Shown here piece by piece: positions 1-64,000 of a stretch of DNA of 64,000 nt. The translations under genes were made by a program, and so were the position numbers. The notes beneath the pieces were generated by a model that did no database searches, was not told the DNA's origin, and was given only the letters and a program-made list of their open reading frames with translations. Numbering within the stretch: position 1 is the stretch's first letter; the number at the start of each line of letters is the position of its first letter. This DNA comes from Sphingomonas carotinifaciens. Lineage in GTDB: Bacteria; Pseudomonadota; Alphaproteobacteria; Sphingomonadales; Sphingomonadaceae. Location: positions 1,735,501 through 1,799,500 of the forward strand of contig NZ_WSUT01000005.1 of the NCBI RefSeq assembly GCF_009789535.1, read 5' to 3'.

Positions 1-1
1 C

Positions 2-205
2 GACTATAGGGACTTTCGCAAGCACATCAGCTTTGTCGGCGAAAAGCCTGAAGTGACCGTGGTCATGGGCTACGACACCATGGTGCCGACCAAGGGGCCG
101 GGTGCGGGCAAGCAGGTCATGCGTCCGTTTACCGACATATGGACGAACCGTGCCGGCACCTGGCAACTCATCGCGCGGCAGGCGACGATCGCTGCCGCGC
201 GCTGA
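2..205 (+). CDS. NTF2-like (SnoaL/DUF4440-type) protein, C-terminal part only
   Basis: An open frame enters from the left edge and ends with TGA at 203-205, leaving 67 residues. The visible part has the C-terminal pattern of the NTF2-like/SnoaL fold: a beta strand (TVVMGYDTMVP), a loop with GPGAGKQV, then FTDIWTNRAGTWQLIARQAT, the F-T-x-x-W-x-x-x-x-G-x-W-x-L-x-A-R-Q signature that closes DUF4440-type proteins. These domains form small alpha+beta barrels used as enzymes or ligand binders, so the fold does not give a substrate. The start and most of the gene lie outside the window. Positions 206-331 after it hold no gene that I can see. Confidence 0.75.
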   Translation, partial: DYRDFRKHISFVGEKPEVTVVMGYDTMVPTKGPGAGKQVMRPFTDIWTNRAGTWQLIARQATIAAAR

Positions 206-331
206 AGCGGAATGACATCGCCTTGATCCGTTCGCGTCGACGTGCCTCTCGATACGTGGCTTTGCCGCTACTCGGCGACTGGGGCGCGGGGGTGGGACAA
301 GCAGGTGTCATCCAATTTCGAGACGTACGGA

Positions 332-1306
332 TCAGGCGGTCATCAGGAAGGCGGCGCCGGGGATGGAGATGACCTTGGCCTCCGGCATGGGGCAACCATT
401 TGCACCGATGCGGAAAATCGTGACCTGGCCGCTTTCCTCGTTGGCGGCGAGGAGGTGGTTTTGGTGGAGTAGCAGGTGGCGGGGGGAGCGGCCGATGCTG
501 GAGATGTGGCCGATGCGGGTGGGCGTGCCATGGGTGTCGAGCGCGTAGGTGACGATGCAGTCGCCGCCGCGGGTGGTGACGTAAAGGCGGGCGTGCGGTG
601 CATCGAGCGCGATGGCGCCGCCCAGCGTCTGTTCGACCGTGATCGCGCGGATCGATTCGGCGTGCAATGTCGCACCCTCGGGGCGCAGGACGGTGAGCGT
701 GGCGGCGAGTTCGCTGACCAGATAGGCGACCGGCAGCGTCGGATGGGGGGCGAGATGGCGCGGACCCGATCCGGGCGGGGCGGTGTAGAGCGTCTGCGGC
801 GCATGCAGATCGTCCAGGGGGCGCGACAGGATGCGGTCGGTGCCGAGATCGACGGTGAGCAGCGCACCCGCCGGGGTGAAGCCGACCCAGTGCGCGTGCG
901 GCCCGCGCTGGCGATCCGGGTCGGGGCCGTGACCGCGATCGGCCAGCGTGATGCCGGCGCCGGGCAGGCCAGTGTCGCCAAGGGGAAACAGCGTCACGCT
1001 GCCGCTGGCATAGTTGGCGACGGCGAGGTGGCGTTCGTCGCGGGACAGCGCGAGGTGGCAGGGCGCCTCGCCGCCCGAGCGGACCTGCGCCAGTGGGCGC
1101 CAGTCGGCGGCATAGACGTCCACCGTGCCCGCCGCCTCGTCCACCAGATAGCGGTGGCCGTGGCGGGCGGAGGCGACGGCGAAGGATGCGTTGCGGATCG
1201 ACGGGATCGGCGGCCTCGCCGTCCAGCCGCCCTGGCCGTCATGGACGAGCGGCACCAGTCCGGTGCCGCCCTTGCCCGCATAGGTGCCGACGAACGTGGC
1301 GGTCAT
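332..1306 (-). CDS. Lactonase-family beta-propeller protein (6-phosphogluconolactonase-like)
   Basis: A 324-residue protein with repeated beta-propeller blades: FVGTYAGKGGTGL at the start, then HLALSRDERHLAVANYASGSV, HAHWVGFTPAGALLTVDLG, GPRHLAPHPTLPVAYLVSEL and SPRHLLLHQNHLLAANEESGQV. This order (GTY near the N-terminus, GPHAH, GPRHL, a late ANE-S) is that of the Pgl/YbhE lactonase family, which hydrolyses 6-phosphogluconolactone or related sugar lactones. There is no signal peptide, so it is probably cytosolic. It is the last gene of a leftward operon, with its ATG overlapping the stop of the SDR gene as ATGA. An oxidoreductase followed by a lactonase suggests oxidation of a sugar to a lactone and then ring opening. 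The substrate is inferred, not known. Confidence 0.85.
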   Translation of the reverse strand: MTATFVGTYAGKGGTGLVPLVHDGQGGWTARPPIPSIRNASFAVASARHGHRYLVDEAAGTVDVYAADWRPLAQVRSGGEAPCHLALSRDERHLAVANYASGSVTLFPLGDTGLPGAGITLADRGHGPDPDRQRGPHAHWVGFTPAGALLTVDLGTDRILSRPLDDLHAPQTLYTAPPGSGPRHLAPHPTLPVAYLVSELAATLTVLRPEGATLHAESIRAITVEQTLGGAIALDAPHARLYVTTRGGDCIVTYALDTHGTPTRIGHISSIGRSPRHLLLHQNHLLAANEESGQVTIFRIGANGCPMPEAKVISIPGAAFLMTA

Positions 1307-2046
1307 GGCAGTTCCTGCATCCGCGGTTCGACGCGCAGGGTGACGACATCGACGCGGGGCGGGCGGGTGAGGATGAAATCGACCGCCTCGGCGATGTCCT
1401 CGGCATAGAGCATCTCGTGCCGGGCGATCATCTCGCGCTGTTCGTCGGCAGAAGGTTCCTGCATGTCGCTGCCCACCGTGCCGGGCTCGACCAGGCCGAC
1501 GCGGATGCCGCGATCCTTTACCTCCTTGCGCAGCGTCTCGGCAAAGGCGGCCAGGCCGGCCTTGGTAGCGGAATAGACGCTTTCGCCCGGCGCATGGATG
1601 GCGGCGCTGATCGACCCGATGATGACGATCTGTCCGCCATCGTCCAGCCGCTCCAGCGCGGCGCGGGTACAGGCGAGCGCGCCGACCAGATTGACATCGA
1701 CGACATAGCGCCAGGCATCGTCCTCCATCTCGTCGATGGGATCGGCGCCGAGTGCGGCGTTGGAGACGAAGGCGTCGATATGCCCCAGCCGCTCATCCGC
1801 TTCCTGGAAAAGACGCGCGACGCCCTCGCGCGTGCCCAGATCGGCGCTGATGCCATGGACCTCGCCGCGCGCATCGGCGAAGGATTCCAGCGCCTCCGCC
1901 AGTGCCGCCTCGTTGCGGCCCAGCGTCAGCACGCGGGCGCCCTTGTCGGCGAGGCTGCAGACGATGGCGCGGCCGATGCCGGTGGTGCCGCCAGTGACGA
2001 TGACGTTCTTTCCCTGCACGGTCAGGCGCTCCCCTTGCACGGTCAT
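1303..2046 (-). CDS. Short-chain dehydrogenase/reductase (SDR)
   Basis: A 247-residue classical SDR. It shows the cofactor motif TGGTTGIG at about residues 18-25, SNAALG near 95-100, catalytic Ser145 in IIGSIS, and Tyr158/Lys162 in YSATK. It reduces or oxidises a carbonyl/alcohol with NAD(P), and the substrate cannot be read from the sequence. The start is fixed by an ATGA overlap with the upstream 747-residue gene, and its own stop overlaps the lactonase start the same way, so the three genes are translationally coupled. The first residues are a short in-frame duplication (MTVQGER followed by LTVQGKN), so translation might also begin later. Length is normal for the family. Confidence 0.9.
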   Translation of the reverse strand: MTVQGERLTVQGKNVIVTGGTTGIGRAIVCSLADKGARVLTLGRNEAALAEALESFADARGEVHGISADLGTREGVARLFQEADERLGHIDAFVSNAALGADPIDEMEDDAWRYVVDVNLVGALACTRAALERLDDGGQIVIIGSISAAIHAPGESVYSATKAGLAAFAETLRKEVKDRGIRVGLVEPGTVGSDMQEPSADEQREMIARHEMLYAEDIAEAVDFILTRPPRVDVVTLRVEPRMQELP

Positions 2047-4286
2047 GCACTCCAGGTGAGGATCAGGCGGCCATTGGCCGGCACGTGAAAATCGAGGCGG
2101 TCGTCGGAGGTGGTGTGGGCGCGGACGATGTCGCCCCCCGCCGTGGTCAGCGTCGCCTGCGGCAGCTTGCGGCGTTTCAGGCGGACCAGCGACAGATCGG
2201 CCTGACAGGTCTCGCCGCCGTCCAGCGACAGGGTCAGCGCGCGGTCGCCGGTCCGCTCGATGCTGCGGATGAACAGGTTGCAGAACAGGCGGAACGGCGC
2301 CTCGTCGATGCGGTGGTGGGAGCGGGCGGCGAAGACCAGCGCGGCGCCGCTGCCATAGATTTCCTGCCCGACCTGGCCGGGCGACTGGCCGTCGCCGTAG
2401 AGATCCTCCAGCGGGAAGGCGAGATCCGGGTTGATGACGCCGCTTTGGTGCGGAGGATCGGCCAGTATCTCCTTGGGCAGCGCTTCGGGATAATAAAACC
2501 AGGCGCGGTCGAGGGCGTATCTGCAATATTCGCCGATCAGCATGCGCACCGCGGGTTCCAGATCGGGGCCGCTGTCCGCCAGATAGGCCTCGAACGCGGT
2601 GAAGCTGTCGAAGCATTCGTAGATCGCCATGTAGGGCGAGTCGTGCAGGCAGGTGGCGCCCAAGAAGGTGCGGTAATGCACCGCGTGGCCGATCTCGGAT
2701 TCCCAGATCTCGCAATTGTGGAAGAAGCTGGCGAGATAGACGTAGCTTTGCGACAGATAACGGTCGTCGTTGGTGATCCGCCACAGCCGCATGCAGGCGG
2801 CGGCACCCCAGGCGGTCAGGTTCGCCTGATATTCCAGGTCGAAGCGCATGCCGACCGCCGCATCGATCGCCGCGCGCGCCTCCGCCAGATAGGTCGGGTC
2901 GTCGGTCAGTTCGTGGCATTGCAGCATCAGATAGGCGTAGATGCCGCCGACATCGGTCTGGCCGAAGCGGTCGTCGTTGCGCGCCTTCGTCTTCACGGTG
3001 AAGTCGCGGATGTCGTACATGACCGGCCAGACATAATCGAAATGATGCGCCGCGCGGATGCCGAAGCCGACCGACTTCAGCAGGAGTTCGCGGCACACCT
3101 CGTCGCCTTGCAGCGCCAGCCGCGCCATGTTGAGCATCGGGTGGTAGAGATACCAGCTGTCGACGGCGTCGGCGTCCTTGTCCTTGCCGACATTGGGCAG
3201 ATAGCGGCGCAGCGTCTGGAGATCGGGATCGTAGAAGCGCGCCAGCCCGGCGCGCAGTTCGTCTTCCAGCGGCAAGGGCGCGCCCAGCCAGCGGCCATAA
3301 TCATGCACCGCGGCCAGCACCGACATCTGCACCATGACGTCGGGATATTCGCCGTCCGGATAGGGCATGATGTAGCGGTGGCCATATTGGCGCCTGCTCG
3401 CCTGCGGCGCCTCCGCCAGATCGCGCAGCGTGCGCTCGGACAGGCCCACCCAGTCGCGATAGTCGGTGCGCGGCAGCGGCAGCGCCTTGTACGCGATGCC
3501 GAGCATCTGGAGGAACTGGCGCGCCATCTCCAGCTCGTTGTCGCCCGCATGGTCGCGGAAGACGAGGATGGCGTCGGAGATCATCACCTCCTGCCCGGCG
3601 GGCAGCGGGTGGGTGGGGGGCGTGCCGCTTTGCGGCGGGGTGGGCAGGAGATAGCCGAGTTCGGGCCACTCGCCGCCCATCGCGGCGTCGGGCACGGTAT
3701 CGGTGGCACGGAAATAGTCGTTCAGCGCGGTCAGGTTCTGGAAGTAGAGCGTGCTGCCGAACGCGGGTTCCTCGAAGCGGAAATAGATGAGCGCGCTGTT
3801 CACGCCGCGCTGGGCCGCCTCGACCGTGCCGTGCGCGCCCAGCGGATCGTCGTCGGCGCCCAGCACGTAGCAGTCGCGCGGGTGGAACGGGATCAGCAGC
3901 GGCGCGCGCGGGGTCAGCCGCACCTGCATCTGCAGGCGGTGGAGATCGGCCTCCGACGTGCGCAGCGCGATGACGTGGCGCCCGACGACGCTTTCGGCCT
4001 CCAGCCGCAGTACCTCATGCTGTTCGGGGGCGAGCTTGCGGACCTTGAACCCGCCATCGGGGGTGTAGGCGGCGCGCAGGGCCAGCCCGCCCTTGTCCGG
4101 GCGGCGGATGATGAGCCAGACCGAGTCCGCGCCTTGGCAGATGTCGACCGACAGGTCGCCGAGGCCGAACCGGTCGAGCCGCTTCATCGCGCCGCCCATC
4201 AGCTCCTCGCGCAGGCCCAGCACATAGGCGCTGACGCCAGGAATGTCCTCAGGGGGCTTGACGATGTCCAATACCGTCGATGACAT
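2043..4286 (-). CDS. Uncharacterised 747-residue protein, probably carbohydrate-active (toroid-like helical repeats)
   Basis: I do not recognise a named family. The protein is soluble with no signal peptide. The N-terminal 250 residues are beta-rich (VWLIIRRPDKGG, LLIPFHPRDCYVLG, YFRFEEPAFGSTLYFQNLTALNDYF). The central 300-600 region is rich in aromatic residues and helical pairs (DSWYLYHPMLNMARLAL, VGGIYAYLMLQCHEL, ANLTAWGAAACMRLWRITND, DSPYMAIYECFDSFTAFEAYL), reminiscent of (alpha/alpha)6-toroid glycosidases and epimerases. The C-terminus is a small beta domain ending FHVPANGRLILTW. I chose the ATG at 4286 because GGAGG lies 9 nt upstream, while the ATG at 4295 has that GGAGG only 1 nt away. 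It heads an operon with an SDR and a lactonase, so a sugar-related role is inferred. Confidence is high for the gene and low for the function. Confidence 0.8.
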   Translation of the reverse strand: MSSTVLDIVKPPEDIPGVSAYVLGLREELMGGAMKRLDRFGLGDLSVDICQGADSVWLIIRRPDKGGLALRAAYTPDGGFKVRKLAPEQHEVLRLEAESVVGRHVIALRTSEADLHRLQMQVRLTPRAPLLIPFHPRDCYVLGADDDPLGAHGTVEAAQRGVNSALIYFRFEEPAFGSTLYFQNLTALNDYFRATDTVPDAAMGGEWPELGYLLPTPPQSGTPPTHPLPAGQEVMISDAILVFRDHAGDNELEMARQFLQMLGIAYKALPLPRTDYRDWVGLSERTLRDLAEAPQASRRQYGHRYIMPYPDGEYPDVMVQMSVLAAVHDYGRWLGAPLPLEDELRAGLARFYDPDLQTLRRYLPNVGKDKDADAVDSWYLYHPMLNMARLALQGDEVCRELLLKSVGFGIRAAHHFDYVWPVMYDIRDFTVKTKARNDDRFGQTDVGGIYAYLMLQCHELTDDPTYLAEARAAIDAAVGMRFDLEYQANLTAWGAAACMRLWRITNDDRYLSQSYVYLASFFHNCEIWESEIGHAVHYRTFLGATCLHDSPYMAIYECFDSFTAFEAYLADSGPDLEPAVRMLIGEYCRYALDRAWFYYPEALPKEILADPPHQSGVINPDLAFPLEDLYGDGQSPGQVGQEIYGSGAALVFAARSHHRIDEAPFRLFCNLFIRSIERTGDRALTLSLDGGETCQADLSLVRLKRRKLPQATLTTAGGDIVRAHTTSDDRLDFHVPANGRLILTWSA

Positions 4287-4300
4287 AAATCCCATCCTCC

Positions 4301-4325
4301 GGAACCAAATCCCTTAACGCATGTT
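4301..4325 (+). promoter_or_regulatory. Possible EcfG-type stress promoter, GGAAC-N16-TGTT
   Basis: GGAAC at 4301-4305 is followed after 16 nt by TGTT. The alphaproteobacterial EcfG consensus is GGAAC-N16/17-CGTT, so this differs by one base in the -10 part. It points rightward to the patatin-like gene about 125 nt away, inside the 163-bp divergent region 4287-4449. Chance occurrence is possible. Confidence 0.35.
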
Positions 4326-4449
4326 GTCCTAAGCGACTGAAAATACGTCACTATCTGGCACAACTCGACAGCGAGCCGTTGGTTCATGCGATGCGGCGAA
4401 CGGCGCGTCGCGCGTTGTGGACGGCATGGCAGGGAAGGCTGGAGCATCG

Positions 4450-5493
4450 ATGGGCAGTTGGACCGACGATCATGGTGCGCGGCCCCGCGTCGCGCTGGTG
4501 CTGGGTGGGGGCAATGCGCTGGGTGCGTATCAGGCCGGCGTGTTCGAGGCCCTGCAATCGGCAGGGATCGTGCCGGAATGGATCGCGGGCACCTCGATCG
4601 GGGCGGTCAACGGCGCGCTGATCTGCGGCAATGCACCCGAGGCACGGCTGGACCGGTTGCGCGACTTCTGGCGGCCGGCGGAAGGCGCCATATCGCCGAC
4701 CGGGCCCGGAGAGACGGCGCGGCGGACCGCCAGTGTCGCGGAGGCCATGTTATGGGGGCGCGGCGACGTGTTCGCGCCACGCGGCCCCGGTACGTGGCCG
4801 ATGGGTACGCAGGCGCTGTACGATTCGTCACCGCTGGGGCGGGGTATCGCGCGGCTGGTCGATATCGATCGGCTGAATGACGGCGGGATGCGCTACGCCA
4901 CGGTGGCGGTCGACCTGGAGACGGGGGCGGAGCGCGTGTTCGACACGCAGCGAGGCCGCGTCGGCGTCGATCATGTGCGGGCAAGCGGTGCGCTGTTGCC
5001 GCTGTTCCCGCCGGTCACCGTCGATGGCCGCGACCTGGTCGACGGGGGTACCGCGTCGAACCTGCCGGTCGATCTGGTGCTGGCGGAGCCGGGCGAGGGC
5101 GCGTTGCTGTGCATCGCGGTCGACCTGTTGCCGCTGGAGGGCGGTGCGGCGCGGACATTGGGCGATTCGTTGCAGCGGATGCAGGACCTGGCCTTTGCCT
5201 GTCAGGCGCGGCGGGCGATCACCGGGTGGCAGCGCGACTATGACCTGCGCGCGCGGATACCCGGCGAGACGCCGCGCACGGTGACGTTGATCCACATGGC
5301 TTATGGCGGCGAGGAGCGGGAAGTGTCGGGCAAGGCGCTGGACTTCTCCGCGCGCTCGATCGGCGAGCGGTGGACACGCGGCGCGCGCGACATGCACCAT
5401 GTCATCGCGCAACTGGATGCGGGCGAGATCGCCACCGGCCGGTCCGGGCTGACGGTCTACCGCTTTCAGGACGGCGAGCGGCGGGAAGGCTGA
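4450..5493 (+). CDS. Patatin-like phospholipase family protein
   Basis: With the chosen start it has 347 residues. It carries the patatin/RssA signature: oxyanion glycine loop GGGNALGAYQAG at about 19-30, nucleophile elbow GTSIG with Ser49, and the catalytic Asp in VDGGTASNLPVD. These enzymes use a Ser-Asp dyad to hydrolyse acyl esters of lipids. No signal peptide or membrane segment is seen, so it is likely a cytosolic lipase, probably with an extra C-terminal domain after about residue 230 of the DUF3734 type. I prefer ATG 4450, which has GGAG 5 nt upstream (4441-4444), over ATG 4417 or 4426. It is divergent from the 747-residue gene. Confidence 0.88.
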   Translation: MGSWTDDHGARPRVALVLGGGNALGAYQAGVFEALQSAGIVPEWIAGTSIGAVNGALICGNAPEARLDRLRDFWRPAEGAISPTGPGETARRTASVAEAMLWGRGDVFAPRGPGTWPMGTQALYDSSPLGRGIARLVDIDRLNDGGMRYATVAVDLETGAERVFDTQRGRVGVDHVRASGALLPLFPPVTVDGRDLVDGGTASNLPVDLVLAEPGEGALLCIAVDLLPLEGGAARTLGDSLQRMQDLAFACQARRAITGWQRDYDLRARIPGETPRTVTLIHMAYGGEEREVSGKALDFSARSIGERWTRGARDMHHVIAQLDAGEIATGRSGLTVYRFQDGERREG

Positions 5494-5503
5494 TCGCGGA
5501 TCG

Positions 5504-5728
5504 TCAGGTGACGATCGGATGGCGACCGCGCAGATCGTCGAGCGTGCGTTCCACCGCGGCATTCTCGCCCGCGGTGCCGGCGGGGGCGAGCGACCAGTTG
5601 CAATGGGGATGCGTCTCGGCACTGTAGACGCGTACATCGCCCAGCACGATCCGCCAGCGGCGGCGGGTGCCGCCCACCTGTTTCACGAGCGTTGAGAGCA
5701 GGATGTCGAGAAGGTCGTCGCGGGTCAT
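5504..5728 (-). CDS. Small conserved hypothetical protein, 74 residues
   Basis: The frame could begin at 5806, but residues before MTRDDLLDIL look non-coding and overlap the recA LexA box, so ATG 5728 is preferred. The product has a helical start (DDLLDILLSTLVKQV), a basic beta stretch (TRRRWRIVLGDVRVY) and a polar tail with HPHCNWSLAPAG. No catalytic motif is visible. It resembles small hypotheticals common in sphingomonad genomes, but I can give no function. It converges on the patatin gene with 10 nt between stops and is divergent from recA. Confidence 0.6.
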   Translation of the reverse strand: MTRDDLLDILLSTLVKQVGGTRRRWRIVLGDVRVYSAETHPHCNWSLAPAGTAGENAAVERTLDDLRGRHPIVT

Positions 5729-5806
5729 GCTGGGGCGCGTTAGCCCCATCGGCGCCGTCAGGGAAGCAGGCATGCGAAAGCGGCGTACAGCGACAAAAAT
5801 TGTCAT

Positions 5807-5821
5807 GTTCCATCCTTGTTC
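5807..5821 (+). promoter_or_regulatory. LexA (SOS) box GTTC-N7-GTTC upstream of recA
   Basis: GTTC at 5807-5810 and again at 5818-5821 with a 7-nt spacer gives the alphaproteobacterial LexA operator, a direct repeat unlike the E. coli palindrome. It lies 76 nt before the recA ATG. The second half-site also starts a small dyad, GTTCCGGAGGAAC (5818-5830). Repression by LexA and induction by DNA damage are inferred from the known family. Confidence 0.85.
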
Positions 5822-5896
5822 CGGAGGAACAAAGAGCGTACATAGCGGTCAGCAATTGAACGTAGAAACAGCATGCTCTAGCGAAGGGAGCTTCTG

Positions 5897-6970
5897 ATGG
5901 CCGCCAATCTGAAAGTGATCGATACCGGCATGGCAACCCTCAATGCAGACCGGCAAAAGGCGCTAGACGCCGCGCTGGCACAGATCGACCGCGCCTTCGG
6001 CAAGGGCTCCGCGATGAAGCTGGGGCAGAAGGAGGCGATGCAGGTCGAGGCGATCTCGACCGGCTCGCTCGGTCTCGACATCGCACTCGGCGTCGGCGGC
6101 CTGCCGCGCGGTCGCGTGATCGAGGTCTATGGCCCTGAATCGTCGGGCAAGACGACGCTGGCCCTCCACGTCATCGCCGAGGCGCAGAAGAATGGCGGCA
6201 CCGCTGCCTTCGTCGACGCCGAACATGCGCTCGACCCGGTCTATGCCAAGAAGCTGGGCGTCAACATCGACGAGCTGATCGTGTCGCAGCCCGACACGGG
6301 CGAGCAGGCGCTGGAGATCACCGACACGCTGGTCCGCTCCAACGCGATCGACGTGCTGGTGGTCGACTCGGTCGCGGCACTGGTGCCGCGCGCGGAAATC
6401 GAGGGCGAGATGGGCGACAGCCATGTCGGCCTGCAGGCGCGCCTGATGTCGCAGTCCCTGCGCAAGCTGACCGGTTCGATCAGCCGTTCGCGCTGCATGG
6501 TGATCTTCATCAACCAGCTGCGCATGAAGATCGGCGTGATGTACGGCAACCCGGAAACGACGACGGGCGGCAACGCGCTGAAATTCTATGCGTCCGTTCG
6601 TCTCGACATCCGCCGCACCGGCGCGATCAAGGACCGCGAGGAAGTGACCGGCAACGCGACCCGCGTGAAGGTGGTGAAGAACAAGGTCGCGCCACCGTTC
6701 AAGCAGGTCGAGTTCGACATCATGTATGGCGAGGGTATCTCCAAGATCGGCGAGATCCTCGATCTGGGTGTGAAGGCCGGGCTGGTCGAGAAGTCGGGTA
6801 GCTGGTTCTCCTACGACTCGGTGCGGATCGGGCAGGGGCGCGAGAACGCCAAGACGTACTTGCGGGAAAACCCGGAAATGGCCGACCGGCTGGAACGCGC
6901 CATCCGTCAGCGCACCGACAAGGTCGCCGAGGAGATGATGACCGGCCCGGATGCCGAGGACGACGCCTGA
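5897..6970 (+). CDS. recA: Recombinase RecA
   Basis: A full-length RecA of 357 residues. It has Walker A GPESSGKT at residues 79-86, Walker B VLVVDS near 153-158, the loop-1 region around [20 protein letters not shown], loop 2 near [15 protein letters not shown], and an acidic C-terminal tail (PDAEDDA). It forms ATP-dependent filaments on single-stranded DNA for recombination repair and stimulates LexA self-cleavage. The start ATG has GGGAG at 5886-5890, 6 nt upstream. It is a single-gene unit with an SOS box upstream and a hairpin terminator downstream. Nothing is unusual about it. Confidence 0.99.
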
Positions 6971-7064
6971 GGGCGGCCCGCGCCCTCCGACAAGGGGCGC
7001 GGCAGGTCATCTTGCATCATGCCGATGCCGACACGAGAAGGGCCTGCCGATCCGGCGGGCCCTT
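6969..7064 (+). terminator. Two hairpins downstream of recA, the second terminator-like
   Basis: The first hairpin overlaps the recA stop: 6969-6975 GAGGGCG pairs with 6981-6987 CGCCCTC around a 5-nt loop. The second pairs 7038-7048 (AAGGGCCTGCC) with 7054-7064 (GGCGGGCCCTT) with one wobble and a 5-nt loop, and is followed by TTGTCGTTTC. The second is the likely intrinsic terminator. The next gene starts at 7122. Confidence 0.65.
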
Positions 7065-7121
7065 TGTCGTTTCGGAGACGAGGGGCCGCGGCCTTTATCG
7101 CCTGACAGGAGAATGCAGCGC

Positions 7122-7958
7122 ATGACCGGACGATCCGAATGGCAGTCCCGTGTGGGTCGGGTATGGGCACAGGAATGGCGCCGGACCGATCGCGCGCTGG
7201 CGAGCGTGGCCGAGCGGCTGGATGCGGCGATCGCGGCGGTTGCGCCACAAAGCGGCCATGCCGTCGATATCGGCTGCGGCGCGGGCAGCACGACGCTGGC
7301 GCTTGCCGCGGCACGACCGCATCTGCGGGTCACCGGGATCGACCTTTCGCCCGATCTGCTCGGCACGGCTCGGGAACGTGGTGAAGGACATGGCAATGTC
7401 GCCTTTGCCGAGGGCGACGCGCTGGCGGTCCTGCCGACGCTGGCGCCGCTCGACCTGATCGTGTCGCGTCACGGCGTGATGTTCTTCGACGATCCGGCTA
7501 CGGCCTTTACCCGCATGCGCGCGGCGATGCGGCCAGGCAAGCCGCTGGTCTTTTCCTGCTTCCGGGCGCGGGCGGAGAATGACTGGGCGGTGGCGCTCGA
7601 CGCGGCGGTGGGCGGCGGGCCGGCTGTGGCCACTGGCTATGCGCCCGGCCCGTTCGGGTTGGCCGATCGCGCGTTTACGCAGGACATGCTTGGCCAGGCC
7701 GGTTGGGCCGACATCCGCGCGGCGGCGCATGACGTCGCCTACCGCGTCGGCGGCGGAGACGATGCGGTGGAGGACGCACTCGGCTTCTTCGCGCGGATCG
7801 GGCCGGCGGCGACGCCGCTTGCCAATGCGGCCCCGGCGGAGCGTTATGCGCTGGAAGCGCGTTTGCGCTCCCTGCTCCATCCGCGCGTCGTGGACGGGGC
7901 GATCGATTTCACTGCGGCCATCTGGATCTGGACCGCGACAGCAGGGGAGGCCGCATGA
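7122..7958 (+). CDS. Class I SAM-dependent methyltransferase
   Basis: A 278-residue protein with motif I VDIGCGAGSTTLAL near residues 44-57, the acidic end of beta 2 in VTGIDLSP, an acidic DALAVLP, and DLIVSRHGVMFFDDPATAFTRMRAAMRPGKPLVFSCFRA, which matches the post-I to motif III region of the UbiE/Methyltransf_25 type. It transfers a methyl group from S-adenosylmethionine. The acceptor is unknown. The upstream ATG at 7113 is only 1 nt from AGGAG (7107-7111), whereas ATG 7122 has a 10-nt spacer and is preferred. Its stop overlaps the GST start (ATGA), so the two are co-translated. Confidence 0.85.
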   Translation: MTGRSEWQSRVGRVWAQEWRRTDRALASVAERLDAAIAAVAPQSGHAVDIGCGAGSTTLALAAARPHLRVTGIDLSPDLLGTARERGEGHGNVAFAEGDALAVLPTLAPLDLIVSRHGVMFFDDPATAFTRMRAAMRPGKPLVFSCFRARAENDWAVALDAAVGGGPAVATGYAPGPFGLADRAFTQDMLGQAGWADIRAAAHDVAYRVGGGDDAVEDALGFFARIGPAATPLANAAPAERYALEARLRSLLHPRVVDGAIDFTAAIWIWTATAGEAA

Positions 7959-8578
7959 TCGTCGTCCATCATCTGGAAAACAGCCGCTCGCAACGCATCC
8001 TGTGGATGCTGGAGGAACTGGGGCTGCCCTATGAGGTGAAACGGTACGAACGGGACCCCAAGACGATGCTGGCGCCGCGTGAATTGCGCGCGGTGCATCC
8101 GCTGGGCAAGTCGCCGGTGATCCAGGATGATGGCGCGGTCGTGGCGGAAACCGGGGCGATCGCCGAATATCTGGTGGAAAAGGCGGACGGGCGGCTGGGC
8201 GCGCCGTCGCACCGCGAGGCGGCGCTGCGCTATCGCTTCTGGCTGCACTATGCGGAAGGCTCGCTGATGCCGCCGCTGCTCCTGCTGCTGGTGCTCGGGC
8301 GCATCCCGCTGATGGGCAAGGCCGCGATCAAGCGGGTGCAGCCGATGCTGGACCGGCATCTGGACTATGTGGAGGCGGAGCTGGCGCGGCGCCCGTGGTT
8401 TGCCGGCGACCAGATGACGGCGGCGGACATCATGATGAGCTTCCCGCTGGAAGCGGCGCGCAAGCGTGGCGGCCTGAACGAAAGCCGCCCGGCGACGATG
8501 GCGTGGCTGGACAAGATCCATGCCCGGCCCGCCTATCAGGCGGCGTTGGCGAAGGGCGGCCCCTACACCTTCGCCTGA
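7955..8578 (+). CDS. Glutathione S-transferase family protein
   Basis: A 207-residue protein with the two GST domains. The thioredoxin-like N-terminus has HHLENSRSQRILWMLEELGLPYEV and the cis-proline/glutathione motif HPLGKSPVIQDDGAVVAETGAIAEYL (SPV followed by ET-GAI). The helical C-terminus contains DRHLDYVEAELARRPWFAGDQMTAADIMMSFPLE, the usual N-capping region with TAADI. The N-terminal Ser in SRS is where serine-type bacterial GSTs place their catalytic residue. It probably conjugates glutathione to electrophiles or reduces peroxides. It is coupled to the upstream methyltransferase by ATGA and converges on the DctA-type gene with 6 nt between stops. Confidence 0.92.
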   Translation: MIVVHHLENSRSQRILWMLEELGLPYEVKRYERDPKTMLAPRELRAVHPLGKSPVIQDDGAVVAETGAIAEYLVEKADGRLGAPSHREAALRYRFWLHYAEGSLMPPLLLLLVLGRIPLMGKAAIKRVQPMLDRHLDYVEAELARRPWFAGDQMTAADIMMSFPLEAARKRGGLNESRPATMAWLDKIHARPAYQAALAKGGPYTFA

Positions 8579-8584
8579 CCGCCT

Positions 8585-9913
8585 CTAGCGACCGATATCG
8601 CGGAAGCTGTCGACGTCCTTGGCGGGGCCGTGGCCGGATGGCGCGTGCAGCGGTTCGATCTCGGCGGGCTCCAGCGGATCGAGCCCGCCCTCCCATTTCG
8701 ACACCACGGTGGCGGCAATGGCGTTGCCGAGGACGTTGGTGGCGGAGCGGCCCATGTCGAGGAAGTGGTCGATGGCGAGGACGAGGAGGAGTCCGGCCTC
8801 GGGGAGGTCGAACTGTGCCAGCGTGGCGGCGATCACCACCAGGCTGGCACGCGGCACGCCCGCTATCCCCTTGGACGTGATCATCAATGTCAGCAGCATC
8901 GCGATCTGCGTGCCGAGCGTCAGGTCGATGCCGTAGGCCTGCGCGATAAACAGCGACGCGAAGGTCATGTACATCATCGAACCGTCGAGATTGAACGAAT
9001 AGCCGAGCGGCAGCACGAAACTGGCGATGCGCGGCGGTACACCGAACCGGTCGAGCGCCTCCAGGGTGCGGGGGAAGGCGGCCTCGGAGGAGGCGGTGGA
9101 GAAGGCGAGAAGCGCCGGGTCGCGGACATAGCGCAGCAGCAGGCGGATGCGCGGGCCGACGAGAAGGAAGGCGATGCCGATCAGCACCGCCCACAGCACC
9201 GCAAGGCCGACATAGACCGAACCCATGAAATAGGCGAGGCGGCCGATCACGCCGGGCCCCTGTTCCACCAGGGTCGCCGCCACCGCCGCGAACACCGCAA
9301 CGGGGGCAAAGCGCATAACATAGTCGGTGATCTGGAGCATGACCGCGACCAGCGCCTCGGCCGCCTTCACCAGCGGCGCGGCACGCTCGCCCACCGCGGT
9401 GATGGCGACGCCGGCGAAGACGGAGAAGACGACGATCTGGAGGATGTCGTTGGTCGCCATCGCGTCGATGATCGAGGTCGGGAAGATGTGGGTGATGACC
9501 TTGGCGGCATCGAACGCGGTCTTGTCGAGACCGCTGCCCTGGCCGGCGGGGGGAAGCGGCAGGTTGAGCCCGACGCCGGGTTGCAGCAGGTTGACGAGGA
9601 TGAGCCCCAGGGTCAGCGACAACAGGCTGGCGCTGACGAACCACAAGAGCGACTTCAGCCCGACGCGGCCGAGCGCGCCGGTGTCGCCCATATGCGCGAT
9701 GCCGACCACCAGCGTGCCGAAGACGAGCGGCGCGATGATCATCTTGATAAGGTGCAGGAAGATCGTGGTCAGCACCGAGAACCAGCCGGCGATCGCCTTC
9801 AGCCGCGCGGCCGAGGCCGGTGTCCCGTCCGACAGTCCCGCATTGATCGCCCAGCCGACGACGAGGCCGAGAACCAGCCCCAGAAGGATGAACCGCGTCA
9901 ACCGCTTCGCCAA
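8585..9913 (-). CDS. Dicarboxylate/amino acid:cation symporter (DAACS family, DctA/GltP-like)
   Basis: A polytopic membrane protein of 442 residues. Family motifs are present: LKMIIAPLVFGTLVVGIAHMGD-like helix 2, the re-entrant loop AFSTASSEAAFPRTLEALDRFGV, then SFNLDGSMMYMTFASLFIAQAYGI, the second hairpin ITSKGIAGVPRASLVVIAATL and the substrate helix IDHFLDMGRSATNVLGNAIAATVVSKWEG (Asp, Arg and Asn positions as in DctA/GltPh). It imports C4-dicarboxylates or acidic amino acids with protons or sodium. The start is assigned to TTG 9913, with GGGGAG 8 nt upstream; no ATG fits the N-terminus. It is divergent from the M24 peptidase. The substrate cannot be decided from sequence. Confidence 0.93.
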   Translation of the reverse strand: MAKRLTRFILLGLVLGLVVGWAINAGLSDGTPASAARLKAIAGWFSVLTTIFLHLIKMIIAPLVFGTLVVGIAHMGDTGALGRVGLKSLLWFVSASLLSLTLGLILVNLLQPGVGLNLPLPPAGQGSGLDKTAFDAAKVITHIFPTSIIDAMATNDILQIVVFSVFAGVAITAVGERAAPLVKAAEALVAVMLQITDYVMRFAPVAVFAAVAATLVEQGPGVIGRLAYFMGSVYVGLAVLWAVLIGIAFLLVGPRIRLLLRYVRDPALLAFSTASSEAAFPRTLEALDRFGVPPRIASFVLPLGYSFNLDGSMMYMTFASLFIAQAYGIDLTLGTQIAMLLTLMITSKGIAGVPRASLVVIAATLAQFDLPEAGLLLVLAIDHFLDMGRSATNVLGNAIAATVVSKWEGGLDPLEPAEIEPLHAPSGHGPAKDVDSFRDIGR

Positions 9914-9991
9914 GATACACGCTCCCCGGAAATACAGGCCCGCTACCAAGGGGATTGCGGGGCTGCGGTCAAGAACCGTATCGCTTGGGCC

Positions 9992-11284
9992 ATGCCCGCT
10001 GTTCTTTCCCGCCGGACGCTGATCGCCGGTGCCGCCACCCTGCCGCTGCTCGCCCGACCGGGGCTGGTGCGCGCGGCCGACACCGACCTGTCGACGCTGC
10101 GCGACATGACGGGCAGGGCCAGGCCGATCGATGCGGCGGAGCGCGCCGGTCGGCTGGCGCGGGCGCAAGGATTGATGCGCGCGAACGGGATCGGCGCGGT
10201 GTTGATCGAGCCGGGATCGTCGCTGGTCTATTTCACCGGCGTCCGCTGGGGGCGGAGCGAGCGGCTGACCGCGGCGGTGCTGCCGGTGGAGGGGCCGCCG
10301 TGCATCGTCACGCCGTTCTTCGAAGAGCCGTCGGTCCGCGAAACGCTGGGCGTGCCGGCGGAGGTGCGGGTGTGGCAGGAGGATCAGGACCCGCTGGCGA
10401 TGGTCGCCGGTTACTTGCGCGACCGCAAGCTGGCGGCGGGCACGATCGGGATCGAGGAAACGGCGCGCTTCTTCGCGTTCGACGGGCTGGCGCGGGCGCT
10501 GCCGGAGGCGAAGCTGGTGTCCGCCAATCCGGTGGTGCGCGGGTGCCGGATGGTGAAGACGCCGGCCGAGATCGCGCTGATGCAGATGGCGACGGACGTG
10601 ACGATGGCGGCGTATCGCTTCGTCTTTCCGCGGGTGGAGGCGGGAATGACCGGGCCGGATATCGCCGCGCTGATGAACGCCGCGACGCGCGCGCTGGGCG
10701 GCAGTCCGGAGTTCAGCCTGGTGCTGGTCGGCGAGGCATCGGCCTATCCCCACGGATCGAAACAGGTCCACCGGGTGGGTGAGGGGCAGGTGGTGCTGAT
10801 GGATTGCGGCTGCACCGTGCAGGGTTATCAGTCGGACGTGTCGCGCACCTGGGTGCACGGCACCGCCAGCAAGGCGCAGCGCACCGTGTGGGAACAGGTG
10901 GCACAGGCGCAGCAACTGGCCTTTGCGACCGCCAAAGTGGGCCTGGCCGCCGGGCAGGTGGACGATGCGGTGCGGCGCTTTTACGCAAAGCTGGGATATG
11001 GCCCGGATTACAAGCTGCCGGGCCTGTCGCACCGGACCGGGCACGGCATTGGCATGGACGGGCACGAACCGGTCAATCTGGTGCGCGGAGAGGCGACGCC
11101 GCTGGCGCCCGGCATGTGCTTTTCGGACGAGCCGGGGCTGTACCTGCCGGGCAAGTTCGGGGTCCGGCTGGAGGATTGCTTCTACATGACCGAGGCGGGG
11201 CCGCGCTGGTTCAGCCAGCCGCCACACGACCTGGACCAGCCGCTGGGCGGGCATCGTTTGCCGCCGGCGAACGCGCCGCGCTGA
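9992..11284 (+). CDS. Exported M24-family metallopeptidase (Xaa-Pro dipeptidase-like)
   Basis: A 430-residue protein beginning with a Tat-like signal ([19 protein letters not shown], cleavage near VRAAD), so it is probably exported folded to the periplasm. An N-terminal creatinase-like domain has GSSLVYFTG. The C-terminal pita-bread domain holds the dimetal ligands in order: Asp in LMDCG, Asp in YQSDVSRTW, His in [12 protein letters not shown], Glu in [10 protein letters not shown] and Glu in VRLEDCFY. It likely cleaves Xaa-Pro dipeptides or related N-terminal bonds. It stands alone, divergent from the symporter, with a hairpin after it. Confidence 0.9.
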
Positions 11285-11385
11285 TCGCCCTCACCCTTGC
11301 GCGGATTTGCCGCTCCTTTCCTTTCCCGGTGGGAGCGGGAAGGGGCCCGCCGCCAAGGGCACGGGCGCGTCCCGACGGGCACCGC

Positions 11386-11407
11386 AAAACGTGCCTTGGC
11401 ACGTTTT
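11386..11407 (+). terminator. Perfect inverted repeat between the M24 gene and alaS, probable terminator
   Basis: AAAACGTGCC (11386-11395) is followed after TT by its exact reverse complement GGCACGTTTT (11398-11407). The real stem is about 8 bp with a 6-nt loop, ending in a short T run. It sits 26 nt before the alaS ATG, so it may terminate M24 transcription or lie in the alaS leader. The rest of 11285-11432 shows no other gene. Confidence 0.5.
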
Positions 11408-11432
11408 CAAACAGCCTCTAAGCCGCTGTCCC

Positions 11433-14075
<2,643 letters not shown>

Positions 14076-14126
14076 GGATGGTCTGACGTCCGCAGGTCCG
14101 CGGACGCCTTTCGGGAAGAAGGTGGG

Positions 14127-15023
14127 ATGCGGCACTGGACGTTGGGATTGATCGGCCTGTGGGCGGCGGGAGCGGTGGCGCAAACCGCGCCCCCGGCCGC
14201 GCCCCCGAATGCGCCGGCACCGCCGAAGAGCGACGAACTGGTCGTCACCGGCCGGCGTGCGCCGGACAAGGCCGAACTGCGCCGGCAGGTCGATGGCGTG
14301 GCCGGCCATCCCGGCTTCGACAAGCCGCTGGCGCGGTTCATCGAGCCCGTCTGCCTGGGCACGATGGGCCTTGGCGCCGATACCGGTGCCGCGATCCTGG
14401 ACCGGATGGTGCAGGTGGCCGAAGCGGCCCGCGTGCCGATGAACGGCAAGGCGACGTGCTCTCCCAACGTGCTGGTGCTGTTCATCGACGACAGCCATGC
14501 CGGGGTGGAGCGGATCGCCAAGCGCACCTCCGGCCTGATGCGCAGCCTGTCCTATTACGAGGTCAAGGCGCTGTTGAAGGAGCCGGGGCCGGTCTATGCG
14601 TGGAGCGCGGTGGAAACCCGCTCGCGCGACGGGGACCGGATGGCGGTCGATTTTCCGGGCGACGTGCCGCAACTGAAGGTGTCGACCGCGACGCGCACCG
14701 CTCTGCCGATCCGGCAGGACATGCTGTCCTCCGTCGTCATCATCGAGCGCAAGGCGGTGGCGGGCAAGCTGGTGACGCAGATCGCCGACTATGCCGCGAT
14801 GCGCGCCTTTGCCGAGACGAAGCCGCGGCGCAAAGGGGATGCCGCAACGATCCTGTCGCTGTTCGACGAAGGCGTGGTGGCGCCGGTCGAGATGACCGCC
14901 TTCGACCGCGGCTATCTGCGCGGCGTCTATAGCGGGGCGCCCAATCAGCTCCCCGGATTCCAGATCGGGGGCATGGCGCGCGCGATCGGCGAGGAAATGA
15001 TCAAGGAGGACGCAGGCCCTTGA
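14127..15023 (+). CDS. Secreted protein of unknown function, 298 residues
   Basis: I do not recognise a family. A signal peptide is clear (MRHWTLGLIGLWAAGAVAQ, cleavage after AVA or VAQ), followed by a proline/alanine-rich linker (TAPPAAPPNAPAPPKSDELVVTGRR). The rest is mixed alpha/beta with CLGTMGLGADTGAAILDRM, NVLVLFIDDSHAGVERIAKRT and a late FDRGYLRGVYSGAPN. ELVVTGRR resembles the stretch that often precedes TonB-dependent receptor or sphingomonad periplasmic domains, but no plug or barrel follows. It is coupled to the MATE gene by a TTGA overlap, so a link with export or the cell envelope is possible. Confidence 0.75.
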   Translation: MRHWTLGLIGLWAAGAVAQTAPPAAPPNAPAPPKSDELVVTGRRAPDKAELRRQVDGVAGHPGFDKPLARFIEPVCLGTMGLGADTGAAILDRMVQVAEAARVPMNGKATCSPNVLVLFIDDSHAGVERIAKRTSGLMRSLSYYEVKALLKEPGPVYAWSAVETRSRDGDRMAVDFPGDVPQLKVSTATRTALPIRQDMLSSVVIIERKAVAGKLVTQIADYAAMRAFAETKPRRKGDAATILSLFDEGVVAPVEMTAFDRGYLRGVYSGAPNQLPGFQIGGMARAIGEEMIKEDAGP

Positions 15024-16477
15024 ATGCAACCGGCCGACCCGGCGCCCGCCCGGGGCAGCGCGACCTGACGAGCGGGCCGATCGGCCGCTCGCTGCTGCTC
15101 TTCGCGCTGCCGACGCTTGGCTCCAGCATCCTGCAGTCGATCAACGGATCGATCAATGCGGTGTGGATCGGCCAGTTTCTGGGCGAACGCGCGCTGGCGG
15201 CGACGACGAACGCCAATCTGGTGCTGTTCCTGCTGGTGTCGGCGGTGTTCGGCTTCGGCATGGCGGCGACGATCATGATCGGGCAGGCCGCCGGGCGCGG
15301 CGATATCGAGGGGGTGCGCCGCGTGTTCGGCACCACGCTGGGGCTGTTCGCGGTGCTGTCGACGCTGGTGGCGGTCGCCGGGTGGCTGGCGGCGCCTGCG
15401 ATCCTGACGACGCTCGGCACGCCGGCGGAGGCCTATCCGCTGGCGCTGGCCTATCTGCGGGTCATCTTCGTCTCGATGCCGACCGGGTTCCTGTCGGTGC
15501 TGGTCAGCATGGCGCTGCGCGGCACCGGCGATGCGATCACCCCGTTGAAGTTCCTCGCGCTCGGCGCGGTGCTGGATGCCGGGTTGAACCCGTTGCTGAT
15601 CGTCGGGGTCGGGCCGTTCCCGGAACTGGGCATCACCGGCTCGGCGCTTGCCACGGTGATCGCCAACACGCTGTCCTTCGTGGCGATGCTGGTCTTCGTC
15701 TATCGCCGCGATCTGGTCGTGCGCCTGCGGGGGGCTGAATGGCGCTACCTGCGGCCGGACCCTGCGCTGTTGAAGCCGCTCGTCACCAAGGGGATACCCA
15801 TGGGGTTGCAGATGCTGGTCGCGACCGGATCGGCGCTGGCGATGATCGGGCTGGTCAATCGCCAGGGAACGACGATCACCGCCGCTTACGGCGCGGCCAG
15901 CCAGCTATGGACCTATATCCAGATGCCCGCGATGGCGGTGGGCGGCGCGGTCAGCGCGATGGTGGCGCAGAATATCGGCGCCGGCCGCTGGGACCGGGTG
16001 GAGCGGGTCAACCGGTCCGGCGTGATCCTGAACCTGATCCTGACCGGCGGCCTGGTCGCGGCGGTCGCGGCCGCCGACCGGCACGTGCTGTGGCTGTTCC
16101 TGGGCAGCGACGGCGATGCGGTGGGGGCGGCGACGCGGATCAACCTGATCGGATCGGCCAGCTTCATCCTGTTCGGCGTATCGATCGTCTTGTCCGCCAC
16201 GATGCGTGCGAACGGCGCAGTGGTGGCGCCGCTCGTCATCCTGGCGGTGGCGTTGTTCCCGGTGCGCCTCGGCCTGGCCTATGCGCTGACCCCCGCCTGG
16301 GGGGCGGATGCGATCTGGTGGAGCTTTCCGGCGGGCTCGCTGGCGTCGATGGTGATGACCATCGGCTATTACCGGCACGGCAACTGGAAAAAGGGCAGGC
16401 CGCTCGCGCCGCCCGAGGCCGAGGAGCAGGCCATGGCCTGCGAGGAACCGACCGCCAAGAAGATGCCGGTCGGCTGA
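15020..16477 (+). CDS. MATE-family efflux transporter
   Basis: A 485-residue membrane protein with about 12 hydrophobic segments in two similar halves: PTLGSSILQSINGSINAVWIGQFLGERALAATTNAN in the first, and IPMGLQMLVATGSALAMIGLVNRQGTTITAAYGAASQLW in the second, as in the NorM/DinF MATE superfamily. It probably extrudes cationic drugs or metabolites using a Na+ or H+ gradient. The start is TTG at 15020, overlapping the previous stop (TTGA), with AAGGAGG 10 nt upstream. The hydrophilic C-terminal tail (KKGRPLAPPEAEEQ) is cytoplasmic. The substrate is unknown. Confidence 0.92.
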   Translation: MNATGRPGARPGQRDLTSGPIGRSLLLFALPTLGSSILQSINGSINAVWIGQFLGERALAATTNANLVLFLLVSAVFGFGMAATIMIGQAAGRGDIEGVRRVFGTTLGLFAVLSTLVAVAGWLAAPAILTTLGTPAEAYPLALAYLRVIFVSMPTGFLSVLVSMALRGTGDAITPLKFLALGAVLDAGLNPLLIVGVGPFPELGITGSALATVIANTLSFVAMLVFVYRRDLVVRLRGAEWRYLRPDPALLKPLVTKGIPMGLQMLVATGSALAMIGLVNRQGTTITAAYGAASQLWTYIQMPAMAVGGAVSAMVAQNIGAGRWDRVERVNRSGVILNLILTGGLVAAVAAADRHVLWLFLGSDGDAVGAATRINLIGSASFILFGVSIVLSATMRANGAVVAPLVILAVALFPVRLGLAYALTPAWGADAIWWSFPAGSLASMVMTIGYYRHGNWKKGRPLAPPEAEEQAMACEEPTAKKMPVG

Positions 16478-16490
16478 CCTGCGCGCGCCG

Positions 16491-17372
16491 TCAGTCGCGC
16501 GGTGCCATCACCTCGATGATGCCGGGGGCGACCTTGGCGGTGACGGGGGTACGAGCGAGCACCTCGCCGTCGATGGAGATCGGCAGGCGCGGTTCGGTAT
16601 CGATGCGCAGGGACTTGGCCCGGAACTCGCGCACCTCTTCCTTGCGCGCCTCGCTGCGGAAGATGCTGGCCGTCCAGTTGGCGATCAGGCGGCGTTTTAC
16701 ATGGCCGCACACCGCCTGCACGACGATCTCGCCCGAATCGACCGAGGCCGATTCCACCAGTTCGGTGCCGCCATGATAGGGCCCGTTGGAGATGCGCACC
16801 TCCACCACGCGCAGCCGTTCCGCACTCGCGCCTTCGCCGACGATCAGGGTGAACGGCCGGAACCGCATGAACTGGTACGCCGCCCAGCCGAGATAGCCGA
16901 CGCGGCCGAACACCTTTTTCAGATTGTGCGGCACCGTCTCGGCGATCTTGGGGCTGATGCCCATCGCCGCGCAATTGGCGTAGTAATCCTTGTCGATCAT
17001 GCCCAGATCGATCCGCCTGGGCGCGCCGTTCCGGATCACGTCGATCGCGCCGTCGACCGTCAGCGGGATGTTCAGCGAACGGGCAAAGCTGTTCGCGGTG
17101 CCGAGCGGCAGCACGCCCAGGATCACGTCATGCCCGACCATCAGGTCGACGAGCCCGCTGATCGTCCCGTCGCCGCCGCCCAGGATCAGCAGGTCGGGCT
17201 TGGCCGACAATACGTCCCTGACCACCCGTTCCAGGTTCTTGGGGTCGTCCACCGCGCGGGCATCTACCTGATAAGGCAGGCCGGACATCGCCTCGCAGGC
17301 GCGCTTGAACAGCTTCTGCCCCTTGCGGGACTTGGCATTGACGACCATCGCGGCCGACCGGATTTCCCTCAA
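16491..17372 (-). CDS. Diacylglycerol kinase family lipid kinase (YegS/LcB5-like)
   Basis: A 293-residue protein with the DAGK catalytic motif ILGGGDGTISGLVD and the adjacent VLPLGTANSFARSLNIP, plus a C-terminal beta-sandwich ending SIDGEVL, where the DGE motif contributes to catalysis. It phosphorylates a lipid alcohol such as diacylglycerol or a sphingoid/ceramide-type lipid. A ceramide-like substrate would fit a sphingolipid-making organism but is only an inference. No ATG fits the N-terminus well. TTG 17372, with AAGGA 7 nt upstream, is preferred over TTG 17396 or ATG 17348. It is divergent from hemB. Confidence 0.88.
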   Translation of the reverse strand: MREIRSAAMVVNAKSRKGQKLFKRACEAMSGLPYQVDARAVDDPKNLERVVRDVLSAKPDLLILGGGDGTISGLVDLMVGHDVILGVLPLGTANSFARSLNIPLTVDGAIDVIRNGAPRRIDLGMIDKDYYANCAAMGISPKIAETVPHNLKKVFGRVGYLGWAAYQFMRFRPFTLIVGEGASAERLRVVEVRISNGPYHGGTELVESASVDSGEIVVQAVCGHVKRRLIANWTASIFRSEARKEEVREFRAKSLRIDTEPRLPISIDGEVLARTPVTAKVAPGIIEVMAPRD

Positions 17373-17428
17373 GACCAATTCCTTTCGGGCGCGCAACGCT
17401 TGGCAAGTGCTCCGCGATCCCGCAAAGC

Positions 17429-18427
17429 ATGACGATGACCGCCGCCTATCCTGCGCTTCGCCTGCGCCGTACGCGCGCCTCGGGGTGGAGCCGCCGGCTC
17501 CATGCCGAAACCGTCCTGACCCCGGCCGATCTGATCTGGCCGTTGTTCATCACGCAAGGGCAGGGGGTGGAGGAGCCCGTCGCCAGCCTGCCGGGCGTGT
17601 CCCGCTGGTCGCTGGACGGCATCGTGGCGCGGGCGCGTGAGGCGCGGGACCTGGGCATTCCGTGCCTGGCGCTGTTTCCCAACACGCCGCCGGAGCTGCG
17701 TTCGGATGCGGGCGAGGAGGCGCTGAACCCCGACAATCTGATGTGCCGCGCCATCCGCGCGATCAAGGATGCGGTGCCCGAGATCGGCCTGCTGACCGAT
17801 GTCGCGCTCGATCCCTATACCACGCATGGTCATGACGGGCTGGTCGATGCCGCGGGCTATGTGGAGAACGACAGGACGGCCGACGCGCTGGTGCAGCAGG
17901 CGCTGACCCAGGCGCGCGCCGGGTCCGACATCATTGCGCCGTCCGACATGATGGACGGCCGCATCGGCCTGATCCGCGGCGCGCTGGAGGCCGAGGGCTT
18001 CCACAATGTCCAGATCATGTCCTACGCCGCCAAATATGCCAGCGTCTTCTATGGTCCGTTCCGCGATGCGGTGGGCAGCCGCGGGCTGTTGAAGGGCGAC
18101 AAGAAGACCTACCAGATGGACCCCGCCAATGCCGAGGAGGCGCTGCGCGAGGTGGCGCTGGACCTGGGCGAGGGCGCGGACAGCGTGATGGTGAAGCCGG
18201 GCCTGCCCTATCTGGACATCATCCTGCGGGTGAAGTCCGAGTTCCAGGTGCCGGTCTTCGCCTATCAGGTGTCTGGCGAATATGCGATGATCGAGGCGGC
18301 GGCCGCCGTCGGCGCGATGGACCGCGACGCGCTGGTGCTGGAGACGCTGATGGCATTCAAGCGTGCCGGGTGTTCGGGGGTGCTGACCTATCATGCGGCG
18401 CATGCCGCGCGGCTGCTCGGCGCGTGA
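17429..18427 (+). CDS. hemB: Delta-aminolevulinic acid dehydratase (porphobilinogen synthase)
   Basis: A 332-residue HemB. It has the family opening RLRRTRASGWSRRLHAETVLTPADLIWPLFI, the metal/active-site strand LLTDVALDPYTTHGHDGL, the two Schiff-base lysines in SYAAKYASVFYGPFRDA and VMVKPGLPYLDII, and the allosteric-region R-S-D segment ELRSDAGEEALN. The DPYTTHGHDG form, without the cysteine cluster of zinc enzymes, points to the magnesium-dependent class. It condenses two 5-aminolevulinate molecules to porphobilinogen in tetrapyrrole synthesis. Its stop overlaps the next gene by GTGA. Confidence 0.98.
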   Translation: MTMTAAYPALRLRRTRASGWSRRLHAETVLTPADLIWPLFITQGQGVEEPVASLPGVSRWSLDGIVARAREARDLGIPCLALFPNTPPELRSDAGEEALNPDNLMCRAIRAIKDAVPEIGLLTDVALDPYTTHGHDGLVDAAGYVENDRTADALVQQALTQARAGSDIIAPSDMMDGRIGLIRGALEAEGFHNVQIMSYAAKYASVFYGPFRDAVGSRGLLKGDKKTYQMDPANAEEALREVALDLGEGADSVMVKPGLPYLDIILRVKSEFQVPVFAYQVSGEYAMIEAAAAVGAMDRDALVLETLMAFKRAGCSGVLTYHAAHAARLLGA

Positions 18428-20673
18428 GCGAGACGCCTGTGGCGGGCGTGTCGGTGGCGGACGCCGCCGCAGATCCCGCCCCCATGACCACCGCCATGTC
18501 GCGGCCGGTGCACGCGCTGTTCGTGGCGACGATCCTGGCGGGATCGTTCCTGCTGTTCCTGGTCCAGCCGATGGTGGCGCGCATGGCGCTGCCCCGGCTG
18601 GGCGGGGCACCCGCCGTATGGAACTCGGCGATGCTGGTCTATCAGGCGCTGTTGCTGGGCGGCTATGCCTATGCGCACGGGCTGGCGCGGTTCCGGCCGC
18701 GGGTGCAGGCGAGCATCCATCTGGGACTGCTGGCGATCGCGGCCTTGTGGCTGCCGATCGGGCTGGTCGCGGGCGATCCGCCGGCCGATGCCGATCCCGC
18801 CGTGTGGGTGCCGTGGCTGCTCGGCCTGTCGATCGGGCCGCTGTTCTTCGCCGTGTCGGCGCAGGCGCCGCTGATCCAGCGCTGGTTCGCCGCGGCGAGC
18901 GGCGGGCGGGACCCTTATGCGCTTTATGCCGCGTCCAATCTCGGCAGTTTCGGCGGGCTGATCGCCTATCCGCTGCTGGTGGAACCTTCGCTGGCGCTGA
19001 AGGGGCAGAGTCTGGTCTGGACGATCGGCTACGGCGCGCTGGTGCTGCTTGTCGCCGCCTGTGCGCTGCGCCTGCCGCCGCGCGCGGTGGCGGAGGCGCA
19101 ACATGCGGTCACGCCGCCGGCCACGCCGCGCCGTATCGCCTACTGGATCGCGCTGTCGCTGGTCCCCTCGGGCCTGATGCTCGCGACCTCCACCTATATC
19201 ACCACCGACATCGTCGCGATGCCGCTGTTGTGGGTGCTGCCATTGGGGCTCTACCTGCTCAGCTTCACCATCGCCTTCGCCGCGCGGCGCGGCGCGGCCG
19301 ACATGGTCACGCGGATCGCGCCGGTGACGCTGCTGCTGTTCGGCGGCGTCATCATGGCGGGCTATCACCAGCGACCTTATTTCAACGCGGGCATCGCACT
19401 GCTGTTGCTGTTCATGGTGTCGGTGGCGCTGCACACCGCATTGTTCCGCGCGCGACCGGCGCCGGACCGGCTGACCGGATTCTATCTGGCGATGTCGGCG
19501 GGCGGGGCGCTGGGCGGGGTGTTCGCCGGGCTGCTGGCGCCCGTGCTGTTCGACTGGACCTATGAATATCCGCTGCTGATCCTGGCGGCGGGGATGCTGG
19601 TGCCGCAACAGTTCCTGGCGGTGCCGATCCACCGGCTATGGGCACGCCATGGCCGTGCCATGCTGATCGGGCTGGCTTTGATCCTGGGTGTCGGCATCAA
19701 CGTGGCGGTGCTGCGTGCCGACGGGTTGACCGGGGCGGCGAACGGTATCGCCTTTCTGATGCTGGCAACGCTCGGGCTGCTGACGATCGGCGCGCGTGCG
19801 GGCTATGTCCTGCTGCTCGCCAGTGCGCTGGTCGTGTTCGGCGGTTACCGCGCCATCGCGCTCAGCCTGGATGCCGGCGCGCGGACGCGCAGCTATTTCG
19901 GCGTCTACACGGTCAATATCCGCCCCGACCGGCGCGAGCTGGATCACGGCACCACCGTGCACGGGGTGCAGCTTCGCGGATCGCCGGCGCGCGAGCGGCA
20001 GCCGACGACCTATTACGCGCCCGGCTCCGGCGTGGGGCAGGCGATGCTGCTGGCGCCGACCCTGTACGGCGCCGGCGCGCGTATAGGCGTGGTCGGGCTG
20101 GGGACGGGAACGCTCGCCTGTTACGCCCGGACGGGGCAGAGCTGGCGCTTCTACGAGATCGATCCCGCCGTCATCCGTATCGCGCGCGATACCGGGCAGT
20201 TCAGCTATCTGTCACGCTGCCTGCCGCGGCCGACGATCCTGCTGGGCGATGCGCGGATCAGCCTGGCGCAGGCCGCACCCGACAGCCTGGACCTGCTCGC
20301 GCTAGACGCCTTCTCGTCCGACGCCATTCCGATGCATCTGATGACGCGCGAGGCGTTCGAAACCTATGCGCGCGTCCTGTCCGACCGCGGCATGCTGCTC
20401 GTCCACATCTCCAACCGCTTTCTCGACCTCGAACCCGTGGTCGCTGCCGCCGCCCAGAGCGGGGGATGGCATGCCATGCAGTTGAACTACAATCCTTCCA
20501 CGCTGGATACCGATGCATCGGCGTCCTTGTGGATCGCCCTGTCGCGGGACCGGGCGGTGATCGACACGCTGGCCGACCGCAATCCGGGCTGGGCGCCGAT
20601 CGCGAACACCGGGCATGTGCCGGTGTGGACCGATGATTATTCGACCATCCTGCCGCTGATCCGGGGGTTCTAG
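18424..20673 (+). CDS. Fused membrane (MFS-like) / spermidine-synthase-like protein
   Basis: About 749 residues. The N-terminal two thirds is hydrophobic with 12 or more likely membrane helices (ALFVATILAGSFLLFLVQPMVARMALP, GSFGGLIAYPLLVEPSLAL, and so on). The C-terminal 250 residues form a Rossmann aminopropyltransferase-like domain: RIGVVGLGTGTLACYARTG, FYEIDPAVIRIARD, LLGDARISLAQA and LLALDAFSSDAIPMHLMTREAF. Such fusions are widespread but their reaction is not settled; the domain lacks an obvious polyamine-specific signature. GTG 18424 overlaps the hemB stop; ATG 18484 is an alternative. Co-transcription with hemB appears positional, not functional. Confidence 0.85.
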   Translation: MSETPVAGVSVADAAADPAPMTTAMSRPVHALFVATILAGSFLLFLVQPMVARMALPRLGGAPAVWNSAMLVYQALLLGGYAYAHGLARFRPRVQASIHLGLLAIAALWLPIGLVAGDPPADADPAVWVPWLLGLSIGPLFFAVSAQAPLIQRWFAAASGGRDPYALYAASNLGSFGGLIAYPLLVEPSLALKGQSLVWTIGYGALVLLVAACALRLPPRAVAEAQHAVTPPATPRRIAYWIALSLVPSGLMLATSTYITTDIVAMPLLWVLPLGLYLLSFTIAFAARRGAADMVTRIAPVTLLLFGGVIMAGYHQRPYFNAGIALLLLFMVSVALHTALFRARPAPDRLTGFYLAMSAGGALGGVFAGLLAPVLFDWTYEYPLLILAAGMLVPQQFLAVPIHRLWARHGRAMLIGLALILGVGINVAVLRADGLTGAANGIAFLMLATLGLLTIGARAGYVLLLASALVVFGGYRAIALSLDAGARTRSYFGVYTVNIRPDRRELDHGTTVHGVQLRGSPARERQPTTYYAPGSGVGQAMLLAPTLYGAGARIGVVGLGTGTLACYARTGQSWRFYEIDPAVIRIARDTGQFSYLSRCLPRPTILLGDARISLAQAAPDSLDLLALDAFSSDAIPMHLMTREAFETYARVLSDRGMLLVHISNRFLDLEPVVAAAAQSGGWHAMQLNYNPSTLDTDASASLWIALSRDRAVIDTLADRNPGWAPIANTGHVPVWTDDYSTILPLIRGF

Positions 20674-20675
20674 GA

Positions 20676-21185
20676 TCAGGCGGCGGGCAGCCCGGCTTGC
20701 AGGCGGTCGATCGTCGCGCTCTGCCGCGTGCCCTCGGCGGCGGCGCGGGTCTTGAGCGCGGTCAGCGCGGGATAGTCGGGCGCCAGTTGCGCGGCACGGT
20801 CGATCGCGGCCTCGTCGATCGTGGTGACCAGCGCGGAGAGTTGCGCGCGGCGATCGTCCAGTTGGGCCAATCCCGCCTGCGCGTTCAGCCAGGGCTCGCT
20901 GCCGACCGCCTGGCCACGCGCCGCACGCGCCTGAGTCTCGACCTGCCGTGCTTCGCTGTCGAAGTCGCGGGCCAGGGTATCCAACTGGCGGCTCCATTCG
21001 GCGATGCGCGCGTCGAGCGCCGGATCGGGGCGGATTTCCACCGGCTTCACCTCGGGCTCGGCGAAACCCAGTTTCTCGACCGGGCGCACGCCCAGCGAGG
21101 GATAGACGGTGTCGTCCTTTGCGCAGGCGGCGAGCGACAGGCTGAGCGATAAAGCCAGGGCGAGGGGGCGGAGCGACGGCATCAT
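20676..21185 (-). CDS. Putative lipoprotein, 169 residues
   Basis: The N-terminus is a lipoprotein signal: MMPSLRPLALALSLSLSLAAC, with lipobox LAAC and Cys as the future lipidated residue, then acidic KDD. After a short linker (YPSLGVRPVEKLGFAEPEVKPVEIRPDPALDARI) the rest is helical and probably coiled (WSRQLDTLARDFDSEARQVETQARAARGQ). No enzymatic motif is seen. It is likely a periplasmic or outer-membrane-anchored helical protein. Start ATG 21185 (or the adjacent ATG 21182) is chosen because upstream sequence runs into the tRNA-Arg gene region. It converges on the MFS/spermidine-synthase gene with 2 nt between stops. Confidence 0.75.
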   Translation of the reverse strand: MMPSLRPLALALSLSLSLAACAKDDTVYPSLGVRPVEKLGFAEPEVKPVEIRPDPALDARIAEWSRQLDTLARDFDSEARQVETQARAARGQAVGSEPWLNAQAGLAQLDDRRAQLSALVTTIDEAAIDRAAQLAPDYPALTALKTRAAAEGTRQSATIDRLQAGLPAA

Positions 21186-21268
21186 CCCTTGTCCGTAGAA
21201 AAGTGAAGAAAGTCGAGCAACACTCTTGCGTTCGTTTCCGCCCGCTTCTAAGAGCCCACCTCCACAGC

Positions 21269-21345
21269 GCGCCCGTAGCTCAGCTGGATAGAGCATCAGA
21301 CTACGAATCTGAGGGTCGGACGTTCGAATCGTTCCGGGCGCGCCA
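21269..21345 (+). tRNA. tRNA-Arg (anticodon ACG), copy 1
   Basis: A 77-nt cloverleaf with CCA encoded. Acceptor GCGCCCG (21269-21275) pairs with CGGGCGC (21335-21341), discriminator G. The D arm contains AGCTCAGCTGGATAGAGC, the anticodon loop is CTACGAA with anticodon ACG between TCAGA and TCTGA stems, and the T loop is GTTCGAATC. ACG becomes ICG by TadA and reads CGU, CGC and CGA. An identical copy follows after 30 nt. Confidence 0.97.
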
Positions 21346-21375
21346 GTGGAAAAACAGGTCCCAAGCGACCCATGC

Positions 21376-21452
21376 GCGCCCGTAGCTCAGCTGGATAGAG
21401 CATCAGACTACGAATCTGAGGGTCGGACGTTCGAATCGTTCCGGGCGCGCCA
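21376..21452 (+). tRNA. tRNA-Arg (anticodon ACG), copy 2
   Basis: Identical over all 77 nt to the copy at 21269, with the same ACG anticodon and encoded CCA. The 30-nt spacer and flanks differ beyond a few bases, so the duplicated unit is the tRNA itself. The two are probably transcribed together and end at the hairpin at 21477. Confidence 0.97.
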
Positions 21453-21476
21453 TTCACCAGACAGCATCGACCGAAT

Positions 21477-21503
21477 GGCCCCTCCCGCGCCGCAGGAAGG
21501 GCC
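21477..21503 (+). terminator. Hairpin after the tRNA-Arg pair
   Basis: GGCCCCTCC (21477-21485) pairs with GGAAGGGCC (21495-21503) with one mismatch and a 9-nt loop, followed by TTATTG. It can terminate the tRNA transcript and possibly, from the other side, the leftward operon ending at 21513. Confidence 0.55.
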
Positions 21504-21512
21504 TTATTGCGA

Positions 21513-22502
21513 TTACCGGCCGTACATCCGGTCCAGCATGCGCGACACGGTGACCAGTTGCGCGGCGGCGGGATCGAAGCGTGCACCGCCGGCGAGGCGC
21601 CGTGCCCAGTCGGCGCCGGCGCGGCCACCCCATTCCTCCGGCGGCTGGCGGAGCGTTTCGCGCTGGGTGCCGCGATAGCGCTCCGCCACGAAGTCGTAGA
21701 AGGAACCATCGACGTTGCGCAGCGCCGCGCCGCCATGCGTGCCGTAGAAGGCGGCGCTGATCTCCGCATCGCGACCGGCATGGAGCCGCCAGGAGCAGGT
21801 GAGGCGCACGACGGTGCCGGTGGGCAGCACGATGCTGGCGGTGGCGAAGTCTTCGACGGCCTCCGCTGCGGGGGGAAGCAGGCGCCCGTCAGCGAACAGT
21901 TGCGCGGTGACCGCGGGATCGCCCTCGGGAAAGCCCAGCGCCCAGAGCGCCAGATCGACCAGATGCACTCCCAGATCCATCACGCAACCGCCACCCGATT
22001 GCGCACGGTCGTAGAACCACGGCTTGTCCGGGCCATAGGCGTTGTGAAAGACGAGATCGACTGCCTGGACATGGCCGAGCGCGCCCTCCGCCAGCAGGGC
22101 GCGGATCGCCTGCATGCCGGCGGTGAAGCGGTAGGAAAAGTCCACCGACAACAGCCGGTCGGCGGCGCGCGCGGCCTCCACCACGCGGGCCGCCTCGGCG
22201 GCATCGCGGCCGAGCGGCTTCTGGCAGAACACCGCCGCGCCGGCATTCAGCGCAGCGATCGACTGTTCGGCATGAAGCGCGCTGGGCGTGGCGATGACGA
22301 CGCCGTCGACGCCGGTCGCCAGCATCGCCTCCAGCCCGTTCACGTGCCTGGCGTCCGGCGCCAGCTTCGCCGCCTCGGCGATCATGTCCGCCGAGGGATC
22401 GGCGATCGCCGCCGCCTCCACCAGCCCCGTCTCCAGCATCGCCTGCATCCGGTGCCGCCCGATCCACCCGACCCCCAGAAAGCCGATACGCGGGCGGTTC
22501 AT
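21513..22502 (-). CDS. Gfo/Idh/MocA-family NAD(P)-dependent oxidoreductase
   Basis: A 329-residue protein. The Rossmann fold has GFLGVGWIGRHR at about residues 7-18, and the family motif appears as CQKPLG, where the usual EKP is QKP with the lysine kept. The C-terminal alpha/beta domain holds DLGVHLVDLALWALG, the histidine/aspartate region typical of sugar oxidoreductases (D-x-x-x-H). It oxidises or reduces sugars, inositols or related carbons. It is the last gene of the leftward arm of the carbohydrate island, overlapping the dehydrogenase gene by ATGA. The substrate is unknown. Confidence 0.9.
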   Translation of the reverse strand: MNRPRIGFLGVGWIGRHRMQAMLETGLVEAAAIADPSADMIAEAAKLAPDARHVNGLEAMLATGVDGVVIATPSALHAEQSIAALNAGAAVFCQKPLGRDAAEAARVVEAARAADRLLSVDFSYRFTAGMQAIRALLAEGALGHVQAVDLVFHNAYGPDKPWFYDRAQSGGGCVMDLGVHLVDLALWALGFPEGDPAVTAQLFADGRLLPPAAEAVEDFATASIVLPTGTVVRLTCSWRLHAGRDAEISAAFYGTHGGAALRNVDGSFYDFVAERYRGTQRETLRQPPEEWGGRAGADWARRLAGGARFDPAAAQLVTVSRMLDRMYGR

Positions 22503-23503
22503 GCGGCGTCTCCGAACGTTATCAATGCTTTGACGAACCCTTGCGGCTTGTCGCGGGTCGCGGCGATCGCCTCGTCCAGTTGCGTGAGCGGATAGCGGTG
22601 GGTGTAGAGCGGAGCGGGATCGATCCGGCCGCTCGCCACCGCGTCCACCGCTTCGCGCAGGCCCCGCATCTGCACCGCGGGATCGCGTTCATGCGCGTTG
22701 ATGACGTCGATGCCTTTCCAGTTCCAGTCCTGCATGTTCACTTGGCGCGGCCCGTCCTGATGATAGCCGGCGACGATCAGCTTGCCGCCGAAGCCGGTGA
22801 TCGCGCTGGCGAGATCGAGCGGCCACTGCTTGCCCACCGCCTCGATCACCCGGTCGCACAGCGTCTCCCCGGTCAGGCGCTTCACCTCCTCGATGATCGC
22901 CCAGTGGTCGTGCATCGGGATCGTCTCCGCTGCGCCATAATGCCGGGCAAGCGCCAGCGACTCGTCGCGGCGCGAGATCGCGATGACGCGGGCGCCGGCG
23001 TCCGTGGCGAGGCGGGTGAGTATCGCGCCGAGGAAGCCGATGCCGACGATGGCGACGGTGTGGCCGGGGCGGATGTCGGAGCGGCGGAAGATGTTCATCG
23101 CGCAGCCGAGGGGCTCGCCGGGGAAGGGGCGGCGGTGGAGGGCGGGGGGCAGGACGACGAGCGCGTCGGCGGCGGCGATGTCGTAGGCGGCGAAGCTGTG
23201 GCAGGACAAGGTGGCGACGCGGTCGCCGGGGTGCACGTCCGACACGCCCGGGCCGACCGCGTCGACGATGCCCCAGCCCTCATGCCCCATGCCGCCCGCC
23301 TCGCCGGGGAAGCTGGACCAGGGCTGTCCGGCCCATGGCTCGACGTTCGAGGCGCAGACGCCGCAGCCCTCCAGCCGGATGCGCACCTCGCCGGGTCCGG
23401 GTTCGGGGCGGGCCACCTCCACCATCTCGAACCGTTCGGGTGCGGCCAGTATCGCGGCCTGCATCGTCTCGCTCACCATCTGTTCCTTGTCGTTCGTTAT
23501 CAT
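22499..23503 (-). CDS. Zinc-binding medium-chain dehydrogenase (threonine/sorbitol dehydrogenase-like)
   Basis: A 334-residue MDR protein. It has the catalytic-zinc ligand region LEGCGVCASNVEPWAG followed by GGMGHEGWGIV, and the cofactor motif VAIVGIGFLGAILTRLATDAGARVIAISRR. The four-cysteine structural-zinc lobe of classical alcohol dehydrogenases is not evident. It oxidises a secondary alcohol, plausibly on a sugar or cyclitol. ATG 23503 overlaps the Nramp stop (ATGA); ATG 23479, with AAGGA 4 nt upstream, is an equally plausible start. It is coupled to the Gfo/Idh gene, and the pair could act as sequential polyol/ketose redox steps. Confidence 0.88.
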   Translation of the reverse strand: MITNDKEQMVSETMQAAILAAPERFEMVEVARPEPGPGEVRIRLEGCGVCASNVEPWAGQPWSSFPGEAGGMGHEGWGIVDAVGPGVSDVHPGDRVATLSCHSFAAYDIAAADALVVLPPALHRRPFPGEPLGCAMNIFRRSDIRPGHTVAIVGIGFLGAILTRLATDAGARVIAISRRDESLALARHYGAAETIPMHDHWAIIEEVKRLTGETLCDRVIEAVGKQWPLDLASAITGFGGKLIVAGYHQDGPRQVNMQDWNWKGIDVINAHERDPAVQMRGLREAVDAVASGRIDPAPLYTHRYPLTQLDEAIAATRDKPQGFVKALITFGDAA

Positions 23504-24750
23504 GAAGCCCAGGCGACGATCAGGGCGATCGCCGCGGCAAAGGTGACCAGCACCGTGATCCAGCCGAGCATGGTGGTCAGCCAGCCGTTGCGCCGTGCGC
23601 CCATCATCCGCCGGTCGCCGGTCATGATCATCATCGCACACAGCAGCGGCGGCACCGAAAAGCCCTGCACGATCCCCGACCACACCAAAGCCCGCATCGG
23701 ATTGAAGCCGAGAAAGTTGAGCGCCACCGCGACGATCGTGACCAGCACGATCACCGCGTAGAACAGCTTCGCCTCGCCGACCTTTGCGTTCAGATGCCCC
23801 TCGCGCCCGACCCCCTGTACCAGATCATAGGCGGCGCCGGTCGACATGACGGGCACCGCGAGGAAACCGACGCCGACCACGCCGGCGGCGAACAGCCATT
23901 TGGCAGCCGGACCCGCCAGCGGCTCCAGCGCGGAGGCGGCCTGTGCGGCGCTTTCGATCTCGGTCTGGCCGGCGGGGTGGAGCGTCGCACCGGTCGACAG
24001 GATGATGAAGTAGAGGATGACGTTGGAGAAGAGCATGCCGACGATGACGTCGCGGCGGGTGCGCTCCAGCTCCCCGCGGCTGGCGCCGAAACGCTGGCGC
24101 CAGCGCGTTCTGCCCTCGGCGATCTGCTCCTCCACCTCCTGATTGGACTGCCAGGTGTAGATATAGGCGGACAGGGAGGTGCCGATGCACGCGACGACCA
24201 TCGCCAGGAACTCGGCATCCATCGTCACCCGTGGCATCACCGTCGCGCGCAGCACCGCCCCCCAGTCGGGCCGGGCCATGATCGCGGCCGCGACATAGGC
24301 GAACAGGGCAAGCGCCAGCCAGCGGAAGATGGTGCGCAGCAGATCGTAGCTGCCGAAGATCTGAAAGGCGACGATGATCGCCGCCGCGCCCACGACGATG
24401 GCGGGAACGGGCACGGGGACGAGCAGCGCCAGCGCCGCGCCGATCCCGCCCAGATTGGCCGCCGCCTCGATGACATTGCCGGTAAAGGCGCAGGCGACGA
24501 GCGGATACAGCACCCAGCGCGGAAACCGGTCGCGCACCGCGGCGAACAGTCCCTTGCCATAAACGCGCCCCAGCTTGGCCGAGACATAGACGACGACATA
24601 CATCATCGGCAGCAGCACGGGGGCGATCCACAGAAAGCCCAGGCCGAACCGTGCGCCGGCGGTGGCATAGGTGCCGATCGCGGAAGGATCGTCGTCCGCC
24701 GCCCCGGTGATGATGCCGGTGCCAAGCACGCGCAGGGGATTGCGCGCCAT
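23500..24750 (-). CDS. Nramp-related divalent metal cation transporter
   Basis: A 416-residue membrane protein with about 11 helices. Helix 1 reads GTGIITGAADDDPSAIGTYATAG, where the DPS segment takes the place of the metal-binding DPG of MntH, a variant seen in Nramp-related transporters of uncertain specificity. Helix 6 has FLAVPVMSTGAAYDL, comparable to the A/P-M-P-H motif of MntH but without its methionine-histidine pair. The canonical Mn2+ ligands are therefore altered, and metal specificity is unsure. A putative 8-codon ORF ends on its start codon (TGATG). It sits in the leftward arm of the sugar island, perhaps supplying metal for an enzyme there. Confidence 0.8.
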   Translation of the reverse strand: MARNPLRVLGTGIITGAADDDPSAIGTYATAGARFGLGFLWIAPVLLPMMYVVVYVSAKLGRVYGKGLFAAVRDRFPRWVLYPLVACAFTGNVIEAAANLGGIGAALALLVPVPVPAIVVGAAAIIVAFQIFGSYDLLRTIFRWLALALFAYVAAAIMARPDWGAVLRATVMPRVTMDAEFLAMVVACIGTSLSAYIYTWQSNQEVEEQIAEGRTRWRQRFGASRGELERTRRDVIVGMLFSNVILYFIILSTGATLHPAGQTEIESAAQAASALEPLAGPAAKWLFAAGVVGVGFLAVPVMSTGAAYDLVQGVGREGHLNAKVGEAKLFYAVIVLVTIVAVALNFLGFNPMRALVWSGIVQGFSVPPLLCAMMIMTGDRRMMGARRNGWLTTMLGWITVLVTFAAAIALIVAWAS

Positions 24751-24776
24751 CAGGCACGCCTCGCTTCATGGGTCAT
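24750..24776 (-). CDS. Possible 8-residue leader peptide coupled to the Nramp-type gene
   Basis: ATG at 24776-24774 starts MTHEARRA, and the stop TGA at 24752-24750 overlaps the Nramp ATG as TGATG. A strong AGGAG lies 5 nt before this ATG, better than the GAGG before the Nramp start itself. It could couple or gate translation of the transporter. The case rests on spacing only. Confidence 0.35.
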   Translation of the reverse strand: MTHEARRA

Positions 24777-24902
24777 CGTCGCTCCTGCATGACCGGGTCC
24801 GGCGGGTGCCGGCACCGGTTGCAGCAGCGCGATGACACCGTGCCATGCGAAGCAAAATAACATCGGATCACAATTGCTTGATACCGGGCGCGTGCCCGAT
24901 CT

Positions 24903-25823
24903 TCATTCCGCCGCCACCGCAGGGACGCTGGTCGATGCCGGTGCGTAGCGGTCGATCATCCATGCGCAGAAATCGGCAAAGGCCTGCGGCTCGCGCGCCG
25001 GGCTGGTATGATGCGGCGCGACGCCCAGATGCTCGGGCGTGAAGCAGAAGGTGACGGTGACGTCGAGATCGGCCAGCGCCTCCATCTGGCGGTCGAACCA
25101 GTCGGTCGCATTGGGCCGGAAGCTGTCCGCCCAGCTCAGCCCGGTGCGCAGCTTCTTCGTGCCCAGCCGCTTCATCCAGGCGACGGCATCGTCCAGCCGG
25201 GGGTCCTCGAAATGGAACCACTGCATCAGCCCCATCTCGCCCGCCACCTTGGCATAATCCTCCAAGGCGGGCTTCGGCGTACCGTCCGGGCGGATGAGCC
25301 CCATGTAGAAATGGCGGTAATAGCTGGACCCTTCCGCCTCGCGGTGGCGGGTGGTGGCGCCCCATTCCATCGGCAGGTCGAACAGCGAATACCAGAAGAC
25401 GCGCGGCACGCGGCCGAGCAGCAGCTCGGCGGTGCGACGCAGGCCGAACACCTGCACCTCCTCCGCCCCGAAGGAGCCGACGCCGACTTCGGTCACCCAG
25501 ACGGGCTTGTGCGTCACCGCCTCGATCTCGGCGACCTTGGCCGGCCATTCGTGGATCGACCACAGGTTCCAGTCGAGCGGGAAGCCGTGCACCGCGACGA
25601 CATCGACCGCATCCAGCACGCCGTGCCCTTCCATGCGGCGCACCCAGGCCGGATCGATGGGCGACATGCCGCCCAGCACGCGGGTGATCGCCGGATTGAC
25701 CGCGTGGATCGCGTTGCCGGCACGCGCGACCGTATCGGCGAAGATCGCCCAGTCGGGATCGAGTTCCGGGTCCCAATGCGACTTGTTGTTCGGCTCGTTC
25801 CAGATCATCGCGGCTTCGATCAT
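24903..25823 (-). CDS. Glycosidase-like (clan GH-A) TIM-barrel protein with circularly permuted motif order
   Basis: A 306-residue protein. The clan GH-A acid/base motif WNEPN is at residues 8-12 (Glu10), and a nucleophile-like WVTEVG is at 109-113 (Glu112). The end of a normal barrel (WYSLFDLPMEW, YMGLIRPDGTPKPALEDY) comes by residue 190. What follows (FHFEDPRLDDAVAWMKRLG, LRTGLSW, WFDRQMEAL, VTVTFCFTPEHLG, FADFCAWMIDRYA) looks like strands 1-3 that should precede WNEPN. So the barrel appears circularly permuted at about the strand 3/strand 4 boundary. ATG 25823 has GGAGG 7 nt upstream and an ATGA overlap with the methyltransferase. Likely a beta-xylosidase-like or transglycosylating enzyme; the activity is unproven. 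Confidence 0.75.
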   Translation of the reverse strand: MIEAAMIWNEPNNKSHWDPELDPDWAIFADTVARAGNAIHAVNPAITRVLGGMSPIDPAWVRRMEGHGVLDAVDVVAVHGFPLDWNLWSIHEWPAKVAEIEAVTHKPVWVTEVGVGSFGAEEVQVFGLRRTAELLLGRVPRVFWYSLFDLPMEWGATTRHREAEGSSYYRHFYMGLIRPDGTPKPALEDYAKVAGEMGLMQWFHFEDPRLDDAVAWMKRLGTKKLRTGLSWADSFRPNATDWFDRQMEALADLDVTVTFCFTPEHLGVAPHHTSPAREPQAFADFCAWMIDRYAPASTSVPAVAAE

Positions 25824-26617
25824 CGTGTTTCCTCCCCCTTGTTCGGATAGACGGCGGCAGGGCCGTATTCGGCATAGGGTATATCGCTGACGCGGCAGAG
25901 ATAGACCTCGTTCTCCGGATGCGCCTCGATCCGGAACCCGGCGGCGCGCAGCATCGCCTCCGAACAGGCGCGGTTCGGTGCCCACCAGTTGGTCCAGTCG
26001 TTGGCGAAGGCACGCTCGATGAAATGCATCTTCGGATAGGCGGCATCGTCGAAAAAGTCGGGCGGCTGGTGCGTGCCCGGCTTGTGAAAGGGATGGTCGG
26101 CCGGCGCGTCATAGGCGTCGCGCGACCCCTGCTGCATCGTCTGGAACAGCAGCATGTCGCCCGCGACATGCTCCCGGATCAGGTCCAGCGCGAGCAGCGG
26201 GTGGCGCAGGTGATAGAGCACGCCCATGAAGATCACGAGGTCGAACCGTTCACCAAGCGCACCGACATCGTAGACGGACAGGTTGCGGAACTCGACACCC
26301 TCGAACCCCAGCGCCCGGCTCGCCAGCCGCGCCTGCGCCAGATAGCGGTCGTCGCTGTCGATCCCCAGCACCCGGTCGGCGCCGCGCCGCTTCATCTCGA
26401 CAGAATAAAAGCCGGCATTGCAGCCGATATCGAGCACCGACTTGCCGGTCAGGTCGGCAGGCAGGGCGTGGGCGAAGCGGTCGAACTTGAAGCCCGGATA
26501 ATTGCCCAGGAAATGATCGGGCGCGGTCCACAGCCCATCGCCCAGATCGATATTGTGGAACCACGGCCCAAGCGCGGCCACCTGTTCACGCAAAGCCTTG
26601 TCGGCGATCGTCGCCAT
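25820..26617 (-). CDS. SAM-dependent methyltransferase resembling CmoB (TIGR04290-like)
   Basis: A 265-residue protein. GPWFHNIDLGDGLWTAPDHFLGNYPGFKFDRF precedes motif I SVLDIGCNAGFYS (about 60-72), then GADRVLGIDSDDRYLAQA and FDLVIFMGVLYHLRHPLLALDLI. This layout, with the W-x-H-x-I-x-L-G-D-G start, is that of CmoB-like methyltransferases. A CmoB tRNA role seems unlikely in a sugar gene island, and I recall a family of this type (TIGR04290) found in glycosyltransferase clusters. The acceptor is unknown, perhaps a glycan. ATG 26617 overlaps the phosphatase stop (TGATG) with GAGAGG 8 nt upstream. Confidence 0.85.
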   Translation of the reverse strand: MATIADKALREQVAALGPWFHNIDLGDGLWTAPDHFLGNYPGFKFDRFAHALPADLTGKSVLDIGCNAGFYSVEMKRRGADRVLGIDSDDRYLAQARLASRALGFEGVEFRNLSVYDVGALGERFDLVIFMGVLYHLRHPLLALDLIREHVAGDMLLFQTMQQGSRDAYDAPADHPFHKPGTHQPPDFFDDAAYPKMHFIERAFANDWTNWWAPNRACSEAMLRAAGFRIEAHPENEVYLCRVSDIPYAEYGPAAVYPNKGEETR

Positions 26618-27213
26618 CAGCACATCCTCTCGTTCAGGCTCAGCAATTTGGCACCCCAGTCGCCGACCACGGCGCGCGAGACGCTGGCCGGGGCAATGTC
26701 GAAGCGCAGGAGATTGTCGAGCGACAGGCCCAGCACATGCGCGACGCCGGCGCGGATCATGTCGCTATGGCTGACCAGCGCGATCACCTGCCCATCGGCG
26801 TCGCGCGCCAGCCGTTCGATATGGCCGACGATGCGGGCCTGCGCCTCCGCCATCGTCTCGCCACCGGGGATGCGCGCCGTGCCGCGCCGGTTGTTCCATG
26901 CATCCCAGGCGGGGCCGTGCAACGTGCCGAATGCAGCCCCCGTCCAATCGCCCATGTCGATCTCGACCAGCGCATCGACCATGGTCGGCGCCGGAAGACC
27001 GCACGCGTCCGCAATCGCCTGCGCCGTCTGGCAGGTGCGGGTCAGGGGGCTGCATTCGATGCGGGTGATCCCCTGACCGACCAGCGCCGCCCCCAAGGCG
27101 GCCGCCTGCGCCAAGCCGGCCTCGCTCAAGGGTACGCCCGGCAGGCGCCCCGAAAGACGTACATCCAGATGAGCATGCGCCGCATGGCGGATGAAAAGGA
27201 TCGTTGCGGTCAA
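26617..27213 (-). CDS. Histidine phosphatase (phosphoglycerate-mutase-like) family protein
   Basis: A 198-residue protein with catalytic His10 in FIRHAAH (RHA instead of the usual RHG), GVPLSEAGLAQAAALG, SPLTRTCQTAQAIA, Glu in VEIDMGDWTG and the second histidine in VIALVSHSDMIRA. It removes phosphate from small phosphoesters such as sugar phosphates, similar to CobC/GpmB-like enzymes. The start is TTG 27213, with GGGGAAG about 7 nt upstream; no ATG fits. It is the first gene of the leftward arm and faces the shared divergent promoter region. Confidence 0.88.
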   Translation of the reverse strand: MTATILFIRHAAHAHLDVRLSGRLPGVPLSEAGLAQAAALGAALVGQGITRIECSPLTRTCQTAQAIADACGLPAPTMVDALVEIDMGDWTGAAFGTLHGPAWDAWNNRRGTARIPGGETMAEAQARIVGHIERLARDADGQVIALVSHSDMIRAGVAHVLGLSLDNLLRFDIAPASVSRAVVGDWGAKLLSLNERMC

Positions 27214-27261
27214 ATGTACGCTTCCCCGCCCCCTGTATCGCCGCACCAGGAATGGCAGCGA

Positions 27262-27277
27262 CTTAACAATTGTTAAG
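27262..27277. promoter_or_regulatory. Perfect 16-bp palindrome, candidate operator
   Basis: CTTAACAATTGTTAAG reads the same on both strands. It is AT-rich in a GC-rich genome and lies in the divergent region between the two arms of the carbohydrate island. A second dyad, AGAAG-ATAG-CTTCT (27276-27289), abuts it. The symmetry suggests a dimeric regulator site. No regulator gene is seen nearby. Confidence 0.45.
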
Positions 27278-27299
27278 AAGATAGCTTCTCAATAGGTTA

Positions 27300-27326
27300 G
27301 GAACAAAGAAGAAGAAGCTTCGTTCC
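27300..27326. promoter_or_regulatory. Bidirectional EcfG-type general-stress promoter, GGAAC-N16-CGTT
   Basis: Rightward, GGAAC (27300-27304) is followed by 16 nt and CGTT (27321-27324), an exact match to the EcfG consensus GGAAC-N16/17-CGTT. Leftward, GGAAC (27326-27322) is followed by 17 nt and GTT (27304-27302), so the ends mirror each other (GGAAC...GTTCC). It can serve the rightward arm, with its ATG about 100 nt away, and possibly the leftward arm about 90 nt away. Confidence 0.7.
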
Positions 27327-27423
27327 ACTACCGAAAGCATTGTGATGAGGGGGTGTTGAACCGAATGACCCGAGTGGCCGCGACAATCCGCTTTTCGTCA
27401 ACAACACAGATCAAGTTTCCGGC

Positions 27424-28539
27424 ATGAGCGAGACGGTTCTCATCACCGGCGGCGCCGGCTTTATCGGCCGTTTCGTTGCCGATGAACTGCTCGCCCGCGG
27501 CAACCGGGTCCGCGTTCTCGACAGCCTGATCGAGCAGGTGCACGGGCAGGTGGATCGCCCCCCGCTGCTGAACGACGAGGTCGAGTTGATCCGCGGCGAC
27601 GTGCGCGACGGCGATGCGGTGTCGCGCGCGCTGGACGGGGTGGACAGCGTCGTCCACCTCGCCGCCGAAGTGGGCGTCGGCCAGTCGATGTACGAGGTGG
27701 AACGCTATACCTCGACCAACGATGTTGGCACCGCGGTGCTGTTCGAGAAGCTGATCGACAAGCCGGTGCGCCGCGTCGTCACCGCCTCGTCCATGTCGAT
27801 CTATGGCGAGGGGCTGTACCGCGATGCGGACGGCAATCTGGTTGAGGATGCCGAGCGCCGGGGCCTGCGCGACGGTTTGTCCAACTGGGAGCCGGTCGAT
27901 GGGCAGGGGCGGCCGCTATCGCCGGTGGCGACGCCCGAATGGAAGCGTCCGAACCTTGCCTCGATCTACGCGCTCAACAAATATGTGCAGGAGCGCACCA
28001 CCCACATCATGGCCGCGCCCTATGGCATCGAGGGCGTGTGCCTGCGCCTGTTCAACGTCTATGGTCCAGGGCAAGCGCTGTCGAACCCCTATACCGGCGT
28101 GCTGGCGATCTTCGCCTCGCGCCTGCTCAACGGCCAGCAGCCGATGATCTTCGAGGATGGCGAGCAGCGCCGCGACTTCGTCCATGTGTCGGACGTGGCG
28201 CGCGCCTTTGCCGACTCGCTGACGCTGCCCCAGGCGGTCGGCGGCACGTTCAACATCGGATCGGGGCATGACCGCTCCGTCACCGAAGTGGCGACCGAAC
28301 TGGCCCGCGCGATGGGCAAGAACGACCTGACCCCCGAGGTCGTGGGCAAGGCGCGGATCGGCGACATCCGCCACTGTTTCTGCGACACCGGTCTGGCCGC
28401 CGAGAAGCTGGATTTCCGCGCGACGCAGGATTTCACGCGAGGACTGGCCGAGCTGGCCGAATGGGTCGCCGAGCAGACCGCCGAGGACAAGGTGGCGACG
28501 ATGCGCGCCGAACTGGAGAAGCGGGGGCTGGTGGCGTGA
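27424..28539 (+). CDS. NAD-dependent epimerase/dehydratase (dTDP-L-rhamnose 4-epimerase-like)
   Basis: A 371-residue extended SDR. It has the NAD motif TGGAGFIG near residues 8-15, HLAAEVGVGQSMYEVERY, ASSMSIYGEG, the catalytic YALNK (Tyr-x3-Lys), and FNVYGPGQALSNPYTGVLAIFASRLLNGQQPMIFEDGEQRRDFVHVSDV. The GVGQSMYE, SMSIYGEGLY and NPYTGVLAIF stretches recall dTDP-L-rhamnose 4-epimerases and related deoxysugar epimerases. It probably interconverts nucleotide sugars for the glycosyltransferases downstream. It is the first gene of the rightward arm, overlapping the next gene by GTGA. Confidence 0.88.
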   Translation: MSETVLITGGAGFIGRFVADELLARGNRVRVLDSLIEQVHGQVDRPPLLNDEVELIRGDVRDGDAVSRALDGVDSVVHLAAEVGVGQSMYEVERYTSTNDVGTAVLFEKLIDKPVRRVVTASSMSIYGEGLYRDADGNLVEDAERRGLRDGLSNWEPVDGQGRPLSPVATPEWKRPNLASIYALNKYVQERTTHIMAAPYGIEGVCLRLFNVYGPGQALSNPYTGVLAIFASRLLNGQQPMIFEDGEQRRDFVHVSDVARAFADSLTLPQAVGGTFNIGSGHDRSVTEVATELARAMGKNDLTPEVVGKARIGDIRHCFCDTGLAAEKLDFRATQDFTRGLAELAEWVAEQTAEDKVATMRAELEKRGLVA

Positions 28540-29603
28540 GCGACGACCGGCCCATCCTGATCACGGGCGGCGCTGGCTTTATCGGTTCGAACCTCGCGGA
28601 CCGGCTGGCGGGCGAGGGGCACCGCATCCGCGTCTATGACGCGCTCGCCCGCGCCGGGGTCGAGCAGAATCTGCACTGGTTGCAGAGCCGGCACGGCGAC
28701 CGGATCGAGGCGCGGATCGCCGATATTCGCGAGCAGGACGCGCTCGCCGATGCCGCTGCCGACGCCAAGGCGGTGTTCCATCTGGCCGCGCAGGTGGCGG
28801 TGACCACCAGCCTGGTCGACCCGGTGGACGACTTCACGATCAACATCGCGGCCACGCTGTCGTTGCTGGAGATGCTGCGCAAGCGGGGCGATGCGACGCC
28901 GCTGATCTTTGCGTCGACCAACAAGGTTTACGGCGATCTGGCCGACCTGGATTTCGCCGCGAGCGACAATGGCTATGCGCCGGTCGACGCCGCGATCCGC
29001 GACCATGGAATCGGCGAGGACCGGCCGCTCGACTTCCACACGCCCTATGGCTGCTCCAAGGGCGCGGCCGACCAATATGTGCTGGATTACGCGCGCAGCT
29101 ACGGCGTGCCGACCGCGGTGCTGCGGATGAGCTGCATCTACGGCCACCGTCAGATGGGGACAGAGGATCAGGGATGGGTCGCCCATTTCCTGATCCGCGC
29201 GCTCGAAGGGCGGCCGATCACGCTTTATGGCGACGGGCAGCAGGTGCGCGACATCCTCGACGTGTCGAATGCGGTCGATGCCTATGTGCGGGCCTGGGCC
29301 AATATCGACCGGGTGTCGGGGCAGGTGTTTAACCTTGGCGGCGGCGCGGACAATGCGGTCAGCCTGCGTACCCTGCTCGCCTATATCGGCACGCTGATCG
29401 GGCAGGACGTGGCGATCGACTATGCGGACTGGCGCGCGGGCGACCAGCGTTATTTCGTCGCCGACACGCGCAAGGCGGAAGCGGCCCTGGGGCTGGGCGC
29501 GAAGGTGCCGTGGCGCGAGGGCGTGGCGAATCTGGCGCGCTGGCTGGCGAGCGAGCGCCGGTTGAACCTGCCGGTCGGCGACATGACGGCGCTGGCGTCG
29601 TGA
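28536..29603 (+). CDS. NAD-dependent epimerase/dehydratase (CDP-paratose 2-epimerase-like)
   Basis: A 355-residue extended SDR. It opens with ILITGGAGFIGSNLADRL, then HLAAQVAVTTSLVDPVDDFTINIAATLSLLEMLR, FASTNKVYGDL, the catalytic YGCSKG (Tyr-x3-Lys) and RMSCIYGHRQMGTEDQGWVAHFLI. The AQVAVTTS, STNKVYG and SCIYG-RQ-G-EDQGWVAHF order matches CDP-tyvelose/paratose 2-epimerases. The actual sugar is unknown. The start is GTG 28536, overlapping the previous stop. Together with the preceding epimerase it suggests two alternative or sequential activated deoxysugars. Confidence 0.88.
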   Translation: MSDDRPILITGGAGFIGSNLADRLAGEGHRIRVYDALARAGVEQNLHWLQSRHGDRIEARIADIREQDALADAAADAKAVFHLAAQVAVTTSLVDPVDDFTINIAATLSLLEMLRKRGDATPLIFASTNKVYGDLADLDFAASDNGYAPVDAAIRDHGIGEDRPLDFHTPYGCSKGAADQYVLDYARSYGVPTAVLRMSCIYGHRQMGTEDQGWVAHFLIRALEGRPITLYGDGQQVRDILDVSNAVDAYVRAWANIDRVSGQVFNLGGGADNAVSLRTLLAYIGTLIGQDVAIDYADWRAGDQRYFVADTRKAEAALGLGAKVPWREGVANLARWLASERRLNLPVGDMTALAS

Positions 29604-29605
29604 CC

Positions 29606-30706
29606 ATGCGCATCCTGATGACCGCCGACGCGGTCGGTGGCGTCTGGCAATATGCGACCGATCTGGCCGCCTCGCTGGTGCCGCACGGGATCGAGACGGT
29701 GCTGGCGACGCTGGGCCCGCCGGCGACGGCGGCGCAGCGGGGCGAGGCGGCGGCCGTGCCGGGACTGACGCTGGTCGAAACCGGCCTGCCGCTCGACTGG
29801 CTGTGCGACGAACCCGGCCCGGTGCAGGCGGCGGGCGAGGCGATCCGCGCGCTGGCCGAGCGCGAGGGGGTGGGCCTGGTCCACCTCAACCAGCCCTGCC
29901 TTGCGGCCGAGACCAGCTATCCCGTGCCGGTCGTCGCGGTCATCCATGGCTGCGTCGCGACCTGGTGGGATGCCGCGCACGGCACCCAGCCCGACCGCGC
30001 CTTTGCCTGGCAGGCGCGGCTGGTGCGCGCCGGACTGATGCGCGCCGATGCGGTGGTCGCGCCCAGCGCCAGCTATGCCGCGATCGTCGCCCGCTGCCAC
30101 CGGCTGCCGACGCCGCCGCTGACCGTGCATAACGGCCGCGCCGCGCTGCCCGTGCCTGCGGGGCTCGCCCAGGCCGATCATGTGCTGACCGCCGGGCGGC
30201 TATGGGATCAGGTGAAGCGTGTCCGCCTGCTCGACGAGGCGGCGGGGCGCATCGCCTGGCCGATGCTCGCCGCCGGCCCGCTGGTCGCCCCGCATGGCGA
30301 GACGATCGAGCTCCGGCACGCCCGGTCGCTCGGTACGCTTTCCACCCCCGATCTGGCCGCGCAACTGGCACGCCGGCCGATCTTCGTCTCGTCGGCCAGC
30401 TTCGAACCGTTCGGCCTGTCGGTGCTGGAGGCGGCGGCGGCGGGCTGCGCGCTGGTGCTGTCGGGGATCGACACGTTTCGCGAGTTGTGGACGGGCGCTG
30501 CGCTGTTCGTCGACCCGGACGACGCCGATGGCTTTGCCGCCGCGATCGGCCGCGTCATCGCCGACCAGGCGCTGCGCCAGCATATGGGGGAGGCCGCCCG
30601 CATCCGGGCCGCCCGCTACACCCCCGATGCGATGGCCGGTGCCATGGCCTCCATCTATGCCGGCCTGCTCGGCGCGGCCAAGCCCTCCACCAAGGTCGCC
30701 GCATGA
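29606..30706 (+). CDS. Glycosyltransferase family 4 (GT-B) protein
   Basis: A 366-residue GT-B enzyme. The N-terminal domain starts ILMTADAVGGVWQYATDLAASL, where the GG-V pattern is the acceptor loop. The C-terminal domain has the donor-binding region ending FVSSASFEPFGLSVLEAAAAGCALVLSGIDTFRELW, the E-x7-E motif (EPFGLSVLE). It transfers a sugar from a nucleotide donor to a glycan or small acceptor, in the cytosol. GTG 29600 (GTGA overlap with the previous stop) or ATG 29606 may be the start; I used the ATG. Its stop overlaps the first CgeB gene by ATGA. Confidence 0.88.
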   Translation: MRILMTADAVGGVWQYATDLAASLVPHGIETVLATLGPPATAAQRGEAAAVPGLTLVETGLPLDWLCDEPGPVQAAGEAIRALAEREGVGLVHLNQPCLAAETSYPVPVVAVIHGCVATWWDAAHGTQPDRAFAWQARLVRAGLMRADAVVAPSASYAAIVARCHRLPTPPLTVHNGRAALPVPAGLAQADHVLTAGRLWDQVKRVRLLDEAAGRIAWPMLAAGPLVAPHGETIELRHARSLGTLSTPDLAAQLARRPIFVSSASFEPFGLSVLEAAAAGCALVLSGIDTFRELWTGAALFVDPDDADGFAAAIGRVIADQALRQHMGEAARIRAARYTPDAMAGAMASIYAGLLGAAKPSTKVAA

Positions 30707-31815
30707 AGATCGTCTATTTCACCCACAGCCTGCAATCCTGCTGGAACCACGGCAACGCCCATTTCCTGCGCGGCGTGCTGAGCGACCTGATCGCGCGCGG
30801 GCATGACGTGCGCGTCTATGAGCCGATCAACCCCTGGAGCCTGACCAACCTGCTGGCCGATGCGGGCGAGGCGGGGCTGGAGCCCTATCGCCGCCATTAT
30901 CCGGAACTGTCCTCCCAGAGCATCGCGCCCGAAATCGCGCTGGAGCCGCTGGTCGACGGGGCGGATCTGGTCATCGTCCATGAATGGAACGAGCCGGCAC
31001 TGGTCGCCGCGATCGGCGATGTGCGCAGGCGGGGCGGTTCGTTCCGCCTGCTGTTCCACGACACCCATCACCGCGCGGTCAGTGCCCCGGACGAGATGAC
31101 CGCCTTCGACCTGTCGGGCTATGACGGCGTGCTGGCGTTCGGCGAAACGCTGTCCGAGGTTTATCGCGGCTGGGGCTGGGAGGGCCGGGTATGGACCTGG
31201 CATGAGGCGGCCGACACCCGCCGCTTCCACCCGCCGGCCGAGGAAGGCGCACGGTCCGGACTCGTCTGGATCGGCAATTGGGGCGATGGCGAGCGGACGC
31301 GCGAACTGGAAAGCTTCCTGTTCCGGCCCGCCGCCGAAGCCGGGCTGCCGCTCGATATCTACGGTGTCCGCTACCCTGACGAAGCCAGGGCAATGCTGGC
31401 CGCGCATGGTGCCCGCTATCATGGCTGGGTGCCCAATGCCGGCGCGCCCGACATCTTCGCCCGCGCGCTCGCCACGGTGCACGTGCCGCGCCGTTATTAT
31501 GCGACGATCCTGCCCGGCATTCCCACCATCCGCGTGTTCGAGGCGCTGGCCTGCGGCATCCCGCTCGTCTCCGCACCGTGGGAGGATGCCGAAAGCCTGT
31601 TCCGGCCCGGCACCGACTATCTGGTCGCGGCCGATGGCGCCGCGATGACCCGGCAGCTGCGGGCACTGGCCGAAGACGCCGATCTGCGCGCCGCGCTGGT
31701 CGCCGCGGGGCTGGAGACGATCCACGCCCGCCACACCTGCGCGCACCGCGTCGACGAACTGCTTGCCATCGCGCGCCAGTTGCACGCGCCCGCGCCCCAG
31801 AGGACCGCCGCATGA
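30703..31815 (+). CDS. CgeB-type glycosyltransferase, first of three tandem paralogues
   Basis: A 370-residue GT-B-like protein. It starts MKIVYFTHSLQSCWNHGNAHFLRGVLSDLIARGHDVRVYEP and ends with the CgeB C-terminal signature IPTIRVFEALACGIPLVSAPWEDAESLFRPGTDYLVAADG (R-x-FE-A-x2-C-x3-L, then W-x2-x2-x-F-x-P). In Bacillus, CgeB acts in spore-surface glycosylation; most homologues are undescribed. The N-terminal GNAHFLRG resembles the WGNGHATTFRALL of the third copy. ATG overlaps the previous stop. It probably acts on the same product as its two neighbours, each adding a different sugar or position. Confidence 0.85.
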   Translation: MKIVYFTHSLQSCWNHGNAHFLRGVLSDLIARGHDVRVYEPINPWSLTNLLADAGEAGLEPYRRHYPELSSQSIAPEIALEPLVDGADLVIVHEWNEPALVAAIGDVRRRGGSFRLLFHDTHHRAVSAPDEMTAFDLSGYDGVLAFGETLSEVYRGWGWEGRVWTWHEAADTRRFHPPAEEGARSGLVWIGNWGDGERTRELESFLFRPAAEAGLPLDIYGVRYPDEARAMLAAHGARYHGWVPNAGAPDIFARALATVHVPRRYYATILPGIPTIRVFEALACGIPLVSAPWEDAESLFRPGTDYLVAADGAAMTRQLRALAEDADLRAALVAAGLETIHARHTCAHRVDELLAIARQLHAPAPQRTAA

Positions 31816-32900
31816 AGATCGCCTTTTACGGCTCCAGCCTCGTTTCCTCCTACTGGAACGGTGCCGCCACCTATTATCGCGGCATATTGAGCGCGCTCGC
31901 CCGCCACGGCTGGGACATCACCTTTTACGAGCCCGACGCGTTCGACCGGCAGAAGCATCGCGATATCGATCCGCCCTCCTACGCCCGATCGGTCGTCTAT
32001 CCCGCCACCCCGGAGGCGCTGCGCGACGTGCTGGCGGAGGCGCGGGGCGCCGACATCGTGGTGAAGGCGAACGGCGTCGGCGTGTTCGACCGCGAACTGC
32101 TGGAAGGCATCATCGCCAATGCCGGGCCCCACGCGCTCAAGATCTTCTGGGATGTCGATGCCGCCGCGACGCTGGACGAGATGCGCGGCGACGCGTCGCA
32201 CCCCGTGCTCGCCGCGCTCCCCGATCTGGACATGGTGCTGACCTATGGCGGCGGGCCGCCGGTGGTGGACGCCTATACCGGCTTCGGCGCGAAACGGTGC
32301 ATCCCCGTCTACAATGCGCTGGACCCGGAGACGCATCATCCGGTCGCGCCCGATCCGCGCTTTGCCTGCGATCTCGCCTTTCTGGGCAATCGCCTGCCCG
32401 ACCGCGAGGCGCGGGTGGAGGAATTCTTCCTGAAGCCCGCCGCCCGCCTCGCCGATCGCCGGTTCCTGATCGGCGGCAATGGCTGGGAAACGAAGCAGAT
32501 GCCCGGCAATGTCCGCCACCGCGGCCATGTCTACACCGCCGAGCACAACGCCTTCAACTGCACGCCGCGCGCGGTGCTGAACGTCGCACGTGACTCGATG
32601 GCGCATATCGGCTTCTCGCCCGCCACCCGCGTGTTCGAGGCGGCGGGCGCGGCGGCCTGCCTGATCACCGATGCGTGGGAAGGGATCGAACAGTTCCTGA
32701 CCCCCGACAGCGAAGTGCTGGTCGCGCGCGACGGGCAGGACGTGGCGGATCATCTGGCGGCGCTGACCACCGAGCGGGCGCAGGCGATCGGGCAGGCGGC
32801 GAAAGCGCGGGTGCTGGCCGAACATACCTATGAACTGCGCGCGGTGCAGGTGGACGCGCTGTTCCGCGACCATCTCGCCCGGCAGGCGGTGCCGGCATGA
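31812..32900 (+). CDS. CgeB-type glycosyltransferase, second of three tandem paralogues
   Basis: A 362-residue protein. It starts MKIAFYGSSLVSSYWNGAATYYRGILSALARHGWDITFYEPDAFDRQ, and continues with FWDVDAAATLDEM, VLTYGGGPPVVDAYTGFGAKRCIPVYNALDPETHHP, DLAFLGNRLPDRE and the CgeB end SPATRVFEAAGAAACLITDAWEGIEQFLTPDSEVLVARDG. The shared layout with copies 1 and 3 shows descent by duplication, though sequence is well diverged. It is coupled on both sides by ATGA overlaps. No signal peptide is present, so it acts in the cytosol. Confidence 0.87.
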   Translation: MKIAFYGSSLVSSYWNGAATYYRGILSALARHGWDITFYEPDAFDRQKHRDIDPPSYARSVVYPATPEALRDVLAEARGADIVVKANGVGVFDRELLEGIIANAGPHALKIFWDVDAAATLDEMRGDASHPVLAALPDLDMVLTYGGGPPVVDAYTGFGAKRCIPVYNALDPETHHPVAPDPRFACDLAFLGNRLPDREARVEEFFLKPAARLADRRFLIGGNGWETKQMPGNVRHRGHVYTAEHNAFNCTPRAVLNVARDSMAHIGFSPATRVFEAAGAAACLITDAWEGIEQFLTPDSEVLVARDGQDVADHLAALTTERAQAIGQAAKARVLAEHTYELRAVQVDALFRDHLARQAVPA

Positions 32901-33976
32901 GGCTCGTCGTCCTTGGCCTGTCGCTGTCCTCGTCCTGGGGCAATGGCCACGCCACCACCTTTCGCGCGCTGCTGAAGGCATTTGCCGCGCGCGGGCACGA
33001 TATCCTGTTCCTAGAACGCGACGTCCCCTGGTATGCCAGCCAGCGCGACTGCACCGATCCCGATTATTGCGAACTGGTCTTTTACGCCGACCTGGACGAA
33101 CTGCGCAGCCGCTGGGGCAAGGCGATCGCTGAGGCCGATGCGGTGATCGTCGGCTCCTATGTGCCGCAAGGCGTGGAGGTCGGGCGGCTGGTGCAGGAAC
33201 TGGCGCGCGGCGTCACCGCCTTTTACGACATCGACACGCCCGTGACGCTCGCCAAGCTGGAACGCGGCGACTTCGAATATCTCTCGCCGGCGGTGATCCC
33301 CGGCTACGACCTGTATCTGTCGTTCACCGGTGGGCCGACGCTGGACCATCTGGAGCGGCAATATGGCTCGCCGGCCGCGCGCGCGCTGTTCTGCTCGGTG
33401 GACGAGGATGCCTATCGGCCGCTGGAGGTGGCTTCGCGTTGGGACCTCTCCTATCTCGGCACCTACAGCCCCGATCGCCAACCGACGCTGGAGCGGCTGT
33501 TGCTGGAGCCGGCGCGGCGCATGCCCGATCGCCGCTTCGTCGTTGCCGGGCCGCAATATCCCGCCGACATCGACTGGCCGGCCAATGTCGAGCGGATCGA
33601 GCATTGCCCGCCTGCCGACCATGCCGCTTTCTACTCCGCCTCGCGCTTCACGCTGAACGTGACGCGGGGCGACATGATCGCGCGCGGCTGGTCGCCCTCG
33701 GTGCGCCTGTTCGAGGCCGCGGCCTGCGCCACGCCGATCATCTCCGACATCTGGGAGGGGCTGGACCAGCTCTTCGTGCCGCAATCGGAAATCATCCTGG
33801 CGGACGGCACCGAGGCGGTGGTGGCGGCGCTGTCCGGCGAGGATGCCGGGGCGATGGGCCGTGCCGCACAGGCCCGCGTGCTGGCCCAGCATACCGCGCG
33901 CCACCGCGCGGCCGAACTCGAAGCATATCTGGAACATGCCGCAACAGCGGCCGCACGCGAGCCGCAGGTCGCGTGA
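32897..33976 (+). CDS. CgeB-type glycosyltransferase, third of three tandem paralogues
   Basis: A 359-residue protein. It begins MRLVVLGLSLSSSWGNGHATTFRALLKAFAARGHDILFLERD, followed by FYDIDTPVTLAKLERG, LYLSFTGGPTLDHLERQYGSPAARALFCSVDEDAYRP, DLSYLGTYSPDRQPTLERLLLEPARRMPDRRFVVAGPQYP and the end SPSVRLFEAAACATPIISDIWEGLDQLFVPQSEIILADG. It is closest in motif content to copy 2 (SP-[AS]-x-R-[VL]-FEAA, W-EG-[IL]-[ED]-QF). It ends 25 nt before the UDP-xylose-synthase-like gene. The acceptor and donor are unknown. Confidence 0.87.
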   Translation: MRLVVLGLSLSSSWGNGHATTFRALLKAFAARGHDILFLERDVPWYASQRDCTDPDYCELVFYADLDELRSRWGKAIAEADAVIVGSYVPQGVEVGRLVQELARGVTAFYDIDTPVTLAKLERGDFEYLSPAVIPGYDLYLSFTGGPTLDHLERQYGSPAARALFCSVDEDAYRPLEVASRWDLSYLGTYSPDRQPTLERLLLEPARRMPDRRFVVAGPQYPADIDWPANVERIEHCPPADHAAFYSASRFTLNVTRGDMIARGWSPSVRLFEAAACATPIISDIWEGLDQLFVPQSEIILADGTEAVVAALSGEDAGAMGRAAQARVLAQHTARHRAAELEAYLEHAATAAAREPQVA

Positions 33977-34001
33977 CGATGACCATGGAAAGGAAGAGGC
34001 A

Positions 34002-34994
34002 ATGGCAGCATCGGAGGAGGTGATCCTGATCGCGGGCGGCGCGGGGTTCATCGGCTCGCACCTGACCGCGCGATTGTTGGACGAGGGGCGGCAGGTGATC
34101 GTCCTCGACAATCTGCAGACCGCGCGCCCCTCCAACCTGCGTCTGCTGGAAGGGCGGCCGGGCTTCACCTTCGTGCAAGGCGACATCGTCGATCCGCTGC
34201 CCGAGGCGGTGTTGCGCGAAGCGGGCCGCATCGTGCGCATCTACAATCTGGCCTGTGCCGCCTCCCCGCCGCAATATCAGGTCGATCCCGAACACACGAT
34301 GCTGACCAACGTGATGGGCACCAACCATCTGTTGCGCCTCGCCGAGCAGACGGGCGCGCGCTTCCTGCTCACCTCCACGTCCGAAGTGTACGGCGACCCG
34401 GAGGTGCATCCGCAGGTAGAAGGTTATCGCGGCTGGGTGAACTGCACCGGGCCCCGCGCCTGCTATGACGAGGGCAAGCGCGCCGCTGAGGCGCTGACCT
34501 TCGACTATGCGCGCATGAAGCGTGCCCAGGTCCGCGTCGCGCGCATCTTCAACACCTATGGCCCGCAGATGCATCCCGATGATGGCCGCGTCGTCTCCAA
34601 CCTGATCTGCCAGGCGCTGTCGAACCGCGACATCACCATTCACGGCGACGGCACGCAGACGCGCAGCTTCTGCTATGTCTCCGACATGGTCGACGCGCTG
34701 ATCCGCCTGATGGAAAGCGAGATCGACGGGCTGGAGCCGGTCAATCTGGGCAACCCCAACGAGCTGACCGTGTCGGACTTGGCGGAGAAGGTGGTGGCGA
34801 TGACGGGCAGCACCAACCGGCTGGTCTATACCCCGCTCCCCCAGGACGATCCCCGCCGCCGCCGCCCGAACATCGACCGGGCAAAGGCGCTGCTCGGCTG
34901 GGAACCGCGCGTGCCGCTGGCCGACGGTCTTGCCAAGACCTGCGCGTGGTTCGCCGAGGAACTGGGGCGCGTGCCGCAACGGGTGGCGGCGTAG
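34002..34994 (+). CDS. UDP-glucuronate decarboxylase-like protein (UDP-xylose synthase type)
   Basis: A 330-residue extended SDR. It has ILIAGGAGFIGSHLTARLLDEGRQVIVLDNLQTA, IYNLACAASPPQYQVDPEHTMLTNVMGTNHLLRLAEQTGARFLLTSTSEVYGDPEVHPQ, the catalytic YDEGKRAAEAL (Tyr-x3-Lys) and RIFNTYGPQMHPDDGRVVSNLICQAL. ASPPxYQ, TSEVYGDPxxHPQ, YDEGKR and IFNTYGPxM are signatures of UDP-xylose synthase and its dTDP-glucose dehydratase relatives. If so it makes UDP-xylose, which fits the beta-xylosidase-like protein in the opposite arm. ATG 34002 follows AGGAAGAGGC. It ends the rightward arm. Confidence 0.88.
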   Translation: MAASEEVILIAGGAGFIGSHLTARLLDEGRQVIVLDNLQTARPSNLRLLEGRPGFTFVQGDIVDPLPEAVLREAGRIVRIYNLACAASPPQYQVDPEHTMLTNVMGTNHLLRLAEQTGARFLLTSTSEVYGDPEVHPQVEGYRGWVNCTGPRACYDEGKRAAEALTFDYARMKRAQVRVARIFNTYGPQMHPDDGRVVSNLICQALSNRDITIHGDGTQTRSFCYVSDMVDALIRLMESEIDGLEPVNLGNPNELTVSDLAEKVVAMTGSTNRLVYTPLPQDDPRRRRPNIDRAKALLGWEPRVPLADGLAKTCAWFAEELGRVPQRVAA

Positions 34995-34998
34995 AGCC

Positions 34999-35736
34999 TC
35001 AGCCCCGGCCCGCGCGAACCGCCGCCAGCACCCGCTCCGCCAGCTCCGGCCGGCAGATCAGCAGGTCGGGCAGCAGCGGGTTCTCGCAATTATAGACGAG
35101 CGGGCTGCCGTCGATGCGCGACGCGTGCAGCCCGGCGGCCATCGCCACCGCGGCGGGCGCGCAATTGTCCCATTCATATTGCCCGCCGTCATGCAGGTAG
35201 ATGTCGGCGCGCCCGTCGACCACCGCCATCGCCTTGGCACCGGCCGACCCCATCGGGATCATCGTCGCGCCGAGCGCCTCGCCGACGCCGCGCGCGATTT
35301 CCGGCGCGCGGGAGCGGCTGACCACCACCCGCAACCGATCGGGCAGGGGGGGCGGGGTCGCCGCCACATCGTCGGTCGCGAACACGCGGGCCAGCGCCGG
35401 CACCGCCACGGCGCCCACCGCCGGGCGGCCGTCGATCGCCAGCCCGATATGCACCGCCCATTCGTCCGATCCGCTGGCATATTCGCGCGTGCCGTCCAGC
35501 GGGTCGACGATCCACACCCGTCGCGCCGCGCAGCGCGCACGGTCGTCCACCGACTCCTCGGACAGGATGAAATCGTCCGGCCGGGCGGCACGCAGCCGGT
35601 CGAGGATCAGCAGGTTCGCGTCATGGTCGCCGCGGTCGCCCAGCGTCTTGCCGGAACAGTCGCCGGCGCCGCGGATGCGCGCCAGCAACGCCCCCGCCTC
35701 CAGCGCCACCGCGCGTGCAAGCTCCGCATCGGTCAC
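34999..35736 (-). CDS. cysQ: 3'(2'),5'-bisphosphate nucleotidase CysQ
   Basis: A 245-residue FIG-superfamily phosphatase. Metal-binding motifs are present: LSEES (Glu), [14 protein letters not shown] (the D-P-L-D-G-T motif that distinguishes CysQ/IMPase), and [16 protein letters not shown] (W-D-x-C/A-P/A motif). It hydrolyses PAP (3'-phosphoadenosine 5'-phosphate), the by-product of PAPS use, and possibly PAPS. Start GTG 35736 overlaps the cysNC stop (GTGA); GTG 35751 is an alternative. Lying directly after cysNC, it completes a PAPS synthesis and PAP recycling operon. Confidence 0.92.
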
Positions 35737-37673
35737 AGGTCGTAGGTCCACACGCCAAGCAGATGCTCGACGATCCGCTCGGCCGCCGCCTCCGGTGTCT
35801 CGCGCACCGTGTCGATGCGCAGTTCGGGCCGGGTCGGACGCTCATAGGGGCTGGAGATGCCAGTGAAGTCGGCGATCTCACCGGCCCGCGCCTTGGCGTA
35901 GAGGCCCTTCACGTCGCGGTCCTCCGCCACGTCCAGCGGCGTATCCACGAAGATCTCGACGAACTCGCCCTCGGGCAGCATCCGGCGCACCATGTCGCGC
36001 TCGGCAGCGAAGGGCGAGATGAACGCGGTCAGCACGATCAACCCGGCATCCGCCATCAGCTTGGCAACCTCGCCGACGCGGCGGATATTCTCGATCCGCC
36101 CCGCCTCGCTGAAATCCAGATCGCGGTTCAGCCCATGGCGGATATTGTCGCCGTCCAGCAGGAAGGTGTGCCGCCCCATGGCGTGCAGCCGCTTCTCGAC
36201 CAGATTGGCGATGGTCGACTTGCCCGATCCCGACAGGCCGGTGAACCACAGGACGCGCGGCGTCTGCCCCTTTTGGCGCGCATGCGCCTCGCGCGTCACG
36301 TCGATCGACTGCCAATGGACGTTCTGTGCGCGGCGCAGCGGCTCGGCGATCATGCCCGCCGCCACCGTCGCATTGGTCGCGCGGTCGATCAGGATGAAGC
36401 CGCCAAGGTCGCTGCCCTTGGCATAGGGCTCGAACACGATCGGCCGATCGGCATAGACCTCCGCCACGCCGATATCGTTCAGGCTGAGCGTCGTTGCCGA
36501 CAATTCGGCCTGCGTATTCACGTCCACCACATGGCGCGGCGGCTGCACGACCGCGTTGACCAGTTGCGTGCCCAGCTTCAGCCAATATCCCCGGCCGGGC
36601 ACCAGTTCGGCATCCGCCATCCACACGATCGTCGCGAGCAACTGGTCCGCCACCTCCGGCGGCGCGGACGCCGCGGCGATCACGTCCCCGCGCGAGCAGT
36701 CCACCTCGTCGGCCAGCACCAATGTCACCGCCTCGCCGGCGATCGCGCTCGGCCGATCCCCCTCGAAGGTGACGATCCGCGCGACCTTGGAACTGCGTCC
36801 CGACGGCACGATCCGCACCGGATCGCCCACCGATATCCGTCCGCCCGCGATCAGCCCGGCAAAACCGCGAAAGTCGAGATCGGGCCGGTTCACCCATTGA
36901 ACCGGCATGCGGAAAGGGCGCAGCCCTGCGCGGTCTGCATCGACGTCGATGCTCTCCAGATGCGGCAGCAGCGCGGGACCGTCATACCAGGGCATCGTGT
37001 CCGAGCGGCTGGTGACGTTCGCACCGGTCAGCCCCGACAGCGGAATGGCGCGGAAATGCTCGATCCCGATCGCCTGCGCGAACGCGGCATAGTCCGCGAC
37101 GATCGTGTCGAACACCGCCTGGTCGTTGCCGACCAGATCCATCTTGTTCACCGCCAGCACGATCTCGCGAATGCCGACCAGATGCGCCAGATAGCTGTGC
37201 CGCCGCGTCTGGGTCAGCACGCCTTTTCGCGCATCGATCAGGATCACCGCGCAGTCGGCGGTGGACGCGCCCGTCACCATGTTGCGCGTATATTGTTCGT
37301 GGCCGGGCGTATCCGCGACGATGAACTTGCGCCGCTCGGTCGCGAAGAAGCGGTAGGCGACATCGATGGTGATGCCCTGCTCGCGCTCGGCGGCAAGACC
37401 GTCGACGAGCAGCGCGAAGTCGATATTCTGCCCCTGCGTCCCCAGCCGGCGCGAGTCCGCCTCCAGCTGGTTCAACTGATCCTCGAAGATCGTCTTGGAA
37501 TCGTAGAGCAGCCGCCCGATCAGCGTCGACTTGCCATCGTCCACCGACCCGCAGGTTATGAAGCGCAGCATCGACTTGTTCGCATGCCCCTCCAGATAGG
37601 CCGCGATGTCGGATGCGATCAGCGCGTCGGGCTCATAGACGCCGCGGGGCGCAAGCTCTGCCATGCTGGCCAT
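35733..37673 (-). CDS. cysNC: Bifunctional sulfate adenylyltransferase GTPase subunit / APS kinase
   Basis: A 646-residue fusion. Residues 1-440 are CysN, a translation-factor-type GTPase: Walker [11 protein letters not shown] at 41-50, [13 protein letters not shown] (DTPGH), and NKMD. The final 190 residues are CysC (APS kinase): P-loop [29 protein letters not shown] and the substrate loop ISPF. With CysD it makes adenosine 5'-phosphosulfate, and the CysC part phosphorylates it to PAPS. Its ATG overlaps the cysD stop (TGATG). The NC fusion is common in alphaproteobacteria. Length is normal. Confidence 0.97.
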
Positions 37674-38572
37674 CAGAAATACCCCTCGCGCTTCTTCTTC
37701 TCCATGCTCGCCGCCTGATCATGGTCGATCGCGCGGCCCTGGCGTTCGCTGGTCGTGGTCAGCAGCATCTCCTGGATGATCGCGGGCAGCGTCGCCGCCT
37801 CGCTCTCGACGGCACCCGTCAACGGATAACAGCCGAGCGTGCGGAAGCGGATCGAACGGTCCACCGGCACCTCGCCGGGGCGCAAGCGAAAGCGGTCGTC
37901 ATCCACCATCAGCAGCATGCCGTCGCGCTCCACGGTCGGGCGCGGTGCGGCGAAGTAAAGCGGCACGATCTCGATATTCTCCGCCAGGATATATTGCCAG
38001 ATGTCCAGCTCGGTCCAGTTGGACAGCGGAAAGACGCGGATGCTCTCACCCTTGTGCTTGCGGGTATTGTAGAGCCGCCAAAGCTCAGGCCGCTGCGCCT
38101 TGGGGTCCCAGCCGTGCGAGGCGGAGCGGAACGAAAAGATGCGCTCCTTGGCCCGGCTCTTCTCCTCGTCGCGGCGGGCGCCGCCGAATGCCGCGTCGAA
38201 GCCATGAAGCGTCAGCGCCTGCTTCAGCCCCTCGGTCTTCCACATGTCGGTATGCCGGCTGCCATGATCGAACGGATTGATGCCCTGCGCCTCGGCCTCG
38301 GGGTTGCGATGGACGATCAACTCCATCCCCGCATCCGCCGCCGCCCTGTCGCGCAGGTCGTACATCGCGCGGAATTTCCACGTCGTATCGACATGCAGCA
38401 GCGGGAAGGGCGGACGCGCCGGGAAGAACGCCTTCTTGGCCAGATGCAGCATCACCGCCGAATCCTTGCCGACGGAATAGAGCATCACCGGGCGCTCGGC
38501 CTCGGCGACGACTTCGCGCAGGATGTGGATGCTTTCGGCTTCCAGGCGCTGGAGATGGGTGAGACGGGTCAT
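37673..38572 (-). CDS. cysD: Sulfate adenylyltransferase subunit 2
   Basis: A 299-residue PP-loop ATPase with [21 protein letters not shown] (S-x-G-K-D-S), [33 protein letters not shown] and the C-terminal [32 protein letters not shown]. These are diagnostic of CysD. It adenylylates sulfate to APS together with CysN. ATG 38572 (GGAG adjacent) and GTG 38578 are both possible starts. It heads the cysD-cysNC-cysQ operon. No cysH, cysI or sulfotransferase is next to it in the window. Confidence 0.96.
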
Positions 38573-38618
38573 CTCCACGCCAGATAATGTCTCTGGCGCA
38601 CGGTGCGACCAACTTATC

Positions 38619-38858
38619 CTAACACGCGCCCAAGTCGTCGCCGTCCGCCTGCTCGCGTTCGATCGAGTCGAGAATGCGCGCGCCCGCCATGAAGACGGCG
38701 ATCGGGCAGACCGCGAACATCATCTTGCCAGGCCAGCCGGGATATTGATCCAGATACACGACGCCGCGCTGACACGCACCCACGGCCAGGCCGTAGATGA
38801 TGAGGAACGCCTCGAACTTGCTCTTGATCGTGAAGAGCCTGACGATCCGGTGCCACAT
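38619..38858 (-). CDS. Small membrane protein, conserved hypothetical, 79 residues
   Basis: A 79-residue protein with two hydrophobic segments: [22 protein letters not shown] and [18 protein letters not shown], separated by a short loop with YPGWPGK. The N-terminus [14 protein letters not shown] is basic and should face the cytoplasm, as should the acidic C-terminus ([10 protein letters not shown]). I believe similar small proteins are frequent in sphingomonads, but no function is known to me. It stands upstream of cysD, in the same direction, with 46 nt between. Confidence 0.7.
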
Positions 38859-38957
38859 GGGTGAGGGTTAGACACCCGTGGCCGAAGCGGCGCAACCGCG
38901 CACCCCGTCCCGGAATGGGAATCGCTATGGCCTGATGGTGTCAGCGGACCCTAAAAA

Positions 38958-39107
38958 CCCGTTCGTCTCGAGTAGCCGTCGAGTAGCGGCAAAGCCGCGT
39001 ATCGAGACGGTGTATCGAGAGACAGGTTGCCGCGTACAACAACGTCTCGATACGAGCCCTCGATACGCTCCTGCGGAGCTACGTGATCTCTACTCGACAC
39101 GAACGGG
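38958..39107. repeat. 150-bp palindromic intergenic repeat (REP/MITE-like)
   Basis: The ends are near-perfect inverted arms of 18 bp: 38958-38975 (CCCGTTCGTCTCGAGTAG) and 39090-39107 (CTACTCGACACGAACGGG), one mismatch. Inside are nested dyads: TATCGAGACG (39000-39009) against CGTCTCGATA (39043-39052), and GCGGC-AAA-GCCGC (38986-38998). No coding sequence is in it. I associate TCTCGATACG-rich palindromes with dispersed intergenic repeats in sphingomonad genomes. It fills most of the 281-bp gap 38859-39139. The remainder shows nothing. Confidence 0.75.
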
Positions 39108-39139
39108 CAGGGGTGAAGGCTTCATGCGCTAGACGTTGA

Positions 39140-40387
39140 TCACCAGTGCGGCGGCAGGTCGAGCACCTCCAGCAGCGCCGCGCGGGCGGCCTCGATCGCT
39201 ACAATCAACGCCGGGTCCGCGATATCCCCGGGCGCGATCGTCTCCGGCCAATAGGCTTCGACCACCGCCGCGATACGATCGAGCCGTGCATGATCGACCA
39301 GAAAGCGCGGGTCGACCGTGGCGGGATCGGCGACGACGCGCAGGCGAAGGCAGGCAGGGCCGCCGCCATTCGCCATTGATTCGCGCACGTCCACCACCTC
39401 CAGCCGGCGGATCGGGCCGTTGCCCGCCACATGATCCTCCAGCCATTGCCATACACTGGGTGTCGCGCGTGCCTCGCCCGGCAGCACCAGCGCCTGCTCG
39501 CCCGAGGGCAGCGTCACGAGCTGCGCGTTGAACAGATAGGAGGCGATGGCATCCTCCAGCGACACGCGCGCGGCGGGCACCTCGACGATCTCCACCTCCG
39601 GCATCAACCGGCGCAGATCGGCGTAGAAACCGTCGCGATCGGCAAAGGCCTGTTCGTGCGCGAACAGCACCCGGCCATTGGCCACTGCCACCACGTCGTT
39701 GTGAAAGGCGCCGGCCGCGATCGCGACCTCGGACTGTTCCACGAACAGCGTGCGTGCGGGGTCGAGCCCATGCGCGCGCGCCACCGCCTCGCATGCCTCG
39801 CGGTGCTGGCGCGCGGGGAAACGCCCGCCGCTGCGTCCATAGACGAACACCTCGACACCGGGCGCGCCATGATCCACGCACAACCGCATATGGTTGGCCG
39901 CGCCCTCGTCACCAAAGGGGGGCGGCACGGGGCCATGCACCGCAAAGGCCGGGTCGGCAAAGGCGACGCGCAGCTGCGCCAGCGTTTCGGACCATTCATG
40001 ACTGCGGTGCGGCATCGTCACCAGATTGGCGACGCTCAGGTGGCAGCGACCGTCCGCCGTGTCGGGGGCCGGCGAGACCGTCGCCGCATTGGCCGCCCAC
40101 ATCGCCGACGCGGACAGCGCCTGCGCCTTCAGGTGCGGCGGCGCCTCGGCATAGCTGGTCGAAAGCCGTGCCAGCCAGTCGTGATCGGGGCGCCGGTGGG
40201 GCAGCAGCACGCCCTGCACCAGTCCCAGGTTCAGATTGGCGCGCATCTTGGCGATGCCCTGCAACGCGGCGGCGCGCGGGTGCGACGATTGGCCGGCATT
40301 GCGGGTCGCGGCCAGATTGCCGTGGCTGAGCCCCGCATAATTATGGCTCGGGCCGACGATCCCGTCGAAGTTGATCTCTCGCAGCAT
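39140..40387 (-). CDS. astB: N-succinylarginine dihydrolase
   Basis: A 415-residue amidinotransferase-fold enzyme with REINFDGIVGPSHNYAGLSHGNLAATRN, ALSASAMWAANAATVSPAPDTADGRCHLSVANL, FVYGRS, VFVEQSEVAIAAGAFHNDVVAVANGRVLFAHEQAF and ESMANGGGPACLRLRVV, where C in GPACLR is the nucleophile and the earlier His in AFHND is catalytic. It converts N2-succinylarginine to succinylornithine, ammonia and CO2 in the AST pathway. ATG 40387 is used; GTG 40396 overlaps the astA stop and could also start. Last gene of the ast set in the window. Confidence 0.96.
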   Translation of the reverse strand: MLREINFDGIVGPSHNYAGLSHGNLAATRNAGQSSHPRAAALQGIAKMRANLNLGLVQGVLLPHRRPDHDWLARLSTSYAEAPPHLKAQALSASAMWAANAATVSPAPDTADGRCHLSVANLVTMPHRSHEWSETLAQLRVAFADPAFAVHGPVPPPFGDEGAANHMRLCVDHGAPGVEVFVYGRSGGRFPARQHREACEAVARAHGLDPARTLFVEQSEVAIAAGAFHNDVVAVANGRVLFAHEQAFADRDGFYADLRRLMPEVEIVEVPAARVSLEDAIASYLFNAQLVTLPSGEQALVLPGEARATPSVWQWLEDHVAGNGPIRRLEVVDVRESMANGGGPACLRLRVVADPATVDPRFLVDHARLDRIAAVVEAYWPETIAPGDIADPALIVAIEAARAALLEVLDLPPHW

Positions 40388-40392
40388 CGTGC

Positions 40393-41409
40393 TCACCACC
40401 GCCCCACATGCACCACGTTGTCGCCCGCCCCGACATCCAGCGCGCGGGCGCAATCCTCGGACAGGATGATCCCGCCATCCTCGTGCCGGATATGGCCGAA
40501 GGCGCAGCGGAAATCGCCCAGCACGCCGGTCGCCACCAGCGCCTCCGCCCCGCCGCCGCGGTCCACCGATATGACGCGATCGTCGGCCGCCTCGCGGATC
40601 GAGCGCACCCGATCGGTTCGTGCCGTCATCGTCGGCCCGCCGTCGAAGATGTCGACATAATTCTCATAGGCGAACCCTTCATTCTCCAGCATCCGCATCG
40701 CGGCCCGGCCGGAGGGGTGGGGCAGGCCGATCGCGGCGCGTGCGGTCTCGGTCAGCATCGCGGTGTAGATCGGATGCTTGGGCATCAGGTCGGCGATGAA
40801 CTGGTGGCCGTTGATCGCATTGAACTGGTCGGCATCCTGGAAATTCATGCCGAAGAAACGGCCGGCCAGCCCGTCCCAGAAGGGCGATCCCCCCGCCTCG
40901 TCGATGACGCCGCGCAGCTCCGCCAGGATGCGGTCGGCAAAGCGTGCCCGGTGCTGGCGGACGAACAGATAACGGCTGCGCGCCAGCAACAGGCCGAGGC
41001 CGCCGGCCCGCTCGCCGGGGTGCAGGAACAGCCCGCCCACCTCGCTCGCACCCTCCAGATCGGTGGTCAGCGACAGCATTTCGGCGCGAAAGGTCCGCTG
41101 CAACTCGCGGCTGTGCTGGGTCAGCGTGCCGAGGCGGTAGCTGTAGAAGGGATGTCGCTGCCCCACCTGGGTGAAGATCTGGCAGGTGCCGCGCACCTCG
41201 CCGGTGTCGGCGTTTTCCAGCATCAGCACGAACAATTCGTCGTCCAGCGCGCCGGCGGTGCGTGAAAAGGCAGCGTGGCTGCGCTCCAGCTTGGCGACCA
41301 GCGCACGCCTGTCGGGCGGCAGGTTGGTGAAGCCGCCCCCGGTCAGCTTGGCCATTTCATAAAGATGTTGCAGGTCGGCGTCGCGCGCGGCGCGGATACG
41401 AAACGTCAT
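40393..41409 (-). CDS. astA: Arginine N-succinyltransferase
   Basis: A 338-residue AstA. It begins MTFRIRAARDADLQHLYEMAKLTGGGFTNLPPDR, then FSYRLGT-like FYSYRLGTLTQHSREL, the CoA-binding stretch SEVGGLFLHPGERAGGLGLLLARSRYLFV, FWDGLAGRFFGMNFQDADQFNAINGHQFIADLMPKHPIY and EGFAYENYVDIFDGGPTM. These match the AOST/AstA family. It transfers succinyl from succinyl-CoA to arginine, the first step of the AST catabolic pathway. ATG overlaps the stop of the upstream M20 gene (ATGA) and its stop lies in the astB start region. Confidence 0.96.
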   Translation of the reverse strand: MTFRIRAARDADLQHLYEMAKLTGGGFTNLPPDRRALVAKLERSHAAFSRTAGALDDELFVLMLENADTGEVRGTCQIFTQVGQRHPFYSYRLGTLTQHSRELQRTFRAEMLSLTTDLEGASEVGGLFLHPGERAGGLGLLLARSRYLFVRQHRARFADRILAELRGVIDEAGGSPFWDGLAGRFFGMNFQDADQFNAINGHQFIADLMPKHPIYTAMLTETARAAIGLPHPSGRAAMRMLENEGFAYENYVDIFDGGPTMTARTDRVRSIREAADDRVISVDRGGGAEALVATGVLGDFRCAFGHIRHEDGGIILSEDCARALDVGAGDNVVHVGRW

Positions 41410-42617
41410 TGGCGGCCCCCCAAGCCGATGGTGCGCAAGATGGTGAGTGCGGACAGCGCGGCGCGTTCGGCCAGGCTGTCGGGAATCAGGAACTCGTCCG
41501 CCGAATGGATCGCCCCGCCGCGCACGCCCATCGTGTCGACCACCGGCACGCCGGCCGCCGCGATGTTGTTGCCGTCGCACACCCCGCCCGTCGCCCGCCA
41601 GCCGATCGACAGTCCCATATCGGCGCCCGCCTGCCGGACCCGCTCGAACAGCGCGGCGGCGCCCGCATCGATCGGCTTGGGCGGTCGGTTGAAGCTGCCA
41701 TGCACCGACACGGCCACATCATGCGCCTGCGCGACGGCCTCGGTGATCCCACGCATCGCCGCATCCGTCCGCGCGATCGCCGCGGCAGAGGCGGGGCGGA
41801 AATTGACGTGCAGCATCGCAAGATCGGGCACCACGTTGTTCGGCCCACCGCCTGCGATCCGCGCCGGGTTCACGCTCAGGTCGTCCGCCATCAGCGCGGC
41901 CAGCTGCACTGCAATCGCCGCTGCCGCGACGACGGCGTTGCGCCCGTCGCGCGGGTTGCGCCCGGCATGCGCGGCCCGCCCGCGCACCACGATCGTGAAG
42001 TTGCCCGTGCCGCCCCGCGCGCCTGCCAGCGTCCCGTCGGGCAGCGCGGGTTCATAGGTCAGCGCCGCCACCTTGCCGCGTGCCGCCTCCGCCAGCAGGG
42101 GCGCGGACGCCGCCGATCCGGTTTCCTCGTCCGAATTGATGACCACCGCATAGCCGAGCCGCGCCGCCGCGGGAGACGCCTCCACCGCCCGCAGCGCCGC
42201 CAGCATCACCGCCAGCCCGCCCTTCATATCGGCCACGCCGGGGCCGTTCAGCGTGCCATCCTCCATCCAGCGCAGCGCCTGGAATGGATGGTCGACGGGA
42301 TAGACGGTGTCCATGTGCCCGGTGAACAGCATCTGCACCGGCGCGTCGGGGCGCACGGTCAGAGCCAGGTGGCGGCCATGCGCCAGGGGCGCGGGCACCC
42401 CGTCCGCGCCCACCCGCTCGACCGGTGCCGGGTCGACCAGCGACACTGCGCCCGGCAGCACGGCAAAGGCATCCGCCAGCCGCCCCGCCACCGTCGCCAG
42501 ACCGGCCAGATTGCCTGTCCCGCTGTTGATCGCGGACCAGTCCTCGACCTGGGCCAGCATCGCGCCGGCATCGATCCGGTCGATCGCGGCGCGCTCGTCG
42601 TTGGTCATCCCCTCCAT
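41406..42617 (-). CDS. M20-family zinc hydrolase (ArgE/DapE/CPG2-like) in the ast operon
   Basis: A 403-residue metallopeptidase. Zinc ligands and catalytic residues are in order: LFTGHMDTVYP (H-x-D), GPGVADMKGGLAVML (Asp), NSDEETGS (Glu-Glu, base and ligand), YEPALPDG, and the late IHSADEF (His). It hydrolyses an amide or peptide bond. Next to astA it could remove the succinyl group from succinylglutamate or succinylornithine, a job done by M14-type AstE elsewhere; that is inference. Start ATG 42617, or ATG 42608 just after GGAGGGG. Coupled to astA by ATGA. Confidence 0.88.
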   Translation of the reverse strand: MEGMTNDERAAIDRIDAGAMLAQVEDWSAINSGTGNLAGLATVAGRLADAFAVLPGAVSLVDPAPVERVGADGVPAPLAHGRHLALTVRPDAPVQMLFTGHMDTVYPVDHPFQALRWMEDGTLNGPGVADMKGGLAVMLAALRAVEASPAAARLGYAVVINSDEETGSAASAPLLAEAARGKVAALTYEPALPDGTLAGARGGTGNFTIVVRGRAAHAGRNPRDGRNAVVAAAAIAVQLAALMADDLSVNPARIAGGGPNNVVPDLAMLHVNFRPASAAAIARTDAAMRGITEAVAQAHDVAVSVHGSFNRPPKPIDAGAAALFERVRQAGADMGLSIGWRATGGVCDGNNIAAAGVPVVDTMGVRGGAIHSADEFLIPDSLAERAALSALTILRTIGLGGRQ

Positions 42618-42644
42618 GCGGGGGAGCCTAGCCCAAGCGAGCCT

Positions 42645-43547
42645 TCAGAAGCTATAGACGAGCGACGCGCGGGTGGTGGTGTCGGTCGTGCGCCGGCCGA
42701 CCGGCGGCTGGCTTTCATACTGCACCGTGTACGACATCTGCGCCGACAAGGGCCCGAGCAGCCGCGCATTGAGCCCGGTCACGCTCGATACCGTGCTGTT
42801 GAATTCCTGCAGATAGGCCGATGTCGTCTGGTTCAGGCTGATCGCATTGGTCAGCTTCCACCCGAAATTCACGTTGCCGCGCGCCGCCAGGCTGCTTTCG
42901 ATCGTGTCGTCAGTGAATTCGGTGTGCCGGAACGCTGGCCCCAGTTCCAGGTCCAGCGTCACCCGCCGTCCGCGGATCACGCTGTAGCCGGCCCCCGCCG
43001 ATCCCGAGTAACGGTTGAAATAGCCCAGGAACTTGTCGCTCTCGTACAGGGCGGAGCCATAAACGTAGATGTCGGCGTTCAGCTTGTAGTTGGGCTCGTA
43101 CCGCGCCAGATAATGTTCGCGGTTGGTGACGTTGCTGGCTTCCTGATAATCGGCCTGCAAATACACTTTGTGCCGCCATTGCAGGCCTTCGCGCGTCAGG
43201 TCGATGATCGCGGTCACGCCCAGATTGTCGGTGTTGCCCGTGGTTGCATAGCCGCCCAGCTCGGCCCGGCCGCGCCACAGGTCGAACACCCCCGCCTCGC
43301 GCACGGTGCGCGTCTTGCTGGCGCTCTTTTCGTCGCGCCATGCCTCCACCACCGCATTGATCGCGTCGGCCGCCTCCGGCGAGGCGTTCAGCGCATAGCG
43401 GACGATGGTCGAGATATCATTCTCGTTGCCCGACGCCACGGCGGCATCCAGCATCGCCTTCACGGCCGGCGGGATCAGCGCCGGATCAGGATCGCCGGTA
43501 TTGGCGAGCAGGAACGGAGCAGCGGCAAGGAGGAACAGGAAACGCAC
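42645..43547 (-). CDS. DUF481 (YdiY-like) outer-membrane beta-barrel protein
   Basis: A 300-residue protein with a signal peptide (MRFLFLLAAAPFLLA), a helical region to about residue 90 (VKAMLDAAVASGNENDISTIV), then alternating beta strands (WRGRAELGGYATTGNTDNLGVTAIIDLTREGLQWRHKVYLQADYQEASNVTNREHYLARY) and a final aromatic YSF end as in barrels inserted by BAM. The Ser/Thr-Gly-Asn-Thr and alternating pattern is that of DUF481. Function is unknown; E. coli YdiY is acid-inducible. It lies between rppH and the M20/ast genes, all in the same direction. Confidence 0.88.
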   Translation of the reverse strand: MRFLFLLAAAPFLLANTGDPDPALIPPAVKAMLDAAVASGNENDISTIVRYALNASPEAADAINAVVEAWRDEKSASKTRTVREAGVFDLWRGRAELGGYATTGNTDNLGVTAIIDLTREGLQWRHKVYLQADYQEASNVTNREHYLARYEPNYKLNADIYVYGSALYESDKFLGYFNRYSGSAGAGYSVIRGRRVTLDLELGPAFRHTEFTDDTIESSLAARGNVNFGWKLTNAISLNQTTSAYLQEFNSTVSSVTGLNARLLGPLSAQMSYTVQYESQPPVGRRTTDTTTRASLVYSF

Positions 43548-43558
43548 GACGATCGCCC

Positions 43559-44074
43559 TTACGGTCGCCGCGTCGCGGCGGAAACGGCGTCGCTGCCCGG
43601 GGTTGCGCCGAGATGAGGCGTGAACGCGACCAGCACCTGTTCGTACAACGCCTTTTTGAACGGCACGATCATCGCCGGCAGGTCGGCCGGATCGGCCCAG
43701 CGCCAGGTGCGGAATTCCGGGTGGGCGGTGCGGATGTCGATATCCCCGTCATTCCCTAGGAAGCGGAACAGGAACCAGCGCTGCCGCTGCCCGCGCCACT
43801 TGCCCTTCCAGACCTTGCCGATCAGCTCGTCGGGCAGGTCGTAGAAGAATTCGCCCGGCGCCTCCGCGATCAGTTCGACATGATCGGCCACGACGCCGGT
43901 TTCCTCGAACAATTCGCGCACCGCCGCGGCGTAGCCGTCCTCGCCCGGATCGATCCCGCCCTGCGGCATCTGCCACGCCTCCAGCGTCGAATCGAGCCGC
44001 TGGCCGACGAACACCCGGCCGTCACGGTTCATCAGCATCACGCCCGCGCAGGGGCGATAGGGAAGGTCGGTCAT
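43559..44074 (-). CDS. rppH: RNA pyrophosphohydrolase
   Basis: A 171-residue Nudix hydrolase with [24 protein letters not shown] and the complete Nudix box [23 protein letters not shown] (G-x5-E-x7-R-E-x-x-E-E-x-G-x). The WQMPQGG lead and [20 protein letters not shown] are RppH/YgdP features. It removes pyrophosphate from triphosphorylated mRNA 5' ends, the first step of 5'-dependent decay, and hydrolyses dinucleoside polyphosphates. It is 4 nt from the esterase gene and 11 nt from the DUF481 gene, all in the same direction. Confidence 0.95.
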
Positions 44075-44078
44075 GGGA

Positions 44079-45056
44079 TCAGCCGGCAGCCTGGATGGAA
44101 ACGCGCGCCGCTTCGGCTTCGGTGACGACAGCCTTCAGCGCAAGGATGAAGCCGGCGACATCGCCGACGGCGGAGGGGATGGCACGACGCAGCGTGATGA
44201 AGCCGTGGACGGTGCCCACCGCCTCGCGGAACACCACCGGCACGCCCGCCCTGGCAAGCGCCGCGGCATAGGCGCGGCCCTGATCGCGGATCGGGTCCAG
44301 GCTGGCGGTGACGATCACCGCCGGGGGCAGGCCGGTCAGGTCGGCGGCCATCGGCGAGGCGCGGGCATGATGGATGTCGGCGGCATAGGCATCCGCGAAC
44401 CAGCGCAGCGAATCGCGCGACAACAGATAGCCTTCGCCGAACGCTGCGAAGGAGGGATAATGCGTGGTCAGATCCGTCGCCGGATAGATCGGCGCCTGCA
44501 CGATCACCGGCAACGCCGCCGGATCGTCCCGCAAGGCGATCGCGGTGGTGATGGTCAGCGTGCCGCCCGCGCTGTCACCGCACAGGATAAGCGCGGTCGC
44601 GGCAATGCCCAGTTCGGCCGGGTTGCCCGCCACCCAGCGCGCCGCCGCCTCCGCATCGTCGGGCGCCGCCGGCCACCGATGCTCGGGCGCGAGGCGGTAG
44701 CCGACCGACACCACCGGCAACCCGGTGCCCCGCGCCAGCGCCGCGCAAAAGGATGCGTGTGTGTCGAGGTCCCCGATGACGAAGCCGCCGCCATGATAGA
44801 AGACGATGACCGGGCCGGGCACGCGCGCCTCCACCGTGTCGAACAGCCGCGCCGGGATGGTGCCGGCGGGGCCGGGGATCGCCAGGTCGCGGATCACCGC
44901 CAGTTCGCCCACCGGCAATTCGGCCACGTCGTTCGATGCCAGAAACAGCGCGCGCGCCGCCGCCGTTTCCATTTCGTGCATCCGCGGGCCGGGTAGCGCG
45001 TTGAGATAGGTTAGGAACTGGCGAACGTCAGGTCGGACGAAAGGCTGATCGGACAT
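44079..45056 (-). CDS. Alpha/beta hydrolase, HSL (hormone-sensitive lipase) family esterase
   Basis: A 325-residue cytosolic esterase. The HSL oxyanion motif [13 protein letters not shown] and nucleophile elbow GDSAGG are present, followed by Asp in [11 protein letters not shown] and His in TVHGFITL, completing the Ser-Asp-His triad. YHGGGFVIG and [17 protein letters not shown] are hallmark sequences. It hydrolyses short-chain esters. The start is ATG 45056. Near, but not overlapping, rppH. The natural substrate is unknown. Confidence 0.92.
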
Positions 45057-45097
45057 GCGGTTCCTCGAAGCGACGTGGCAGGGGCTGTCTAGAGATC

Positions 45098-46018
45098 ATG
45101 ATCCATGTCGTCCATCACCCCGCCTATGTCTCGCCCGCGCCCGCCCGCTCCACCTATCGCTGGGGCAAGAACGGCTTGATCCGCGACCTGCTGCTGGAGG
45201 AGGGCGCACGCATCGCCTGGCACCAGCCGGAGGCGATGCCGCGCCACTGGCTGGAGGCGGTGCACGACCCCGATTATGTCGCGGAAGTGCTGGAGGCGCG
45301 GGTGCCGCCCGAAAAGACCCGCCGCATCGGCTTTCCCGTCACGCCCCCCGTCGCGCTCCGCGCGCAGATGGTGCCCGCCGGCACCTGGGCCGCCGCGCAT
45401 CTGGCGCTGTTGCACGGTTTTGCCGCCAATACCGCGGGGGGCAGCCACCATGCGCTGGCGGCGACGGGGGCGGGATATTGCGTATTCAACGACCTTGCGC
45501 TCGCCGCCGTCCGGCTGGTGGAGGAAGGTACCGTCGCCCGCATCGCGATCGTCGATTGCGACGTGCATCAGGGCGACGGCACCGCCGCGCTCACCGCCGG
45601 CCGAAGCGATATCGCGACCTATTCGATCCATGCCGAAAAGAACTTCCCCGTCCGCAAGGCGCGCTCGACGCTCGATGTCGGCCTGCCCGACGGCGTCGAT
45701 GACGATGGCTATCTCGACACGCTGGCGACCACCCTCGTGCCCTTTCTCGACGATGTCGCGCCCGACCTGATCCTCTACCAGGCCGGCGTCGATCCCTTTG
45801 CCGGCGACCGGCTCGGCCGCTTGTCGCTCAGCCTGGACGGTCTTGCCCGGCGCGAGCGGCTGATCGCCGACCTCGCCATCCGGCGTGGCGTGCCGCTCGC
45901 AAGTACGGTCGGCGGCGGTTACGGCGACGACGCGCTCGCCATCGCCCGGCGCCATGTCGATGCCATCCTGACGCTCGGCACCGCCTTTGCCCCCATTCGC
46001 ACCGGAACCCCGTCATGA
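45098..46018 (+). CDS. Histone deacetylase family (acetylpolyamine/AcuC-like) protein
   Basis: A 306-residue arginase/deacetylase-fold protein. The active site is complete: GGSHHALAATGAGYCVFNDLA (His-His), IVDCDVHQGDGTAALT (the zinc Asp and His), SIHAEKNFP, and LYQAGVDPFAGDRLG (Asp). It probably removes acetyl groups from small amines or proteins. The binding loop does not show a recognisable polyamine gate, so the substrate is open. Its stop overlaps the photolyase ATG (ATGA), so the two are co-translated. Divergent from the esterase. Confidence 0.92.
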   Translation: MIHVVHHPAYVSPAPARSTYRWGKNGLIRDLLLEEGARIAWHQPEAMPRHWLEAVHDPDYVAEVLEARVPPEKTRRIGFPVTPPVALRAQMVPAGTWAAAHLALLHGFAANTAGGSHHALAATGAGYCVFNDLALAAVRLVEEGTVARIAIVDCDVHQGDGTAALTAGRSDIATYSIHAEKNFPVRKARSTLDVGLPDGVDDDGYLDTLATTLVPFLDDVAPDLILYQAGVDPFAGDRLGRLSLSLDGLARRERLIADLAIRRGVPLASTVGGGYGDDALAIARRHVDAILTLGTAFAPIRTGTPS

Positions 46019-47379
46019 CCCAGCCCTCGATCCTCTGGTTTCGTCAGGACCTGCGCCTGCACGACCAGCCCGCCTTGTGCGCCGCCGCCGATGCCGGGCC
46101 GGTCATCCCGGTCTATGTGCTGGATGACGATGCACCCGGCGACTGGCGGATCGGCGGCGCGCAGCGCTGGTGGTTGCACCACAGCCTCCATGCGCTCGCC
46201 CGCGATCTGGAGAGCCGGGGATCGCGGCTGCTCCTGCGCCGCGGGCCCGCGGCGAAGGTGCTGGCGCAACTGGCGGGGGAAAGCGGCGCCGGCGCCATCC
46301 ATGCCATCCGCCATTACGAACCCTGGTGGCGGGCCGCCGAGGCCGATCTGGGCGAGCGGCTGTGCCTGCATGACGGCAATCATCTCGCCCCGCCCGAGGC
46401 GGTGACGACAGGGTCGGGCAAGCCGTTCCGCATCTATTCGGCTTTCTGGCGCGCGTTGCAGGCACATCTGCCGCCGGAGGCGCCACGGGAGGCGCCCGAG
46501 ACGATCCCGGCACCGGACCACTGGCCGGATAGCGATGCGCTTGCCGAATGGGCGCTGCTCCCGACCGGACCCGACTGGTCGACCGGTTTTGGCGAGGAAT
46601 GGCAACCGGGCGAGGCGCAGGCCCACGAACGCCTCGCCGATTTCGTCGACCGCGTCGCGGGCTATGAGCGGGACCGCAACCTGCCGGCGGAGGAAGGCAC
46701 CTCGCGCCTGTCGCCGCATCTCCATCACGGCGAGATATCGCCGCGCGCCGTATGGCATGCGATCGAGGGGCAGCGCGACGCGGAGAAATTCCGCAAGGAA
46801 CTCGCCTGGCGCGATTTCACCGACGGGGTGGTGATGGCGCTGCCCCGCTATGCCGACGAAAATGGCCGCGACGCCTTTGACCGGTTGCCGTGGCGCAAAG
46901 GCGCGGCGGCGCAGCGTGATCTGCGGGCGTGGCAGCGCGGCCGCACCGGCTATCCGATCGTCGATGCCGGCATGCGCCAGCTGTGGACCAGCGGCTGGAT
47001 GCACAACCGGGTGCGGATGATCGCGGCATCCTTTCTGGTAAAGCACCTGCTGATCGACTGGCGCGAGGGCGAGCGCTGGTATTGGGACTGTCTGGTCGAT
47101 GCCGATTACGGCAACAATTCGGTCAACTGGCAGTGGATCGCCGGGACCGGCATCGATGCCAACATGTTCGGCCGGATCATGGCGCCGCTCGGCCAGTCGG
47201 AGAAATTCGACGCGGGCGATTATATCCGGCGCTGGGTGCCCGAACTCGCCGACCTGTCCGACGCGCAGATCCACGATCCCGACGACGCCGCACGCCCCCA
47301 GGCCTATCCGCACAGGATCATCGGCCACCGGGAGGGGCGCGAACGGGCATTGGCCGCGGCGAAGGCGATGCGCGGCTGA
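46015..47379 (+). CDS. phrB: Deoxyribodipyrimidine photolyase (class I CPD photolyase)
   Basis: A 454-residue cryptochrome/photolyase protein. It has the N-terminal antenna domain (SILWFRQDLRLHDQPAL), then EEGTSRLSPHLHHGEISPRAVWHAI (FAD-binding), ELAWRDF, WMHNRVRMIAASFLVKHLLIDW and WYWDCLVDADYGNNSVNWQWIAGTGIDANMFGRIMAPLGQSEKFD. The last region, with AxxNxxNWQWxAGxG, is diagnostic of class I CPD photolyases. It splits cyclobutane pyrimidine dimers with blue light. Coupled by ATGA to the deacetylase gene. Confidence 0.96.
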   Translation: MTQPSILWFRQDLRLHDQPALCAAADAGPVIPVYVLDDDAPGDWRIGGAQRWWLHHSLHALARDLESRGSRLLLRRGPAAKVLAQLAGESGAGAIHAIRHYEPWWRAAEADLGERLCLHDGNHLAPPEAVTTGSGKPFRIYSAFWRALQAHLPPEAPREAPETIPAPDHWPDSDALAEWALLPTGPDWSTGFGEEWQPGEAQAHERLADFVDRVAGYERDRNLPAEEGTSRLSPHLHHGEISPRAVWHAIEGQRDAEKFRKELAWRDFTDGVVMALPRYADENGRDAFDRLPWRKGAAAQRDLRAWQRGRTGYPIVDAGMRQLWTSGWMHNRVRMIAASFLVKHLLIDWREGERWYWDCLVDADYGNNSVNWQWIAGTGIDANMFGRIMAPLGQSEKFDAGDYIRRWVPELADLSDAQIHDPDDAARPQAYPHRIIGHREGRERALAAAKAMRG

Positions 47380-47406
47380 CCCTTTTCACCCGCGCGTTCG
47401 CCGTGC

Positions 47407-48633
47407 ATGGGGCGCGCCATGAACGAAACCGTGGCGATGGTGGGGCAGGGCGGCAGCACGTCGAGTCGGATGGTCGCGCCCATCTTCCACCGGCTGCTCG
47501 ACCGCATCGACCGCGGGCTGGCGGCGGGCGCGATCGAGGCGAGCCTGCCCGATGGCACGCAGCGCCTGCTCGGCGGCCGCGCGCCCGGCCCCGTGGCGAT
47601 CGTCGCCGTGCACCGCTGGCGCGCGCTCGTCCGGCTGGCGACCGGCGGGTCGGTGGGCTGGTACGAGGGATGGGCGGCAGGCGACTGGTCCAGCCCCGAT
47701 CCGGTCCCCTTGTTCGACCTGTTCATGCGCAACCGCGTGACGCTGGGCGACGCGGCGCGCGCCGGCGGCGTGGTGAAGGTGCTGGCGCGGCTCGGCCACC
47801 GTTTCCGCCGCAACGACCGCGCCGGATCACGCCGTAACATCGCTGCCCATTATGATCTGGGCAACGACTTCTATCGCGAATGGCTCGATCCCGGCCTTAC
47901 CTATTCCAGCGCGCTGTTCACCGCGCCCGGTCAGTCGCTGGAGGCGGCGCAGGACGCCAAGCTGCGCGCGGTGCTGGACCGCACCGGTGCGAAACCGGGC
48001 GATACCATCCTGGAGGTCGGCTGCGGCTGGGGCTCGTTCGCCGCGCTTGCGGCAGGTGCCGGCGTCGGCGTTCATTGCCTGACGCTGTCCACCGAGCAGA
48101 AGGCGGTGGTCGATGCGCGCGGCCTGCCCGGCGTTTCCGTCTCGCTGACCGACTATCGCGACGCGACCGGCACCTATGACGCCATCGCCAGCATCGAGAT
48201 GGTGGAGGCGGTCGGCCAGGAATATTGGGCCGCCTATCTCGACATGATCGCATCGCGCCTGAAGCCCGGTGGGCGCGCCGCGATCCAGTATATCACCATC
48301 GCCGACGACGTGTTTCCCGCCTATGCGGACAGCGTCGACTTCATCCAGCGCTACGTCTTTCCCGGCGGCATGCTTCTTTCCGAATCCCGTTTCCGCCGGC
48401 TCGCACAAGCACGCGGACTGCACTGGGACGCACCCCATGCCTTCGGCCTCGACTATGCCGAAACGCTGCGTCTCTGGCGCGAACGCTTCGATGTGGCGGT
48501 GGCGGAGGGGCGATTGCCCGCCCGTTTCGACGCGCGGTTCGTCGCGCTGTGGCGCTATTATCTGATGTATTGCGAGGGCGGTTTTCGCGGCGGCGGCATC
48601 GATGTCGCGCAGGTCACTTTGGTGAAGCGCTGA
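47407..48633 (+). CDS. Cyclopropane-fatty-acid-synthase-like SAM methyltransferase
   Basis: A 408-residue protein of the CFA synthase/mycolic-acid cyclopropane family. RNIAAHYDLGNDFYREWLDPGLTYSSALF is the family signature, followed by motif I ILEVGCGWGSFAALAA, LTLSTEQKAVV, SIEMVEAVGQEYWAAYLDMI, ITIADDVFPAYADSVDFIQRYVFPGGMLLS. It methylates or cyclopropanates unsaturated acyl chains of membrane phospholipids. It lies 27 nt after the photolyase gene, same direction. A photolyase and a CFA-type enzyme side by side is common in light- and stress-inducible blocks. Start ATG 47407 or 47419. Confidence 0.92.
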   Translation: MGRAMNETVAMVGQGGSTSSRMVAPIFHRLLDRIDRGLAAGAIEASLPDGTQRLLGGRAPGPVAIVAVHRWRALVRLATGGSVGWYEGWAAGDWSSPDPVPLFDLFMRNRVTLGDAARAGGVVKVLARLGHRFRRNDRAGSRRNIAAHYDLGNDFYREWLDPGLTYSSALFTAPGQSLEAAQDAKLRAVLDRTGAKPGDTILEVGCGWGSFAALAAGAGVGVHCLTLSTEQKAVVDARGLPGVSVSLTDYRDATGTYDAIASIEMVEAVGQEYWAAYLDMIASRLKPGGRAAIQYITIADDVFPAYADSVDFIQRYVFPGGMLLSESRFRRLAQARGLHWDAPHAFGLDYAETLRLWRERFDVAVAEGRLPARFDARFVALWRYYLMYCEGGFRGGGIDVAQVTLVKR

Positions 48634-48636
48634 GCG

Positions 48637-48777
48637 CTACCGCGCCTTGCGACAGCGGTCCGAGCAATAGACGACCTGGTCCCAGTCGCGCGCCCATTTC
48701 TTGCGCCAGGTGAACGGCCGCCCGCAGGCGGGACAGAGCTTGGTGGGCAGGTCCCGCTTGGCGACGCCGTTCGGCAT
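48637..48777 (-). CDS. DUF2256 zinc-finger-like mini-protein, 46 residues
   Basis: A 46-residue protein: [19 protein letters not shown], then [27 protein letters not shown]. Two CxxC/CxxxC pairs (CPAC and CSDRC) can bind one zinc. This is the DUF2256 pattern (K-x-L-P-x-K-x-C-x-x-C-x-R-P-F-x-W-R-K-K-W). Homologues are frequently next to photolyase/cryptochrome genes, as here. The ATG overlaps the aroB stop (TGATG), so it is probably translated with aroB. Function unknown. Confidence 0.88.
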
Positions 48778-49877
48778 CAGCGCGGCTCTTCGTCCAGAAA
48801 CGCGGCGACGTCGGCCAGATCGACCGTCTTGTCGAGAAAGGTCTGGCCGATCCCGCGCGCCAGCAGGAAGGGCAGGGTGCCCGCATTCATCTTCTTGTCG
48901 TGCCGCATATGCGCGACCAACGTCTCGCCGGATGCGGCGATCCCCGCCGCGGCCAGCCCGTCCGGCAGGCCGCTCGCGCGCATGTGCGCCGCCACCCGCA
49001 TCGCCTCCTGCCCCGAACACAGCCCCAGCCGCGCCGAATAACGAAAGGCGAGCGCACATCCCGCCGCCACCCCCTCACCATGCAGCAACCGGTCGGAGAA
49101 CCCGGCCTCCGCCTCCAGCGCATGCCCGAAGGTATGCCCCAGGTTCAGCAGCGCCCTGATCCCCGCCGTCTCATGCTCGTCCGCCGCGACGATGCGCGCC
49201 TTGGCCGCCACCGCATGCGCGATCGCATGAACCCGCGCCTCGGCCTCTCCCGCAAACAGCGCCCCGGCATGCCCCTCGCACCATTCAAAGAACGCAAAGT
49301 CGTCTATCAACCCATACTTCACCACCTCCCCATACCCGGCCCGCACCTCGCGCACCCCCAACGTATCCAACACGTCCGGGTCGATCAGCACCATGGCGGG
49401 CTGGTGGAACGCGCCGATCAGGTTCTTGCCCGCGCGCGTGTTGATCGCGGTCTTGCCGCCCACCGACGAATCGACCTGCGCCAGCAGCGTCGTCGGGATT
49501 TGTACGAAGCGGCATCCGCGCTTGAGGATCGCGCAGGCGAAGCCGACCAGATCACCGATCACCCCGCCGCCAAGGGCCACGACATGATCCTGCCGCTCGA
49601 CGCCGAGTTCGAGCAGGCGGTCGCAAAGCTGCTCCAGGATCGGCCAGCTCTTCGTCTTTTCCCCCGGCGGCAGCACGATCGCCTCGCTGGCAACGCCGGC
49701 CGCAGTCAGGGCGGCCTGCAGGGTGGCGAGGTGCGGGCGCACATTCTCGTCGGTGACGATCGCCATCGTGCGACCGCGCGCCAGCGGCACCAGATATTCC
49801 GCGGCGCGTGTCAGCAGGCCGGCCTCGATATGGATCGGATAGCTGCGCGCGCCGAGCGCGACGGTGACGGTCTTCAT
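48777..49877 (-). CDS. aroB: 3-dehydroquinate synthase
   Basis: A 366-residue AroB. It has [56 protein letters not shown] (NAD site), [64 protein letters not shown] and [12 protein letters not shown], which place the zinc and catalytic residues. It cyclises DAHP to 3-dehydroquinate in the shikimate pathway. Its ATG overlaps the aroK stop (ATGA), giving the usual aroK-aroB order. Typical length. Confidence 0.98.
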
Positions 49878-50416
49878 CGTCCGATGGCCTTCAGGATGGC
49901 GGCGACCGTTGCTTCATGGGGGCCGCGGTGGCTGGATACGTGGATGGGGGCGAGCGCGTAGATCGGGTTCCGCTTGGCGGCGAGGTCGGCCAGCACCTGC
50001 CGAGGATCGCGACCGCGCAGCAGCGGGCGGGTATCGCGCTTGCGTACCCGTTCGACCAGCACGTCGGTGTTGGCGGTCAGCCAGATGGCGGTCGCCTGTT
50101 CCAGGATCAGCGCGCGCGTCTCGTCGTTGATGAACGCGCCGCCGCCGGTGGCGATCACCTTCGGGCGGCCATCGACCAGCCGCGCGATCACCCGCCGCTC
50201 GCCGTCGCGAAAATGCGCCTCGCCGAATTTTTCGAACATGTCGGCGATGGTCATGCCCGCCGCCGCCTCGATCTCGTGGTCGGCATCGACAAACGGAACG
50301 CGCAGGCGGGCGGCCAGACGGCGGCCGACGGTGGACTTGCCCACGCCCATCAGCCCGACCAGCACGATCGGCTGGCCGTCCCATGAGGCGGGGGCGGGGT
50401 TGTGGCTTTGCAACAT
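49874..50416 (-). CDS. aroK: Shikimate kinase
   Basis: A 180-residue NMP-kinase-type enzyme with P-loop VGLMGVGKSTVGRRLA, the shikimate-binding DADHEIEAAAGMTIADMFEKFGEAHFRDGERRVI, ATGGGAFI, and the lid RDTRPLLRGRDPRQVL. It phosphorylates shikimate at the 3-OH. Start ATG 50416 gives a 20-residue N-terminal lead (MLQSHNPAPASWDGQPIVLV) before the P-loop, slightly longer than E. coli AroK. No strong Shine-Dalgarno sequence is visible. It is divergent from the 44-residue gene, with 80 nt between. Confidence 0.96.
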   Translation of the reverse strand: MLQSHNPAPASWDGQPIVLVGLMGVGKSTVGRRLAARLRVPFVDADHEIEAAAGMTIADMFEKFGEAHFRDGERRVIARLVDGRPKVIATGGGAFINDETRALILEQATAIWLTANTDVLVERVRKRDTRPLLRGRDPRQVLADLAAKRNPIYALAPIHVSSHRGPHEATVAAILKAIGR

Positions 50417-50496
50417 CGCCGCCTGCGCTATACAGCGGGACCGCGCCCGGCAACATCCGCCGGGCAACATTGCTTCATAGCCAAGGTTTGCGTCCC

Positions 50497-50631
50497 ATGT
50501 CCCGCCTGGTCATCTCGCTTGTCGTCATCGTGGTCGTGGTCGTGGGTGGCATGGCGCTGCTGGGCGGTCGCGCCACCGAACGTCCGACGACCCAGGTCGA
50601 GAAGGCGGTCTCGCTTGCCAATCTCCAGTAA
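50497..50631 (+). CDS. 44-residue single-pass membrane peptide
   Basis: A 44-residue product: MSRLVISLVVIVVVVVGGMALLGG is a single hydrophobic segment, followed by RATERPTTQVEKAVSLANLQ, a charged tail probably on the periplasmic side. No domain is recognised. Its 3' end overlaps the start of the next gene by 17 nt in another frame, so the two look co-expressed. The hydrophobic N-terminus could also be an uncleaved signal anchor. Confidence 0.6.
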   Translation: MSRLVISLVVIVVVVVGGMALLGGRATERPTTQVEKAVSLANLQ

Positions 50632-52393
50632 GCGCGCGGTTTTCCTGACGTTGGGGCTGGTGAGCGCGGCTGCGCTCGCCTCGGCGCAGGATCGGCCCGA
50701 ATCGCTGCTTCCACCCGGCTTCGGTGATCCGGCGCCAAGCCCGACCCCGGCACCGGCAGGATCGCTTCCGCCGCCGTCGGTCGCGCGGCCCGATCCACCC
50801 GGCGCGGTGGTGCAGCCGCTGCCGGTGGACACGCCCAGCCCGACGCCGTCGCCCACGCCCAGCCCCGTCGATCCGGCCATTGCCGCCCAATATGAGATGC
50901 CGGGCTATGCTCGCCGCTCGCTGGATCTGATCGGGCCGGCGGGTATGCGCGAGGGCGGGGTGGACGCCGCGGCATTCGCCACGGCCAATGGGCGCTTTGC
51001 CGAACAGTTGATGCGGCGCCTGAGCGCACCGCTGCCGTCGCGCTGGATGTCGATCCTGTTGCGGCGCACGCTGGCAGCGCGTCTGGTCAAGCCCGAAGCC
51101 GTGAACGGCGCCGATTTCGCCGCGGAGCGTGCCTGGCTGTTGCTGCGCATGGGCGAATCGGCTCCGGCCCGCGCCGTGGTGCAGGGTGTCGACACTGCGA
51201 ACTACACGCCCAAATTGTACCAAGTTGCGATGAACGCGATGCTGGCGACGGGGGATGCGGCGGGGTTGTGTCCGTTGGCGGCGGGGGGCGCGGCGGTGAC
51301 GCGGGAGGGCGGCTGGATGGTGGCGCAGGCGATGTGCGCCGGGCTGGAGGGTCAGTCGGCCGAGGCGACGGCTGCGATGCGGGTCGTTCGCCGACGTCGC
51401 CTGGGCGAGGATATCGACCGCAAGCTGGCGGAAAAGGTGATCGGCGCCGGCGCGAACAGCCGGCGCGCGGTGACCATCGAATGGGGCGGCGTCGACCGCC
51501 TGACCGTCTGGCGCTTCGGCCTGGCGAACGCGACCGGCGTCGCCATCCCGGACGAGATGCTGGACGGCGTCGGACCGCAGGCGCGGCTCTGGCTGGCGCA
51601 ATCCCCGATGCTGCCGCTGGCGGAGCGACTGCCGCTGGCGGAGCGTGCCGCGGCACAGGGCGTGTTCTCCAATGTCGCGCTGGTCGATCTGTACGGCAGC
51701 GTCGCGGACGATGATTCGGCCCCCAATGCCGCCAGTGCCGTCGCGAACGATCTGCGCACCGCCTACACGGCCGGCGACGCGGGTGGACGGCTGGCGGCGC
51801 TGCGCCAGATCTGGGGCAGCGAGCCGCGGACACGCTATGACCGGCTGGTGCTGACCGCGCGGGCGGCGGCGCGCCTGCCGGTGGCCGCCGAGAGCGAGGA
51901 TGGCGACCGGCTGGTCGCGTCGATGCTGTCGGCGGGGCTGGATCGCAGCGCGGCGCGGTGGCGCAGCGCGGTGACGGCAGGCGGCGACGCCTGGGCGATG
52001 ATCCTGCTTGCCGATCCCGATGCGCAGTCCAGCATCAGCTATGACGACATGGCCGTCTATGGCGGCAGCGGCGGCGATTCGCGCCGCAAGCAGCAGATGC
52101 TGTTTGCCGGCCTTGCGGGCCTCGGCCGGATGAGCGCCGAGGATGCCGAGCGTGCCGCGCAGGCGCTGGACGTGCGGATCGGCGCGCAGAATAGCTGGAC
52201 CCGCGCAATGGACCGCGCGGTGGAGCGCGACCAGCCCGGCATGGTCGTGCTGCTGGCCGCGATCGGCATGCAGACCGGCGACTGGCGCGGCGTGCCGCCA
52301 CAGGCGCTGTACCGCATCATCAGTGCGCTGCGCGCCGTCGGCTTCGACGGCGAGGCACGGATGATCGCGGCCGAGGCGATCGCCCGGACGTGA
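50615..52393 (+). CDS. Exported protein of unknown function, 592 residues
   Basis: I do not recognise a family. The start is inferred as TTG 50615, which gives MPISSKRAVFLTLGLVSAAALASAQDR, a normal Sec signal peptide with cleavage after ASA; no ATG fits. A Pro/Ser/Thr-rich linker follows (SPTPAPAGSLPPPSVARPDPP, SPTPSPTPSP). The rest is alpha-helical and alanine/leucine-rich (AERAWLLLRMGESAPARAVVQGVD, LAERLPLAERAAAQGVFSNVALVDLYG), suggesting TPR-like helical repeats. It is immediately upstream of xerD (GTGA overlap). Probably a periplasmic scaffold, but that is inference. Confidence 0.7.
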   Translation: MPISSKRAVFLTLGLVSAAALASAQDRPESLLPPGFGDPAPSPTPAPAGSLPPPSVARPDPPGAVVQPLPVDTPSPTPSPTPSPVDPAIAAQYEMPGYARRSLDLIGPAGMREGGVDAAAFATANGRFAEQLMRRLSAPLPSRWMSILLRRTLAARLVKPEAVNGADFAAERAWLLLRMGESAPARAVVQGVDTANYTPKLYQVAMNAMLATGDAAGLCPLAAGGAAVTREGGWMVAQAMCAGLEGQSAEATAAMRVVRRRRLGEDIDRKLAEKVIGAGANSRRAVTIEWGGVDRLTVWRFGLANATGVAIPDEMLDGVGPQARLWLAQSPMLPLAERLPLAERAAAQGVFSNVALVDLYGSVADDDSAPNAASAVANDLRTAYTAGDAGGRLAALRQIWGSEPRTRYDRLVLTARAAARLPVAAESEDGDRLVASMLSAGLDRSAARWRSAVTAGGDAWAMILLADPDAQSSISYDDMAVYGGSGGDSRRKQQMLFAGLAGLGRMSAEDAERAAQALDVRIGAQNSWTRAMDRAVERDQPGMVVLLAAIGMQTGDWRGVPPQALYRIISALRAVGFDGEARMIAAEAIART

Positions 52394-53295
52394 CCGGCCC
52401 TGCGGACCGCGCGCTGATCGACCGGTTCCTGGAGATGATGGCGGCGGAGACGGGCGCGGCGGCGAACACCGTCGCGGCCTATCGCAGCGACCTGTCCCTG
52501 GCATCGCAGGTGCTGGACGGCGGATTGGCACGGGCCGATGCGGATGCGATCGCGACGCTGACCCATGAATGGCGCGACCTGTCGCATGCCAGCGTGGCCC
52601 GCAAATCCTCCGCCTTGCGTCGTTTCTTCGCGTTCCTGCACGAGGAAGGGCACCGGGCGGACGATCCCGGCACCGCATTGCCACGGCCGGGCACGCGGCG
52701 CGCGCTGCCCAAGGTGTTGAGCCACGCCGATGTCGATCGCCTGTTCGCCGCCATTGCCGAGCGGCTGGCGGTGGCGCACCCGGCCGCCAATGATCTGCGC
52801 CTGTCCGCGCTGGTGGAGCTGCTCTACGGATCGGGCCTGCGTGCCAGCGAGCTGGTCGCGCTGCCCCGCGGGGCGGTTCATCCCGACCGGCCGTTCCTGA
52901 TCCTGCGCGGCAAGGGCGGTCGTGAGCGCATGGTGCCGATATCGGACCGGGCGCGCGCGGCGGTGGCGGCGTGGCGCGCGCATGTCGCCACCGACCGCGC
53001 CTGGCTGTTCCCCAGCGGCAAGGGGCATCTGACCCGGATCCGGTTGTACCAGTTGCTGAAGGCGCTGGCGGCGGAAGCGGGGGTGCCCCCCGACCGGGTC
53101 AGCCCGCACATCCTGCGCCACGCGTTCGCCACCCATCTGCTGGAGGGGGGCGCGGACCTGCGCGCCTTGCAGGCGATGCTGGGGCATGCGGACATCGCCA
53201 CCACCGAAATCTACACCCATGTCGATGCCGCGCGACTGGTCGAACTGGTGAATACGCGTCACCCGCTGGTCGATTTGGCCGCGCGCGACGCCTGA
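52390..53295 (+). CDS. xerD: Site-specific tyrosine recombinase XerD
   Basis: A 301-residue tyrosine recombinase. An N-terminal SAM-like domain (LIDRFLEMMAAETGAAANTVAAYRSDLSLA) leads to the catalytic domain with Arg in GSGLRASEL, Lys in RGKGGRERMVP, HILRHAFATHLLEGGADLRALQAMLGHADIATTEIYTHV (His-x2-Arg, His, and the nucleophile Tyr). With XerC it resolves chromosome dimers at dif. Length and motifs match XerD rather than a phage integrase, and there are no mobile-element neighbours. GTG start overlaps the previous stop. Confidence 0.95.
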   Translation: MTGPADRALIDRFLEMMAAETGAAANTVAAYRSDLSLASQVLDGGLARADADAIATLTHEWRDLSHASVARKSSALRRFFAFLHEEGHRADDPGTALPRPGTRRALPKVLSHADVDRLFAAIAERLAVAHPAANDLRLSALVELLYGSGLRASELVALPRGAVHPDRPFLILRGKGGRERMVPISDRARAAVAAWRAHVATDRAWLFPSGKGHLTRIRLYQLLKALAAEAGVPPDRVSPHILRHAFATHLLEGGADLRALQAMLGHADIATTEIYTHVDAARLVELVNTRHPLVDLAARDA

Positions 53296-53346
53296 GGGGG
53301 GTGCGCCCTCGTTGATTTTCCGGCCGGTGCACCGTAGGCGCGCGGA

Positions 53347-54294
53347 ATGCCTAGCTTCCTCGACTTCGAGAAACCGATCGCCGAGCTGCAGAACCGGATC
53401 GACGAGCTGCGGGAAACCGCCGCCGACGGCACGGTGGACATCGCAGCCGAGATCGCCCGTTTGCAGACCAAATCCGACAAGCTGTTGCGCGATACCTTTG
53501 CCAAGCTGACGCCGTGGCAGAAGACGCAGGTGGCCCGTCATCCCGAACGGCCGCACTTCAAGCATTATGTCGCGGCGCTGTTCGACGAGTTCGTGCCATT
53601 GGCCGGCGACCGGGCCTTTGCCGACGATCAGGCGATTCTGGGCGGTTTCGCCACGTTTCGCGGTCGCCGCGTCATGGTGCTCGGCCATGAGAAGGGCGAG
53701 GATACCGCCACGCGCCTTCGCCACAATTTCGGGATGGGCAAGCCGGAAGGGTATCGCAAGGCGATCCGGCTGGTCGAACTGGCCGATCGATTCGGCCTGC
53801 CGATCGTGACTTTGGTCGATACGTCCGGTGCGTTTCCCGGCATCCAGGCCGAGGAACGCGGCCAGGCGGAGGCGATTGCGCGTTCGACCGAGGCATGCCT
53901 GGCGGCAGGTGTCCCGGTGGTGTCGGCGATCGTCGGCGAAGGCGGCTCGGGCGGCGCGGTCGCGCTGGCGGCGGGCAACCGGGTGCTGATGTTCGAGCAT
54001 GCGGTCTATTCGGTGATCAGCCCGGAGGGTTGCGCATCGATCCTGTGGCGCACCGCCGACAAGGCGCCGGAGGCGGCCGAGGCGATGAAGATGACCGCAC
54101 AGGACCTGAAGGCGCTGGGCGTCATCGACACGATCGTCGCCGAGCCGGTGGGTGGCGCGCACCGGGATCGGGGTGCGGCGATCGGCGCACTCGGCGATGC
54201 GCTATCGGGTGCGCTGGGCGATCTGGACGGATTGAGCGCGGCGGAGTTGAAGCGGGCGCGTGCCGCCAAGTTCCTGGCGATGGGCCGGCTGTAA
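53347..54294 (+). CDS. accA: Acetyl-CoA carboxylase carboxyltransferase subunit alpha
   Basis: A 315-residue AccA. It has [116 protein letters not shown] and [38 protein letters not shown]. These are diagnostic. With AccD it transfers the carboxyl group from biotin to acetyl-CoA for fatty acid synthesis. It is followed by a strong bidirectional terminator, so it probably forms its own transcription end. Typical length. Confidence 0.98.
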
Positions 54295-54318
54295 CCCAGT
54301 TCATCGCAGGCCAAGCAA

Positions 54319-54354
54319 AAAGGGGCGGCGGAACCATCGTTCCGCCGCCCCTTT
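54319..54354. terminator. Bidirectional intrinsic terminator between accA and the Flp pilin
   Basis: AAAGGGGCGGCGGAAC (54319-54334) and GTTCCGCCGCCCCTTT (54339-54354) form a perfect 16-bp stem with loop CATC. A-rich sequence on one side and T-rich sequence on the other mean it can terminate accA rightward and the pilin leftward. Confidence 0.9.
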
Positions 54355-54375
54355 GCTTGTCAGAGCAAGATCGGC

Positions 54376-54546
54376 TTAGCCGGCCTTGTTGATGTTGGAC
54401 GAGACGTTCGAGAACGTCTTGTTCAGGTTGGTGCCCAGCGTCGTCATCGTGGCGATCGCGGCAACGGCGATGAGGGCTGCGATCAGGCCATATTCGATGG
54501 CCGTCGCGCCCTTGTTGTTCTTGAGAATCTTGCGGATCGTCTGCAT
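54376..54546 (-). CDS. Flp-family type IVb pilin (downstream copy)
   Basis: A 56-residue pilin: MQTIRKILKNNKGATAIEYGLIAALIAVAAIATMTTLG, then TNLNKTFSNVSSNINKAG. The GATAIEYGL motif is the prepilin-peptidase site (cleavage after G, with the mature protein starting ATAIEYGL; Glu at mature position +4/5) and a hydrophobic helix follows. The start ATG 54546 has GGAG 6 nt upstream. It is likely secreted by a Tad machinery encoded elsewhere. Its stop is 22 nt from the bidirectional terminator. Confidence 0.9.
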   Translation of the reverse strand: MQTIRKILKNNKGATAIEYGLIAALIAVAAIATMTTLGTNLNKTFSNVSSNINKAG

Positions 54547-54629
54547 TCCGGTCTCCATGCTTTCCAAAGCGTCATTCACCCGGCTGAACCGGACATCACA
54601 CCGGAGCAGCGACGATGTTTTACCCCTAT

Positions 54630-54645
54630 CCCTTTGAAGAAAGGG
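54630..54645. repeat. Hairpin CCCTTT-GAAG-AAAGGG between the two Flp pilin genes
   Basis: A perfect 6-bp dyad with a 4-nt loop in the 113-bp gap after the upstream pilin gene's stop (54660). It has no clear T run on the minus strand, so it may be a weak attenuator, an RNA stabiliser, or chance. Nothing else is visible in 54547-54659 apart from an ATG at 54558 in frame with the pilin. Confidence 0.35.
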
Positions 54646-54659
54646 TAAACACGCCGGAT

Positions 54660-54863
54660 TTAGCGGGCGTTGACGATGCGGGAGCTGACGCGATTCCAGA
54701 TGCCGATGGTGCTGTCGGCCGTCTGGCCGACGCCGACGATGATGACCAGGAAGACGAGCGCCAGGATCAGGCCGTATTCGATGGCGGTCGCGCCACGCGA
54801 CTGATGCCAAAGGCCGGCAAGGGGCACCCGAGGGCGCAACAGCTTCGCGATTCGCAGCTTCAT
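54660..54863 (-). CDS. Flp-family type IVb pilin (upstream copy)
   Basis: A 67-residue pilin: a basic lead MKLRIAKLLRPRVPLAGLWHQS, the prepilin motif RGATAIEYGL, then LALVFLVIIVGVGQTADSTIGIWNRVSSRIVNAR. It shares the GATAIEYGL motif with the downstream copy (NKGATAIEYGLI), but the leader and tail differ, so they are paralogues rather than a recent duplicate. It should be processed and exported by a Tad system. Divergent from the mutT gene, with 32 nt between. Confidence 0.88.
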   Translation of the reverse strand: MKLRIAKLLRPRVPLAGLWHQSRGATAIEYGLILALVFLVIIVGVGQTADSTIGIWNRVSSRIVNAR

Positions 54864-54895
54864 CGAGAAAACGGCTTATCCGTAAGGGCTTAAGA

Positions 54896-55363
54896 ATGAA
54901 CGAACGGATGATTTTTCCGGTAGTTGCCGCAGCTTTGGTCGATTCCGCCGGTCGCGTGCTGCTCCAGCAACGCCCCGCGGGCAAGCCGCTGGCGGGGTTG
55001 TGGGAGTTTCCCGGCGGCAAGGTGGAGCGCGGCGAATCGCCCGAGGCGGCACTGATTCGCGAACTGGCGGAGGAGCTGGAGATATCGGTCGCGTCGGACG
55101 CGCTGACCCCGGCCGGGTTCGCGACCGAGATGTTGCCCGACCGGCACCTGCTGTTGATGCTGTATGTCGTGCGGGAGTGGCAGGGCGAGGCACGGCCGCA
55201 TGCCGCGACCGCGCTTCGCTGGGAGCAGCCGGCCGACATGGCCAGCCTGCCGATGCCGCCGGCGGACCCGCCCCTGGTCCGCCAGCTTGCCGCCTGCCTT
55301 GCCTGGGATGCCGCCGGGATCAGGCGATCGGCGGCAGCTTTGCCAGATGCTTCTCCAGCGTGA
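54896..55363 (+). CDS. mutT: 8-oxo-dGTP diphosphatase MutT
   Basis: A 155-residue Nudix protein. It has IFPVVAAALVDSAGRVLLQQRPAGKPLAGLWEFPGGKVERGESPEAALIRELAEELEISV: the G-x5-E-x7-R-E-x-x-E-E-x Nudix box, with GLWEFPGGK as in MutT. It clears oxidised guanine nucleotides before they enter DNA. Its 3' end overlaps the convergent paoC-like gene by 44 nt, so one or both ends may be extended relative to the ancestral form. Start ATG 54896. Confidence 0.9.
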   Translation: MNERMIFPVVAAALVDSAGRVLLQQRPAGKPLAGLWEFPGGKVERGESPEAALIRELAEELEISVASDALTPAGFATEMLPDRHLLLMLYVVREWQGEARPHAATALRWEQPADMASLPMPPADPPLVRQLAACLAWDAAGIRRSAAALPDASPA

Positions 55364-57539
55364 TCGGATAATCGCGGATACGCACGCCGGTGGCGTTGTA
55401 GACCGCGTTGGCGATGGCCGCGCCGACGCCGCACAGGCCCAGTTCGCCCACGCCCTTGGCCTTGATCGGCGAGGCATAGGCATCCGCTTCGTCCAGGAAG
55501 ATCACCTCCTGATGCGGGATGTCGGCGTGAACGGGGACCTCGTAGCTGGCCAGATCGTGGTTCACGAAGAAGCCGAAACGGGTATCGACCGCCAGCTCCT
55601 CCATCAGGGCCGCGCCCACCCCCATCGTCATGGCACCGATCACCTGGCTGCGCGCCGACTTGGGATTGATGATCCGGCCCGCGGCACACACCGCCAGCAT
55701 CCGGCGCACCCGCACCTCGCCGGTATAGGCATCCACCCCCGCTTCGACGAAATGTCCGGCGAACGTCGATAGTTGGTACTGCTTGTCGAGATCGCCATAT
55801 TCGATCTGGCCATCCGCCGAGAGGCCGTCGCGGCCCGCTGCATCGCCCAGCTTGGCGCGGCGGTTGCCGGAGCGGACCTCGCCATCGGCAAAGGTCACGT
55901 CGGGACCATCATAGCCCAGCCGCTGCGCGATGCTGGCGCGCAGGTTCATGCATGCGGCATAGACTCCGGACGTGCTGTTCGCGGCGCCCCACTGGCCGCC
56001 CGAACCGGCGGAGGCGGGGAAGTCCGAATCGCCGAGCAGCACGACCACCTTGTCCAGCGGCACGCCCATCGCTTCCGCGGCGGTTTGCGCGATGATCGTG
56101 TAGCTGCCGGTGCCGATATCGGTCATGTCGGTGGCGACGGTCACCACGCCCTTGCGATCGATGCCGACGCGTGCCGCCGACTTCTGGGTGGGGCTGTTGC
56201 GGAAACCGGCGGCCATGCCCATGCCAACCAGCCAGCGGCCGTCGCGCACCTGTGCCGGCTTCGGATTGCGCGCGGACCAGCCAAAGCGTTCCGCACCCAT
56301 TTCCAGGCAGCGGACCAGCTGGCGCTGTGAAAAGCGACGTTTCGGGTCCTCGGGATCGACCTGCGTATCGTTCTTCACGCGAAAGGCGACCGGGTCCATG
56401 CCCAGCTTTTCCGCCATCTCGTCCATGGCGATTTCCAGCGCCATCATGCCGGGCGCCTCGCCGGGCGCGCGCATCGCATTGCCCTCCGGCAGGTCGAGCA
56501 CGGCCAGGCGCAGCGCGGTCATGCGGTTCTTGCCGGCATATAGCAGCTTGGTCTGCGCGACCGCGGTTTCCGGATCGCCCTTGGGCAGGTTGCCGCTGGT
56601 GCTTTCATGCGCGATGGCCGTGATCGTGCCGTCACGGGTGCAGCCCAGGCGGATGCGCTGGATGGTGGCGGGGCGGTGCGTGGTGTTGTTCGCCATGATC
56701 GGCCGGGTCAGCGCGACCTTGACCGGGCGACCCGCCGCCTTCGCACCCAGTGCCGCGAGCACGATGTCCGCGCGGATGAACAGCTTGCCGCCGAAGCCGC
56801 CCCCGATGAAGGGCGAATCGATCCGTACATCCGCCGGGTCCAGACCCAGCGTGGTGGCGAGCGAGCGCTTGCCCCAGGCGATCATCTGGTTCGACGTCCA
56901 CACCGTCAGCTTGCCGTCCTGCCACGCCGCGATGGAGGCATGCGGCTCCATCATCGCATGGCTTTCGTCGGGCGTGGTGTAGGCGGCGTCGAGCTTCACC
57001 GGTGCCGCGGCAAAGGCGCGGTCGAAATTGCCGACGCGGTCGATCGGCGGCGCGCCCGATCCTTCCCCGCTGTCGCCGCCGGTATAGGGGGCGGTCGGCG
57101 CGGCTTCCTTCAGGTCGAACCGACCCTTGGTGCGTGCATAGTCGATGCGCAGCAGGCCCGCGGCGGCGCGCGCCTGCTCGAACGTGTCAGCCACCACCAG
57201 CGCGATCGCCTGATGATAATGCTCCACCACCGGCCCGCCGAACAGCGACGCGGTGTTCATCCGGCTGAGCGGCAGCTTGGGCATGTCGAGCGTGCTGATC
57301 ACGGCAATGACGCCGGGGGCGGCCTTGGCAGCGGCGGTGTCGATCGCGGTCACGCGCCCCTTGGCGATGCCTGCACCGACGACATAGCCATAGGCCGCGC
57401 CGGGGGCGACATCGTGGCGTTCATAGGCATAGGGTGCGGTGCCGGTGGTCTTGCGCGGGCCGTCGATCCGGTCGGTCGGTTTCCCGACGATCGTCATCCG
57501 GTCGAGCACGTTGGTGCCGGCTGGCTGTTCGTACTTCAT
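55320..57539 (-). CDS. paoC: Molybdopterin-binding subunit of aldehyde oxidoreductase (PaoC-like)
   Basis: A 739-residue xanthine-oxidase-family large subunit. It has [75 protein letters not shown] (R-x-P-G-E near the Mo site), [23 protein letters not shown] and [33 protein letters not shown], where the final GVGE glutamate is the catalytic base. It binds molybdopterin cytosine dinucleotide and oxidises aromatic or aliphatic aldehydes. ATG 57539 overlaps the paoB-like stop. Exported as a complex with the Tat-tagged PaoA. Confidence 0.9.
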
Positions 57540-58491
57540 GCGCGCGCCTCCTTGGCTTCGTCGAGGACAAGGGCCAGCGTGCGTTCGACCAGGGGAACCT
57601 TGAAGGCATTGTCGCGGGTCGGGCGGGCCCCGGCCATCAGGCGGGCGGACACCGCCTGCGATCCTTGCGGCATCGCTGCCTCGGCCGCCTCCACCCGCCA
57701 TGGCTTGTGCGCCACGCCGCCGATCGCGACGCGGCCGGTGCCGTCCTTCTGGATGACCGCTGCCACCGAGACGAGTGCAAAGGCATAGGAGGCGCGGTCG
57801 CGCACCTTCTGATAGGCATGGTGGCCGCCCAGCGGACGGGGCAGGGTGACCGCGGTGATAAGCTCGCCGGGTTGCAGCGCGTTTTCGACATGCGGGGTGT
57901 TGCCGGGCAGGCGGTGGAACACGTCGATCGGGATGGTGCGCGTCGCACCGGCGGCGTTCACCGTTTCCACCTGTGCGTCCAGCACGCGCATCGCAACCGC
58001 CATGTCTCCGGGATAGGTCGCGATGCAGGCATCGCTGCTGCCCACCACCGCCAGTTGCCGCGAATAGCCGCCGATCGCCGCGCACCCCGAACCCGGCCGG
58101 CGCTTGTTGCAGGCCTGGTTGGTGTCGTAGAAATAGGGGCAGCGGGTGCGCTGGAGCAGATTGCCCGCGGTGGTCGCCTTGTTGCGCAACTGGCCGCTTG
58201 CGCCGGCTACGATCGCGCGGGACAGCACGGCGTAATCGCGGCGCACGCGCATGTCGGCGGCCAGCGCGGTATTCGACACGAAGGCGCCGATGCGCAGGCC
58301 GCCCTCCGGCGTTTCCTCGATCCGGTCCAGCTTCAGGTCCTGCACGTCGACCAGATGGGTCGGTGCCTCGATCTCCAGCTTCATCAGGTCGAGGAGGTTG
58401 GTGCCGCCTGCCAGGAACTTGGCGCCGGGCCGCTGCGCCACTGCGGCCGCCGCCTCTGCGGGCGTCCGGGCGCGTTCATAGCTGAAGGGCT

Positions 58492-58495
<4 letters not shown>
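57536..58495 (-). CDS. paoB: FAD-binding subunit of aldehyde oxidoreductase (PaoB-like)
   Basis: A 319-residue CO-dehydrogenase-type FAD subunit. It has [29 protein letters not shown] (FAD loop), [59 protein letters not shown], and [22 protein letters not shown]. The extra cysteines in TRCPYF, QACNK and GSGC match the [4Fe-4S] insertion described in PaoB. It passes electrons between the iron-sulfur subunit and FAD. Coupled by ATGA to both neighbours. Confidence 0.9.
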
Positions 58496-59124
<629 letters not shown>

Positions 59125-59355
59125 GTCATCTAGCTCCTTGGCCCATCGAGGCGGGCCGGTGATGGATCGCCCGTGATATCAGGCGGAAAGGGCGTGCACG
59201 CCGGATCGCAAGCATAACCTGCAAAAATGCGTATCGGGAGCCGTCGGCCCTGCCAACCGTCCAGAAACGCACCAACAATTTTCTTCATGAAACCGGCGAC
59301 GCCAGCAGCCCGTTAGATAACACGGTGCCGTCCATTGTATCTGCCGGGATACAGC

Positions 59356-59374
59356 GCCCGCGCGCCGCGCGGGC
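59356..59374. terminator. GC-rich dyad 3' of the tRNA-Cys gene
   Basis: GCCCGCGCG (59356-59364) and CGCGCGGGC (59366-59374) are perfect inverses with a 1-nt centre, so in RNA about a 7-bp stem. It lies 15 nt beyond the 3' end of the leftward tRNA-Cys and could terminate it, but no U run follows on the minus strand. Confidence 0.4.
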
Positions 59375-59389
59375 AGATCATCATGGAAG

Positions 59390-59463
59390 TGGAGGCCCGA
59401 CCGGGAATCGAACCCGGGTGCAAGGATTTGCAGTCCTCTGCGTCACCACTCCGCCATCGGGCC
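59390..59463 (-). tRNA. tRNA-Cys (anticodon GCA)
   Basis: Read on the minus strand: acceptor GGCCCGA (59463-59457) pairs with TCGGGCC, discriminator T, and CCA is encoded (59392-59390). The anticodon loop is CTGCAAA with anticodon GCA, flanked by GAGGA and TCCTT; the T loop is GGTTCGATTC. 74 nt. The only tRNA-Cys in the window. Confidence 0.96.
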
Positions 59464-59594
59464 GGAGGCGGGCCTTTGGTAGGTTTTTTGAAACGGGTCA
59501 AGCCGCAGCCGATGATTTCTGCATGTCGGGGATGCCATGGCATCGTCACGGTCCGCTTGGCCTCGTCATGCGGGCGCGATACAAGCCGCATCAG

Positions 59595-59622
59595 TTGAAC
59601 TAGTGTATTGCGCAGCTACAAC
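59595..59622 (+). promoter_or_regulatory. Candidate sigma-70 promoter for the PIMT-like gene
   Basis: TTGAAC (59595-59600) and TACAAC (59617-59622) with a 16-nt spacer resemble a -35/-10 pair, ending 21 nt before ATG 59644. The -10 overlaps a small dyad ACAACAGTTGT. Not tested; ranked from spacing only. Nothing else is visible in 59464-59643. Confidence 0.35.
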
Positions 59623-59643
59623 AGTTGTGCGACAGGGATGGCC

Positions 59644-60348
59644 ATGACGACCACGATGACGGAATCCGGGATCACCAGCGCGGCCGGAAACGCCGCTGGC
59701 TCCACGACTTACGAGGCGATGCGCCACGCGATGGTGGCCAGCCAACTGCGCACCAATGCGGTGAACGACACCCGTGTCGTCGCCGCGATGACGCAGGTCC
59801 CGCGTGAGGCGTTCCTGCCCGCCGACGCGCGCTCGCTCGCCTATCGCGACAGCCTGATCAACATCGGCCATGGCCGCAGCATCAACCTGCCGATGGCCAC
59901 CGGCCGACTGCTGACCGAGGCCTATCTGGAGCGTGGCGACCGCGTGCTGCTGATCGGTGCGGCTGGCGGCTATACCGCGGCCCTGCTGTCCGGCATCGTC
60001 GCCGAAGTGGTGGCGGTCGAAAGCCATCCGGCGCTGGCACAGGATGCCCGCGCGGCTCTTGCCGGATATGGCAACGTCCGCGTGGTCGAGGGGCCGCTGC
60101 CCGAGGGTCATGCCGCGGACGCGCCCTATGACGTGCTGCTGATCGACGGCGCCGTCGAAGAGGTGCCGGCCGCACTGATCGAGCAGGTGCGCGTCGGTGG
60201 GCGGATCGCGACCGGGCTGATCGAAAATGGCGTCAGCCGCCTCGCCACCGGCCGACGCACCGAGGGCGGTTTCGGGTTGCAGCCCTTTGCCGATGTGGAC
60301 TGCACCGTTCTGCCCGGCTTCGAGCGTCCGCGCTCCTTCCGGTTCTAG
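59644..60348 (+). CDS. Protein-L-isoaspartate O-methyltransferase-like protein
   Basis: A 234-residue SAM methyltransferase of the PCMT type. It has MRHAMVASQLRTNAVNDTRVVAAMTQVPREAFLP (the substrate/PCMT N-terminal motif), then RLLTEAYLERGDRVLLIGAAGGYTAALLSGIVAEVVAVESHPALA (motif I GAAGGYTAA in place of GTGSGYQ), and VLLIDGAVEEVPAALIEQV. The altered motif I leaves true isoaspartate repair uncertain. ATG 59644 has AGGG 6 nt upstream; ATG 59638 is an alternative. 8 nt before the TolC-like gene, same direction. Confidence 0.85.
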   Translation: MTTTMTESGITSAAGNAAGSTTYEAMRHAMVASQLRTNAVNDTRVVAAMTQVPREAFLPADARSLAYRDSLINIGHGRSINLPMATGRLLTEAYLERGDRVLLIGAAGGYTAALLSGIVAEVVAVESHPALAQDARAALAGYGNVRVVEGPLPEGHAADAPYDVLLIDGAVEEVPAALIEQVRVGGRIATGLIENGVSRLATGRRTEGGFGLQPFADVDCTVLPGFERPRSFRF

Positions 60349-60356
60349 GCGAAACC

Positions 60357-61877
60357 ATGCGCCTCCGCCCCGTCCGCCTGCTGCTGATCGGCGCAGCCAT
60401 CGTTCCGTGCGTGCCGGCGTCGGCCGATACGCTGCGGGAGGCATTGCTGAAGGCCTATCAGGGCAATCCCACGATCACGGGGCAGCGGGCACAACAGCGT
60501 GCCACGGACGAGAATGTCCCGATCGCGCGGGCGGGGGCGCTGCCGACGGTGAACGCCACGGGGCAGTTGACCGAGTTCGTGGTCCAGGCGAACAACAATT
60601 TCGTCAATCCGACCCGACAGGGCGTGGCCAACGTCCAGCTTTCCGTGCCGATCTATCAGGGTGGCGCGGTCAAGAACGGGCTGCGCGCGGCGGAAACCCG
60701 CGTCGATGCCGGCCGCGCGACCCTGCGCAGCACCGAGGCGCAGATCTTCACCTCCGTCGTCAGCGCGTACATGAACGTGATTCGCGACGAGGCAGTGGTC
60801 GGGCTGAACACCCAGAATGTCCGGGTGCTGGAGACGAACCTGCGCGCGAGTCGCGACCGGTTCGAGGTGGGTGATTTGACCCGCACCGACGTCGCCCAGT
60901 CGGAGGCACGACTGGCTCAGGCGCGCGCGCAGCTGCAATCGGCGGAGGCGCAGCTCATCGCCAGCCGAGAGGATTATATCAACGTCGTCGGCTCGCCGCC
61001 GGACCGGTTGGAACAGCCGCCGTCGCTGCCAAACTTGCCCGATGCACCGTCCACGGCCGTGTCGGTCGCGCTGGAAAGCAATCCGCAACTGCTGGCCGCG
61101 CGTCGCAATGCCGATGCGACGCGGTTCGATATCGGCGTGGCGCGGGCCAACCGCCTGCCGCGGCTGAACGCGGTGACCAGCGGGTCCTACTTCAACTATC
61201 TCGATTCGCTGACCGATCAGGCGGTTCGTGCCGGCATTCCCGGATCGGGCAAGAATGTGAACGCCGGCCTGCAGTTGAACGTGCCGCTGTTCCAGGGCGG
61301 GCGCCCGGCCGCGCAGGTCCGCCAGGCGGAGGCGCTGCGCGCCCAGGCCATCGAGAATGTCACGGCAACCGAGCGGCAGGTGATCGCGCAGGCGCGGTCC
61401 GCCTATGCCCAGTGGCAGGCCTCGCGCCAGGTGATCGCCTCGTCGGAGGCCGCGGTCAGTGCGAACACGCTGTCGCTGGAGGGTGTTCGTGCCGAGAACA
61501 GCGTCGGCACCCGCACCGTGATCGAAATCCTGAATGCCGAGCAGGAACTGCTCAACAGCCAGGTGCAACTCGTCACCGCGCGGCGCGACGCCTATGTCGC
61601 GGGCTTCGCGCTCCTGGCGGCGATGGGCAATGCCGAGGCTCGCGACCTGGGGCTGGACGGCGGCGTGCTGTACGATCCGGTGATCAATTACCGACGCGTC
61701 CGCAACCGGATCAACGACTGGGACGGGGATGGCGAGCCTATGCCGGTCGCCGTCTCCACCGCGAACACGCCGGCGCAGACCGCGGTCGTCACCCGTCCTC
61801 TGGACAGCACGGTCGATCGACCGGTTGACAGAAGCCCGGCTTTAACCACAGGTGCGGAATCGCCGAACAGACAATAG
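60357..61877 (+). CDS. TolC-family outer-membrane channel protein
   Basis: A 506-residue protein with a signal peptide (MRLRPVRLLLIGAAIVPCVPASA), then the TolC pattern of two alpha-helical/beta repeats: TLREALLKAYQGNPTITGQRAQQRATDENVPIARAGALPTVN, VQLSVPIYQGG, RFEVGDLTRTDVAQSEARLAQARAQLQSAEAQLIASREDYINVVG, and the second repeat with LNVPLFQGG, RAENSVGTRTVIEILNAEQELLNSQVQLVTARRDAYVAGFALLAAMG. It forms a trimeric exit duct for efflux or type I secretion. The C-terminal tail (about 450-506) is Asp/Thr/Pro-rich and longer than in TolC. Confidence 0.93.
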   Translation: MRLRPVRLLLIGAAIVPCVPASADTLREALLKAYQGNPTITGQRAQQRATDENVPIARAGALPTVNATGQLTEFVVQANNNFVNPTRQGVANVQLSVPIYQGGAVKNGLRAAETRVDAGRATLRSTEAQIFTSVVSAYMNVIRDEAVVGLNTQNVRVLETNLRASRDRFEVGDLTRTDVAQSEARLAQARAQLQSAEAQLIASREDYINVVGSPPDRLEQPPSLPNLPDAPSTAVSVALESNPQLLAARRNADATRFDIGVARANRLPRLNAVTSGSYFNYLDSLTDQAVRAGIPGSGKNVNAGLQLNVPLFQGGRPAAQVRQAEALRAQAIENVTATERQVIAQARSAYAQWQASRQVIASSEAAVSANTLSLEGVRAENSVGTRTVIEILNAEQELLNSQVQLVTARRDAYVAGFALLAAMGNAEARDLGLDGGVLYDPVINYRRVRNRINDWDGDGEPMPVAVSTANTPAQTAVVTRPLDSTVDRPVDRSPALTTGAESPNRQ

Positions 61878-61902
61878 GACGTCAACCGGGGTGATTGCTG
61901 TC

Positions 61903-62454
61903 ATGGGGGATATCAGCGCGGAACCGTCGATGGAGGAGATCCTGTCTTCCATTAAGCGGATCATCGCGGAAGAAGGGGATGCACCGGGCCGCCCGCGCCG
62001 CCCTGCGCGCACCATGCCGCCGCCGATGCTGCATCCCTCACTGGACGATGCCGATGACGAGGATGAGGACGATGCAGGCGAGGTGCTGGAGTTGAGCGAC
62101 CCCATGCCGGTTCCGCCGCCTGTGCCCGCCGCGCCCCCTGCCGCTTCGCCGCTGCTCAGCAAGCCCGCGCCGCGTGCCGCTGCGCCTGCCCCGGCGCCCG
62201 CACCTGCACCCCAGCCCGAACCGGCTGCCGATCCGATCGTATCCCCCCGTGTCGCCGAGGCGAGCCGTGGTTCGCTGGAGGCGCTGACCCGGCTGATGGT
62301 CAAGCCGGAGGCCGGGAGCGACGGGACGCTGGAGGGACTGGTGCGCGAGATGCTGCGCCCCATGCTGCGCGAGTGGCTGGATGCCAACCTGCCGAACATG
62401 GTGGAAAGCATGGTGGCGCGGGAGATCGCCCGCATCACCGGCGAAGGGCATTGA
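61903..62454 (+). CDS. popZ: PopZ-like polar organising protein (DUF2497)
   Basis: A 183-residue protein. The N-terminal motif EPSMEEILSSIKRIIAEEG and C-terminal helices DGTLEGLVREMLRPMLREWLDANLPNMVESMVAREIARI are the PopZ/DUF2497 signature. Between them is an acidic then Pro/Ala-rich disordered stretch (DDADDEDEDDAGE, PVPPPVPAAPPAASP). In Caulobacter, PopZ assembles at the cell pole and anchors the centromere protein ParB and other client proteins. Only homology supports that role here. ATG 61903 is used; GTG 61891 and 61852 are in frame upstream. 33 nt before the LOV kinase gene. Confidence 0.85.
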   Translation: MGDISAEPSMEEILSSIKRIIAEEGDAPGRPRRPARTMPPPMLHPSLDDADDEDEDDAGEVLELSDPMPVPPPVPAAPPAASPLLSKPAPRAAAPAPAPAPAPQPEPAADPIVSPRVAEASRGSLEALTRLMVKPEAGSDGTLEGLVREMLRPMLREWLDANLPNMVESMVAREIARITGEGH

Positions 62455-62487
62455 TCCGGCAACTATCGGTACCGTCGGATACTATCG

Positions 62488-64000
62488 ATGCCTGACCACG
62501 AGGGTGGCGAGACGCCGCACACGCCGCCACCGCGTGACCGCAAGGCCGAAGCCCAGCAGGGGGGCAGCAGCGACATCTTCTTTGCGGCCGTGAAGGCGAC
62601 GCGGATGCCGATGATCGTCACCGATCCGCATCAGCCGGACAACCCGATCATCTTCTGCAACGACGCGTTCACGTTCATGACCGGCTATACCCAGGCGGAA
62701 ATCGTCGGGAGCAACTGCCGCTTTCTTCAGGGGCCGGAAACCGATCGCAGCGTCGTCGATCAGGTGCGCACCGCGATCCGCACGCGCGAGGAGGTCGCGG
62801 TCGAGATCCTGAACTACCGGAAGAACGGATCGACCTTCTGGAATGCGCTGTTCGTGTCGCCGGTTTATGACGATGACGGGGAACTCGTCTATTTCTTCGG
62901 CAGCCAGCTCGACATTTCGCGGCGGCGCGAAGCGGAGGATGCGCTGCACGAGGCGCAGAAGATGGAGGCGGTCGGCAAGCTGACCGGCGGCATCGCGCAC
63001 GACTTCAACAACCTGCTCCAGGTCATTCTGGGCTATGTCGACATATTGGAAGCGCGGGTTGCCGATGGTGACCGGGCGTCGCGGCGTGCCGTGGAGGCGA
63101 TTTCGGGGGCGGCCAGTCGCGGTGCGACGCTGACCCAGCAATTGCTCGCCTTTGCGCGCAAGCAGGAACTGCGCGACCGGTTGCTCAACTTCAACTCGCT
63201 GGTCACCGATTTCCGCCCGATCCTGGACCGGACGGTGGGGGATTCGGTCGCGCTGCGACGGCAGCTGGCGGACAATCTGTGGAATTGCCGGATCGATCCG
63301 GTGCAGGCCGAGATGGCGCTGCTCAACATCGTCGGCAACGCGCGCGACGCGGTGGACGACGACAGCGGGCGCATCACCATCACCACGCGCAACGTCCTCC
63401 TGCCGGAAGATGCCGATGGCGAGGGGGGCGCCGCGCTGAAGCTGGATGCCGGTGAATATGTGCAGGTAACCGTTGCCGACAACGGTCCCGGCGTCGATCC
63501 GGCGATCGCCGACAAGATCTTCGACCCGTTCTTCACCACCAAGGACATGGGCAAGGGCACCGGCCTTGGCCTGGCGATGGTCTATGGCTTCATGCGCCAG
63601 TCCGGCGGGCTGGCGACGGTGGGGACCAGCGACGATGGCGGCGCGCTGTTCTCGCTCTATTTCCCGCGCGCCAGTGGTGCGACCGAGCGGCGATCGAACC
63701 CGGCCTTGTCCAAGCCCGCCGCCCACGGCGTGGAGCGCGTGCTGATGGTCGAGGACCAGGAGGAGGTGGGCGAACTGGGCCGTGCCATGCTTCAGGACCT
63801 GGGCTATGACGTGGTGCTTGCCCATAACGCGCGCGAAGCGCTGGACGTGCTGGCGCGCGACGCGAATTTCCAGTTGCTGTTTACCGACATATTGATGCCC
63901 GGCGGCATGAACGGCGTCGGTCTGGCGCAGGCGGTGAAGCGCGATTACCCGCGCACCGCGATCCTGCTGACCACCGGGTTTGCCGATGAGGCGATCGACG
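62488..64000 (+). CDS. LOV-domain hybrid histidine kinase with receiver domain, 3' end beyond window
   Basis: An open frame of 504 codons from ATG 62488 to the right edge without a stop. Residues about 30-145 are a LOV domain: Cys77 in [13 protein letters not shown] forms the flavin adduct, with [11 protein letters not shown] and GSQLDIS. Then a histidine-kinase domain: His171 in [32 protein letters not shown] (N box), [10 protein letters not shown] (G1) and [13 protein letters not shown] (G2). Finally, a receiver domain begins near residue 414 with VLMVEDQEE and Asp467 in [11 protein letters not shown]. It senses blue light and phosphorylates its own or another receiver. The C-terminus is missing. 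Confidence 0.9.

Follow-up and report, generated by a model that had tools for sequence, protein, structure and literature searches.

A predicted GH-A-type glycosidase with a circularly permuted barrel in a biosynthesis-type gene cluster of Sphingomonas

Background

In clan GH-A glycosidases, strand beta4 ends with an Asn-Glu acid/base and strand beta7 with the nucleophilic Glu. Among the closest described enzymes is PslG of Pseudomonas aeruginosa (GH39; PDB 4zn2, 5bx9, 9g17), a chain of 416 residues with its strands in canonical order. PslG is reported to follow a retaining mechanism, with Glu165 as acid/base and Glu276 as nucleophile (PMC11912335). Permuted glycosidase barrels with non-permuted kin are already known: GH70 glucansucrases and GtfB (clan GH-H) are described as natural permuted (beta/alpha)8 barrels, with GtfC and GtfD as their non-permuted kin (PMC8398850, PMC9732880). 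The case described here would be one of clan GH-A type. Our literature search, with most subscription journals outside its reach, found no permuted clan GH-A or GH39 glycosidase among the papers listed.

Gene and reading frame

The gene was found in a stretch of 64,000 nucleotides from Sphingomonas carotinifaciens, hereafter the window. Its features are as follows.

24903..25823, minus strand: permuted glycosidase gene, 306 aa
25788..25802, minus strand: WNEPN with Glu10 as predicted acid/base, directly behind beta4 and at the extreme N-terminus (role from clan GH-A and PslG Glu165)
25482..25499, minus strand: WVTEVG with the predicted nucleophile Glu112, end of beta7 (role from PslG Glu276)
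25230..25823, minus strand: residues 1-198, beta4 to beta8 and helix alpha8 (AlphaFold strands 2-7, 47-50, 75-79, 108-113, 142-145; helix 185-193)
24945..25229, minus strand: residues 199-293, beta1 to beta3 and alpha1 to alpha3, the part that opens the chain of canonical relatives (AlphaFold strands 198-200, 224-230, 254-260)
24906..24944, minus strand: residues 294-306, variable tail (model confidence low from 298)

The original prediction placed WNEPN at residues 8-12, exactly where we located it, and WVTEVG at 109-113; the latter motif is present, with a span of 109-114. The segment YMGLIRPDGTPKPALEDY, which had been read as an ordinary barrel C-terminus ending near residue 190, occupies residues 173-190. 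Pieces resembling strands 1-3, predicted for the last 115 residues, lie at 203-294, in a block of about 199-294. The start of the gene had been described as well supported, and this holds: GGAGG is in place ahead of it, and the stop codon of the preceding methyltransferase gene (25820-25822) and the start codon (25821-25823) form an ATGA overlap of four common bases. Furthermore, aligned residue 1 is an ATG, GTG or TTG codon in 100 of the 103 permuted-type loci; in the remaining three the alignment starts at residue 2, and a start codon was not found there. The 103 include 80 genome loci, themselves part of the 536 stretches encoding a relative, of which 77 align from query residue 1 and three from residue 2, all extending to at least residue 291.

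Conservation also supports the reading frame. The glutamates of both catalytic motifs fall in invariant columns of a 55-sequence folding alignment, as do the neighbouring motifs; this alignment was drawn from 58 of the 103 loci and thinned by similarity, with four plasmid rows omitted and relatives of at least 68% identity. A pattern check found both motifs in 27 of 27 genes, and divergence at the three codon positions of these genes (0.215/0.189/0.473) follows the pattern expected when selection acts on a protein. Given the invariant glutamates and this codon pattern, the gene is not a chance reading frame.

Circular permutation of the barrel

The window protein is almost certainly a naturally circularly permuted barrel with the strand order 4-5-6-7-8-1-2-3. 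A family matching the full length in native order had been named as evidence that would count against rotation; Pfam reached only residues 3-124 in that order (PF11790 Glyco_hydro_cc, 24.6 bits against a cut-off of 21), and no Pfam or NCBIfam family spanned the whole protein. No GH39 family model matched, either in native order (Pfam, NCBIfam) or after rejoining (Pfam). When residues 199-293 were placed before 1-198, the single rejoined sequence matched PslG over 74-289 of its 293 residues (E=1.1e-6, 31.4 bits), whereas the best match of the native sequence to PslG had E=0.052 over residues 3-195, and a 55-sequence profile in native order gave E=1.1e-5 over 3-153 only.

A profile of the canonical family, built from six epimerase-fused barrels and comprising 328 positions, scored the native window protein at 96.5 bits over positions 122-299. 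In a rotation scan of 49 start points at steps of 6, the best-domain score peaked at 151.0 bits with the start at residue 187, covering 15-299 of the 328 positions. Rejoining raised the score in all 27 further permuted members (mean 150.1 vs 102.1 in native order), while rotating the canonical barrels at strand 4 had the opposite effect: all six dropped from 588-649 to 380-423 bits, a loss of about 207-228, although the absolute scores of these six are inflated because they built the profile. Scan and controls show that both halves are homologous to the canonical protein, with their order swapped and the ends joined. This agrees with the original claim of a rotated chain that retains one barrel's worth of sequence. 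The accompanying expectation was a full-length family match after rejoining. The PslG match lengthened and the canonical-profile score rose, but a Pfam search of the rejoined sequence brought no gain and no full-length match. Five canonical barrels scanned in Pfam also came nowhere close to a cut-off, with two rows at chance level.

Could the protein instead be a truncated barrel of strands 4-8 followed by an unrelated C-terminal domain, with the likeness to strands 1-3 coincidental or the true start lying upstream? The restriction of the Pfam match to residues 3-124 fits this reading, as does the C-terminal piece by itself, which has no Pfam match. This same piece, however, scores 47.5 bits alone on positions 20-116 of the canonical-family profile, and the AlphaFold model places it as barrel strands. 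The start is shared by 100 of 103 loci, and what lies upstream is the methyltransferase in another frame. Hence, we regard truncation as very improbable and the permuted barrel as the better reading.

The AlphaFold monomer model forms one (beta/alpha)8 barrel to which residues 199-293 contribute strands, so that the TIM fold and the lack of a separate second domain, proposed earlier as a structural check, were both recovered. Confidence is good outside the active-site loops 11-15, 82-86 and 155-167, where pLDDT is below 50. Strand beta1 starts at residue 198; helix 185-193 is joined to strand 198-200 by four residues, and the cut falls between alpha3 and beta4, as read from DSSP strings. In model and alignment, N9-E10 follow directly after strand 2-7 and E112 lies inside strand 108-113, the positions that clan GH-A prescribes for its catalytic residues. 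The order of strands along the chain is 4-8 and then 1-3 instead of beta1 to beta8, and for this reason we use the label "permuted GH-A-type barrel" and not that of a standard GH-A member. In a Foldseek search with this model, the single match with E <0.001 was an FMN-binding beta-glucuronidase over 209 columns. A VIA search did not have PslG among the 50 matches listed, a result that is uninformative either way.

As we picture it, the protein would be a single GH-A-type (beta/alpha)8 barrel whose chain runs from strand 4 to after helix 3, its original ends at helix 8 and strand 1 being linked by some four loop residues. The sequence evidence would fit equally with a domain-swapped dimer, in which each chain lends its strands 1-3 to the barrel of the other. 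Every barrel would then have the canonical arrangement in space yet consist of two chains; the model is of a monomer only. The good confidence of that monomer model outside the active-site loops argues against swapping, as does the loop between 185-193 and 198-200, whose four residues are ordinary between adjacent barrel units. We consider the dimer quite unlikely and keep to the single-chain permuted barrel.

Gene cluster and predicted activity

The gene is surrounded by the following cluster.

21513..22502, minus strand: Gfo/Idh/MocA oxidoreductase
22499..23479, minus strand: zinc-binding dehydrogenase (predicted start)
25820..26623, minus strand: TIGR04290 family methyltransferase (367 bits against a cut-off of 300; four-base overlap with the permuted gene)
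26617..27246, minus strand: histidine phosphatase
27424..28539, plus strand: SDR1, NAD-dependent epimerase/dehydratase
28536..29603, plus strand: SDR2, epimerase/dehydratase without a fused barrel
29603..30706, plus strand: GT4-type glycosyltransferase
30697..33976, plus strand: three glycosyltransferase-like genes (PF13524)
33990..34994, plus strand: SDR related to UDP-glucuronate decarboxylase (equivalent gene so annotated in other clusters)

SDR2 is 53-59% identical to the epimerase that, in five other aligned clusters, carries an N-terminal barrel in canonical order. An Nramp-type metal transporter (window 23500-24750, minus strand) separates the permuted gene from the two dehydrogenase genes, and a divalent metal transporter is also close to the canonical cluster of a Xanthomonas sacchari plasmid (L111). 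Just past the cluster, on the opposite strand (34999-38578, minus), translations read as cysQ-, cysNC- and cysD-like sulfate-activation genes. Some clusters of both forms include a TIGR04295 B12-binding radical SAM gene (L113 5706-6998, L116 14515-15801, L119, L123 and L126-L129), which was not found in the window. The literature search returned no paper on TIGR04290 or TIGR04295.

We consider it rather likely that the permuted gene belongs to the pathway of this cluster. By analogy with PslG, its product is probably an active retaining glycosidase, with Glu10 serving as acid/base and Glu112 as nucleophile of a two-step reaction. The protein would act in the cytoplasm, since its first residues already form barrel strand 4 and leave no space for a signal peptide. 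There it might trim or transfer a beta-linked sugar on the glycoside that the neighbouring genes for sugar-nucleotide enzymes, glycosyltransferases and methyltransferase would produce. Meanwhile, the barrel could be real and yet no longer a hydrolase, acting as a sugar binder or as a scaffold in a biosynthetic complex. The location in a biosynthesis-type cluster would suit such a role, and a non-catalytic barrel is conceivable in these clusters because one fused canonical relative (L138, described below) has lost both catalytic motifs with its frame still open. Set against this are the invariance of E10, E112 and the adjacent motifs in 55 sequences and the presence of both motifs in 27 of 27 genes, which make a non-hydrolase unlikely. 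A permuted GH-A-type glycosidase serving the cluster's glycoside pathway is, taken as a whole, very likely the best explanation.

Both cluster dehydrogenases are most like inositol/inosose dehydrogenases, at scores far under the cut-offs (106.7 vs 355 and 94.1 vs 450 bits). Of 101 permuted loci, 87 have the histidine phosphatase and 55 have inositol-3-phosphate synthase, against none of the 11 canonical-only loci for either gene; these counts come from stretches of at least 9 kb, many with short flanks, so that absences are not firm. Confinement of the two genes to permuted loci suggests that the pathways of the two forms may differ. The idea that the permuted type requires inositol synthase was rejected: the genome of the window has no PF07994 match, and no more than 55 of the 101 permuted loci display a synthase in the stretch. 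A partly inositol-linked glycoside as the product is a guess and stays one, since the dehydrogenases score below their cut-offs and the synthase is present in part of the loci and missing from the window's genome.

Distribution of permuted and canonical forms

Relatives are encoded in 536 stretches of the genome collection, and the 80 examined were all permuted. Near the window's own genome, 14 of 61 genomes possess one, with one additional weak match, and an uncultured Sphingomonas has a relative 97% identical. Permuted copies in named records were alphaproteobacterial among the matches listed (for plasmids, 60 of 146 records). The 146 plasmid records with any match include canonical ones; 98 cover 80% of the query at a single place. 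Hosts of the plasmids with matches include Sphingobium, Paracoccus, Roseomonas, Azospirillum and rhizobia.

The canonical form emerged from a six-frame search of 398 Pseudomonadota genomes, which gave permuted genes in 12, the canonical fusion in two (G373 and G324) and weak matches in six. In these two, the match to query residues of about 190-296 precedes the match to 7-184 within one open frame, and proteins of this type are about 700 aa long, with the barrel first and an NAD-dependent epimerase second. Across 385 class-level genomes, TIGR04290 was above cut-off in 16, and a canonical-barrel query revealed the permuted arrangement in eight, a canonical barrel in eight and only weak matches in two more. 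Six of the eight canonical barrels are complete, that of G765 is degenerate and that of G634 is cut by a contig end. Both of the latter genomes hold the two forms, and all 14 genomes with barrels fall among the 16 with TIGR04290. The other two (G513, G574) showed no match to the canonical query and no barrel in the fetched stretches, which run to the contig end.

The 22 surveyed loci comprise 11 permuted loci, nine with a canonical barrel fused to SDR2 (three partly in view) and two with neither. A fused barrel is absent from all 70 loci in which permuted gene and SDR2 are both in view; L161, found later, has both forms. Most of the loci in these counts were chosen by barrel or TIGR04290 and do not make up a random sample. 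Mutual exclusion of the two forms within a genome is contradicted by G765, G634 and L161.

Several rhizobia (L162 18876-21333, and several Sinorhizobium plasmids) have a gene resembling an F420-hydrogenase that is convergent to the permuted gene and overlaps it; in Ensifer a polysaccharide pyruvyl transferase stands behind it, and the methyltransferase is there at the opposite end of the cluster. In the Xanthomonas sacchari plasmid (11687-12519), the coordinates put the match to the first part of the canonical barrel in a different frame from the remainder; the gene as annotated starts at 11869 and leaves this part out.

Origin of the two forms and displacement of the fused barrel

In the barrel tree, canonical rows formed one clade (100/100) on a long branch of 2.71 changes per column. 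Excision in place from a fused barrel was not supported as the source of the permuted one, whose rows are not nested in that clade; the clade and its branch indicate that the fused form did not give rise to the permuted one in these lineages. The converse grouping, permuted rows as one clade against the canonical rows, was not upheld either: they formed one side of a branch in just 54% of 200 bootstrap trees, with long branches and four very distant outgroup rows, so that this tree settles neither whether there was one origin nor which way the change went. The tree skipped 10 of 27 further permuted sequences, which did not match the seam pattern used; a wider pattern later fit all 27. The common cut point would be a better argument for a single origin than the tree.

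In a tree of 34 SDR2 rows from sampled loci, midpoint-rooted for drawing only, fused and unfused rows are mixed; well-supported branches force at least three changes, and a topology uniting all fused rows in one clade is rejected (p-AU 5e-67). SDR2 lacks a barrel in Sinorhizobium meliloti (L110), Ensifer adhaerens (L162), S. sojae (L164) and Rhizobium sp. AB2/73 (L165), and in all four the permuted gene lies within the fetched stretch. A literature search on the S. meliloti locus returned one unrelated mention. Together with the fused L161, these four form one group (98/93) inside a group of nine rows (100/99) whose other four rows are fused. An earlier, weakly rooted SDR2 tree with two outgroup rows gave L110 the same placement (100/98). 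L161, a plasmid of Rhizobium sp. CB3090, carries a fused canonical barrel and a permuted one at 2375-3308 and 18001-18885, about 15 kb apart, and its fused barrel has WNEPN and WITETG intact. By eye, the SDR2 N-termini of L110, L162 and L164 still look like a fused-protein linker (HLAAPALSGKAAPILVVGG in L110, THLAAPSISRAVRPVVITGG in L112); that of L165 is unlike it. L122 adjoins the fused L111 (89/73) in a group with the fused L138 (100/98) and may be another independent loss of the barrel. The plasmid fusions L111, L112 and L114 were omitted from the second folding alignment.

Decay of a fused barrel is seen in L138 (1165-3090, plus strand; same gene in L145). Here both catalytic motifs are lost, LELWNEPNN having become WIEIAAAPG and WITEAGYST having become WITGTGFST, while the frame is open; the genome (G765) has a permuted copy elsewhere. 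By contrast, in G634 the visible end of the canonical fused copy looks intact alongside the permuted one. The SDR2 pattern and the decay in G765 are consistent with the permuted gene having displaced the fused barrel. As a broader scenario, which we put forward tentatively and hold to be somewhat doubtful as a whole, the permuted family repeatedly displaced its fused counterpart, the fused barrel then decaying (L138) or being excised with a linker scar (L110, L162, L164), and the enzyme would act in the cytoplasm as a transglycosidase, within a glycoside pathway that is undescribed and in part inositol-linked. If displacement is true, rotation would be a working solution interchangeable with domain fusion.

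Comparison with known systems

Permuted and canonical forms occur in similar clusters with apparent intermediates (both forms together, a decayed fused barrel, a linker-like scar), which makes these clusters a natural experiment on the interchange of permutation, fission and fusion. They also mark a blind spot of annotation: no Pfam or NCBIfam family spans the protein, and relatives are named "beta-xylosidase", "glycosyl hydrolase" or "hypothetical protein".

GH70 glucansucrases and GtfB differ from the window protein in clan, in their alpha-glucan chemistry and in being multidomain, and no GH13 or GH70 family was among the Pfam, NCBIfam or PDB matches listed for it. PF11790 is matched above cut-off at residues 3-124, and the beta-xylosidases 4ekj and 6uqj, which we take to belong to GH39, are matched weakly around WNEPN; neither spans the protein, and its strand 1-3 part is unmatched by either in both orders. 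Compared with PslG, the window protein is rotated, has 306 residues and no space for a signal peptide, and displays a weak likeness of 31.4 bits after rejoining. The fused canonical barrels (L101, L114, L119) share about 30% identity in both halves, a like type of cluster and the same catalytic motifs. They differ in their order 1-2-3-4-5-6-7-8, in forming one polypeptide with SDR2 and in their own clade of the barrel tree. The task of the permuted enzyme would elsewhere be performed by this canonical-order barrel; the chances that the two catalyse the same reaction appear about even, and they need not act on the same step.
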